NCBI GenBank assembly: GCA_944390955.1
Contig: CALXRY010000198.1
Span: 1 to 41,527, forward strand
Source: an uncultured Clostridia bacterium
GTDB lineage: Bacteria; Bacillota; Clostridia; UBA1381
Direction of reading: 5' to 3'
Length of the DNA: 41,527 nt
Part shown: in pieces, positions 1 to 41,527 of the stretch
Layout of the letters: each line of letters opens with the position of its first letter
Position numbering within the stretch: the stretch's first letter is position 1
Notes under the pieces: generated by a model
Seen by the model: only the letters and a program-made list of their open reading frames with translations
What the model was told of the DNA's origin: nothing
The model's database searches: none
Translations under genes and position numbers: made by a program

Positions 1-108
1 GCAACTCAATTATACAGCAAAAAGGGGGTTATTGCTATATTTTTATTAAAAAATATTCAAAATCCCATAAAATCAAGGTTTTAATGAAAATTAAAATAAA
101 AAAACAGG

Positions 109-123
109 GTGTAAACTTTACAC
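109..123. promoter_or_regulatory. Perfect 7-1-7 palindrome, candidate operator
   Basis: The sequence GTGTAAA-C-TTTACAC is a perfect inverted repeat with one central base. It lies 28 bases before the first start codon of a four-gene carbohydrate operon. Half-sites of the TGTAAA type are common for LacI-family repressors, so it is a plausible sugar-responsive operator. No regulator gene of that family is in the window. I could not define a convincing -35/-10 pair in the very AT-rich first 150 bases. Confidence 0.5.
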
Positions 124-150
124 TACCTTTATTATATAGGAGGACATATT

Positions 151-1917
151 ATGAATAGTAGCTTAAGGACCGTGAAACATAAGGCCGACCTTTGCGTTGT
201 AGGCGGAGGGCTTTCAGGAATGTGCGCGGCCGTTGCGGCGGCAAGGCATGGGATAAAGGTAGTGCTGATGCACGATAGACCTGTTTTTGGAGGCAATGCG
301 TCAAGCGAGATCAGAATGTGGATATGCGGAGCACACGGTGAGAATAACCGTGAAACGGGAATTATAGAGGAGATAGCGCTTGAATCGCTTTACAGAAATC
401 CCTATAGGCGCTATCCGATGTGGGATTGTATTCTTTTTGAGCTGATAAAGAAGGAAGAGAATATAACGCCTATACTCAACTGCGCCTGCAACGATATAGA
501 AATGGATGGGAACAGGATAAAAAAGATATATGGTTATCAGACGACGACCCAGATGTGGCATGAAGTAGAGGCGGATTATTTTTCCGACTGCTCGGGTGAC
601 AGCATACTTGCGCCGCTCTCCGGTGCTGAATACAGATACGGAAGAGAAGGGCGAGGTGAGTTTGGCGAGAGCATAGCTCCGGAAAAATCCGATAAAAAAA
701 CTATGGGTATGACGTGCCTCATGCAGGCAAGACAGACTGAAAGACCGCATAAGTACATAGCTCCGTCATGGGCAAGGAAATTCACAAAAGAGGATCTGCC
801 CTACAGGATACCGAATATGGACGATCCGGAAGAAAATTTCTGGTATATGGAGATAGGCGGAGAGCAGGATATGATCCATGATACAGAGGAAATACGGGAT
901 GAGCTTATAAAGATCGCATACGGTATATGGGATTACATAAAGAACAGCGGAGAATACGACGCTGACAACTGGGAGCTTGACTTTGTCGGGTATCTGCCTG
1001 GAAAGAGGGAAAGCAGAAGATACGTCGGCGATTATATAATGAATCAGAATGACGTAAGCGCGGAAGGACGTTTTGACGATGTTATCGCTTACGGAGGCTG
1101 GACCATGGATGACCATCACCCGGGAGGTATAAACACGAACGAACCTCCGAATATATTCCATCCGGCTCCGTCGCCGTTCGGGATACCGTACAGATGCCTT
1201 TATTCCGTGAACATAGAGAATCTTTATTTTGCGGGAAGGAATATAAGCGTTACGCATACGGCGATGAGCGCAACGAGAGTTATGGCAACATGTGCGCTGC
1301 TCGGTCAGGCCGTAGGTACGGCAGCATATCTTGCGGTAAAATATGGTGCTACCCCGAGAGGTATATACAAAGAGCACATAAGAGAACTCCAGTATACTCT
1401 GATAGACGATGACTGTTGGCTGCCGTTCAGCAAGAAGGAGCTGTCGGAGATAACGAGAACGTCAAAAATATCGACAACCGGCAGAAACGCTGAAAAGCTG
1501 CTGAACGGAGTTGAGCGCCCTCGCGGAGATGAGAGCAATTGCTGGACAGGAAAAATTGGTGACACAATCATGTTCGGTTTTGACGGTGAAAGGGAAGTAA
1601 ATGAAGTGAGGTTCATTTTTAACAGCGACCTTAATCGTGAGACCGTAGGAGCGGGCAAATACCTAAAGGAAAAATCTACTATAAGCAATGTTTATAGGGA
1701 TAATCCAGGGCTTAATGTTCCGAAAACGCTTGTAAAGGATATGAGGACAGAGATACTTGACGAGTCAGGAGAGTGGCATGAGATAAATGGGGTGGCTGAT
1801 AATCATCAGCGGCTTGTAAAGTTGCCCGTAGGTAAAAAAGCTTACGGGATGAGATTTACGCTTCTGTCGACAAACGGAAACAGCGAAGCGGATATTTATT
1901 CGATTGATATAAGATAA
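151..1917 (+). CDS. FAD-dependent oxidoreductase (FAD_oxidored family) with C-terminal beta-sandwich domain
   Basis: This 588-residue protein has an N-terminal FAD-binding Rossmann fold: VVGGGLSG at about residues 16-23, then GGNASSEIRMW near 47-57. A second FAD-contact block, FAGRN at about 360-364, is followed by an S-A-T-R-V-M segment. This layout fits the FAD_oxidored family (PF12831-like) often found in glycan-degradation loci. Residues from about 440 to the end look like a galactose-binding-like (F5/8 type C) beta-sandwich. There is no signal peptide, so it should be cytoplasmic. The start is fixed by AGGAGG at 138-143. It is first in an operon with an SGNH hydrolase, a GHL6 glycosidase and a GH94 phosphorylase, which suggests it oxidises a sugar or sugar derivative. 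The substrate is not known. Confidence 0.8.
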   Translation: MNSSLRTVKHKADLCVVGGGLSGMCAAVAAARHGIKVVLMHDRPVFGGNASSEIRMWICGAHGENNRETGIIEEIALESLYRNPYRRYPMWDCILFELIKKEENITPILNCACNDIEMDGNRIKKIYGYQTTTQMWHEVEADYFSDCSGDSILAPLSGAEYRYGREGRGEFGESIAPEKSDKKTMGMTCLMQARQTERPHKYIAPSWARKFTKEDLPYRIPNMDDPEENFWYMEIGGEQDMIHDTEEIRDELIKIAYGIWDYIKNSGEYDADNWELDFVGYLPGKRESRRYVGDYIMNQNDVSAEGRFDDVIAYGGWTMDDHHPGGINTNEPPNIFHPAPSPFGIPYRCLYSVNIENLYFAGRNISVTHTAMSATRVMATCALLGQAVGTAAYLAVKYGATPRGIYKEHIRELQYTLIDDDCWLPFSKKELSEITRTSKISTTGRNAEKLLNGVERPRGDESNCWTGKIGDTIMFGFDGEREVNEVRFIFNSDLNRETVGAGKYLKEKSTISNVYRDNPGLNVPKTLVKDMRTEILDESGEWHEINGVADNHQRLVKLPVGKKAYGMRFTLLSTNGNSEADIYSIDIR

Positions 1918-1931
1918 AAGGAGTTTTTGTA

Positions 1932-2534
1932 ATGAGTAAGCTTGAACAGTACGAATGGGTTAATATATGGTATGATGAAGCGAACGACACGACGGGGACG
2001 CGAGTGCTTCTTGTGGGGGATTCGATAATGCTCGGATCAAGAAAATACGTGCAGCAGTATGCCGGAAAGGATATACACGTAGATATGATAGCAACGTCAA
2101 AGGCGCTTGACAATGAGCGCTATGCAAAGGAGCTTATGTATATGATAGCATCGGAGGATTATAAGCTCATACGCATAAACAACGGTCTTCATGGCTTCCA
2201 TCTTGACATTGCTGATTATGAAAGGGAGTATGATAAAATAATAAGCGGTATTATGGAACAGTATCCTGATGTAAAAGTAAAAATAGGAACGACGACACCG
2301 GCAACTGTTGACAAGAAGCCGGAGGAATTTTCCGAGCTGAATGATATAGTCCTTGAGCGCAATGAAGCGGCCAAGAGAATAGCGGAAAAATACGGTCTTG
2401 AATCAGACGACCTGTATGCCGTTACCTCAGTACATCCAGAGCTGCGTGTAGGTGACTTTGCGCATTTTAAGGAAGAGGGCTATGAGCTTATCGGAAAGCA
2501 TATAGCAGAAGACATTATAAAAAGCTTGGAATAA
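1932..2534 (+). CDS. SGNH/GDSL-type hydrolase, probable carbohydrate esterase
   Basis: The 200-residue protein shows the SGNH fold: VLLVGDSIMLGS near residues 25-36 holds the nucleophile serine (G-D-S), and the INNGLHG stretch supplies the block III asparagine. The C-terminal V-H-P segment near 162-164 and the D-F-A-H-F-K-E-E-G region are candidates for the catalytic histidine end. Family members remove acetyl or other acyl groups from sugars. It lacks a signal peptide, so it would act inside the cell. The start follows AAGGAG, 14 bases after the oxidoreductase gene, so the two are co-transcribed. It most likely de-esterifies the imported oligosaccharide before the phosphorylase and glycosidase act; that role is inferred. 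Confidence 0.8.
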   Translation: MSKLEQYEWVNIWYDEANDTTGTRVLLVGDSIMLGSRKYVQQYAGKDIHVDMIATSKALDNERYAKELMYMIASEDYKLIRINNGLHGFHLDIADYEREYDKIISGIMEQYPDVKVKIGTTTPATVDKKPEEFSELNDIVLERNEAAKRIAEKYGLESDDLYAVTSVHPELRVGDFAHFKEEGYELIGKHIAEDIIKSLE

Positions 2535-2549
2535 AGGAGCGGCTGAGAG

Positions 2550-4517
2550 ATGAAGCTGAGGTTTAGGCAAGTACATCTTGATTTCCATACAAGTGAAAAA
2601 ATAGACGGCATAGGAGCTGACTTTGATAAAAAGCAGTTTCAGGAGGCGCTCAAAAAAGGACATGTCGATTCGATAACGCTCTTTTCAAAATGCCATCATG
2701 GCTGGGCGTACCATCCGTCGGAAGCGAACGAGATGCACCCGCATCTTGAATTTGATCTTTTAAAAGCGCAGATTGAGGCGGCGCATGAGATCGGTGTAAA
2801 AACTCCGGTATATCTTTCTGCGGGACTTGATGAAAAAATGGCGCGCAGACATCCCGAATGGCTTATCAGAAACCGAGACGAGTCAACAACATGGGCGAAA
2901 AGCTTTGAGGAGCCCGGATATCATAAATTCTGCATGGCGTCTCCGTATCTTGAGTATCTGACAAAACAGATAGAGGAGGTGTGCAGGGATTATGATGCTG
3001 ATGGGATATTTCTTGATATAGCAGGGGTCCAGCCGTGCTTTTGTCAGAACTGTATAGCGGAGCGTGAGGCACTCGGGCTCGATCCATATGATGACGAAGC
3101 TGTCATGAAGCACGCCGAGCAGGTATATGCACGGTATGCGAAGGCTGCAAGAGAAGCCGTAGATAAGTATAAGCCGGGGCTGCCGCTGTTCCATAACGGC
3201 GGGCATATCCGTCAGGGGCGGAGGGATCTTGCGCACTATAATACGCATCTGGAGCTTGAGAGCTTGCCGACCGGCGGCTGGGGCTACGACCACTTTCCAT
3301 TTTCGGCAAGGTACTGTCAGGGATTGGGGATGGAATATCTTGGAATGACAGGTAAGTTCCACAGTTCATGGGGAGAATTCGGGGGCTTCAAGCATCCGAA
3401 CGCCCTGAGGTTTGAGGTGTCCCTTGCCGCGGCAAACGGTGCAAAGTGTTCTATAGGCGACCAGCTGCATCCGCGCGGGAAAATGGATATGACGACTTAT
3501 GAGCTTATAGGGCAGGCATATTCCGAGCTTGAGGAAAAGGAACCGTGGCTATATAATGTTGAGTCTGCAGCGGATGTTGCGGTGATAAGCCCCGAGGCAT
3601 ATACGGGAGCGATGAGTACAGGTCAGACCACACAGGTTGGAGCGTCAGGCAGCGGTGTGAGCCGCATGATGCTTGAAGGCAAGTACCTGTTTGACGTCGT
3701 TGATTTTGAGTCTGATCTCGAAAAATATAAGGTCGTGGTGCTGCCGGACATAATAAGGATAAATAAAAATCTTGAGGAAAAGCTCAGGGATTTCTGCAAA
3801 AACGGCGGAAAGATACTTGCTTCGGGGAAGTCCGGGCTTCGGGAGGACAGTGACGTGTTTTGCCTTGATATTGGGGCAGAGTGGGAGTCGGAAAACCCAT
3901 ACAGACCGGATTATTTTAGGCCGACGGAGCACATAGAAGGAATGGGCGATACCGGATATATCATGTACGGACACGGGCAGAAGATACGCCTTTGCGGTAC
4001 AGAGCTCGGTAGGCGCGAGGATCCTTATTTCAACAGGACAAGAGAGCATTTCTGTTCGCATAAGCATTCACCGGACAGCGGCGTATACGGCGGACCGGGT
4101 ATGACCGAAGGACCTGACGGGATATATATCGCATGGGACATTTTTGCGGACTATGCCGAAAGCGGCTGTATTGCCGATAAGCAGATAGTCATATATGCTA
4201 TTGACAGACTGCTTGCAGACAGAAAAACGCTTGCTACAGATCTGCCGGCGCAGGGAATAACGACACTTATGAAGCAGGGTGATAGGTATATATGCCATAT
4301 GCTTTATGCAAGTCCTGTAAAGCGCGGAAACGGCGTTGAGGTCATCGAGGACATCATGCCGGTGTATGATACAAAGCTGTCGCTTAAGCTAGATAAAGAG
4401 GTAGGCCGTGTATATCTTGCTCCGCAGATGGATGAGGTGCCGTTTAACATAAAGAACGGACGAATAGAGATAGAAATAAAGAAAATAGACTGCCATCAGA
4501 TGGTAGTATTTGAATAA
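2550..4517 (+). CDS. GHL6-type putative glycoside hydrolase
   Basis: This 655-residue protein matches the hypothetical glycosyl hydrolase 6 (GHL6) type: a TIM-barrel N-terminal half followed by a glutamine-amidotransferase-like, beta-galactosidase-trimerisation-like domain from roughly residue 340. Barrel-strand motifs visible include DGIFLDIAG at about 151-159, a likely acid-residue strand, and LFHNGGH near 213-219. The CFCQNC pair after the barrel strand is typical of this group. There is no signal peptide. The start is set by AAAGGAG at 2533-2539. Neighbours before and after are on the same strand with gaps under 20 bases. The reaction is not characterised; fucosidase-like or beta-galactosidase-like activities are possible, but the sequence does not decide between them. 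Confidence 0.75.
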   Translation: MKLRFRQVHLDFHTSEKIDGIGADFDKKQFQEALKKGHVDSITLFSKCHHGWAYHPSEANEMHPHLEFDLLKAQIEAAHEIGVKTPVYLSAGLDEKMARRHPEWLIRNRDESTTWAKSFEEPGYHKFCMASPYLEYLTKQIEEVCRDYDADGIFLDIAGVQPCFCQNCIAEREALGLDPYDDEAVMKHAEQVYARYAKAAREAVDKYKPGLPLFHNGGHIRQGRRDLAHYNTHLELESLPTGGWGYDHFPFSARYCQGLGMEYLGMTGKFHSSWGEFGGFKHPNALRFEVSLAAANGAKCSIGDQLHPRGKMDMTTYELIGQAYSELEEKEPWLYNVESAADVAVISPEAYTGAMSTGQTTQVGASGSGVSRMMLEGKYLFDVVDFESDLEKYKVVVLPDIIRINKNLEEKLRDFCKNGGKILASGKSGLREDSDVFCLDIGAEWESENPYRPDYFRPTEHIEGMGDTGYIMYGHGQKIRLCGTELGRREDPYFNRTREHFCSHKHSPDSGVYGGPGMTEGPDGIYIAWDIFADYAESGCIADKQIVIYAIDRLLADRKTLATDLPAQGITTLMKQGDRYICHMLYASPVKRGNGVEVIEDIMPVYDTKLSLKLDKEVGRVYLAPQMDEVPFNIKNGRIEIEIKKIDCHQMVVFE

Positions 4518-4530
4518 AGGAAGACGAACA

Positions 4531-6816
4531 ATGATGAGAAACCCATATTCTTTTGACAATAAAAAACGAGAAATAATAATAAGCAAATACAACACTCCGA
4601 CGCCGTGGATGAATTATCTGTCGAACGGGACGTTCCATACAATGATATCACAGGCCGGAGGCGGAGTGGCGTTTTACAAATCGCCGCAGATATGGAGGAT
4701 AAATCACTATAGGTTTTTCCATCTGCCCACAGACCGGAGCGGCTTTTATACATACATCCTCGACGGCAACGAGTACTGGAGCCCGACAAACGAGCCGTGC
4801 CGCGTAAAGCCTGAGGAATGGGAAGCGGCTCACGGTATGGGATATACGCGGTATATCGCAAAGCATAACGGCGTTAGCGTTACTGCACTGTATTTTGTGG
4901 GACAGTACGAAAACGCACTTGTCTGGAACCTGAAGCTCAAGTCGGACACAGATAAAACGATAAAGCTGTTTCCGTATGTGGAGCTCGGAATGATGGAATT
5001 TATGCGTGAGCTCCAGTGGCAGTGCTATAACAAGCACCAGCTCTCATGCTACAATATTGGCGATATACTTGTATATAAGTACGGTGTGGAGGATCAGCCG
5101 AAGCCGGACGAAACACCGCTCGTATATTTTGCGGCCGATACGGAGATAAGCGGCTTTGACTGCGACAGAGATGCGTTTGTGGGGAGCTACAGGAGCGAGG
5201 AGGACCCGCAGCGCGTGGAAGCTGGAAGCTGTACAGGCTCAACGATGTACGGAGGCGATCCGTGCTTTGCGCTTGAACTCGATATCGAGCTTAAGGCAGG
5301 CGAGGAAAAGACAGTGAATATCTTCCTCGGTACGGCGATGACAGAGGAGGATATTCAGAAAAGCGTATTACACTGCCGTGAGAAGGACTTTGTTGAAAGG
5401 TCGTTCAAGGCTCTCGGCGAGCATTGGGAGGGGTTCTTGAATAAATTCAGCTGCGAGCTTCCCGATAAGGATGCGGAAACGATGATAAACATATGGAACC
5501 CGTATCAGGCGGAGCGGAATTTTCAGTTCTCAAGGAATATAAGCTATTATGCAACGGGAACGTTCAGAGGAGTTGGAGTAAGAGATACGGCGCAGGATAT
5601 ACTTGCGATGGCACCGTTCGATACGGAGAGGGCAAAGGATAAGCTGAACCTTCTTTTGACACAGCAGTATAAGGACGGACACTGCAACCACTACTGCTTC
5701 CCTACAGAGGGCTGGGAACCGGTAACGAGGATACACTCCGACAACCATCTGTGGCTCATCATGACGGCATACAGCATAATCATGGAGGAAGGCAAGCTCG
5801 ATTACCTGAATACAGAAGTAGAATTTTATGATGAAGGCAAAGCTACAGTATGGGAGCATCTTAAGAAGTCGATAGACTTCACATGTTCACAGATAGGAGA
5901 GCATGGCTTCCCGCTGATGCTTTCGTCGGACTGGAACGATATGCTGTATAAGGTGTGCCGCAAGGGCAAGGGCGAGAGCATATGGACGAGTATGCAGTTC
6001 GGAACAGTATTAAAGATGATGTCGGAGCTTGCAGAGCTTATGGACGAGGACAGCTCCGTATATGAGAAGATGTATGATGAGCAGAAAGAACTCATTAATA
6101 CAACGGCGTGGGACGGAGAATGGTTCAGACGCTGTATAACGGACGAAGGACGCTTTATAGGGTCAAAGTCGGAGCCGCAGGCAAAGATATGGCTAAACAC
6201 ACAGAGTTGGTCCGTGATAAGCGGAATGGGAGATAAGGAGAAGCAGCTCAAGGCTATGGACAGCGTAAAGGAGTTGCTCGATACGGAGCTTGGAATAAAA
6301 AAGATAGACCCGGCGATGAAGGACTACCCGACAAAGGAGGACCCTCTGACGTATTACAATACGGGCTGCGGAGAGAACGGAAGTGTATTCTGCCATGCGA
6401 ATACATGGGCGGTAATAGCGGAATGTATGCTCGGCAGAGCGGACAGAGCATATAAGTATTATCATCAGCTTTTGCCGATGATAGCGCAGTCAAAGGCGGG
6501 AGAGGAACGCTACAGGGCGGAGCCGTATGTATATGCGTCCAATATATTCGGACCGGAGAGCGATAAATTCGGATTAGCGAATGTGAGCTGGCTCACGGGA
6601 ACGGCGGCGTGGATGTATATAGCGGTGACGCAGTATATCCTCGGTATAAAGCCGAGATGGGAAGGGCTTGAGATAAAGCCGTGCCTGCCTGAGGAGATGT
6701 TCCCGGTGAAGGTCACAAGAGAGTTCCGCGGCTGCAGATATGAGATAACGCTGAAAAGCAATGAGCCGCTGTTTATCCCACATGTGGATGGACGGAGAGA
6801 ACTGCATATAAAGTAA
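4531..6816 (+). CDS. GH94-type glycoside phosphorylase
   Basis: The 762-residue protein has the GH94 plan: an N-terminal beta-sandwich (NGTFHTMISQAGGG near residue 31), a helical linker, an (alpha/alpha)6 barrel and a C-terminal jelly roll. Diagnostic motifs are G-V-R-D-T-A-Q-D in the barrel, DWND at about 467-470 (the family's catalytic acid region), HANTWAV, and WLTGTAAWMY close to the end, which helps bind phosphate. The family cleaves beta-linked disaccharides with phosphate to give a sugar 1-phosphate. The ATG at 4531 is chosen because AAAGGAAG lies just before it; an upstream TTG at 4510 would sit inside the previous gene. Cellobiose, chitobiose, laminaribiose and other specificities exist in GH94, and this one cannot be assigned. 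Confidence 0.85.
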   Translation: MMRNPYSFDNKKREIIISKYNTPTPWMNYLSNGTFHTMISQAGGGVAFYKSPQIWRINHYRFFHLPTDRSGFYTYILDGNEYWSPTNEPCRVKPEEWEAAHGMGYTRYIAKHNGVSVTALYFVGQYENALVWNLKLKSDTDKTIKLFPYVELGMMEFMRELQWQCYNKHQLSCYNIGDILVYKYGVEDQPKPDETPLVYFAADTEISGFDCDRDAFVGSYRSEEDPQRVEAGSCTGSTMYGGDPCFALELDIELKAGEEKTVNIFLGTAMTEEDIQKSVLHCREKDFVERSFKALGEHWEGFLNKFSCELPDKDAETMINIWNPYQAERNFQFSRNISYYATGTFRGVGVRDTAQDILAMAPFDTERAKDKLNLLLTQQYKDGHCNHYCFPTEGWEPVTRIHSDNHLWLIMTAYSIIMEEGKLDYLNTEVEFYDEGKATVWEHLKKSIDFTCSQIGEHGFPLMLSSDWNDMLYKVCRKGKGESIWTSMQFGTVLKMMSELAELMDEDSSVYEKMYDEQKELINTTAWDGEWFRRCITDEGRFIGSKSEPQAKIWLNTQSWSVISGMGDKEKQLKAMDSVKELLDTELGIKKIDPAMKDYPTKEDPLTYYNTGCGENGSVFCHANTWAVIAECMLGRADRAYKYYHQLLPMIAQSKAGEERYRAEPYVYASNIFGPESDKFGLANVSWLTGTAAWMYIAVTQYILGIKPRWEGLEIKPCLPEEMFPVKVTREFRGCRYEITLKSNEPLFIPHVDGRRELHIK

Positions 6817-6977
6817 GATTTTTTAAAATGTTGAGGTGCTTGGTTTTCAATATATTTCAATATCGCTTGGCAATGCATATGTCTGCGAGTAAAATTATGG
6901 TATGTAACTGAATCAATATTAGGGGACTGCAGGGAGCGTTGGTGCCGGATCATACAGCATGGAGATCAGAGAGAGGA

Positions 6978-7023
6978 ACCGCAGGGAGGATTATGCGAAG
7001 CTTTGCATAATCCTCCCTGCGGT
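6978..7023. repeat. 46-bp near-perfect palindrome in a convergent intergenic gap
   Basis: The two arms around the GAAGCTTT centre pair over almost the whole 46 bases, with one central mismatch pair. The outer arms begin ACCGCAGGGAGG and end CCTCCCTGCGGT. The palindrome sits 161 bases after the GH94 gene and 4 bases before the MerR stop codon, so it could block transcription from both sides. Neither flank has a T-run, which makes it an unusual terminator. A dispersed palindromic repeat or the remnant of a small mobile element is the alternative. The rest of 6817-6977 shows nothing I can name. Confidence 0.7.
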
Positions 7024-7027
7024 GAAC

Positions 7028-7840
7028 TTACACTGTGCCGAAATCGTCAGCTGCGATTTCGACAATACTGCCGACATAAATCTGCACTTCACAAGTCCGT
7101 TCAAGAACCTTCGATACAACAAGATGTACTGTGAATGCCGGATCAACGACGTATTTTGTTTGAGTTGTCCGTAGTAACTTGCTCAGTATTTGTTTTCTGT
7201 TCTTTTCGGTGCAGTTGGCGTATAGGTATTTTCCGTTTGGCAACACCTTTAGTCCGTCTGTATCCACATAATGGGCATAAATGGTAAAGAGCCTTGCTGT
7301 TCCGTTTTCGGTGTATATACAGGCAAGATTCCCAAATGGAAATTGTTTCTTTACAGCAGTTGCAACTTTATCGTAGAAGTGACTTAGATAATTCCAAAGA
7401 TTATTAAGCGTTGGCATTTCCAATGTATTTGAAAGCAAAATAACGCGCTCCGGTAATTTTTTAATAAGAATACTGCTAAAATTTTGCTGCTCCTTCAATT
7501 TTCTCTTATAGTTTGCCTTTGTTGCTCTGATCTTTGATTTGCTGTATTGCAATGCCGCAATTTTTTCATCGGCTTTTTCTCTGCCTACGCTAAAAAGTCC
7601 ACGATTTTTCAAAATTATCATATTCCAAAACGCTTTTATCTCTTGCAAAAACAAGACCATATACTGCAAAGCACGTACGATATTCAGACGGACAATATCC
7701 TGCTCAGTATAATACCGGTAATTTGTACACTCGTCTTTTTTGCTTGGCTTCACCAAGCCGATCATATTATAATGCCGCAGCGTTTCGCTCGTTGTATGGA
7801 CATCCTTTGCCGCTTTTCCCGCTGAAAAATATTTCTTCAT
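7028..7840 (-). CDS. MerR-family transcriptional regulator
   Basis: The 270-residue protein starts with a MerR winged-helix domain: FSAGKAAKDVHTTSETLRHY, then NMIGLVKPSK and NYRYYTEQDIVRL. A coiled-coil helix follows, and then a C-terminal domain with LPNGKYL and CEVQIYV that resembles GyrI/BmrR-type effector-binding folds. It should bind the dyad in the 19-bp spacer of the divergent promoter and switch on the neighbouring ABC genes. I chose the ATG at 7840 because it begins the HTH domain directly; an upstream in-frame ATG at 7921 would overlap the promoter. It is divergent from the ABC ATPase gene. The effector is not known; a peptide antibiotic or hydrophobic compound is likely by analogy. 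Confidence 0.85.
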   Translation of the reverse strand: MKKYFSAGKAAKDVHTTSETLRHYNMIGLVKPSKKDECTNYRYYTEQDIVRLNIVRALQYMVLFLQEIKAFWNMIILKNRGLFSVGREKADEKIAALQYSKSKIRATKANYKRKLKEQQNFSSILIKKLPERVILLSNTLEMPTLNNLWNYLSHFYDKVATAVKKQFPFGNLACIYTENGTARLFTIYAHYVDTDGLKVLPNGKYLYANCTEKNRKQILSKLLRTTQTKYVVDPAFTVHLVVSKVLERTCEVQIYVGSIVEIAADDFGTV

Positions 7841-7859
7841 TTTATTTTCTACTATTCTA

Positions 7860-7890
7860 TTGACATTTGTGTTACACAAAGGTTTATAAT
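7860..7890 (+). promoter_or_regulatory. MerR-type promoter with 19-bp spacer and internal dyad
   Basis: TTGACA (7860-7865) and TATAAT (7885-7890) are perfect consensus elements but are 19 bases apart instead of 17. Such long spacers are the hallmark of promoters that MerR proteins activate by twisting DNA. The spacer starts with the dyad TTTGTG-TTA-CACAAA (7866-7880). It reads toward the ABC ATPase gene at 7957, and the merR-like gene starts at 7840 on the other strand. The arrangement strongly implies that the neighbouring MerR protein controls this promoter. Confidence 0.85.
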
Positions 7891-7956
7891 ATATTATAGC
7901 ATAGGACATTGTGCAAATCAATAGGTATATAGATGCTGTTTAGGAGGAATAGCTGA

Positions 7957-8808
7957 ATGATAGAACTTATACAAGTAACGAAACGGTACGGGCAGGTAGC
8001 AGTGCTGAAAGATATTACCCTTTCGATAGATAAACCGGGGCTCTATTGCTTGCTCGGCAGAAACGGTGCGGGCAAAACAACGCTTCTCAAATCGATTGCC
8101 GGGCATCAAAACATTACAGAAGGCGTTATTAAAGTTGACGGCAAGGTAATAACAACGTCAACCTTAGATACGGGCGTCAGCTATATTGAAAACTTTGCAA
8201 GGCATTTTAATCTTCCGGTGCGGAAGCTGCTGAGGATTGCTTCAGAAGTAAACCCCAGCTATGATTATGATTTTGCCGCGGAAATGATGGAACGTTTTGA
8301 GCTGGACGGAAAAAAGAAGTTTAATCAGCTTTCTCTCGGCATGAAAACGATGGTTTCAACGATTATCTGTTTGGCGAGCAATAAAGATGTCGTTCTTTTG
8401 GATGAGCCCGTGCTTGGCTTTGACGCGATCATGCGCGTTGAGTTTTACGATATGCTTGCAGAAAGCTTTCGGAAACACCCGCGAATTATTATTGTATCGA
8501 CCCACATCATTGAGGAAATTGCAAAGACGATTCAAAAGCTGATAATTATAGATAAAGGAAGTATCCGATTCTTTGATACGCTGCAGTCAGTTGGAACAAA
8601 GGCCTTCAGCATCAGTGGACTTCAAAAAGACGTGGAGGCTGTGACGCGGGATCTGAATATCATCGGCTGGGATACTGTCGGAGGTCTTGCAACAGCATAT
8701 ATTTTTGATGAGCCGCCAAAACAGAGCGGTTCGTTGGAAATACAGCCGCTGTCTTTGCAGGACTTCTTTATACAAACAGTCGGACGTAAGGGAGGTGCAA
8801 TAAGATGA
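7957..8808 (+). CDS. ABC transporter ATP-binding protein
   Basis: The 283-residue ATPase has Walker A GRNGAGKTT at 34-42, an ABC signature reduced to LSLGM at about 125-129, and Walker B VVLLDEP at 145-151. The Q-loop position appears to carry Glu (YIENF near 76-80), as in YtrB/BcrA-like exporters. The last 70 residues form a C-terminal extension ending in a LSLQDFFI motif typical of this group. AGGAGG lies just upstream. Its stop overlaps the start of the membrane gene by 4 bases, so the two are translationally coupled. It should power a small two-component exporter or a sensor/resistance transporter in the inner membrane, probably induced by the adjacent MerR regulator. Confidence 0.9.
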   Translation: MIELIQVTKRYGQVAVLKDITLSIDKPGLYCLLGRNGAGKTTLLKSIAGHQNITEGVIKVDGKVITTSTLDTGVSYIENFARHFNLPVRKLLRIASEVNPSYDYDFAAEMMERFELDGKKKFNQLSLGMKTMVSTIICLASNKDVVLLDEPVLGFDAIMRVEFYDMLAESFRKHPRIIIVSTHIIEEIAKTIQKLIIIDKGSIRFFDTLQSVGTKAFSISGLQKDVEAVTRDLNIIGWDTVGGLATAYIFDEPPKQSGSLEIQPLSLQDFFIQTVGRKGGAIR

Positions 8809-9452
8809 CAGCTGTTTTTGCGGTCGTAAAACGCCTGATGGCAAGCAATAGGATCAGTTTCATTATTACGGCTCTTGTGGTGGTTTGCGCCACATCTTCC
8901 GGCGATGTTGTTTTAAGTAACGGAAATTATACTTGGCTGCTTGCTGTCCTGACCCCTTTCTTTTTTGTGTTTTATGATTTCACAAAACTGATGCATTTGG
9001 GAACGAGCAAAAAGGATTACTTTTTCGGCTGTCTGATCGGCTACGGCTTTTTGGCGTTCTGCATTTCTTTTGTTAATACAGTAATACATCTGTTGATTGA
9101 GCCTGTATATTCGGCTCAAACGGTTATCAATATGATGGACGTATGCAAATGGACCGAAAACGGGATCATTGCTGCCGGACTGCAGCAAATGTTCTTTTTG
9201 CTGCTTGTTATGGTTTTTCTGCACGTGCTGTTATCTATGCAGGCACATTGGTACGGGTGGCTGACCGACGCGGTAATAGTTGCGGTTATTTGTATTTTTA
9301 CACCGATCGAGCCGATGCGGACTGTCTTGAGCGGATTTTTCCGAATCATCATGATCAACGGCAATGCAGGACTGCACATTTGCATATGCTTGCTGCTAAG
9401 TGCCGCGTTATCTCTCGGAGGGATCGCGGTATTAAAAAGAAAAACTTTATAA
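8805..9452 (+). CDS. ABC transporter membrane subunit
   Basis: This 215-residue protein has about six hydrophobic segments: near residues 15-30, 40-60, 75-95, 115-135, 147-170 and 185-205. It has no soluble domain. It partners the ATPase encoded immediately upstream, with which it shares a 4-base overlap. Size and topology fit small ABC-2-type or YtrC/BcrB-like permease subunits, though no strict family motif is visible. Substrate is not known. Small permeases like this often handle bacitracin-, lantibiotic- or surfactin-like compounds in Bacillota, so a cell-envelope stress role is the favoured guess. Confidence 0.75.
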   Translation: MTAVFAVVKRLMASNRISFIITALVVVCATSSGDVVLSNGNYTWLLAVLTPFFFVFYDFTKLMHLGTSKKDYFFGCLIGYGFLAFCISFVNTVIHLLIEPVYSAQTVINMMDVCKWTENGIIAAGLQQMFFLLLVMVFLHVLLSMQAHWYGWLTDAVIVAVICIFTPIEPMRTVLSGFFRIIMINGNAGLHICICLLLSAALSLGGIAVLKRKTL

Positions 9453-9462
9453 GGAAATCAAA

Positions 9463-10137
9463 ATGAATAGAGGGATTATAATGAAAAAAATAATTTTAAT
9501 TGCATTGTGTGTTATCTTGAACATCTTCATTTTGGCGGGCTGCTCAGACAGCGGCGAACCATTTGAGGAAAAAAGCTACACCGCAGATACGCAGATCAAT
9601 GAAATTAATCTTGATGTGCAGGATAGGGAAATTGAAGTATCGATATCACGTGACAATCGGATTCGCATTGATTATTTTGAGAACAGCAAAGAAGCGTACG
9701 ATATTTCAGTTTCGGATGAAAATATATTAACGATGACAAGCAAAAGCAACAAGGATTGGACGGATTATATCGGAGGAAAGCCTTCTGCCGAAAACCGGAA
9801 GATATTTTTGCAGATACCGGATGCACTTTTGGACAATATTACATTATCTACAACGAACGAAAATATATTGCTTCCGGCATTGACGGTAACGTGGAGTATA
9901 AGTGTTTCAGCTAACGGAGGGGATATTGCCTTTGAAAGTCTAAATGCAGACACAATTGATTTAGCTGTCAAGAATGGAGATATTTCCGGTACGATCGCAG
10001 GTTCCTACGATGATTTTTCCGTTCATTCGGAGATTAAAAAGGGCGAAAGTAATTTGCCGGACAGCAAAGACGGCGGCGAAAAATTGCTGAATGTATCCGC
10101 CAATAACGGAGATATTGATATTGAGTTTTCAAATTAG
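9463..10137 (+). CDS. DUF4097-like lipoprotein
   Basis: The protein starts with a lipoprotein signal (IILIALCVILNIFILAGC), with the lipobox LAGC at residues 24-27 counted from the first ATG. The rest is a repetitive beta-rich fold with short N-G-D-I steps (ANGGDIAFESLNAD, KNGDISGT, NNGDIDIEFSN), as in DUF4097/DUF4098-type beta-helix proteins. Two starts are plausible: ATG 9463 behind AAGGA (7-base spacing) and ATG 9481 behind GAGGG (6-base spacing). The second gives the more usual short signal peptide. The gene is last in the ABC operon. It should sit on the outer face of the membrane; its role there is unknown. Confidence 0.75.
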   Translation: MNRGIIMKKIILIALCVILNIFILAGCSDSGEPFEEKSYTADTQINEINLDVQDREIEVSISRDNRIRIDYFENSKEAYDISVSDENILTMTSKSNKDWTDYIGGKPSAENRKIFLQIPDALLDNITLSTTNENILLPALTVTWSISVSANGGDIAFESLNADTIDLAVKNGDISGTIAGSYDDFSVHSEIKKGESNLPDSKDGGEKLLNVSANNGDIDIEFSN

Positions 10138-10397
10138 CAATTTGGATCGGTGTCTTTTGGATAGTGGCGTCATATTAAGGATTGCATGGAGCTGTTCGAT
10201 TTTAGATACAGAACGGATGAAACGCACCCGACGGTGTATATGCGCCGAGCAAGAAGGCGCGGACAGACCGAAGCTTTGGCTTTTGCGAAGCAAAGTACTG
10301 AACGGCGTACGTCGAGAGAACCGTTATGTCCACAGCATGCGGCGGTCTGCGCTAAAATCGACAGCTCCTGCATTTTTAATATTGGAAAGAAGCTCAC
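10138..10397. other. 260-bp gap between convergent genes, no supported gene
   Basis: The stretch lies between the lipoprotein gene and capG, which point toward each other. Short open frames exist on both strands but none has a ribosome site, a recognisable domain or a sensible start. It has patchy, GC-richer codon-like composition, for example around 10210-10330, unlike a simple spacer, so it may hold the remains of a gene. I see no hairpin with a T-run, so the terminators for the two operons are not evident. Confidence 0.4.
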
Positions 10398-11543
10398 TCA
10401 GCTATCCTTTCTCCATACCATTTTATTCACAACTCCGGTATAGCTTTGGATAATCTTGACCACCTTAGTTGATACGTTTTCATCTATGTAATTCGGCACG
10501 GGGACGCCAAGATCGCCGTTTTTATTCATCTCAACCGCAACGTCTACGGCTTGCAGCACCTGCTCAGTCGTTATTCCGGCAAGGATAAAATTACCCTTGT
10601 CAAGAGCTTCCGGACGCTCTGTGCTTGTGCGTATGCACACAGCCGGTATCGGATTGCCGATCGATAAAAAGAAGCTGCTTTCTTCAGGTAGTGTTCCGCT
10701 GTCGGATACTACCGCAAACGCGTTCATCTGCAGATTATTGTAGTCATGAAATCCGAGAGGACGATGCTGTATCACGCGCTTATCAAATTTGAAATTTCGC
10801 TGCTCGATGAATTTTCTGCTCCTTGGATGACATGAATACAATATCGGCATATCATATTTTTCTGCCATCGCGTTTACGGCGTTCATCAGGTTGAAGAAAT
10901 TCTTTTCAGTGTCGATATTCTCTTCCCTGTGAGCCGAAAGCAGAATATATTTGCCTTTCTCAAGACCCAGTCTTTCAAGGACGTTGCTTGCTTTTATCTG
11001 CTCAAGGTTGCTGTGAAGCACCTCAGCCATCGGTGAGCCCACAACATAGGTACGCTCCTTTGCCACGCCCGAGGCATTCAGATACCGCCTTGCGTGCTCG
11101 CTGTAGCACATATTCACGTCAGAGATTATATCAACGATTCGCCTGTTGGTCTCCTCGGGCAGGCACTCATCAAAGCAGCGGTTTCCGGCCTCCATATGGA
11201 ATATCGGGATATGCAGACGCTTTGCGCCGATCACGGAAAGACATGAATTAGTGTCCCCAAGCACAAATACCGCATCCGGCTTTTCCTTTACCATCAGCTG
11301 ATATGATTTTGCGATTATATTTCCCATCGTTTCACCAAGATCGGCTCCTACACTGTCAAGATAATGGTTGGGAGCTCTTAATCCCAGATCATCAAAAAAT
11401 ACCTGATTGAGCTCATAATCATAATTCTGTCCCGTATGTACAAGTATCTGATCAAAATATTTATCGCACGCTTTTATACATGCGCTCAATCTGATTATTT
11501 CAGGTCTTGTTCCGATTATAGTCATTAGCTTCAGCTTTGCCAT
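10398..11543 (-). CDS. capG: UDP-N-acetylglucosamine 2-epimerase family, CapG-like
   Basis: The 381-residue enzyme has the non-hydrolysing UDP-GlcNAc 2-epimerase fold. Visible motifs are GTRPEIIRL at residues 12-20, HTGQNYD, LGDTNS, FHMEAGNRCFDECLPEETNR, SAHREENID and SDSGTLPEE. In the CapE-CapF-CapG route this enzyme performs the last step, epimerising UDP-2-acetamido-2,6-dideoxy-beta-L-talose at C2 to give UDP-N-acetyl-L-fucosamine. The partners capE and capF are in the same operon, which favours this role over ManNAc synthesis. It is the last gene, 18 bases after capF, with AAGGGG before its start. Length matches the family. The short gap and shared strand fit co-transcription. Confidence 0.85.
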   Translation of the reverse strand: MAKLKLMTIIGTRPEIIRLSACIKACDKYFDQILVHTGQNYDYELNQVFFDDLGLRAPNHYLDSVGADLGETMGNIIAKSYQLMVKEKPDAVFVLGDTNSCLSVIGAKRLHIPIFHMEAGNRCFDECLPEETNRRIVDIISDVNMCYSEHARRYLNASGVAKERTYVVGSPMAEVLHSNLEQIKASNVLERLGLEKGKYILLSAHREENIDTEKNFFNLMNAVNAMAEKYDMPILYSCHPRSRKFIEQRNFKFDKRVIQHRPLGFHDYNNLQMNAFAVVSDSGTLPEESSFFLSIGNPIPAVCIRTSTERPEALDKGNFILAGITTEQVLQAVDVAVEMNKNGDLGVPVPNYIDENVSTKVVKIIQSYTGVVNKMVWRKDS

Positions 11544-11561
11544 TTTAGTGTCCCCTTTACT

Positions 11562-12707
11562 TTAAACTTCTTCATGATATGTATCCGGATGTTTTGGATC
11601 GAAGCACTCATTGCACCACATGAACGTGACAAGCTCCTCGGTGTCCGAAAGGTTCATAATGTTATGCGTATAGCCCGGGATCATATCAACAACTGCCATA
11701 TCGTCGCCGTTTACTTCAAAGCTGTGGATTTCAGTATCACCGATTCTGCGCAGTTGGATAAGTCCATGGCCCTTTACCACAACGAATTTTTCGTTCTTTG
11801 TATTGTGCCAGTGCTGACCCTTGGTAATGCCCGGCTTTAAGATATTTACGCTGAACTGCCCCGCATTCGTTGTACGCAGTATCTCCGTAAAGCTCCCGCG
11901 GTCATCCTTATTCATTTTAAGCTTATATGAAAAATCCTTCGGGTCAAGATATGAAAGATAGGTCGAATAAAGTTTTTTTGAAAATCCGTTCATGTCGGGA
12001 ATGATTTTAGTGTCCCTGCTGTTTTTGAATCCATACAGCATATCCGCAATTTCGCCAAGCGTTATTTTATGCTCTGCGGCAACTTTGCAGTATTTAGTAT
12101 TCTCTTCTCTGTTTTCGTGCCCCTCAAGTGCGTTGAGCAGTTCGGAGATAACGTCGTCTATATAGATAAGCGTCATCATATGGCTGCGGTCGTTCACCGT
12201 AATAGGGAGATCATGAGCGATGTTATAACAAAATGTTGCGACTGCGCTGTTGTAATTTGGGCGGCACCATTTTCCGAAAACGTTCGGAAAGCGATAGACG
12301 AAAGTTTTCACGCCGTTTTCTTTGCCGTATTGAAAGATAAGCTCCTCCCCGGCTTTTTTTGATCTTCCATAGGGGTTGTCGAGTGACGCTTGTATTGATG
12401 ATGTTATCAATACAGGTGCTTTGCTGTTATGTTTTTTCAGCGTATCGAGGAGAGTGGATGTAAAACCGAAATTGCCCTCCATGAACTCTTTTTCGTTCTT
12501 CGGGCGGTTCACTCCCGCAAGGTGATATATAAAGTCTGCGTTTTTGCAGAAATTATCAAGCGCCTGCGGATCGGTGTCGATGTCGTATTCATATATATCG
12601 CCAACGGCAGTGGTGCGCGACCTGTCCTTGCCGTCACGAATGTTTTTCAGCGCTTCCGCAAGATTGCGTCCCACAAAGCCCTTTGCCCCGGTGATCAGTA
12701 TGTTCAT
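11562..12707 (-). CDS. capF: CapF-like UDP-sugar reductase with C-terminal cupin
   Basis: This 381-residue bifunctional protein has an N-terminal extended SDR domain, with G-A-K-G-F-V-G near residues 7-13 and catalytic Y113-x-x-x-K117. From about residue 265 a cupin domain follows, with GQHWHNTKNEKFVVVKG holding metal-ligand histidines. This two-domain layout is distinctive for CapF (WbjC/FnlB type). CapF converts the CapE product to UDP-2-acetamido-2,6-dideoxy-beta-L-talose, with the cupin doing epimerisation and the SDR doing NADPH reduction. It sits between the flippase and capG genes. Together with capE and capG it completes the UDP-L-FucNAc route in one operon. Confidence 0.9.
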   Translation of the reverse strand: MNILITGAKGFVGRNLAEALKNIRDGKDRSRTTAVGDIYEYDIDTDPQALDNFCKNADFIYHLAGVNRPKNEKEFMEGNFGFTSTLLDTLKKHNSKAPVLITSSIQASLDNPYGRSKKAGEELIFQYGKENGVKTFVYRFPNVFGKWCRPNYNSAVATFCYNIAHDLPITVNDRSHMMTLIYIDDVISELLNALEGHENREENTKYCKVAAEHKITLGEIADMLYGFKNSRDTKIIPDMNGFSKKLYSTYLSYLDPKDFSYKLKMNKDDRGSFTEILRTTNAGQFSVNILKPGITKGQHWHNTKNEKFVVVKGHGLIQLRRIGDTEIHSFEVNGDDMAVVDMIPGYTHNIMNLSDTEELVTFMWCNECFDPKHPDTYHEEV

Positions 12708-12743
12708 TTATGTACCCCCGCTAATTTATCGATATTTTTACGA

Positions 12744-14258
12744 TTATCTTTTGATGAATTTATTTATTGTGTTTTTCAGCATATCTTTTTCCATGCGATT
12801 CATTCCTATGATCAGCATATCTATCCAATACACAACGGTATATATGATGATCGCAGCAGCTAGTGTGAGAAGTCCTTTTCCGCCAAGAAGCTGGTTTATA
12901 AGCAAGGCCGCCGCAGCGGCGACTATGATACTCGGCAAAATCAAAATTATGCGTTTCCAGAAGAACATCATGTCCAGACTGCACACCTTTTTATAATAAA
13001 TGTTTATAAAAATCACATTTATAGTCAAAGATATGGCCGTTCCCATCGCAGCTCCCACCTCGTCAAATATGTTTATCAAAGGGATGCTTATAAAGAAGTT
13101 TGTTATTGCCATGGCAAGCTGCCAAACTGCCGCTGCTTTATGTTTGTTCATTGCTCTTCTTATTTCAATACCGACATTCTGTATTAAAAGAGGTGTTTGT
13201 GGTATCATTAAGAATAATCCGACATAATATGAGCTGTCATATCCGTCGCCTGCCCAGAAGCGTATAAATTCTCTTCCGAACACAATGAACATTATCAGCA
13301 CAAACATGAGTATCATAAATTGAATTCGACCTACATTTGCAAGCAGCCCAGTAAGTCTATCTGTACCGTTATCCTCTGCAACCATCATATTTACTCTCGG
13401 TATGAATACGGCCGAAACGGCGGAAGACAGCGCAATATACATACCATTTAAAAGACTTGCTACGCCGTATTTTGCAACGGCCTCCGTTCCTGACATCCTT
13501 CCCAGCAGAAATTTATCCACGCTCCAATTCAGCTGGTCGGCTATCAAATGTAAGAAAATAAAAAAAGTAAATACCCATAATTCCTTCAGAAGTCCAAAAT
13601 TCAGATTTCTAAAAGAAAAATTCATTTTTAATTTTTTAAGGCAGAATCCGATATTGGTTACCAGTGCAAATACAGTCAAAAACGAAGTGACCGCAACCAT
13701 TCCTACAGAGCCGAATCCGAGCAAAAGAAGCGGCAGTGTTAAAAACGGATTAAACAGTGTTCTTAAAAGCTCGACCATTCGCTGAAAGAAAAATCGTTCA
13801 TGCGCTGTGATGTTGCTTGAAAATACACTGTTTATAAAGGTCAAGGACATATTTACTACCATCATTGCCAATAATATTTTTGCTCTTGACAGCTCAGCCG
13901 CGGACAATCCCGAACCAAATACTTTATCGGCATTCAAGGTCAATGCCGCTCCGCATACAAGGCACAGAACCGCAATAAGGAGGAATATCAAAAAAAACAT
14001 CCCGTTCAGGCGCGCAATGCCATTATTGTCGTTTTTTACTTTGTATTGGGCATAAAATCTCATATATCCTGATCCAAAGCCCATGCTGAGAAGCCCGAGA
14101 TACGAAACGACGGACTGGACAAGCTGATATAATCCGTACTCGCTCTGCCCAAGCAGCCGTAGCATGATCGGAGTATATATCAAGCCTGACAGAATATGAA
14201 TTCCCTGAGTGATATAAGACAGTACAGCGCCTGCTTTTAATTGATTGATGCCGTTCAT
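12744..14258 (-). CDS. wzx: Wzx-type polysaccharide flippase
   Basis: The 504-residue integral membrane protein begins INQLKAGAVLSYITQGIHILSGLIYTPIMLRLLG, the usual opening of PST/MVF-type flippases. It has about twelve to fourteen hydrophobic helices spread along its length. It should move undecaprenyl-diphosphate-linked repeat units from the cytoplasmic to the outer face of the membrane. It lies in a cluster with a Wzy-like polymerase, a priming transferase and several glycosyltransferases, so a Wzx/Wzy-dependent pathway is indicated. AGGTGA precedes the start. The upstream neighbour, the pyruvyl transferase gene, is only 8 bases away. No chain-length regulator accompanies it in the window. 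Confidence 0.9.
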   Translation of the reverse strand: MNGINQLKAGAVLSYITQGIHILSGLIYTPIMLRLLGQSEYGLYQLVQSVVSYLGLLSMGFGSGYMRFYAQYKVKNDNNGIARLNGMFFLIFLLIAVLCLVCGAALTLNADKVFGSGLSAAELSRAKILLAMMVVNMSLTFINSVFSSNITAHERFFFQRMVELLRTLFNPFLTLPLLLLGFGSVGMVAVTSFLTVFALVTNIGFCLKKLKMNFSFRNLNFGLLKELWVFTFFIFLHLIADQLNWSVDKFLLGRMSGTEAVAKYGVASLLNGMYIALSSAVSAVFIPRVNMMVAEDNGTDRLTGLLANVGRIQFMILMFVLIMFIVFGREFIRFWAGDGYDSSYYVGLFLMIPQTPLLIQNVGIEIRRAMNKHKAAAVWQLAMAITNFFISIPLINIFDEVGAAMGTAISLTINVIFINIYYKKVCSLDMMFFWKRIILILPSIIVAAAAALLINQLLGGKGLLTLAAAIIIYTVVYWIDMLIIGMNRMEKDMLKNTINKFIKR

Positions 14259-14266
14259 TTCTTCAC

Positions 14267-15421
14267 CTATCCTATTGATTGGTTGATAAAGCTTATAGAT
14301 TCCTCTTTTTTTGCATAAAGTATCTTATCTATTTTGTCATAATCCCATTGATAATCGGTTATTGATCCGACTGTGCTTATGTCGACCATTTTATCCTGCT
14401 GCCCTATCAGCTGCAGATAATCCTGCATTCTGAAGTTCAGCTCTGTTGTGTTTATCCGCGAAATCACAAAGAATTTTTTCTTAAAAACAGTCGATAAAAC
14501 GGCACCGTGAAAACTATCTGTTATAACACATTCCGCGTGATGCAGCAGCCATAGCCATTCTTCCGGAGAACAATTCTCCAACCGCAGATCAGCCGCCGTT
14601 ATACTCCCGTCATAGCTTAAATATATAAACGGAACAAATACCGACACAAGACCGTTTCTTTTGCAGAATACATTTATCTGTTCCCAGCTTTCCCACGAAT
14701 CCTCCAAGAGATATACGAATGCATATCTGCAGTTTTCTCCGCCAACGCTTTCTATCTGTTTTGGCTTTTTCTCTATACCTGACCAATCGCTTTCGGATAA
14801 GAGCAGGGTAGGGTCCAAAACATGTTTTGCACGGTCAAAACCGATCTGGTGCAGTAAATCTACAGACTGTGCTTCACGGACACTTACAGCCGAAAAGCTG
14901 CTCAGGTATTTTTTTACGTATCTTTTGTTTTCTTTTGGGATATAGTTGCAGCCGAATGAGGCCGCATACGCTATCTTTTTTGATTTCACGGCATTGGTAA
15001 AATCAAGAAACGTAACGCGGTTTATGATATTGTGGCTCTGCCTCCAAACAATATCAGATCCAACGATAAGAATATCGTAATCCGAATGTTTCAGATCATA
15101 GAAATTATAGGTCTTATCCGAAAGGGCGATATTGCTGTCTGCAAAGGATGTAAACACCTTGGCAAGCTCTTGTCTTAATTCTTTGGCTTTTTCATGGATC
15201 ATGGGCTGCCTGTACCCGCTGATCTTTTTGCGTATTTTCTTTTTTACCGCACCTGTATATGAGGTGATTCTCAGACACGATATCTCATTTTTCCATAGTA
15301 TGGTCTCTATGTCCGCATTGGGGTATTTATCTCTTAAATAATGGTTCAGCGCATATGCCTGAAGAATGTTTCCGTAATTGACAGCGTTTCTGCTGTACAT
15401 GTTGATTATTCCTATTTTCAT
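14267..15421 (-). CDS. Polysaccharide pyruvyl transferase family protein
   Basis: This 384-residue protein opens with IGIINMYSRNAVNYGNILQAYAL, the typical start of the polysaccharide pyruvyl transferase (WcaK/CsaB-like) family. Further family blocks are DYDILIVGSDIVWRQ near residues 114-128, SFHGAVLSTVF near 310-320 and a C-terminal helical tail. Family members add a pyruvate ketal to glycan sugars using phosphoenolpyruvate. Some homologues that sit next to F420-hydrogenase-beta-like genes, as here, have no proven activity, so the reaction is inferred. It lies 23 bases after that neighbour's stop codon and 8 bases before the flippase gene. GGAG is found upstream of the ATG. Confidence 0.85.
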   Translation of the reverse strand: MKIGIINMYSRNAVNYGNILQAYALNHYLRDKYPNADIETILWKNEISCLRITSYTGAVKKKIRKKISGYRQPMIHEKAKELRQELAKVFTSFADSNIALSDKTYNFYDLKHSDYDILIVGSDIVWRQSHNIINRVTFLDFTNAVKSKKIAYAASFGCNYIPKENKRYVKKYLSSFSAVSVREAQSVDLLHQIGFDRAKHVLDPTLLLSESDWSGIEKKPKQIESVGGENCRYAFVYLLEDSWESWEQINVFCKRNGLVSVFVPFIYLSYDGSITAADLRLENCSPEEWLWLLHHAECVITDSFHGAVLSTVFKKKFFVISRINTTELNFRMQDYLQLIGQQDKMVDISTVGSITDYQWDYDKIDKILYAKKEESISFINQSIG

Positions 15422-15444
15422 CTTTCAAACTCCAATATTCCGGT

Positions 15445-16626
15445 TTATCGTAGTTTCATAGCTCTGAGAATCCTGCCTCCGCTGCTGCGTATCTTATTAT
15501 AAACAGATTTTTTTATACTGATTTTGGCATATTTCTTGACGGCTTTGCCAAAATTCTCAGTGCATAATGAATTGAAAAAGTATTCTCGTTTCTCGGGTTT
15601 ATCAACGGATCTGTATGCCGCTTCATTGGGGCACACAGCTCTAACGGCGTCGGTTTCTACCCTTTTTGCATTTACTGAATCGAACAGACCTGCTCCCTTC
15701 TCTGAATTAATAAGCACAAGAGATGTGCCCTTGTTATCGAATAGCTCAGGTACTTGACGTTCTACTCCCCAAAAATCGGCAAGCGTTAAATCGCCTTCTC
15801 TCTTTAGTGATTTGAAATGACATTGATAACATGATCTGCGAAGGGACAGGTTTTGAAGAAATGCCCGCATAAACAGGTCCTTATCTATGGTCTTTATATA
15901 TTCGGAGCCGCCGCAAAAACTCAGCTTTATTGAAAACTTATACCATCCAGATGTTTTGTTTCTAAATTCGGGCAGGATAGTTTTATTGATTTTTGCATTC
16001 TGCTCAGCTTGTCTGTATTCAAGGTATTTTTGCCATACCGACGGCGACGGCACGCCGTGGCATATGATGTCTTGCGTTATAAGATTTTCATATTCCTTTC
16101 CCAAAAAACTTTTTAGCCCACCGATCTGGCACGGAGTGCCGGAAAATAAAACCAACCTGCCGTCCGCAAGCATGGCTTTGGCAGTCAAATATGCGTCGCC
16201 TATCCTGCTTTGTACATACTTTGAACCTCTGAGCTTATAGATATCATTGACTGAATCTATCATTATATGCTTTACATTCAAGTCATCATCAAATGCCGCG
16301 CCAAAAACAACTCCTCCGCGATTGATGATATTTTCGGCCAGCAGCGTGAATATACCGCCGGATGAACTTTTCATCCGTATATTATCATCATCATTTACTG
16401 CCGCAAAAGCCGCTAAGGTCTCATTGCCGTCATATTGCTTAAGTACCGGACAAACCGCTCTGCATTTACCGCATCCGATACACCGATCAAGATCGATTTC
16501 CGGCTGCAAAAAACCTTCCGGATCGGGCTTCATTGATATACATTGCTCAGGACATGCGCCGAAGCAGGCATGGCAGCCGGTGCATTCGCCGATATCACAT
16601 ATAAAATTATTTTTTTTCTTATTCAC
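15445..16626 (-). CDS. F420-hydrogenase/dehydrogenase beta-subunit-like iron-sulfur protein
   Basis: The 393-residue protein begins with two ferredoxin-type 4Fe-4S sites: CTGCHACFGACPEQC and then CIGCGKCRAVCPVLK. The remainder matches the coenzyme F420 hydrogenase/dehydrogenase beta subunit, with SSSGGIFTLLAE, FSGTPCQIGGLKSFL and DIICHGVPSPSVW. Such proteins are common in Clostridia and Bacteroides capsule loci next to pyruvyl transferases; their reaction is unproven and probably redox tailoring of a sugar. The chosen GTG at 16626 has GGAG at a normal distance, whereas the GTG at 16635 has none. These organisms are not known to make F420, so a flavin or ferredoxin electron partner is more likely. 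Confidence 0.85.
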   Translation of the reverse strand: MNKKKNNFICDIGECTGCHACFGACPEQCISMKPDPEGFLQPEIDLDRCIGCGKCRAVCPVLKQYDGNETLAAFAAVNDDDNIRMKSSSGGIFTLLAENIINRGGVVFGAAFDDDLNVKHIMIDSVNDIYKLRGSKYVQSRIGDAYLTAKAMLADGRLVLFSGTPCQIGGLKSFLGKEYENLITQDIICHGVPSPSVWQKYLEYRQAEQNAKINKTILPEFRNKTSGWYKFSIKLSFCGGSEYIKTIDKDLFMRAFLQNLSLRRSCYQCHFKSLKREGDLTLADFWGVERQVPELFDNKGTSLVLINSEKGAGLFDSVNAKRVETDAVRAVCPNEAAYRSVDKPEKREYFFNSLCTENFGKAVKKYAKISIKKSVYNKIRSSGGRILRAMKLR

Positions 16627-16669
16627 CGCATACACTCCGTAAAATTGTTTATGATCCCGTACCGGTCCA

Positions 16670-17848
16670 TTACAGCCCCAACCGCTCTTTAAGCTTTACG
16701 ATGCGTTCGCCTCGGGCCATATCGGCATCATTAAAATGCTCCTTCATGGTCGTCAGTCTGCTGCGTTTGAAAAGCACAACATTAAGTATCCTGTGTATCC
16801 AGCATAACGGCAGCAATGCGGGAGCCTTCCGTAAAATCTTGTATTTATCACGCATAAATTCCATCGGCAAAAAAATCGTATCGATGTAATATTTGTGCTT
16901 TTTTTTCTCCTCTTTGTTTTTATACAGCTCTTCCGATACGACCATCTGCTGTGTCCCCATAAGACCGCTGCCTATCGTATGTGCCGAAAATGCAAGGACA
17001 TCCGCATCATCGGTCTTTTTTTCATTAAACCAGTAATCTACGAGCCCAAGAACTTTATTATGGAAGGTTGTAAGATCTGCTTTCTCGAACAATTCATTGA
17101 TCAGGTCCCAGTCAAGAATATCCTTATATTCGCGCAGATATATCCAAACGTCGAGGTAGCCTCTTATTCCCATGCCGTTGTGCTTGACATGCTTTGCTAT
17201 ATGCAGTATCATAAAGATATAGAAGCTTTCTTTTGTAAACTCATAGCCGTATTTTTTTCCTTCCATCGGTATTATACTGCTCTGGAGCTCGGGGCATATC
17301 TCGATGCCCTTAAAATACGGGACCTTGGGCAGTAATTCATGATGCAGCTCGACCATTACAAAATCACCTATACGGTATGTGTCATGTATAAGCACCTCCG
17401 CATCATATTCGATGGTTTCAAAATCCAATTTATCCATAACAGCCTTAGCTTTGGCTGCATTCCCTTTTCCTATATACACATCTATGTCAGTGGAAGATCT
17501 CAGATTGGGTTCCGGATACAAATGTTTTATGACACTGCCTTTCATCGGCACATATAATATCCCGGCATCTTCAAAGCTGTCGCAGATCAGATCAAGATAA
17601 TACTGCTGCTGTACTTCCACCACAATATATTGATCGTACATCATAGTCAGCTTTTCAACTGTTTGCGGGTCTATCATGCCGAGACAGTTTTGCAGCGCAT
17701 AGTATACTAAATTTGATACATTATGATATTGAGCGAGATTAAATAAAAGCTCCCAATTTATATCATCCGGAACCGTTTCCGGCAGTTCGTTTTTTATTAC
17801 GCATTTCAACAAATAAATAATATATTTGCTGTGCTTGTCCATCGTCAT
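16670..17848 (-). CDS. Nucleotidyltransferase family protein (NTP_transf_5-like)
   Basis: This 392-residue protein resembles the uncharacterised nucleotidyltransferase family PF14907. A helical N-terminal part leads into the nucleotidyltransferase core, with VPMKGSVIKHLYPEP near 98-112 and SSTDIDVYIG near 117-126, whose D-x-D should bind metal. A conserved HHELLPKV segment and a helical C-terminal domain follow. Homologues occur often in exopolysaccharide clusters but have no established substrate. The start at 17848 has AGGAGAAC just before it and lies 8 bases after the capE stop. It could transfer a nucleotide or phosphoryl group to a glycan or lipid; this is a guess. Confidence 0.75.
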   Translation of the reverse strand: MTMDKHSKYIIYLLKCVIKNELPETVPDDINWELLFNLAQYHNVSNLVYYALQNCLGMIDPQTVEKLTMMYDQYIVVEVQQQYYLDLICDSFEDAGILYVPMKGSVIKHLYPEPNLRSSTDIDVYIGKGNAAKAKAVMDKLDFETIEYDAEVLIHDTYRIGDFVMVELHHELLPKVPYFKGIEICPELQSSIIPMEGKKYGYEFTKESFYIFMILHIAKHVKHNGMGIRGYLDVWIYLREYKDILDWDLINELFEKADLTTFHNKVLGLVDYWFNEKKTDDADVLAFSAHTIGSGLMGTQQMVVSEELYKNKEEKKKHKYYIDTIFLPMEFMRDKYKILRKAPALLPLCWIHRILNVVLFKRSRLTTMKEHFNDADMARGERIVKLKERLGL

Positions 17849-17856
17849 GTTCTCCT

Positions 17857-18894
17857 TTACTCTTCATTCAACTGCTCGCGGATGTATTCAAGTGCAGCTA
17901 TTTTGGCAATGACGGCTTCCGTTCCCAGGAGCTCTGTGTTGTTCGAGTTAAACTCCGTCAGAGTATTGCGTTTTTCGTCGCCGTCTTTGAAATACTTATC
18001 GTAATTCAAATCGCGTTCGTCCGCGGGCACTCTGTAGAAACTACCCATATCGATCGCATTTGCACATTCTTCGTTTGTGAGCAGTGTTTCATACATTTTC
18101 TCGCCGTGGCGGATACCGATCACCTTGATCTTGCTTTTGTCCTCCTTGTCAAATAGCGCTTTAACGGCCTTTGCAAGCACCTCAATGGTGCAGGCAGGCG
18201 CCTTCTGAACCATTATATCGCCGCTCTCGGCATTTTCAAAGGCATACAGTACCAAATCCACAGCTTCCTCAAGCGACATGATAAACCGAGTCATAGACGG
18301 ATCTGTTACTGTGATAGGCTCGCCTTTTTTTATTTGCTCGATCCAAAGCGGGATGACAGAGCCGCGTGAGCACATTACGTTGCCATAACGCGTGCAGCAT
18401 ATGCTTGTTTTATCGGGAGATACCGTTCTTGATTTTGCAACCACCACCTTTTCCATCATGGCCTTTGAGGTGCCCATGGCATTAACGGGATAGGCTGCCT
18501 TGTCGGTAGAAAGGCATATTACCTTTTTAACTCCGCATTCAATGGCGGCGGTCAGGACATTTTCCGTTCCAAGAACGTTAGTCTTTACGGCCTCAATAGG
18601 GAAAAATTCACATGAGGGCACCTGCTTGAGCGCCGCCGCGTGGAATATGTAATCAACCCCATGCATTGCGTTTTTGACGCTCTGAAGATCACGGACATCG
18701 CCTATATAGAATTTGATCTTATCAGACTGCTCCGGATATTTCGTCTGATATAAATGGCGCATATCATCCTGCTTTTTCTCATCGCGTGAGAAAATACGTA
18801 TTTCCCCTATATCGGTATCAAGGAACCGCTCAAGTATCGCATTGCCGAATGAGCCTGTGCCTCCTGTGATCAATAAAGTTTTATGTTTAAACAT
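17857..18894 (-). CDS. capE: UDP-GlcNAc 4,6-dehydratase/5-epimerase, CapE-like
   Basis: The 345-residue extended SDR has the NAD(P)-binding motif GGTGSFG at residues 11-17. Its active-site segment NAMGTSKAMMEK has methionine where most SDRs have tyrosine, as in CapE/FnlA. YGNVMCSRGSVIPLW and VTDPSMTRFIMS are further CapE/FlaA1-family blocks. CapE removes water from UDP-GlcNAc and inverts C5, starting the UDP-N-acetyl-L-fucosamine route. The partners capF and capG are at the end of the operon, split from capE by four genes. Length equals the family norm. The chosen start follows GAGGAGAATCC. Confidence 0.9.
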   Translation of the reverse strand: MFKHKTLLITGGTGSFGNAILERFLDTDIGEIRIFSRDEKKQDDMRHLYQTKYPEQSDKIKFYIGDVRDLQSVKNAMHGVDYIFHAAALKQVPSCEFFPIEAVKTNVLGTENVLTAAIECGVKKVICLSTDKAAYPVNAMGTSKAMMEKVVVAKSRTVSPDKTSICCTRYGNVMCSRGSVIPLWIEQIKKGEPITVTDPSMTRFIMSLEEAVDLVLYAFENAESGDIMVQKAPACTIEVLAKAVKALFDKEDKSKIKVIGIRHGEKMYETLLTNEECANAIDMGSFYRVPADERDLNYDKYFKDGDEKRNTLTEFNSNNTELLGTEAVIAKIAALEYIREQLNEE

Positions 18895-18950
18895 TTTGGA
18901 TTCTCCTCTGCTTTATATGCTTTTATATTTTGCAGTCATTTTTGCATTGT

Positions 18951-18968
18951 GGGATAAATGATTATCCC
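18951..18968. other. Perfect 7-4-7 hairpin between two operon genes
   Basis: GGGATAA-ATGA-TTATCCC lies in the 82-base gap between a glycosyltransferase gene and capE. The gap is longer than most in this operon. On the transcribed strand there is no T-run after the hairpin, so a terminator is unlikely. An RNA-processing or mRNA-stability element separating the inner transferases from the capE part is possible. Confidence 0.4.
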
Positions 18969-18976
18969 GAACACGG

Positions 18977-20044
18977 TCATCTCATACAAGACTTATAAAT
19001 CTCCGTATACTTGTCCGTGACTGCCTCGATGGAATAATTTTTCCTGCAGTATTCATAATTAAAATCCAACCATTCCTGTTTAAATTGTATGGCCTCATCG
19101 ATGCATTCCGCAATAGATTTATACTTAAGAGTAATTACTTTTCCACCTGCTTTTTTTATATCCAATATTACTCCGACATCATTGCATATTACGGGCAGCT
19201 TTGCCGCCATGGCTTCAATAAATGCAATCCCAAAGCCTTCATATACAGATGGGAGCAGGAATACATCTGCCTTGCTGTAATATTCTTCGGTGTTGACAAC
19301 CGATCCAAAGAATTTTACTCTATCAGAAACTTCGGGCCTCAGCCTTGACTTTACGGCAGCAACATATTTTTCATCTTGAGTATCATCTCCGACAATATAC
19401 CATTCTGCGGATTTATTGATTTTCAAATACTCGCATACTGAGTCCGCTGTCTCCAAATAGCCTTTAGCAGAAATGACTCTGCCGACGCTAAGAATAACAA
19501 ATTTGTTTTTTCTGTTGTTTTGAATTTTCACGTATTGTTTAAAATCTATCCCATCATCTATTACATGCACTTTTTTCTTTATGCCGAGTGTATTACGTGC
19601 ATATTCTTCGGCCTGCTTGGAAACGGCAGTATATTCTGTTGTTAATACAGAAAGCATTTTTTCTATTTTTGCATTATAACCGCTTGTGCTGTGCACAGTT
19701 ACGACTGTCTTTATTTTCGGAAGCAGTAGTTTTGTTAATCTTCCGTAAAAATCGGGAGACTGTCCGTTGGTGTGCAAAATATCTATTTTATATTTCTGTA
19801 TTATTTTTTTTATCGATATAACAGAGCTTAGCCTGCCCTTGCCGACAGGCTTGTTCACAGAGACTGTTTCGTATCCGCAGTCTGTTAATTTTTTTTGTAT
19901 TTGCAGCTCCAGAGCCGTTTCAGCCTTTTTCATGCTTATCAGTGTAAACGGTATTGCTCTGCTGTATAACACACCGGCTACATCATACATGAGCTTTTCC
20001 GCTCCGCCAAGATTAAAGCTGTTTATCAATATTCCTATTTTCAT
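18977..20044 (-). CDS. Glycosyltransferase, GT4 family
   Basis: This 355-residue GT-B enzyme starts IGILINSFNLGGAEKLMYDV, the donor-domain glycine-rich loop of GT4 retaining transferases. Later blocks are ILHTNGQSPDFYGRL near 94-108, VVTVHSTSGYN, VIDDGIDFKQY, VILSVGRVISAKGYLET and the C-terminal PSVYEGFGIAFIEAMAAKLPVI, with the nucleotide-binding E-x7-E. It should transfer a hexose or amino sugar onto the lipid-linked repeat unit at the cytoplasmic face of the membrane. Acceptor and donor cannot be read from sequence. It follows the polymerase gene by 20 bases. The codon and base use are AT-rich, like the other transferase genes here. Confidence 0.85.
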   Translation of the reverse strand: MKIGILINSFNLGGAEKLMYDVAGVLYSRAIPFTLISMKKAETALELQIQKKLTDCGYETVSVNKPVGKGRLSSVISIKKIIQKYKIDILHTNGQSPDFYGRLTKLLLPKIKTVVTVHSTSGYNAKIEKMLSVLTTEYTAVSKQAEEYARNTLGIKKKVHVIDDGIDFKQYVKIQNNRKNKFVILSVGRVISAKGYLETADSVCEYLKINKSAEWYIVGDDTQDEKYVAAVKSRLRPEVSDRVKFFGSVVNTEEYYSKADVFLLPSVYEGFGIAFIEAMAAKLPVICNDVGVILDIKKAGGKVITLKYKSIAECIDEAIQFKQEWLDFNYEYCRKNYSIEAVTDKYTEIYKSCMR

Positions 20045-20064
20045 TTTGTATGTCTGCTCTTTCC

Positions 20065-21321
20065 TTATTCATGTTCTATATGATATACCTTTTCTGCCGC
20101 TAGCGCAAATCCAAAGATCAGCCATATAAAATGCAGTGTAACTATTGTGGGAGGGATTATACCGGCTGCCGCAAATATTAACAGTGAAACAAGTATTGCG
20201 GCCGATTCAACATAATATTTTCTCAGTCTGAACTGCGATTTGATGACGAGGAAATAGAGCCTCAAAAACATTATTGTTCCCGGTATTCCGTTTGTCACCA
20301 GCATTTCTATCCAGAAATTATGTATTGCTAAAGTTCGGCTTGCTCCGTATGCGTTTTCGATAACTCTTTCGGCAGTACGAAATCCCGTACCGAGAAACAG
20401 CGAGTCTGGCATGACGGATATCCCTTGCCTCATCAATTCCCATCTTCCTTCATCGGCTTCCGTGTCTCCGACTATTCCCTCCAACAGTCCGGAACTTTCA
20501 AGCTGATCCCATATAAAATCATAAAACACATAATATAGACATATAGCAAGCACAGCAAGTAAAATCATGCCAAACATTTTTTTTGATAATTTCGAAGCGA
20601 TAAACATAGGTGACAGTATTGTTGAAAATACAATAAATGTTATCGCTCCTCGTGAACCTGTCGCAAATGCGACATATATTGCGATCATACACCATATCGC
20701 ATATTTTATTTTGGAAAACTTTACGCCTTCACGGAGGAACACGAGTCCGTATCCGGCTCCGATCAGCATGGCAACGCCTATGTTGTTCGGATTAAACAAA
20801 AAACCTGTCGGGTACTTGCTCAATTCAGTAATTGCCCATTCGGAGCGCGGCATTGAATAAATATAATTATTTGATATTAAATGCTCACCCGTGAGGTATT
20901 CATATATTGCTACGACCATGGTCATAAAAATGCCGAGCATATATATTTTTATGTAATTATCGAGATCTTTTCTGCTGTCTGTATAATAATATATAAAATA
21001 TATCAATGCTATGTTTATAACAAATGTGATCTGTCCGTCTACCCACATAGATATATCAGGTGTAAAAATTACTGTGATCATATCAAACAAAACAAATGAT
21101 ATGAGAATATTTTTGTATTTTTGCATAACCTTCAAATGCGGTGTCTCTTTTTTATGCCTATTCTCATAAATTATGTGTATTACAGCAAACAGTATAAACA
21201 CCAGTCTAAAAAGGTATATAGATGTTCCGCCGGCACTGAATATCTGAAATGACGATCCGAAAAAAGTTGAAAATATCAATATCATCAAACAAATACTCAT
21301 GCGTTTTTTTGATCTGCTCAT
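20065..21321 (-). CDS. wzy: Wzy-type polysaccharide polymerase (O-antigen ligase domain)
   Basis: The 418-residue membrane protein has about ten to twelve hydrophobic helices and a large extracytoplasmic loop around residues 280-340. Segments such as YPTGFLFNPNNIGVAMLIG, ATGSRGAI and GTGFRTAE (the R-G and G-T-G blocks of the O-antigen ligase/Wzy fold) support polymerase function. It should join flipped repeat units on the outer face of the membrane, working with the Wzx flippase. It is among the most AT-rich genes in the window, as is common for polymerases. It overlaps neither neighbour, but the gap to the GT2 gene is only 2 bases. Ligase activity cannot be excluded on sequence. Confidence 0.8.
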   Translation of the reverse strand: MSRSKKRMSICLMILIFSTFFGSSFQIFSAGGTSIYLFRLVFILFAVIHIIYENRHKKETPHLKVMQKYKNILISFVLFDMITVIFTPDISMWVDGQITFVINIALIYFIYYYTDSRKDLDNYIKIYMLGIFMTMVVAIYEYLTGEHLISNNYIYSMPRSEWAITELSKYPTGFLFNPNNIGVAMLIGAGYGLVFLREGVKFSKIKYAIWCMIAIYVAFATGSRGAITFIVFSTILSPMFIASKLSKKMFGMILLAVLAICLYYVFYDFIWDQLESSGLLEGIVGDTEADEGRWELMRQGISVMPDSLFLGTGFRTAERVIENAYGASRTLAIHNFWIEMLVTNGIPGTIMFLRLYFLVIKSQFRLRKYYVESAAILVSLLIFAAAGIIPPTIVTLHFIWLIFGFALAAEKVYHIEHE

Positions 21322-21323
21322 AT

Positions 21324-22208
21324 TTATTTGCTCCTGTATTTATATCTTATACCGCTAAAAAACGCGGGGAATAACATTATAATAGTTCGTATTATCCCTA
21401 TATTATCAAAAACCTCTTTCAGATTGCCCGCGCGTTTACTAAAATAAACATAGCCGCTCAGCAGCTTAAATTTATTGTACGGTGTCGTTGCTTTTTTGTA
21501 ATCATGATAGCGAGCCAATGCAGCGCCCTTCGGATTCAGTAATTCAAGCTTTGTTGCATTTTTGCTCAGACCGCCTTTTAAATAGTCGCATATATAAATT
21601 ATTTTATTTATCACGATCAGTTTATAGCTTTTGTCAATTTCATCATACGCGATATGTTCTCTTAAAAAGTTCTCACCCTCAAAAACGGGAAACGGATATC
21701 TCGCTATTACATTTGTTCTGAATATAAGCGCCGTATCTCCCTTTTTTTCAAGTTCATATAACTGCGATAAGCCGGCCGTGTTTATTCCGTTGGGAAATTC
21801 TCTGCCTAGGATATGGCCGTGTATATTGCCCCTGTTTGCTACGAATCCGGAAATATCAGACAAATCTGTGTTTTTATATTGTGACCAATATGCTTCTATG
21901 GTCGATACCGCATCATCCGTCAAAAAATCATCTGAATCCACACAAAAAAATAATTCTGTATCACATTCTTTGACAGCCCTGTTATGCGCAGCATGTTTTC
22001 CGCTGTTTTGTTGTGTAATATATTTTATTTGAATTTTATTTTCGTTTATCATATTACGAATTATTTCATCTGTATTGTCTGAAGATCCGTCATTAATAAC
22101 GAGCCAAATAAAATTATGCGATGTTTGCCGTATTAAGCTGTCATATAATGTTTGAAGCGTATACGCTCTGTTATACGTAGGTGTAAATATGGTTAATAGT
22201 TTGCGCAT
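21324..22208 (-). CDS. Glycosyltransferase, GT2 family
   Basis: This 294-residue GT-A enzyme starts LTIFTPTYNRAYTLQTLYDSL and continues with WLVINDGSSDNTDE, the nucleotide-binding region of family 2. The metal-binding DxD-type site is in FFCVDSDDFL, near residues 90-99. It should invert the linkage when it adds a sugar to the lipid-linked oligosaccharide in the cytoplasm. Specificity is not readable. It shares a 1-base TAATG overlap with the preceding GT4 gene, so the pair is translationally coupled. The polymerase gene follows after 2 bases. Length is typical for this class. Confidence 0.9.
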   Translation of the reverse strand: MRKLLTIFTPTYNRAYTLQTLYDSLIRQTSHNFIWLVINDGSSDNTDEIIRNMINENKIQIKYITQQNSGKHAAHNRAVKECDTELFFCVDSDDFLTDDAVSTIEAYWSQYKNTDLSDISGFVANRGNIHGHILGREFPNGINTAGLSQLYELEKKGDTALIFRTNVIARYPFPVFEGENFLREHIAYDEIDKSYKLIVINKIIYICDYLKGGLSKNATKLELLNPKGAALARYHDYKKATTPYNKFKLLSGYVYFSKRAGNLKEVFDNIGIIRTIIMLFPAFFSGIRYKYRSK

Positions 22209-23257
22209 TAAAGATTTTCCTCATATATTTGCTGCATATTGTCAAGGACCGTATCTATAAGATAATGTTCTTTCACCTTTGCTCTGTTAAAACAAGACAT
22301 TTGTCTGCGCCTGTCAACATTATAAATCAAACTCTTCAATGCCGATTCAATCGCATCGTCATCATCAACGGGCACATAGACCGCGCCTTTATCTTCGAGG
22401 ATATCCTCTATGGCTCCGACTTTTGTGGTGATAAACGGAAGCCCGTATGCCATGGCCTCAACGACCACCAACGGAAAACCTTCTGTATGAGTTGGAAAAA
22501 GCATAATGTCCGCCTGCCGATATTCTGCATCTACACCTTTTCTGTCGAGTTCGCCCGTCAGTACAACGTTTTTTGTTCTCGGCATTTCGGCGATCTCTTT
22601 AAATACGTGTCCAACAAGCCTGAACTCAATATCAGGGAATTTTTTTGCGGTGCGGATAATATTGTCACACCCTTTTGTATGCAGAAGATGCCCGACATAT
22701 AATACGCGTTTGATCTCAGGCGCTGTTGCTTTTTCGTTTTTTAAAACTGCGTTATAGCTGTCATCGATAAAATTGGGCACCGTCAAGGTTTTGATTGAGC
22801 AATTATCCTCGACAAAACGTGCCGAAGCACTGTTCAGAGTTATGCATTTTTTGCTTACGGCAAGCATCCTTCTAAAATACTTTTTTTGTATCTCTGAGTG
22901 CAAAGCATAATTCAGATTGCAGTGACAGTGCAGTATGATCTTTTTGTTGAATATATGTATCATCCGCATGAGATAATAATCCCTTATCAGACCGCTGCCC
23001 GAGCATGATGTATTGAAATGCACAATATCATATTGTTTGGTCATTAGGAGTTTTAAGGTTTTTGCCAATATCAGAAGAGATCGTTTGATCTCTTCCGACA
23101 TATGACGTTCGCTATATTTCAGGGATCTTTTGCCGATAACTCCCGTATTCACAACATCTATAGCATTATATCTTTTCATATAACCGATATATTGTTTTGT
23201 CCACATCGCCATACCTCCTGCCGGAGGCGGCAACGGAGACAATAATAAAATTCTCAT
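22208..23257 (-). CDS. Glycosyltransferase, GT4 family
   Basis: This 349-residue GT-B enzyme opens LLLSPLPPPAGGMAMWTKQYI, a GT4-type glycine-rich loop with G-G-M/A. The C-terminal half has VLYVGHLLHTKGCDNIIRTA, FRLVGH and the donor-binding block FPTHTEGFPLVVVEAMAYGLPFI. It should add one sugar of the repeat unit at the inner membrane face. Its ATG overlaps the stop of the WbuB-like gene by 4 bases, so it is translated in a coupled fashion. The donor sugar cannot be assigned from sequence. It differs clearly from the other GT4 gene of the operon at 18977, so they are not recent duplicates. Confidence 0.85.
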   Translation of the reverse strand: MRILLLSPLPPPAGGMAMWTKQYIGYMKRYNAIDVVNTGVIGKRSLKYSERHMSEEIKRSLLILAKTLKLLMTKQYDIVHFNTSCSGSGLIRDYYLMRMIHIFNKKIILHCHCNLNYALHSEIQKKYFRRMLAVSKKCITLNSASARFVEDNCSIKTLTVPNFIDDSYNAVLKNEKATAPEIKRVLYVGHLLHTKGCDNIIRTAKKFPDIEFRLVGHVFKEIAEMPRTKNVVLTGELDRKGVDAEYRQADIMLFPTHTEGFPLVVVEAMAYGLPFITTKVGAIEDILEDKGAVYVPVDDDDAIESALKSLIYNVDRRRQMSCFNRAKVKEHYLIDTVLDNMQQIYEENL

Positions 23258-24453
23258 TCAAGATGCTCCATTATAATTTTATATGTATTCTGCACCGTAT
23301 AGTTTTCCATCAAATATTCATGTGCTTTTTTTCCCATGGAGATGATGTTTTCCCCGAGAACCCTTTCTGCTGTCAATGTAAAGCTGTCGACATTCCCCGC
23401 TTTACACCACCAGCCAAACTGTCCTTCGGTAATTACCTTGCCAACGTCGGTATTTTCGTCGGTGCAGGCCAATACCGGCATGCTGCTTTGCATATACGAC
23501 AGCAGCCGTGACGGAAAATTCGGTATGGTGAACCGCTTGTCCAAAAATATCATACCGACATCACACGATGTAATAAAATCCTCGTATTCCTGCTTCGGCA
23601 GACCGTTTATTAAAAGAACATTTTCAGGGTGCTCCTCGTCTATATACCTTTTCAGTTTCGGATACTCCGTGCCAGTCCCACAAATGACAAAAAACCGATC
23701 CGGTTTGTTTGCATTTGCCCTCAGACACTCAATTACAAACGATATCCCCTGCGGCTTTCCCAGATTCCCGCCGTATACAAAAACAGTTGTATTTAATGGA
23801 ATATTGTATTTTGCCCTCAGCTCTGTTTTTCTGTGCTCATCATGCTTTATATCAACAGGCTCGATGCTGTTCGGCGATACATGTACGATATTTTTATCGA
23901 CAGACGGATTGTGTGCTAAAACATAATTCACGTTGGCCTGCGACATGCAGCCGATATAATCCGACTGACTGTAGAGTTGTTTCTCTTTGTGTCTGAAATA
24001 TTTACACAATATGCCGTCTTTGGAGAACATGCCTAAATCAACGGCGTTTTGTGGGAATATATCCTTGAGCAAAAGATATGTCTTGGCTCCGTCCCGCCTT
24101 TTTATATAATATATAACATTCGCAAATGTTATGGGAGGAGTGGAGTATAACACCAAATCAAATTTTACATTGCCGTAATATTTTTTTATTGCATTTAAAA
24201 ACAGCATCTCTATAGTCAGCGTGCCTATTCCTTTTTCAATTACATTCGTCTTTTGCATGTTTACCGTTCTTACCCGCAGAACGCAGTATCCGTCAAAGTT
24301 TTTGACGCTTGTTGTTTCATGCATCCTGCGTTCGGCCGGAGCTGTGATATATACATTATGACCTTCCTGTACAAACTTTCTTAACAGGTCTGTATATATC
24401 CCATGCTTATCCAAATCAAATATTCCTGACAATGTCAAAAACAAAATATTCAT
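23254..24453 (-). CDS. wbuB: WbuB-like glycosyltransferase, predicted L-FucNAc transferase
   Basis: The 399-residue GT4 enzyme starts ILFLTLSGIFDLDKHGIYTDLLRKF and has the WcaI/WbuB block LLLKDIFPQNAVDLGMF near residue 130, followed by YIGCMSQANVNY. The C-terminal donor site is FVYGGNLGKPQGISF and then SRLLSYMQSSMPVLAC. WbuB is a known L-fucosamine transferase type, and the same operon makes UDP-L-FucNAc, so that donor is favoured. I chose ATG 24453, which has GGTGA nearby; the TTG at 24471 is weaker. It is separated from the acp gene by a gap of about 120 bases with a hairpin, and overlaps the next gene by 4 bases. Confidence 0.8.
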   Translation of the reverse strand: MNILFLTLSGIFDLDKHGIYTDLLRKFVQEGHNVYITAPAERRMHETTSVKNFDGYCVLRVRTVNMQKTNVIEKGIGTLTIEMLFLNAIKKYYGNVKFDLVLYSTPPITFANVIYYIKRRDGAKTYLLLKDIFPQNAVDLGMFSKDGILCKYFRHKEKQLYSQSDYIGCMSQANVNYVLAHNPSVDKNIVHVSPNSIEPVDIKHDEHRKTELRAKYNIPLNTTVFVYGGNLGKPQGISFVIECLRANANKPDRFFVICGTGTEYPKLKRYIDEEHPENVLLINGLPKQEYEDFITSCDVGMIFLDKRFTIPNFPSRLLSYMQSSMPVLACTDENTDVGKVITEGQFGWWCKAGNVDSFTLTAERVLGENIISMGKKAHEYLMENYTVQNTYKIIMEHLE

Positions 24454-24544
24454 ATTTATTTTGTCACCCAATTTTATTATACTTTATTCGGCATATGCCA
24501 TGTAATTTATCAAACACTGCATTATCAGCACCCGTGCAACACAA

Positions 24545-24570
24545 ATCCGGCATATAAAATCTGCCGGGAT
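24545..24570 (-). other. Intercistronic hairpin after the acyl carrier protein gene
   Basis: ATCCGGCA (24545-24552) pairs with TGCCGGGAT (24562-24570) with one bulged base, around a 9-base AT loop. It lies just downstream of the acyl carrier protein gene in the largest gap of the inner operon. Only a weak T-rich stretch follows on the transcribed strand. It might give partial termination so that the upstream genes are made in excess, or it might protect the mRNA end. Confidence 0.4.
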
Positions 24571-24572
24571 GC

Positions 24573-24791
24573 TTATTCCATTTTATTGAGAATATCATTT
24601 ACCGTAACAAACTCTTTAATATCTGTGCTTGTTATCTTTTTCCCGAATTCATCGTCAAACATAACTATCACAGACAGCTTGGTCATAGAATCCCAGCAAT
24701 CCAGATCGGCTAACGCTGTATCTGCCTGAAGCTCACTTTCCTCAATATCCATAGTTTCCGCCAATAATTCGATTTTTTCTTCAATAGTCAT
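24573..24791 (-). CDS. Dedicated acyl carrier protein
   Basis: This 72-residue acidic helical protein has the phosphopantetheine attachment motif in LDCWDSMTKLS, with the modified serine at residue 35 (D-S-M). Length and helices fit the acyl carrier protein family. It is not the housekeeping AcpP type (DSLD motif) but a specialised version, as found in secondary and polysaccharide pathways. It sits directly after the FabG-like reductase gene and close to the FabH-like gene, so the three should build a short acyl chain on this carrier. AAGGAG precedes the start. It could alternatively be an aminoacyl-type carrier protein, since an ATP-grasp gene is nearby. Confidence 0.9.
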   Translation of the reverse strand: MTIEEKIELLAETMDIEESELQADTALADLDCWDSMTKLSVIVMFDDEFGKKITSTDIKEFVTVNDILNKME

Positions 24792-24844
24792 TTTTTTATC
24801 TCCTTATACATATAATATTTTTTTCGCATAATCTGCCGATTATC

Positions 24845-25606
24845 TTAGCTTGACAGCCTGCCGCCGTCAAGCACTATGTTTGATCCGGTTATAAATTTAG
24901 CAGCATCGCTGAGAAGGTATGCTATCATATTTGAAACATCAATAGGTTCTCCCAATCCCATATACTGCCGCGACATAATGATCTTTGCATCTTCACTGTC
25001 TCCACTGTTATCCAAAAACTCCTGATAAATATCAGTATTTATCAATGCTGGATTGACTGTATTCACTCTTATTTTATTTCGATGCAGCTCTTTTGCCAAA
25101 CACCTCACTGTAGCATCCATAGCTGCCTTTGAAGCGCTGTAGGCTGTTTTTGTCTGATTACCCTGCTGAGAGGCTATTGATGAGATCCCTACTATGCTTA
25201 AACCACTGTTATAACAATTTCTTTTGGTGATCGACCGTATTATTTCAACAAAAGAGAAATAATTAACGTCCATTACCGCTTTAAGGACATTCGGCTTAAG
25301 CAGCTTCAGAGGTCTGGTGCTGCCTATACCGGCACTGTGCACAAATCCATCCAAGGCTCCGCATTCGGATACGATCTGCTTTATAAAGTGCTCTATTTGC
25401 TCCACATTGCTCAAGTCAAATACATAATATTTATGTCCGCTGCCTTCAAGCGTCTTTTCAACTTCTATCAGCTTTTCCTCACGTCTGGCGGCCATCACGA
25501 TCTTTGCGCCAAGCTTTGAGCATAATCTTGCCGTTTCAGCTCCCATCCCGGAAGATGCACCGGTGATTAAAATTTTTTTGTCTGTTAAATCTACCATATT
25601 AAACAT
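24845..25606 (-). CDS. SDR-family oxidoreductase, FabG-like
   Basis: The 253-residue classical SDR has TGASSGMG at 15-22 for nucleotide binding, the N-A-G-equivalent SAGIG near 91-95, an active-site serine near 142-143, Y156 and K160 (TAYSASKAAMDA). The C-terminal SDAAKFITGSNIVLDGG is typical of FabG-like reductases. A FabG-like enzyme would reduce a 3-ketoacyl-ACP to the 3-hydroxyacyl form. The gene's start overlaps the ketosynthase stop by one base (TAATG), with GGAGGA just upstream, so the two are translationally coupled. Sugar reductase function is the alternative, but the ACP and ketosynthase neighbours argue for acyl-ACP reduction. Confidence 0.85.
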   Translation of the reverse strand: MFNMVDLTDKKILITGASSGMGAETARLCSKLGAKIVMAARREEKLIEVEKTLEGSGHKYYVFDLSNVEQIEHFIKQIVSECGALDGFVHSAGIGSTRPLKLLKPNVLKAVMDVNYFSFVEIIRSITKRNCYNSGLSIVGISSIASQQGNQTKTAYSASKAAMDATVRCLAKELHRNKIRVNTVNPALINTDIYQEFLDNSGDSEDAKIIMSRQYMGLGEPIDVSNMIAYLLSDAAKFITGSNIVLDGGRLSS

Positions 25607-26703
25607 TACATATCCTCCGGTGAATTTATTATACCTTCGGCAAAATAATCATCCGTTTCAATTATTGGGTATATATCTTTTTTATTGATCTTTGCCGACA
25701 AAACGCCCCATGACAATCCCACACCGAAGCCGCACATAAGGATATTCATTTCCTTATCCTCGTCATCGCTTCCGTAAACATCGCATAATGTCAGCGGTAT
25801 GGCGGGCGCGGATGTATTCCCGTATCTGTCAAGGCATAACGGCATTTTATCTGTATCCGCTTTAAGCTTTTTCGCAAGTTGCTTATGTATAAACTGATTT
25901 GCCTGATGAAATGCCAAGCAATCGTAATCTTCAACTGTCGTTCCGTTGTGTTTCATAAATTGTTTTATTGCTTTCGGAACATCTGATATTGTAAAGCTGA
26001 ACACATCTACGCCGTTCATATTGGTATTATATAAAGTTCGTTTATTCCCGTCAGCCCAAATCATCGGCTCGGTCGAAGCATACATATTTCTGAACCCGCC
26101 GGCAGGTGCGATTATTGCTTTATATCCGTTTCCGTCAGAACGAAGCAGTCCGTTTATCTCGCATTCGTCTTCGGTCTTTTCGAGCAATGCCGCGGCACCG
26201 CCGTCGCCGAACAGCATGGCCGACGACCTGTCTTCCGGATTCACCATTTTAGTCATCGTTTCACCTACAATGACCAACGCTTTATCTATATCGGAGCACT
26301 GCATCAGCGCCGCCGCAGACTGAACACAATATACAAAGGCCGAACATCCGAGAGCTATATCGAATGCGGCGCACTCCTTGCTAAGCCCCAATCTTTTATG
26401 CAAAACGCAAGCAGTTGCCGGACGCCTGTAGTCAGTGGAATGAGCCCCGAATATCAATGCGCCGATTTCGCTTCTGTCAATATTTTTTTTATTAATGATC
26501 TCTTCTGCTGCTGCGCAACCTAAGTCCGATGCGGTTTGATTTTCATGAGCGGCTCTATGCTCTGCCACTCCTGTTGTACTTATAAATTTTTCAACCGCTT
26601 CAACGCCGAACGTCTCGGCATAATCCATGCTCTTTATTACATGTGTCGGTACAGCGCACGCCATCGCGGTTATTTTTATATTTTTGAATTTAAAAAACGG
26701 CAT
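25606..26703 (-). CDS. 3-oxoacyl-ACP synthase III-like (FabH-type) ketosynthase
   Basis: This 365-residue thiolase-fold enzyme has the full FabH catalytic triad: Cys120 in AFDIALGCSAFVYC, His266 in FHQAN and Asn296 in YGNTSAPAIPL. It is somewhat longer than housekeeping FabH (about 320), with an extra C-terminal segment. FabH-type enzymes condense an acyl-CoA with malonyl-ACP. Here the substrate ACP is probably the one encoded two genes downstream. The start follows AGGAGG at good spacing, 15 bases after the ATP-grasp gene. Embedded in a glycan operon, it should feed a special acyl group rather than membrane lipids. Other starter units are possible. Confidence 0.9.
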   Translation of the reverse strand: MPFFKFKNIKITAMACAVPTHVIKSMDYAETFGVEAVEKFISTTGVAEHRAAHENQTASDLGCAAAEEIINKKNIDRSEIGALIFGAHSTDYRRPATACVLHKRLGLSKECAAFDIALGCSAFVYCVQSAAALMQCSDIDKALVIVGETMTKMVNPEDRSSAMLFGDGGAAALLEKTEDECEINGLLRSDGNGYKAIIAPAGGFRNMYASTEPMIWADGNKRTLYNTNMNGVDVFSFTISDVPKAIKQFMKHNGTTVEDYDCLAFHQANQFIHKQLAKKLKADTDKMPLCLDRYGNTSAPAIPLTLCDVYGSDDEDKEMNILMCGFGVGLSWGVLSAKINKKDIYPIIETDDYFAEGIINSPEDM

Positions 26704-26718
26704 AATTCCTCCTAAATT

Positions 26719-27714
26719 TTAGATCCTTGCTATTACATCCCATTTGTCTCTGCTGCCGGTTGTTTTATCGCTTAATGTACAAAATTGATTTCCACCGCAC
26801 CCTCCGCAATGATTGCCTTCTATCAATACCGGACCGTCCTGAGTCAATGCTATATCCCAACCGACATATGCAACTTGAGGCACTCGGTAGGCCGCTTTTT
26901 TAGCCAATTCCAATATTAGTTTCCATTGAGGCAGCTGTGTCCCTTTTGCTTTAAACCCGGTTACGGGGTGTTCTTTATGACAAATTAATGTGTAATCGGT
27001 TAGATCTGATGTTATAATTCCCGTATTAACATCTACTGTTGCAAATAAATTTCCATCCAATGTGGCATTAACAATATCAGACTTAGTACCAAATGATACT
27101 TTTGCATCGATAAATTCAAAATATCCGTTATGCAAAAAAGTATAAACACGTATGCAGTTGACTCCCTTGGGATAAAATTTATTCATATCCTCGCTTTGAA
27201 CTATCCATTCATCGATGATTGCACTTCCTCGGTCCTTTGTCTCCTCTAATATTGCTTGACAGAAATCATCTGCGGATGCGAACTCATCAATAGAGTATGA
27301 TTTTACTCCTCTTCCTTCGCATTCTTCAAGTGGTTTATAAACTACTTTCTTTATGCTCTTCATAAATTTTTTTATATCATCTTTATCTGTTTCTTTTGTT
27401 ATCATCATGCATTTTCTATTGTAAAGGTCATTGAACACCTTTGAAAATATATACTTATCAAGAAATATCACATCTTCATATTTTGAGTCGGATAGCTGAG
27501 ACCGTCTCTTATTGTAAAGCTTTGTCGTAAAGTAAGTTTTTTTATCACGTCTTAGTTTCTTATAAAATCCATAATGATAATATTCCTGCGGGAAAACACC
27601 GTATATGATATAATTATATACCATGTCTATAAAAACACTGATCTTTTTCCTGCTATTCCTTTCGGCCTCTAAACTAATCCATTTTTTTGTGCTGCTAATA
27701 ATAGATGTCACCAT
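26719..27714 (-). CDS. Sugar-transfer-associated ATP-grasp protein
   Basis: The 331-residue protein resembles the sugar-transfer-associated ATP-grasp family (PF14397-like). ATP-grasp features visible are the lysine in VVYKPLEECEGRGV near residues 120-133, the acidic strand IIDEWIVQ near 164-171, and the metal-binding end VGWDIAL followed by VLIEGNHCGGCGG near residue 308. ATP-grasp enzymes join a carboxylate to an amine or thiol through an acyl-phosphate. In this operon it could attach an amino acid or other acid to a sugar or to the adjacent carrier protein. The N-terminal 60 residues are basic and AT-coded. The gene lies 10 bases from the PglD-like gene and is AT-rich. Confidence 0.8.
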   Translation of the reverse strand: MVTSIISSTKKWISLEAERNSRKKISVFIDMVYNYIIYGVFPQEYYHYGFYKKLRRDKKTYFTTKLYNKRRSQLSDSKYEDVIFLDKYIFSKVFNDLYNRKCMMITKETDKDDIKKFMKSIKKVVYKPLEECEGRGVKSYSIDEFASADDFCQAILEETKDRGSAIIDEWIVQSEDMNKFYPKGVNCIRVYTFLHNGYFEFIDAKVSFGTKSDIVNATLDGNLFATVDVNTGIITSDLTDYTLICHKEHPVTGFKAKGTQLPQWKLILELAKKAAYRVPQVAYVGWDIALTQDGPVLIEGNHCGGCGGNQFCTLSDKTTGSRDKWDVIARI

Positions 27715-27724
27715 ATTCTCTCAC

Positions 27725-28360
27725 CTATAGGTTGTATTTCCTTGCGGGATTGCCCATAACCTTTATGCCTTTACGTATATTGGTCATAATTACACTTCCC
27801 ATCGCGGCATAAACGTTATCGCCAATGTTTCTGCGCGGAGCAACTATACAGCCGCACCCCAAATATACATTATCGCCTATATGCACATTGCCGTTTATGC
27901 TGCATTTCCCCATGACAGAGCAATAATCACCTATCACAGCATCATGGCCGATTGTGGACGGAAGCAATGTTATAAAATCGCCTATACGTATATTGACGGA
28001 CAGCGCCGCATCAGGATAAATTACAGCGCCTTCTCCGATCGTATTAAACTCACCGATACGAGCGCGTGGATGAATAATTGCCGCAAATTTTGCTCCTCTT
28101 GCTTTTAATTTTTCGGCCACGGCCCGCTTGGTTTTGGGATCTGCTATCGCAACAGCAAAATACTCATCCTTTTTGACATCCCACTCGGAAATGCTTCCAA
28201 CAATACTGTAATCGCACTCTATGTTATCGAGCGCATGTGCGTTATCATCTATAAAACCGAGTATATCCCAGGTATGCCCAGCTTGGTTAATATCCTTTAT
28301 CCACTGCAGGACCTCGCGTCCCATTCCTCCGGCCCCGACGATTATTAAATTCTTAACCAT
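27725..28360 (-). CDS. pglD: PglD/NeuD-family sugar N-acyltransferase
   Basis: The 211-residue protein has an N-terminal Rossmann-like nucleotide-sugar-binding region with [10 protein letters not shown] at residues 8-17, followed by a left-handed beta-helix of hexapeptide repeats (about residues 95-200). The catalytic histidine of the PglD/NeuD group is His139 in [11 protein letters not shown]. PglD moves an acetyl group from acetyl-CoA to the C4 amine of UDP-4-amino-4,6-dideoxy-GlcNAc. Its gene overlaps the priming transferase gene by 8 bases, and the aminotransferase gene lies one gene upstream, matching the pglE-pglC-pglD order. The beta-helix could accept longer acyl groups than acetyl; the ACP module beside it makes this worth testing. 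Confidence 0.85.
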
Positions 28361-28982
28361 TTGCTTCTTCCTTTTCTCTGCTTCCCGTAAATTTGCCTAC
28401 CGTCGCATACCCTTCAGCGGATATTCCTTCTTCCTTAACAAATGCCTTCCAGACTGTCAGGAGGATTATTTTTAAATCGCCTATAAATGTAATATTGTCT
28501 ACATATGTAACGTCCCAATTAAACTTCTCTTCCCAGCTGATGGCATTCCTGCCGTTCACCTGCGCAAGTCCGCTCAAGCCAGGTCTTACCTCGTGGCGGC
28601 GGCGCTGTGTTTCATTATATCTCGGCAGATACTCCACAAGCAGCGGCCGTGGACCTACTATACTCATATCGCCTTTAAGGATATTAAACAGCTCGGGCAG
28701 CTCATCAAGACTTGTTTTTCTCAGCAGTTTTCCGAACTTTGTTAGTCTGTATTCATCAGGCAGCAAGTTGCCGTTTTCGTCTCTCTCATCTGTCATCGAA
28801 CGGAATTTGTACATCTTAAATATCTTCTCGTCCTTGCCCGGACGTTTCTGCTTAAAGATAACAGGGCTGCCGAGTTTTATCTTGATAAGCAGTGCTGTTA
28901 CCGCCATAACCGGTGACAGTACTATTATTGCAAGCAGAGATAATATAAAATCCATCGGTCTTTTTATATATTTCGCGTACAT
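28353..28982 (-). CDS. pglC: PglC-like priming phosphoglycosyl transferase
   Basis: This 209-residue protein is a monotopic phosphoglycosyl transferase. An N-terminal re-entrant membrane helix (residues 10-35) is followed by [20 protein letters not shown] and the catalytic dyad Asp93-Glu94 in [23 protein letters not shown] and the [14 protein letters not shown] end-block complete the family pattern. It loads a sugar phosphate onto undecaprenyl phosphate, beginning the repeat unit. The ATG at 28982 is chosen because AAGAGGTG lies 6 bases upstream, and its A overlaps the aminotransferase stop (TGATG). The small size is close to PglC, so di-N-acetylbacillosamine-type sugars are the likely substrate. 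Confidence 0.9.
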
Positions 28983-30109
28983 CAGAAGCACCTCTTGATT
29001 ATATCAATGATCTCGTCATGTTCTTCAGGCTTCATCTGCGGATAAAAATCACTCGGCAGACACAGCCCTCTTGCAAATATATCCTCGCTTATGCTTGTGC
29101 CGTCATCATTATGAGCAAAATAATCGCAGTCCTTATAGAACGGCTGCATATGCATCGGCTTCCAGATAGGACGCGTTTCCACATTCTCCTCGGCAAGCCT
29201 GTCCATGATAGTAAACGGACTGATATTACAGCCCTTATCGATCGTCGCTGCGCTGAGCCAATGATTTGGTTTGGTATCGGCTTCATGCGGCTGCATCGTT
29301 ATCGGCATATCGGCAAAGGCCTCTTTATATTTATTGTATATATTTGTTTTTTGCGACACATGATCCTCAAGCGCTGTCATCTGTCCTCTGCCTATCCCGG
29401 CAACGATATTGCTCATGCGATAGTTGTATCCGAGCTCCTCATGCTGATACCACCGCGCAGGCTCTCTTGACTGAGTTATCCACTTCAATACGGTTTGCAG
29501 CATAGCCTCGTCATTACCGACAAGCATCCCGCCGCCCGAGGTTGTTATGATCTTATTTCCGTTGAATGACAAAATCCCGTATTTACCGAGTGAGCCAAGC
29601 TTTTTTCCTTTATATTCTCCGCCCAATCCTTCGGCGGCATCCTCCACCAAAGGTACATTATGCTCGTTGCATATCTCTGCTATCTCATCCATTTTAGCAG
29701 GTGTGCCGTAAAGGTGTACGACTATTACCGCTTTCGGATGTGGATACTTCTCGAATGCTTTTCTCAGAGCGTTGGGGCTCATATTCCAAGTGTCCGGCTC
29801 GCTGTCAATAAATACGGGTATACCGTTCTCGTAAATTATCGGATTGGCGCTTGCGCTGAAGGTCATCGACTGGCAGAAAACAATATCTCCGCTGCCGACC
29901 CCTAAAGCACGCAGTGCCATATGTATTGCAGCCGTGCCCGCATTCATTGCAACGGCGCCTTTTGCTCCGATGTATTCTTTTATTGTATTTTCAAATTCGT
30001 TTACGTTCTTTCCCAAAGGTGCGATCCAATTGGTGTCAAATGCCTCGCGGACATATTTCTGCTCCTCGCCGCACATACACGGCGAGGAAAGATAGATCTT
30101 ACGCTTCAT
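28982..30109 (-). CDS. pglE: PglE-like UDP-sugar aminotransferase
   Basis: The 375-residue DegT/DnrJ/EryC1/StrS family aminotransferase has the PLP-binding Lys186 in [16 protein letters not shown], the phosphate-contact segment [11 protein letters not shown] near 56-66 and DAAEGLGG near 157-164. In the Pgl pathway this enzyme aminates the 4-keto group of a UDP-4-keto-6-deoxy-GlcNAc. The reading frame is open further upstream, but the ATG at 30109 fits the family N-terminus and lies after the predicted promoter. ATG 30133 is a second option. It heads the 19-gene operon. No PglF-type dehydratase is in the window, so its keto substrate must come from elsewhere or from the CapE-like enzyme. Confidence 0.85.
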
Positions 30110-30190
30110 TTCTGTTTCTTCTTTCCCATACATCCCGAATCCATAAACAGGACTACTGCACTTTTTGATAAAATCACATTTATATACAGT

Positions 30191-30219
30191 ATAATAGCAC
30201 AATCCGAGCATATAATCAA
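30191..30219 (-). promoter_or_regulatory. Promoter of the polysaccharide operon
   Basis: On the minus strand TTGATT (30219-30214) and TATTAT (30196-30191) are separated by exactly 17 bases. The predicted transcript start, about 30184, leaves a leader of roughly 75 bases before the pglE-like start. No other convincing promoter appears in the next 19 kb of tightly packed genes, so this may drive the whole operon. Upstream of it, at about 30240-30265, only a weak hairpin separates it from the S24 repressor gene, so some readthrough is possible. Confidence 0.7.
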
Positions 30220-30326
30220 GTGTTTTTAAAAAATTATCGGCATTGTGCACGGCGGAGACAGCGCCGGGTGCATATTTGATGCGGATCGTGGGCATAGGTA
30301 ATGTTTTGCATGAAAGTTTAGGGTTG

Positions 30327-30965
30327 TTAAAATTCTGTTTTACACTCCACCACTTTACCGATTATTGATATTTTATCATTGCGTAAATCGTAGATTTGTA
30401 TTTGATGAACGGGATTATAAGACCGGGGAATAAGCTGCACAATATTATCATCACGCCTGAAATACTTTACGGTGGCATTTTCGTTATTGACCATGACCAC
30501 GGCGATTTCTCCGTTTTCCACCGCGGGCTGACAACGTACGATAAGCAGACTGCCTTCGCTTATATTTGCGGCGTTCATGCTGTCGCCTTTTACCCGCAGC
30601 GCAAAATATTCTGAACCGCCGTTGCGGTCTGTGTAAGTGTATCCCTCTATATTCTGCTCGGCATATATAGGAAGCCCTGCGGCGATCGTACCGAGTATTG
30701 GTATTTCGTGCACCACTGGATCATAAATCTGCATGCCGGACGGCAGCTCGCTGTGGGGATCATCGCTCCAGCCCATTATATAGGCGGGAGAGATCTGCAG
30801 TGCCTTTGAAATATCTTCAATTCGGTTGAGCGGAATTTTTGCTGTTTCGCCCGTCGCATATCTTTGGAGCGCGGATTTTGGTATTTTTGTTCTTTTTGAA
30901 AGCTCACCGTAGGATATACTCTTTTGTTTCATTGTTTTTATAATTCGGTCTGCATGTATACTCAT
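30327..30965 (-). CDS. XRE-family repressor with S24 (LexA-like) autocleavage domain
   Basis: This 212-residue protein has an N-terminal XRE helix-turn-helix (YGELSKRTKIPKSALQRYATG near residues 19-39) and a C-terminal S24 peptidase domain. The cleavage dipeptide is Ala96-Gly97 in TIAAGLPI. The nucleophile is Ser129 in VKGDSMNAA and the base is Lys167 in ATVKYF. Such proteins repress genes until RecA-driven or stress-driven self-cleavage, as LexA and phage CI do. ATG 30965 has a full AAGGAGG site; in-frame codons further upstream lie in the promoter. It is divergent from three secreted-protein genes and upstream of the polysaccharide operon, so either could be a target. Confidence 0.9.
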   Translation of the reverse strand: MSIHADRIIKTMKQKSISYGELSKRTKIPKSALQRYATGETAKIPLNRIEDISKALQISPAYIMGWSDDPHSELPSGMQIYDPVVHEIPILGTIAAGLPIYAEQNIEGYTYTDRNGGSEYFALRVKGDSMNAANISEGSLLIVRCQPAVENGEIAVVMVNNENATVKYFRRDDNIVQLIPRSYNPVHQIQIYDLRNDKISIIGKVVECKTEF

Positions 30966-30990
30966 TTTAGTTGCCCTCCTTGATATACAT

Positions 30991-31019
30991 ATAATAACAT
31001 GGTCGTCCCAAAAAATCAA
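30991..31019 (-). promoter_or_regulatory. Promoter of the S24 repressor gene
   Basis: Minus-strand TTGATT (31019-31014) and TATTAT (30996-30991) have a 17-base spacer. One copy of a GTCCC-A-rich repeat lies in the spacer, so the repressor could control itself here. Confidence 0.65.
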
Positions 31020-31045
31020 GGAAATTTTTAAAATGTCCCGAAAAA
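31005..31045. promoter_or_regulatory. Two direct repeats 30 bp apart, candidate S24 repressor operators
   Basis: GTCCCAAAAAA (31005-31015) and GTCCCGAAAAA (31035-31045) differ at one base and start exactly 30 bases apart, about three helical turns. A related GGTCCG follows at 31047-31052. The first copy overlaps the promoter of the S24 repressor gene and the second lies just upstream. The divergent secreted-protein promoter is about 120 bases away. They are good candidates for repressor binding sites. Confidence 0.5.
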
Positions 31046-31162
31046 GGTCCGATACATCAAAGCAGAATTAGTACAGCAATCCATATTAATGGCAGTTTAC
31101 ACAAATTTGCATATTAAATTAATACATTATGACGAATTTGTGAATTAAGTGTTAATAAACTG

Positions 31163-31191
31163 TTGAAGCAGTCGGAGAAAAGTGATATAAT
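31163..31191 (+). promoter_or_regulatory. Promoter of the secreted SH3b gene cluster
   Basis: TTGAAG (31163-31168) and a perfect TATAAT (31186-31191) are 17 bases apart and read toward the SH3b protein gene at 31234. AGGAGG precedes that start codon. No further promoter is obvious before the next two genes, so the three are likely one transcript ending at the hairpin at 33251. Confidence 0.8.
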
Positions 31192-31233
31192 ACAGTTATA
31201 AAAATTCATCGATGAATATAGGAGGTCATAACA

Positions 31234-31761
31234 ATGAAAAACATCATCAGAACTAAAATAAAGAAGTTGTTTGCGACGGCTGTATCGGCAGTGATATTGT
31301 CGGCAAGTATTATGATCCCGGCAAATGCGGCCGAGTATTTATATGTTTCGGGAGCTGAAACAGGTGCTGTTTATTTACGCACTGCACCGGCCTCATCAAG
31401 CTATTATACGACGTTAAATAACGGAACGTTGGTAGAAAGCATCGGATGGGCCCGCGGCTGGGACGGCGAAGGATACAATCAGGTACGGATCAACGGCGTA
31501 ACGGGATGGATAACAACAAGATATTTGTCATCATATTATTACAGCTATCCTCAATATTACTATTACACGGAAAGTAGGGTTGTTGGCGTAGAGAACAGTA
31601 TTTATTTATGGGACAGCGCTTACGGAAGCGGTTATTATTTTACTATCCCGGTGTGGAATTACGTTTATGTTGATTATGGCAGCTATACAAACGGCAGATA
31701 TAAGGCTTATGCCGGCGGTACATACGGTTGGGTAACGGCACAGTATGTTATGCCGTGGTAA
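31234..31761 (+). CDS. Secreted protein with two SH3b-like domains
   Basis: The 175-residue protein has an N-terminal signal peptide of about 33 residues (basic start, hydrophobic core, cleavage after A-N-A-A). The first SH3b domain spans about 36-100, with VYLRTAPASSSYYTT and GWDGEGYNQVRINGVTGWI. A tyrosine-rich linker (SSYYYSYPQYYYY) follows, then a diverged second SH3b-like repeat at about 117-172 (SIYLWDSAYG and YGWVTAQYV). SH3b domains usually bind peptidoglycan or wall polymers. It has no catalytic domain. Its first domain is clearly paralogous to that of the third gene in the cluster. AGGAGG fixes the start. A wall-binding or envelope-sensing role is inferred. Confidence 0.8.
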   Translation: MKNIIRTKIKKLFATAVSAVILSASIMIPANAAEYLYVSGAETGAVYLRTAPASSSYYTTLNNGTLVESIGWARGWDGEGYNQVRINGVTGWITTRYLSSYYYSYPQYYYYTESRVVGVENSIYLWDSAYGSGYYFTIPVWNYVYVDYGSYTNGRYKAYAGGTYGWVTAQYVMPW

Positions 31762-31787
31762 ATTGTGTGATGGAGAAATTTGTATTT

Positions 31788-32579
31788 ATGAAAAAGAGAA
31801 TTATTTCAGCTATAGTTGTGATTCTATCAACATTTAACCTATCAGCTTTTGCAATGAGTACACAAGAATTTGATGCTGGCATGGCAAAAGGTATAAGTTA
31901 CTTTAATCAAGGATTATATTACGAGGCGAAAGATGAGTTTACGTGGTTCAAAGATTATAACTATGATAGGATGAATTCTGGTCAACAAAAATATCTTGAT
32001 GATTACTTGAATGGAACATGGCAAAGAATTGAGAAATGGGAAAATTCTCAAGCTAATAACTATTCTGTTTTGTTGTTAAAAGAATATGCTCGAAGATATA
32101 TCTGGAGCATATATAATGAGAATAACTATACCTATACAAATGTGAGATTTTTAATTACAGATGTCACGGGTGACGGTAAAGATGATTTACTGGCAGTTGG
32201 TGTTGACAGTGAAAACAATCCGTCTCAGCTCGAAGTCTATATTGAAGAAAACGGCAACGTAATAAAAATAATTAATGACCATTGGAGCGGTTATAACGGC
32301 GGACGTGTTTTTCCAACGAGATATAACGGGCAAGTGTATCTTTGCGGTGAAAGTTTTTCATCAGGAACAGGTTTTTTGCTTAATCTGATCAAATATGAAA
32401 ATGGGAGTTGGAGCACCGCATACAGTTGTCATGCTGTATATGATTGGGATGCAAATACATGGGCAGGGTATGATGTAAACGGTCGTATGGTGAGCGAATC
32501 CGAGTATGATAATTTTAGAAACAGTATATTAAGCAATGAGTTGTCAGTATACGATTTTGCTGACAGAAACAATTTATAA
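31788..32579 (+). CDS. Secreted protein of unknown function with a Ca-binding-like loop
   Basis: This 263-residue protein starts with a signal peptide (MKKRIISAIVVILSTF and cleavage near A-F-A at residues 20-22). Residues 24-60 hold a short TPR-like helical pair (GISYFNQGLYYEAKDEF). In the middle, TDVTGDGKDDLL near 124-135 looks like an FG-GAP/EF-hand-type calcium loop and opens a beta-rich half. I recognise no enzyme family. I chose ATG 31788, with GGAGAAA at 31772-31778; upstream in-frame starts overlap the previous gene. The gene is AT-rich compared with the GH112 gene nearby and lies between two SH3b paralogues, so it may have been acquired. Confidence 0.75.
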   Translation: MKKRIISAIVVILSTFNLSAFAMSTQEFDAGMAKGISYFNQGLYYEAKDEFTWFKDYNYDRMNSGQQKYLDDYLNGTWQRIEKWENSQANNYSVLLLKEYARRYIWSIYNENNYTYTNVRFLITDVTGDGKDDLLAVGVDSENNPSQLEVYIEENGNVIKIINDHWSGYNGGRVFPTRYNGQVYLCGESFSSGTGFLLNLIKYENGSWSTAYSCHAVYDWDANTWAGYDVNGRMVSESEYDNFRNSILSNELSVYDFADRNNL

Positions 32580-32604
32580 CATTTTGCAGAAATGAGGTTT
32601 GAAA

Positions 32605-33234
32605 ATGAAAAAACGATTAATATCTATTATTTGCGCTGTCATTAGTATGTTTTCAATGATGTTATTTGCACAGGCAGCAGAAATAATGTATGTTGCAAAT
32701 GTAGAAAATTCTGTTTATTTAAGAACAGAGCCCGCTTCAGATGAATATTATACGACAGTACCATTAGGGACCGCAGTAGACAGTGTTGGATGGCAGCAGG
32801 GATGGGATGGTGAAGGTTATAACGAAGTTATATACAATGGTCAAACCGGGTGGATAAAAACCCAATACTTATCTTATGTAAATCCATCAAGTGTCCCGCT
32901 GTCATCAGCTTATCTTGGTACGTGGTATGAAGGATATTCATGGGAAGATTCATATAATAGGGTAATACAACTTGATTTAAAGCGTGTTGACGGCAAAATA
33001 TATGCTGAATTTACTCGTACACGAGGCAAAGAGATATGTTATTGGTTGGAGCCTCTGATATTCACAAGCGGTTCATCTGCGTATGCATATGGTTCAACTT
33101 GGTTTACTCCGTATAATTTTTATGCTGATGTTAAGTATAATTTTGAATTTTATTCTGACCACATATATGTATGGTTTGACCGTTTAGATGCGCCAGATGG
33201 AAGTGCAGATAGTCATATTGAATTTTACAGATAA
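32605..33234 (+). CDS. Secreted SH3b-domain protein
   Basis: The 209-residue protein has a signal peptide ending near FAQAA (residues 21-25). An SH3b domain follows at about 27-92, with VYLRTEPASDEYYTT and GWDGEGYNEVIYNGQTGWI, strikingly like the first gene of the cluster. The C-terminal half (about 100-209) is a beta-rich domain (AYLGTWYEGYSWEDSYNRVIQLDLKRV) resembling a lipocalin- or FABP-like barrel, with no family I can name. ATG 32605 follows GAGG; the in-frame TTG at 32599 is too close to it. It probably binds the cell wall through the SH3b domain. The strong hairpin after it closes the transcript. Confidence 0.8.
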   Translation: MKKRLISIICAVISMFSMMLFAQAAEIMYVANVENSVYLRTEPASDEYYTTVPLGTAVDSVGWQQGWDGEGYNEVIYNGQTGWIKTQYLSYVNPSSVPLSSAYLGTWYEGYSWEDSYNRVIQLDLKRVDGKIYAEFTRTRGKEICYWLEPLIFTSGSSAYAYGSTWFTPYNFYADVKYNFEFYSDHIYVWFDRLDAPDGSADSHIEFYR

Positions 33235-33250
33235 AGGCGACGATACACAC

Positions 33251-33286
33251 AAAAGCAGGCTGTGCTTTAATGACAGCCTGCTTTTT
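33251..33286. terminator. Bidirectional rho-independent terminator
   Basis: AAAAGCAGGCTGT (33251-33263) pairs with ACAGCCTGCTTTT (33273-33285) over a 9-base loop, and T-runs lie on both strands. It sits between the secreted-protein cluster and the GH112 gene, which point toward each other, so it can end both transcripts. Confidence 0.9.
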
Positions 33287-33363
33287 GCATACATGCTTTT
33301 TGACGTTATTCTATAAATTCGGCGGCTGAGCCGAAATGTTTTATGCATTATGTGAGCAGCAGT

Positions 33364-35496
33364 TTAGATATTGAGCCAAGTGCAGCCCATCGGCGGGAGC
33401 GATACCGTTTCGGTCCGGCCGTTTATAAGCACCTCTCCCGACTGCGCACACTCGCTGTTATTCACAACGCAGATTTTGCCCGTTTCCTCAAATGCGTGGC
33501 ATTCAAGCTCCTGATTTTTTGAGAAGTACCTAAACATCTCATTCTCGCTGTGAGCGGCAAAATAAATCGCCCTCATCAGGATCCTTGCATTCTGGTTTGT
33601 GAACGGCAATCCGGCAATATATACGGAGCGCCCTTTGCCGTATTCGTTTGCTGTAAGGTTTGAGCTTCTGTTTGCTTCGTCAAGGACCGTTGTGCCGCCT
33701 ACTGGATAGATCATGCTCATACTCTCGCCGTAGTCTATCTCGCCGGTGACGTCGGCTGTTATAAAATGTTCTTTTTCGACGGTCACAACTGGCTTGTTGT
33801 GACTTGCAGTAAGGCCGATCTCCTTCTGGACGCCGAGCATATCGGCGGCCGCGAACAGCTTTCCGTCAATGTTGTACGCGCACGGCTCGCCGATGCCGAT
33901 AAAGCCGCCGCCGCTGTACACCCATTCTCTTATTTTGGCAACCACCTCGGCGTCATTCCAGTGCTCCGCGCCGCTCCACGAGGTCCCGGCATCGCCCATG
34001 TTCAGAACAACTCCGTATTCTTGAAGCTTTCCGTTTTTTACATCGTCAAAATTAATGAAGTCAACGTCAAATGGGAAGCCAGCAAGCGCCTCTACCGCGC
34101 CAAGATATGAGTAGCAGCGCTGATTCCATAGCGAGTGAGCCACCTGATGTGTCTGCCATGACTTTATTTTGCCCCATGAATTAAGTACGGCGACTTTAAA
34201 CGGAGCCGTATACGGCTTTGTGCCCTTGCCTTCCTCATGTATCGACTTGAACTGCTTTGTTATCTCGGTTACGTGGTCGATAAACTCCGGGAATTTCAAA
34301 GCAAGGCTTATGTAGCCACCGTAGCCCATTCTTGCTGCGGGCTTGCGCATCATGGCGCGTCTGCATTTTATCCATATGGGCATAGATTCTCCGACAGGAT
34401 CTCCGCCTTCGTGGAAAACATCGGGGAAGAAATAGGGATAGAATCTTGCCTCGGTCGACGGAACGGGGATATCTGTGATCATGCGCGTTGTAACACCGTC
34501 TCCTGCCGCTCCGACAACCATATCAAGCCCGATGTTCTGAAAATACTTTCCATAGGGTTCTGTGCCGGCCCAGTGATCGCCGAGGAACATAATAGCCTTT
34601 CTTCCGGCTTTGTGCATGGTCTCGACGCACTGTCTTGCAAAGTCGCTTACAAAGCGGCAGTTGAAATCCATCCAGTCAAGGTATTTCTTTGTGGGGTTCT
34701 TGAACGGAGTATTGTATGTCCCGCCGCAAACTATGTCCTCGGCTGTGAGCGCATAGCCGTATTCTTTCTCGAATTGCTCAAAGGCAAGAGGAGAAACACA
34801 GCTTGCATAGCCGAACCAGTTTACTGTTTTTTCTTTGCCGAACTGATTGTATATCAGGTCAAAGCAGTAGAAGAAGGTCGTAAAGCGGACAACATCGGTT
34901 TTCGGATGAGCTTCAAGCCATCTTTCGAGGCGTTCAAGCAGGTGCTTCCGGACTTTTTCTTTTCTTGGGTCAACTGTAAGCTCGTGTTCCGATGTCCAGC
35001 TGTTTGTGATGTGGTTATACATCGAAACGGGCTCCCAGATCTGGTATGCAAGGAATGCCACTGTATATGCGTGAAACGGAGCGGCATTTTTTATAATGAC
35101 ATTTTTTCCGTCATAATCCCATGTTTTTATTTCCTCGCCCGTTGTCCTGTCCATAACCTGCCAGTAGCGATGAATGTCGTCATCGGTATTCGGTTTGAAC
35201 TGCTGGTCGAAGAAGGTCGCCATTATGTCTATTTCGAGCGTATCAGAGTATGCGGTATGTTCCTCTGTCAGCAGGTATATCTGCTGAAGGCAGTCGGGAT
35301 TTTGCTTTACCCACTCATTATCGTCACGGACAAGGCACAGCACTGAATAGACCGTAAGCCCCATGTCGATAAGATCCTGAGAAAGCTTTGTTCCGTCGCT
35401 GTCGCGGATCGCGTCGACTCCCCAGAGATCGACAAGCTCCTTTATTTCCTTTTCCATTCCCGTCTCGCCGGGAAGCGTAAATCTTCCTTTGATCAT
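33364..35496 (-). CDS. GH112 beta-galactoside phosphorylase
   Basis: The 710-residue protein matches GH112, which includes galacto-N-biose/lacto-N-biose phosphorylase and galactosyl-rhamnose phosphorylase. The opening is GRFTLPGETGMEKEIKELVDLWGVDAIRDSDGT-like, a family signature. FHAYTVAFLAYQIWEPVSMYNHITNSW (141-167) is the acceptor-site region, and WFGYASCVSPLAF follows near residue 224. These enzymes release Gal 1-phosphate from beta-linked disaccharides of mucin, milk or rhamnose-containing glycans. ATG 35496 has AGGAGA before it, while the TTG at 35514 includes that site in its frame. Which disaccharide it uses cannot be settled. There is no signal peptide, so it acts in the cytoplasm. 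Confidence 0.9.
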   Translation of the reverse strand: MIKGRFTLPGETGMEKEIKELVDLWGVDAIRDSDGTKLSQDLIDMGLTVYSVLCLVRDDNEWVKQNPDCLQQIYLLTEEHTAYSDTLEIDIMATFFDQQFKPNTDDDIHRYWQVMDRTTGEEIKTWDYDGKNVIIKNAAPFHAYTVAFLAYQIWEPVSMYNHITNSWTSEHELTVDPRKEKVRKHLLERLERWLEAHPKTDVVRFTTFFYCFDLIYNQFGKEKTVNWFGYASCVSPLAFEQFEKEYGYALTAEDIVCGGTYNTPFKNPTKKYLDWMDFNCRFVSDFARQCVETMHKAGRKAIMFLGDHWAGTEPYGKYFQNIGLDMVVGAAGDGVTTRMITDIPVPSTEARFYPYFFPDVFHEGGDPVGESMPIWIKCRRAMMRKPAARMGYGGYISLALKFPEFIDHVTEITKQFKSIHEEGKGTKPYTAPFKVAVLNSWGKIKSWQTHQVAHSLWNQRCYSYLGAVEALAGFPFDVDFINFDDVKNGKLQEYGVVLNMGDAGTSWSGAEHWNDAEVVAKIREWVYSGGGFIGIGEPCAYNIDGKLFAAADMLGVQKEIGLTASHNKPVVTVEKEHFITADVTGEIDYGESMSMIYPVGGTTVLDEANRSSNLTANEYGKGRSVYIAGLPFTNQNARILMRAIYFAAHSENEMFRYFSKNQELECHAFEETGKICVVNNSECAQSGEVLINGRTETVSLPPMGCTWLNI

Positions 35497-35526
35497 AATT
35501 GATTCTCCTGTCAAATTTTTTGTTTT

Positions 35527-35544
35527 CCCGCAAAGAACAGCGGG
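35527..35544 (-). other. Leader hairpin before the GH112 gene
   Basis: CCCGC (35527-35531) and GCGGG (35540-35544) form a short stem around AAAGAACA, in the transcript leader between the predicted -10 box and the GH112 start. It may stabilise the mRNA 5' end. A run of A bases, not T, follows it on the transcript, so it is not a terminator. Confidence 0.35.
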
Positions 35545-35552
35545 TCCCTATG

Positions 35553-35617
35553 ATTATAGTTTACTTAAAAAAAAGCCCGAAAGCAATATGCAAAATGTAC
35601 ACTGAGATGTGCAAAAT
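35553..35617 (-). promoter_or_regulatory. Activator-type promoter with 21-bp-spaced direct repeats
   Basis: A TATAAT (minus strand, 35558-35553) lies upstream of the GH112 gene, but no -35 box is at the right place (about 35581-35576). Just upstream are two direct repeats, ATATGCAAAAT (35586-35596) and ATGTGCAAAAT (35607-35617), starting exactly 21 bases apart. Paired half-sites 21 bases apart beside a missing -35 box are typical for AraC-family activators. The promoter is therefore probably induced by a sugar through such a regulator, whose gene is not in the window. Confidence 0.6.
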
Positions 35618-35713
35618 TTGCCCAACTGCAAAAAGCAATATATAAAATGGTATAAATGGGATCATTTTCGGCGTTTTGAACATATCGATTGAGCCAGCAG
35701 TAATATTTTAACG

Positions 35714-35764
35714 CAAAAAGGCGGCCTCCCAATATCGGATTTTATATCCGATGTTTGAAGGCCG
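35714..35764 (-). terminator. Rho-independent terminator after the P1 peptidase gene
   Basis: Minus-strand reading gives an interrupted hairpin with outer CGGCCT/AGGCCG arms and inner ATCGGAT/ATCCGAT arms (35722-35764). A run of five Ts follows (A bases at 35715-35719 on the plus strand). It lies about 70 bases past the P1-peptidase stop, so it should end that transcript before the GH112 promoter. Confidence 0.75.
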
Positions 35765-35829
35765 ACAGTATGATAATCATGTATGTGTCTGTACAGTATT
35801 AATTTTCGGCCGCATTATATTCGCCGAAT

Positions 35830-36789
35830 TTATAACTCTTTGGCTGAAACAAAGCCGTAAGCGGGCTCGGCGGTCATCACAGCACGCAGTATGGCTTCTG
35901 ACATTACCTGTGCGGCAAGAGTACCAACAACGTCCTGGTCTGCGGATACATCACCGACGGACATAGCGTAAATGCTGTCTCCGTCTGCGGTCGTATGCAC
36001 CGGACGTATCGAGCGCGCATAGCCGTTATGGGTCATTGACGCTATCTTGCAAAGCTCTGTTTTGCTAAATTTTGCATTTGTGATGATTATGCCGAGTGTT
36101 GTGTTCTCAACAAATTTATTTTCGACCGCATCGTATGTTTTATAAAACTCTTCTTCGGTGTCGGCGAGCGATTTTCTGTCCTCGGAAAGCAGCCCCGCGG
36201 CTTTCTTTCCGCTCTTCCAATCGTAAATATCACCGAGGGCGTTGACTGCCGCTATTGCTCCGACCTTGAGGTCTCCGATTTGGATCGCATAGCTTCCAAT
36301 ACCGGATTTCATACACCTGTCCATACCGCGAAGCTTTCCAACAGTAGCGCCTGTTCCGGCGCCTGAGTTCCCGTCCGCATAGTTCCCCTTTTCTGCGTTA
36401 AGGCAGGCCTCATAGCCCATTTTCTTATCGGGACGGACGTGCGGATCGCCTACACTCAGATCAAAAAGGCATGACTGGCACACAAGCGGCACATTTGTGA
36501 TTCCCGTATCAAAGCCGATGTTTCTTTCCTCAAGGTACTCCATCACGCCGCCTGCGGCATCAAGACCGAAGGCGCTGCCGCCGCTCAAAAGCACTGCATG
36601 AATATACTGTGCCGCTGCTGTGGGCTTTAAAAGCTCTGATTCTCTCGAGGCCGGACCTCCGCCTCTGACGTCAAGGCCGGTCGGCGCTCCGTTTTCGGCG
36701 ATGACCACCGTACAGCCTGTTCCAGCTTCCTTATTTTCCGCACTGCCTATTTTGATGTTTTCTATGCTTTTAATACTTATTTCTTTCAT
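35830..36789 (-). CDS. P1-family (S58) autoprocessing aminopeptidase/amidase
   Basis: The 319-residue protein resembles the DmpA/P1 family (peptidase family S58) of self-cleaving N-terminal nucleophile hydrolases. Family blocks are PTGLDVRGGGPASRE, HAVLLSGGSAFGLDAAGGV near 64-82, DGNSGAGTGATVGK near 139-152, and ENTTLGIIITNA near 228-239. The chain is expected to cut before Thr230 or Thr231 in N-T-T-L-G, making the new N-terminal threonine the nucleophile. Members cleave D-amino or beta-amino acid amides or peptides. There is no signal peptide. It has its own promoter at 36877-36905 and a terminator after it, so it is a single-gene unit. The natural substrate is unknown. Confidence 0.85.
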   Translation of the reverse strand: MKEISIKSIENIKIGSAENKEAGTGCTVVIAENGAPTGLDVRGGGPASRESELLKPTAAAQYIHAVLLSGGSAFGLDAAGGVMEYLEERNIGFDTGITNVPLVCQSCLFDLSVGDPHVRPDKKMGYEACLNAEKGNYADGNSGAGTGATVGKLRGMDRCMKSGIGSYAIQIGDLKVGAIAAVNALGDIYDWKSGKKAAGLLSEDRKSLADTEEEFYKTYDAVENKFVENTTLGIIITNAKFSKTELCKIASMTHNGYARSIRPVHTTADGDSIYAMSVGDVSADQDVVGTLAAQVMSEAILRAVMTAEPAYGFVSAKEL

Positions 36790-36876
36790 GGACTGCCCTC
36801 TCTGCTCCGGAAGCTCATACGGGTATCCGAGGAGCGTTTTATTTTTGTTAAATATCAGATTGCCGATTATGAGTAT

Positions 36877-36905
36877 ATTATATCACAACCGCACATAATA
36901 TTCAA
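36877..36905 (-). promoter_or_regulatory. Promoter of the P1-family peptidase gene
   Basis: Minus-strand TTGAAT (36905-36900) and TATAAT (36882-36877) are separated by 17 bases, with TG one base before the -10 (an extended -10). It reads toward the peptidase gene that starts at 36789. Confidence 0.75.
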
Positions 36906-36956
36906 CTATTATATGCCTGTGTCATGTTAAGGCGGGACAGCTTTGAAGTATATACT

Positions 36957-38768
36957 TTACCGGTTGAGTATTTCCATGAACTCATCGCCTGTGATAGTTT
37001 CCTTTTCGTACAGATATCCGGCGAGCTCGTCGAGCTTGTCCCTGTTTTCCTTAAGAAGCACAAGCGCTCTTTGATGCTGTTTTTTGACTGTTTCAACGAC
37101 TTTGTCGTCTATCCTTGTCTGTGTTTCGGGCGAGCATGACAGCGACGTGTCTCCGCCAAGATATTGATTCGTCACATTTTCCATAGCGACCATGTCAAAC
37201 TCATCGCTCATGCCGTATCTTGTGATCATCGCGCGCGCAAGCTTTGTGGCCTGTTCAATGTCGTTTGAGGCGCCGGTCGTTACCGAGCCGAATACAAGCT
37301 CCTCGGCCGCTCTGCCTGCAGTATATGTGACTATCTTATTTTCAAGCTCCTCTTTGGACATCAGGTAATGGTTCCCGTCCTCGATCTGCATAGTATATCC
37401 GAGTGCGCCGGAGGTGCGGGGAATTATCGTTATCTTTTGCACAGGTGCGGAGTTCGTTTGCAAAGCCGCCGCAAGAGCGTGCCCGATCTCGTGATACGAG
37501 ACGATACGTTTTTCCTTATCGGAAAGTATAGCGTTCTTTTTCTGGTATCCGGCGATCACCACCTCGATGCTCTCCTCAAGGTCTGATTGTGTAACTGTAT
37601 TCCTGCCGTCACGCACGGCACGCAGGGCCGCTTCGTTGACGATATTGGCAAGCTCCGCTCCCGATGCTCCGGACGCCATGCGTGCGATGGTGCTGTAATT
37701 GATATTTGCATCCATGTTTACCTTGCGGGCATGGACCTTAAGTATCTCCTCGCGTCCTTTCAGGTCGGGAAGCTCTACCGGGACGCGTCTGTCAAAGCGT
37801 CCGGGGCGCAGCAGTGCAGGATCGAGCGATTCCGGGCGGTTTGTCGCGGCAAGGATTATGACGCCCGTGTTCTCCTCGAATCCGTCCATTTCGGTCAGCA
37901 GCTGATTAAGAGTCTGCTCTCGCTCGTCGTTTCCGCTGAACTGCCCGTCTCGCTTTTTTCCTATCGCGTCGATCTCATCGATGAACACTATGCACGGAGC
38001 CTTTTCCTTCGCCTGCTTGAACAGGTCACGCACCTTCGAGGCGCCCATGCCGACAAACATCTCTACAAATTCGGAGCCGGATATTGAGAAGAACGGCACG
38101 TTTGATTCGCCGGCAACAGCCTTTGCAAGCATCGTCTTGCCCGTTCCCGGAGGCCCGACAAGAAGTATGCCCTTGGGCATTGACGCGCCTATGGAGCTGT
38201 ACTTTTTGGGGTTGTGCAGATAGTCTACTATCTCGCTCAGATTCTCCTTTGCTTCGTCCTCTCCGGCGACATCGGAGAATTTAATGCCGGACGAGGATTT
38301 CACGTATACCTTTGCCTTGCTCTTTCCGGGTCCGAACATCATGGAGTCCGCGCCGCCCATTTTGTTTGTGATGCGGTGTGAGATAAGCTGACCTATCCCT
38401 ATAAATATGAGCGTCGGCAGTATCCATGAAAAGAAGAATGTCGCCAGAGGCGATGCCTCCTGCACTATCTGCTGTGAAAATACAGCACCGGAGTTGTACA
38501 GCCTTTCCGTGCGCCCGGGATCGTCCATAAGTCCTGTTTTATAAATGTTCTCTTCATCCTTATCGGTAAAGATTATCTGATTGTCCTGTATCTGCACATA
38601 GCCTATTTCGCCGTTTTCCGTCATGCTGATGAATGTTCCGTAATCTATCTCGGTAACCCGTGGCTTAAGTAGCTGCGGTATGACAAAGATATTCAAAAGC
38701 ATCAGTATTATCAATGCGATCACATAGTAAAAAATAAGTGGTTTCTTTGGTGATTTTACTTCATTCAT
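36957..38768 (-). CDS. ftsH: ATP-dependent zinc metalloprotease FtsH
   Basis: The 603-residue membrane AAA+ protease has two transmembrane helices (about 11-32 and 110-130) around a small external domain. The AAA module has Walker A GPPGTGKT at 205-212, the pore loop F-V-G at 238-240, Walker B VFIDEID at 261-267 and RPGRFDR near 321-327. The protease domain has the zinc site HEIGH at 426-430. FtsH degrades misfolded membrane proteins and regulators in the membrane. ATG 38768 has GGGAGGT just upstream; frames further upstream overlap the terminator of the TetR gene. It is slightly shorter than typical FtsH (about 640) because of a short C-terminal tail. All active-site residues are present. 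Confidence 0.95.
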
Positions 38769-38836
38769 AAGATTACCTCCCGTGTATCGAAAATGTAAAG
38801 TATCTTGTGATTTCTTTATCAATAGGAGTTTAACAC

Positions 38837-38874
38837 AAAAAAATAAGAAATGGAATTGACAAAATCCCATTTCT
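38837..38874 (-). terminator. Rho-independent terminator after the TetR-family gene
   Basis: AGAAATGG (38846-38853) pairs with CCATTTCT (38867-38874), and a seven-T run follows on the minus strand (A bases at 38837-38843). It lies just past the TetR stop at 38899 and before ftsH, so ftsH needs its own promoter in the next 70 bases. I could not identify a convincing one. Confidence 0.8.
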
Positions 38875-38898
38875 GTACTTTACAAAATACACGATATG

Positions 38899-39444
38899 TC
38901 AAGATAGTACGCTTTGATCGGGAATCAGCAGCGATTCCCCGCGTATCAGTTTAAGCAGATGGTCCGCAGCTCTTTCCATGTCGGGACCCATGTGGTTATG
39001 AAGCCCCAAAATAAAGCCCGTAATGGCAAACGAATAGAAATTAAGCGTCATATCAAGCTCCGCGGCGGATATATTTGAGATCATTTTCGGATTGGCAATT
39101 CTTTTTAAAAATTCTCCGGTAGTATTTATAAGGCTTCGTATGACCGTTCCCTGTTCCTTTGTATTTGTCAGGCGCTGCATCAGACCGCGTTTTTCGTAGG
39201 TGCTCTCCAAAAGTCTTTTAACGCATTGCTTCTGATCGTCGTATTGGGAGATCTCCGCAAGCAGTCTGCGGAATTCCCGCTGCATTATCCACTCTATCAA
39301 ATTAAAAATATCGCTGAAATGATAATAGAATGACTGTCTTGTGATTCCACACTGTTCCACGATATTCTTTATTGTGATCTTATCGATGCTTTTTTTCTTT
39401 ACAAGCTCCAGAAATACATCGGCTATCCGGTCTTTAAGATTCAT
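38899..39444 (-). CDS. TetR/AcrR-family transcriptional regulator
   Basis: The 181-residue protein has a TetR-type N-terminal HTH: IADVFLELVKKKSIDKITIKNI, then VEQCGITRQSFYYHFSDIF near residues 28-46. The remaining helices (about 60-175) form a ligand/dimer domain like the TetR_C_8 or DhaS-type regulators. GAGG lies before the start. It ends at a rho-independent hairpin before ftsH and is divergent from the LysR-type gene 187 bases away. Ligand and targets cannot be determined from sequence. The distance to ftsH is short, but the terminator between them argues against co-transcription. Confidence 0.85.
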   Translation of the reverse strand: MNLKDRIADVFLELVKKKSIDKITIKNIVEQCGITRQSFYYHFSDIFNLIEWIMQREFRRLLAEISQYDDQKQCVKRLLESTYEKRGLMQRLTNTKEQGTVIRSLINTTGEFLKRIANPKMISNISAAELDMTLNFYSFAITGFILGLHNHMGPDMERAADHLLKLIRGESLLIPDQSVLS

Positions 39445-39570
39445 GTGTTTTACCTCAATAAATGCTTTTATAAAGATTATTATATTTTAAGTATATCATA
39501 AATTGCCGCTGCAGTCAACAAATAAGAGCGTGTATTTGCCTTGAGCTGTCGAAGTAGCAAGACATTATAC

Positions 39571-39599
39571 TTGCGTTTTGGGTATTGATATGATATAAT
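39571..39599 (+). promoter_or_regulatory. Promoter of the LysR-family gene
   Basis: TTGCGT (39571-39576) and TATAAT (39594-39599) have a 17-base spacer, with TG one base before the -10 (an extended -10). The next gene starts at 39632 with a GAGGGGGA ribosome site. Confidence 0.75.
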
Positions 39600-39631
39600 C
39601 ATAGCATAAATGTATCGCAGAGGGGGATATT

Positions 39632-40513
39632 ATGGAAATACGCGTGCTTAAATATTTTCTCGCCGTAGCGCGGGAGGAAAACATCACAAAGGCTGCCGAG
39701 ATGCTGCATATCACGCAGCCGACGCTCAGCCGGCAGCTTTCAAAGCTTGAAGATGATTTTGGCATACAGCTGTTTCTGCGCGGCAAAAACGGTATCACGC
39801 TTACCGATGAGGGCTTGCTTTTAAGGCGCAGAGCGGAGGAGATCGTGGAGCTTGCCGAAAAAACGGAGCGCGAGCTTGCCGCTCATGAGGAAACGATCGC
39901 GGGTGAAATAACAATAGGCAGCGGTGAGCTTGCGGCTGTGCGGTTATTGCCGCCGCTCTTTAAATCGTTCAAGGAAAAATATCCAAATGTCACTTTTGAT
40001 ATGTATACGGGAAACGCCGATCAGATAAAGCAGAGGCTTGACAACGGTCTTACAGACATAGGCATATTATTGGAGCCTGTCGAAATAGAAAAGTATAATT
40101 TTATCCGCTTTAGCGTTCGGGAGCGCTGGGTCGTGGCTATGAGAGCTGACGATCCTCTTGCAAAGAACAAGAACATCACAATAAATGATCTTGTATCTCT
40201 GCCGCTTATTTTTGTAAAGAGGCAAAGTATACGGAATGAGCTTGAAAGCTGGTTCAGAGAGTATATAGACGATATAAATATAGTAGCAACAAGCAATATG
40301 TCAACAAATGCACTTATCCTTGTTGAGCAGGGCTTCGGATATGCGCTGGTGGTTGAGGGCTCGCTGCCGTTTTTGGATAATTCAAAAATCTGCTACCGGC
40401 CGCTGTCCCCGGAAAGGACAACGACGTCTGTGCTGGCATGGAAAAAGAATCAGCCGTTTTCGCCGGCTGTGAAGAGATTCTTGGATCATGTTTTTGGAGC
40501 AATGGAACACTGA
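39632..40513 (+). CDS. LysR-family transcriptional regulator
   Basis: The 293-residue protein has the standard LysR layout. The N-terminal winged HTH (MEIRVLKYFLAVAREENITKAAEML and TQPTLSRQLSKLE) is followed by a linker helix and a two-lobed periplasmic-binding-like effector domain starting about residue 90 (GEITIGSGEL). It should act as a tetramer and respond to a small molecule, often activating a neighbouring divergent gene; here the TetR-family gene is divergent. The start is fixed by GAGGGGGA and the extended -10 promoter. No linked metabolic genes reveal its ligand. It ends at a strong bidirectional terminator. Confidence 0.9.
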   Translation: MEIRVLKYFLAVAREENITKAAEMLHITQPTLSRQLSKLEDDFGIQLFLRGKNGITLTDEGLLLRRRAEEIVELAEKTERELAAHEETIAGEITIGSGELAAVRLLPPLFKSFKEKYPNVTFDMYTGNADQIKQRLDNGLTDIGILLEPVEIEKYNFIRFSVRERWVVAMRADDPLAKNKNITINDLVSLPLIFVKRQSIRNELESWFREYIDDINIVATSNMSTNALILVEQGFGYALVVEGSLPFLDNSKICYRPLSPERTTTSVLAWKKNQPFSPAVKRFLDHVFGAMEH

Positions 40514-40524
40514 GTTTTAAAATA

Positions 40525-40560
40525 AGACGGTCCCGCATTTATGCACGATCGGGACCGTCT
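40525..40560. terminator. Bidirectional rho-independent terminator
   Basis: AGACGGTCCCG (40525-40535) pairs perfectly with CGGGACCGTCT (40550-40560) over a 14-base loop. T-rich tracts lie on both strands. It separates the LysR gene from the small XRE gene, which point toward each other. Confidence 0.9.
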
Positions 40561-40581
40561 TTGTCTACCGCTTATATTTGA

Positions 40582-40800
40582 TCATTCCTCGTTTCCGTCA
40601 TATAGGTCCGTTACAAGCTTGTTAACCGAAACGCCGAAGACGAGCGCGATCTTTACGATCACGTCAAGACGCGGCTCGGTCTTTTCGTTTTCTATATCGC
40701 GGATATAGCCTTCAGAAACTCCGACGGCTTCCGCAAGCTGTGCAACGCTCATCTGATGCTTCAAGCGCAGCTTTTTCACTCTGTAGCCCGGTGTGCTCAT
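40582..40800 (-). CDS. Small XRE-family HTH protein
   Basis: This 72-residue protein is almost entirely an XRE/Cro-type HTH: RVKKLRLKHQMSVAQLAEAVG and then SEGYIRDIENEKTEPRLDVIVKIALVFGVSVNKLV. There is no dimerisation or catalytic domain. Its ATG overlaps the stop of rsmA by 4 bases (ATGA), so it is translationally coupled to rRNA methylation. It is the final gene of that operon before the bidirectional terminator. The target is unknown; a DNA-binding switch linked to ribosome maturation is only a suggestion from context. Confidence 0.85.
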   Translation of the reverse strand: MSTPGYRVKKLRLKHQMSVAQLAEAVGVSEGYIRDIENEKTEPRLDVIVKIALVFGVSVNKLVTDLYDGNEE

Positions 40801-41527
40801 GTTTTTTTCACCAACTCTCCGATTGCGTCGGATACCGCCGCAAATTCCTCAATGGAGAGCGTTTCGCCGCGTCGCGACGGCTCGATATTTATTTTTAAAA
40901 GGCTCTCCGAAAGCTCCTGCTTCGGAACAGAAAAATACGAGCTCAGGCAGTTCAGCAGCGTTTTTCTGCGCTGCGAAAATGCAGCCCGTACTGTTTTAAA
41001 GAAAAGTTCCTCATCATTTGCCGCGACGCTGGGCGAATCGAGCATTTTTAAGCGCAGCACCGCGCTGTCTACCTTCGGCGGCGGGACGAACAGTCCCGCC
41101 GGAACGGAAGTGATTATCTCCGGTTTAGAAAAATACCGGCACAGAAGCGTTATCGCGCCGTAGTCCTTTGAGCCGGGCTCTGCTGTCATGCGCACCGCGA
41201 CCTCCTTCTGCACCATAACGACGATATTTTTCAGCGGCAGCTGCTCTTCAAGCAGCTTTGATATTATCGGCGTCGTTATATAATAGGGAAGATTTGCGGC
41301 GACGCTTATTTTTTCGCCGCCGAATTCTTCGCGGATGAGCTCTCGCAGGTCTGTTTTCAGAACGTCGCGATTTATTACTTTTACATTTTCGCAGCCGTCG
41401 AGCGTATATTCGAGCACATCAAGCAGACGTTCGTCTATCTCAAGGCTCACGACCTTTCCGGCTGTTTTTGAAAGCTCCTGCGTCAGCACGCCGAAGCCCG
41501 GACCTATCTCAAGCACGCCTCCGCCGC
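40797..41527 (-). CDS. rsmA: 16S rRNA dimethyladenosine transferase RsmA (partial, start beyond the right edge)
   Basis: The 243 or so visible residues are the C-terminal part of RsmA/KsgA. LEIGPGFGVLTQELS is the SAM-binding motif I, and NLPYYITTPIISKLL holds the catalytic N-L-P-Y motif. The C-terminal domain (PPPKVDSAVLRL, AFSQRRKTLLNCL) is also typical. The enzyme dimethylates two adjacent adenines near the 3' end of 16S rRNA during 30S maturation. The frame stays open to the window edge; roughly the first 40 residues are outside. A GTG at 41516 is inside the SAM motif and is not the start. The small XRE gene follows with a 4-base overlap. Confidence 0.95.
   Translation of the reverse strand, partial: GGGVLEIGPGFGVLTQELSKTAGKVVSLEIDERLLDVLEYTLDGCENVKVINRDVLKTDLRELIREEFGGEKISVAANLPYYITTPIISKLLEEQLPLKNIVVMVQKEVAVRMTAEPGSKDYGAITLLCRYFSKPEIITSVPAGLFVPPPKVDSAVLRLKMLDSPSVAANDEELFFKTVRAAFSQRRKTLLNCLSSYFSVPKQELSESLLKINIEPSRRGETLSIEEFAAVSDAIGELVKKT

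Follow-up and report, generated by a model that had tools for sequence, protein, structure and literature searches.

The Campylobacter jejuni route to di-N-acetylbacillosamine uses acetyl-CoA as its acyl donor and works without a dedicated KASIII-type beta-ketoacyl-ACP synthase, SDR-type reductase or acyl carrier protein (ACP). Its PglD, PglE, PglF and PglC enzymes, which are discussed in PMC6519341, represent the same sugar-building classes as those encoded at the locus described here. Modules that include such an acyl set are already known from the viosamine island of Pseudomonas syringae and the wfp cluster of Flavobacterium psychrophilum. The P. syringae island (vioA, vioB, vioS, vioR, acp) leads to a glycan sugar with an N-3-hydroxybutanoyl group, deletion of vioR results in loss of the modified sugar, and the pathway proposed by the authors includes a dTDP-N-acetoacetylviosamine intermediate (PMC3927599). 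The counterparts of the island genes in P. aeruginosa PAK are orfA/E/C/D/B (PMC3927599). The wfp cluster contains two KAS genes (wfpC/E), an ACP (wfpD), a reductase (wfpF), a PglD homologue (wfpG), pglE, pglF and genes for L-FucNAc (PMC6519341). In the measured structure of the F. psychrophilum O-polysaccharide, N-3,5-dihydroxyhexanoyl is found on Qui2NAc4N, beside L-FucNAc; the assignment of wfp genes to steps is the authors' prediction (PMC6519341).

We found a comparable gene set on a contig of an uncultured Clostridia bacterium (CALXRY010000198.1), of which the whole analysed stretch of 41,527 nucleotides is referred to as the window. The set lies on the minus strand of the window, inside a surface-polysaccharide run of 19 genes. 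From right to left, the minus-strand order is a LegC/PglE-like DegT aminotransferase (28982..30109), a PglC-like polyprenyl-phosphate sugar-1-phosphate transferase (28353..28991; Bac_transf, 2.1e-64), a PglD/NeuD/VioB-family sugar N-acyltransferase (27725..28360), a sugar-transfer-associated ATP-grasp ligase (26719..27714, 331 aa; PF14397, 1.6e-39), the KASIII (25606..26703, 365 aa), a FabG-like SDR annotated as 3-oxoacyl reductase (24845..25606, 253 aa) and a dedicated ACP (24573..24791, 72 aa). Continuing 3' of the ACP in the same run (12744..24471, minus strand; Pfam) are glycosyltransferases, a Wzy_C protein, a FnlA-like dehydratase and accessory genes including a pyruvyltransferase, together with NTP_transf_5 and FrhB matches and, towards the far end, a Wzx-like flippase. 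FnlB- and FnlC-like enzymes come after the flippase. The intergenic gaps from the aminotransferase ORF through FnlC measure −10 to 101 nt and the genes form one directon. Terminator prediction on the minus strand gave no terminator-like site in the gap between the ACP and the glycosyltransferase, and promoter-like sites, which were as frequent as in shuffled sequence, were given no weight. An earlier note, made from the sequence alone, had placed the KASIII, SDR and ACP ORFs at these positions, which we confirmed. The neighbours that it named (aminotransferase, PglC-like and PglD-like genes) are also present, but it omitted the ATP-grasp gene that separates the PglD-like gene from the KASIII.

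The KASIII matches the Pfam domains ACP_syn_III (7.8e-21) and ACP_syn_III_C (6.3e-23) above cut-off, as well as the NCBIfam KASIII superfamily model PRK09352 (score 250.2, cut-off 249). In an alignment with E. coli FabH, its residues C120/H266/N296 correspond to C112/H244/N274, and the condensing triad is intact. The possibility that this enzyme is the housekeeping FabH was rejected: it scores below the cut-off of the NCBIfam fabH model TIGR00747 (213.2 versus 292.1), it is placed outside the FabH branch in our tree, and the genome (2.79 Mb, 89% complete) encodes one other KASIII. This second KASIII, on contig C4 with an ACP nearby, is the housekeeping FabH and shares 30% identity with the window KASIII. 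As a separate housekeeping FabH and ACP exist, the window set is an extra one. An AlphaFold model of the KASIII alone had a pLDDT of 35 and serves as a basis for neither pocket nor fold claims.

The SDR (Pfam adh_short_C2, 1.8e-52, over cut-off) has Y156/K160 and a TGASSGMG motif, and is 27% identical to E. coli FabG. Its start overlaps the KASIII stop by one base in TAATG. The ACP (Pfam PP-binding, 7.8e-7, over cut-off) has a net charge of −13 and carries Ser35 within a CWDSM motif. These catalytic residues of all three proteins and the TAATG coupling had been pointed out previously; our alignments and motif inspection bear them out. A scan of viral contigs with the SDR as query gave no match.

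The PglD-like enzyme scores 175.3 against TIGR03570, which covers NeuD/PglB/VioB acyltransferases (cut-off 160.8). Its nearest solved chain in the PDB set is VioB (7txp), and His139 is its candidate base. Members of this family with solved structures include acetyl-CoA enzymes. In a tree of 22 rows, the window PglD falls in a clade of eight (93/95) where every locus has an ACP, although in one of them (L107) an AMP-ligase and a weak ACP take the place of a KASIII. On the complete tree the ACP label requires 5 changes; shuffling gave 7.2 on average (p = 0.076), so that clustering by ACP linkage is no more than suggestive. The L107 locus (7177-10068) combines a PglD that is 43% identical to the window's with the AMP-ligase, the weak ACP-like ORF and a GNAT, and apparently represents another way of loading an acyl carrier for the same type of acyltransferase.

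The aminotransferase (DegT, 1.2e-95) scores 369.1 against the LegC model TIGR04181, below its cut-off of 420, and we therefore call it LegC/PglE-like only. Its ORF extends to 30295, but the start is probably at 30109, giving 375 aa. A PglF-like dehydratase of 628 aa on contig C7 could supply the 4-keto sugar to this aminotransferase. The Fnl-like trio is complete within the window, although the FnlA equivalog cut-off is missed: the UDP-GlcNAc 4,6-dehydratase/5-epimerase (17857..18894, minus strand) has TIGR04130 as its best match (520.9, cut-off 730), the FnlB/WbcJ-like reductase (11562..12707, minus strand) has NF047837 (401, cut-off 500), and the FnlC/WecB-like UDP-sugar 2-epimerase (10398..11543, minus strand) exceeds the cut-off of TIGR00236 (222.9 versus 210). 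From these genes we predict L-FucNAc in the same polymer.

Like the viosamine island, the window combines single KASIII, reductase and ACP genes with an aminotransferase and an acyltransferase of the VioB/PglD type in a glycan cluster. It differs in that the island acts on dTDP-viosamine for a flagellin glycan in a Gram-negative bacterium and includes a methyltransferase, whereas the PglC-like and ATP-grasp genes of the window have no place among the seven genes of the island. With the wfp cluster it shares the PglE/PglD/PglF route, a dedicated ACP, KAS and reductase genes, and the L-FucNAc genes; unlike the window, that cluster has two KAS genes, a 3,5-dihydroxyhexanoyl product, an LPS O-antigen as destination and L-Rha genes. 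The nearest complete relatives are two Clostridia MAG loci, L003 and L004, with KASIIIs 73% and 63% identical to the window's, SDRs 70% and 49% identical, and an ACP, a PglD and an aminotransferase. L003 also has the ATP-grasp. Both differ from the window by a second KASIII and SDR, and by RmlA/RmlB-like genes, which suggest that the sugar is dTDP-linked. A literature search for Gram-positive precedents yielded nothing useful.

We consider it likely that the KASIII, SDR and ACP form a dedicated mini type-II fatty acid/polyketide module of a Wzx/Wzy operon, from which the PglD-like enzyme places a 3-hydroxyacyl group, most probably 3-hydroxybutyryl, on a 4-amino sugar. The gene set, its intact catalytic residues, the separate housekeeping set and a recurrent linkage to PglD and amino-sugar genes are observed; we infer the substrates, step order, chain length and use of acyl-ACP by PglD from sequence and context. 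The KASIII would condense a small acyl-CoA primer, likeliest acetyl-CoA, with malonyl carried on the operon's own ACP, and the SDR would then reduce the 3-oxo group. The aminotransferase would provide the 4-amino group, probably on UDP-2-acetamido-4-amino-2,4,6-trideoxyglucose, to which the PglD/VioB-like enzyme, as a presumed user of acyl-ACP, would transfer the 3-hydroxyacyl group. The PglC-like enzyme would load the acylated sugar on the lipid carrier. Reduction may come before or after acyl transfer. The earlier note had read the set as a dedicated 3-hydroxyacyl donor for N-acylation of an amino sugar, a reading that is largely right: it is right in kind, with good support from gene context and the two described systems (PMC3927599, PMC6519341), and such sets had already been described in other phyla. 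In detail it is partly right, since the 3-hydroxybutyryl identity that it favoured stands as the likeliest option only.

To determine how the set is distributed elsewhere, we surveyed Clostridia and Bacillota genomes for KASIII matches (E ≤ 1e-55 to 1e-70) and inspected the genes around them. Excluding the window, 14 related KASIII lineages were counted. Eleven other KASIII loci served as controls; most encode housekeeping FabH, and most lie in the same genomes as the related KASIIIs. An ACP and an SDR occur near the KASIII in 13 of the 14 related lineages, a recurrence of the trio far beyond chance. Nine of the 14 lineages, versus none of the 11 control loci, have a PglD-like gene no more than about 10 kb away (one-sided Fisher p = 0.001, a post hoc test on a small sample). 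The association with PglD/NeuD-like genes that had been proposed as a check was thus found in other genomes, and the control loci led us to reject chance co-location.

Other arrangements were found alongside. In L053 (7660-8259) and L054 (10763-11362), a GNAT acyltransferase takes the place of PglD beside ACP, SDR and KASIII, with FnlA/B/C-like genes in L053. L045 even encodes a FabD-like malonyl transferase of its own. Beyond Bacillota, glycan clusters at Parabacteroides plasmid loci combine an acetyltransferase, an ACP, an AMP-ligase and a KASIII with an SDR; on an Azospirillum plasmid, genes for a KASIII, an SDR and a GNAT lie amid pseudaminic acid genes. Two different KASIIIs and one or two SDRs accompany a PglD-like gene in L003 (7127-11860), L004 (7-4736) and L045 (8220-11366), and further two-KASIII clusters with a PglD-like gene are found in L046 (7112-11000), L047 (7813-10922) and L051 (6974-10036). 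In layout, these Bacillota clusters match the wfp cluster, which goes with 3,5-dihydroxyhexanoyl in F. psychrophilum. Four Clostridium-type genomes (L019-L022; e.g., L020:8386-10429) contain an ACP-KASIII-SDR trio related to the window's without glycan genes. Its neighbours there are condensation-domain/WS-DGAT-like proteins, a MenI-like thioesterase and a PaaK-like ligase. Since the trio occurs there without glycan genes, the trio alone is no proof of a sugar target; it looks like a general maker of short 3-hydroxyacyl-ACP whose target is set by its neighbours.

Regarding the identity of the acyl group, we give 3-hydroxybutyryl about an even chance. The gene count in the window, one KASIII and one SDR, fits the P. 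syringae set and its N-3-hydroxybutanoyl product. Within the 89% complete genome, a search for thiolases detected none and a search for 3-hydroxyacyl-CoA dehydrogenases gave only weak partial 3HCDH_N matches, none of them convincing, so CoA-borne 3-hydroxybutyryl is not evidently available. With no thiolase detected, priming by acetyl-CoA is favoured, and hence 3-hydroxybutyryl. Conversely, the module might make a different 3-hydroxyacyl group if the KASIII were of an elongating type whose primer is longer or polar (a 3-hydroxybutyryl thioester, for instance, or a branched acyl-CoA), with a product such as 3,5-dihydroxyhexanoyl (+130 Da). In the tree, the window KASIII is joined with starred supports to L024, L003_9980, L004_2884 and L046_9883, and L045_9221 attaches weakly; at all of these loci except the truncated L024 a second KASIII adjoins, as in the wfp set that yields 3,5-dihydroxyhexanoyl. 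Moreover, Arg94 of the window KASIII occupies the position of the primer gate Phe87 of E. coli FabH, which limits and sets primer length (PMC3734052). Arg is found at this position in most of the window's clade, including the L003, L004 and L046 relatives; in the group nearest FabH the residue is Leu, and the Leu142 position is mostly occupied by Tyr. The Arg gate and the pairing with a second KASIII mean that the primer might not be acetyl-CoA. Against this stand the single KASIII and single SDR of the window, the failure to find a source of 3-hydroxybutyryl-CoA in the genome, and the existence of single-KASIII sets in the same broad group (L050, L019-L022). We consider another 3-hydroxyacyl group less likely than 3-hydroxybutyryl. 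It is doubtful that an elongation-type KASIII acts as the sole condensing enzyme on a non-acetyl primer, which would give an undescribed acyl group, possibly modified by the ATP-grasp, and would let KASIII number and type predict the ketide units. A glutaryl-type (BioZ) primer was also considered for Arg94 and not adopted, as BioZ uses S84/R147/S287 (PMC8024396) and no correspondence with Arg94 emerged.

The ATP-grasp gene between PglD and KASIII, which L003 also has beside its set, raises the question of whether it belongs to the acyl pathway, with either the sugar amine or the 3-hydroxyacyl group as the site to which an amino acid is coupled, so that an acyl-aminoacyl amide results. We regard this as unlikely, as the gene is missing from most KASIII loci and L110 (6696-10272) has LegC, PglC, PglD and ATPgrasp_ST genes in window order without KASIII, SDR or ACP. 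It is separable from the module, and we did not adopt it as an essential part; its presence beside PglD, PglC and LegC-like genes in L110 suggests that it is probably a separate decoration, possibly forming an amino-acyl amide. A search of the literature on ATPgrasp_ST function found nothing useful. The glycan-free trios of L019-L022, with their condensation-domain/WS-DGAT-like proteins, thioesterase and PaaK-like ligase, could instead mean that the window trio makes an acyl group for a target other than a sugar amine, such as a lipid, a small molecule or an O-acylated position, and that its place in the operon is fortuitous or due to another step. We find this quite improbable: the 19-gene glycan run encloses the window trio, an N-acyltransferase gene lies two genes upstream of its KASIII, and this linkage recurs. 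A further reading takes the ACP to carry aminoacyl groups and the KASIII to transfer acyl groups without condensing them; KASIII-like acyltransferases exist, and an ATP-grasp gene lies nearby. This reading is very hard to reconcile with the intact Cys-His-Asn condensing triad and with a Pfam search that found no adenylation enzyme in the operon, and it would leave the dedicated ketoreductase without a role.

The preferred reading, a dedicated 3-hydroxyacyl module for amino-sugar N-acylation, would extend a route of glycan decoration documented in Pseudomonas and Flavobacterium to anaerobic Clostridia, including gut-type genomes, and this setting is its main interest, together with the contrast in KASIII number. 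The combination of PglD, ACP, KASIII and SDR genes may serve as a signature that predicts unusual N-acyl groups on surface sugars. The split between one and two KASIIIs yields a simple rule, open to testing, for how long the acyl chain is; if the reading of an elongation-type sole KASIII were true, one KASIII would lead to 3-hydroxybutyryl and two to 3,5-dihydroxyhexanoyl across the family.

Three further features of these loci were observed. Directly upstream of the polysaccharide run in the window is an S24-peptidase/HTH repressor-like gene (30327-31019), which may regulate the run. Within the run, genes for an FrhB-like iron-sulfur protein and a polysaccharide pyruvyltransferase adjoin (14267-16635), which suggests that the glycan carries a pyruvyl ketal; L115 has a similar pair. 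Finally, a metallo-beta-lactamase-fold hydrolase adjoins the PglD/KASIII/ACP genes in L023 (3603-4283), L046 (10973-11602) and L048 (7303-7959), and this recurrent protein is possibly an acyl-ACP or thioester hydrolase.
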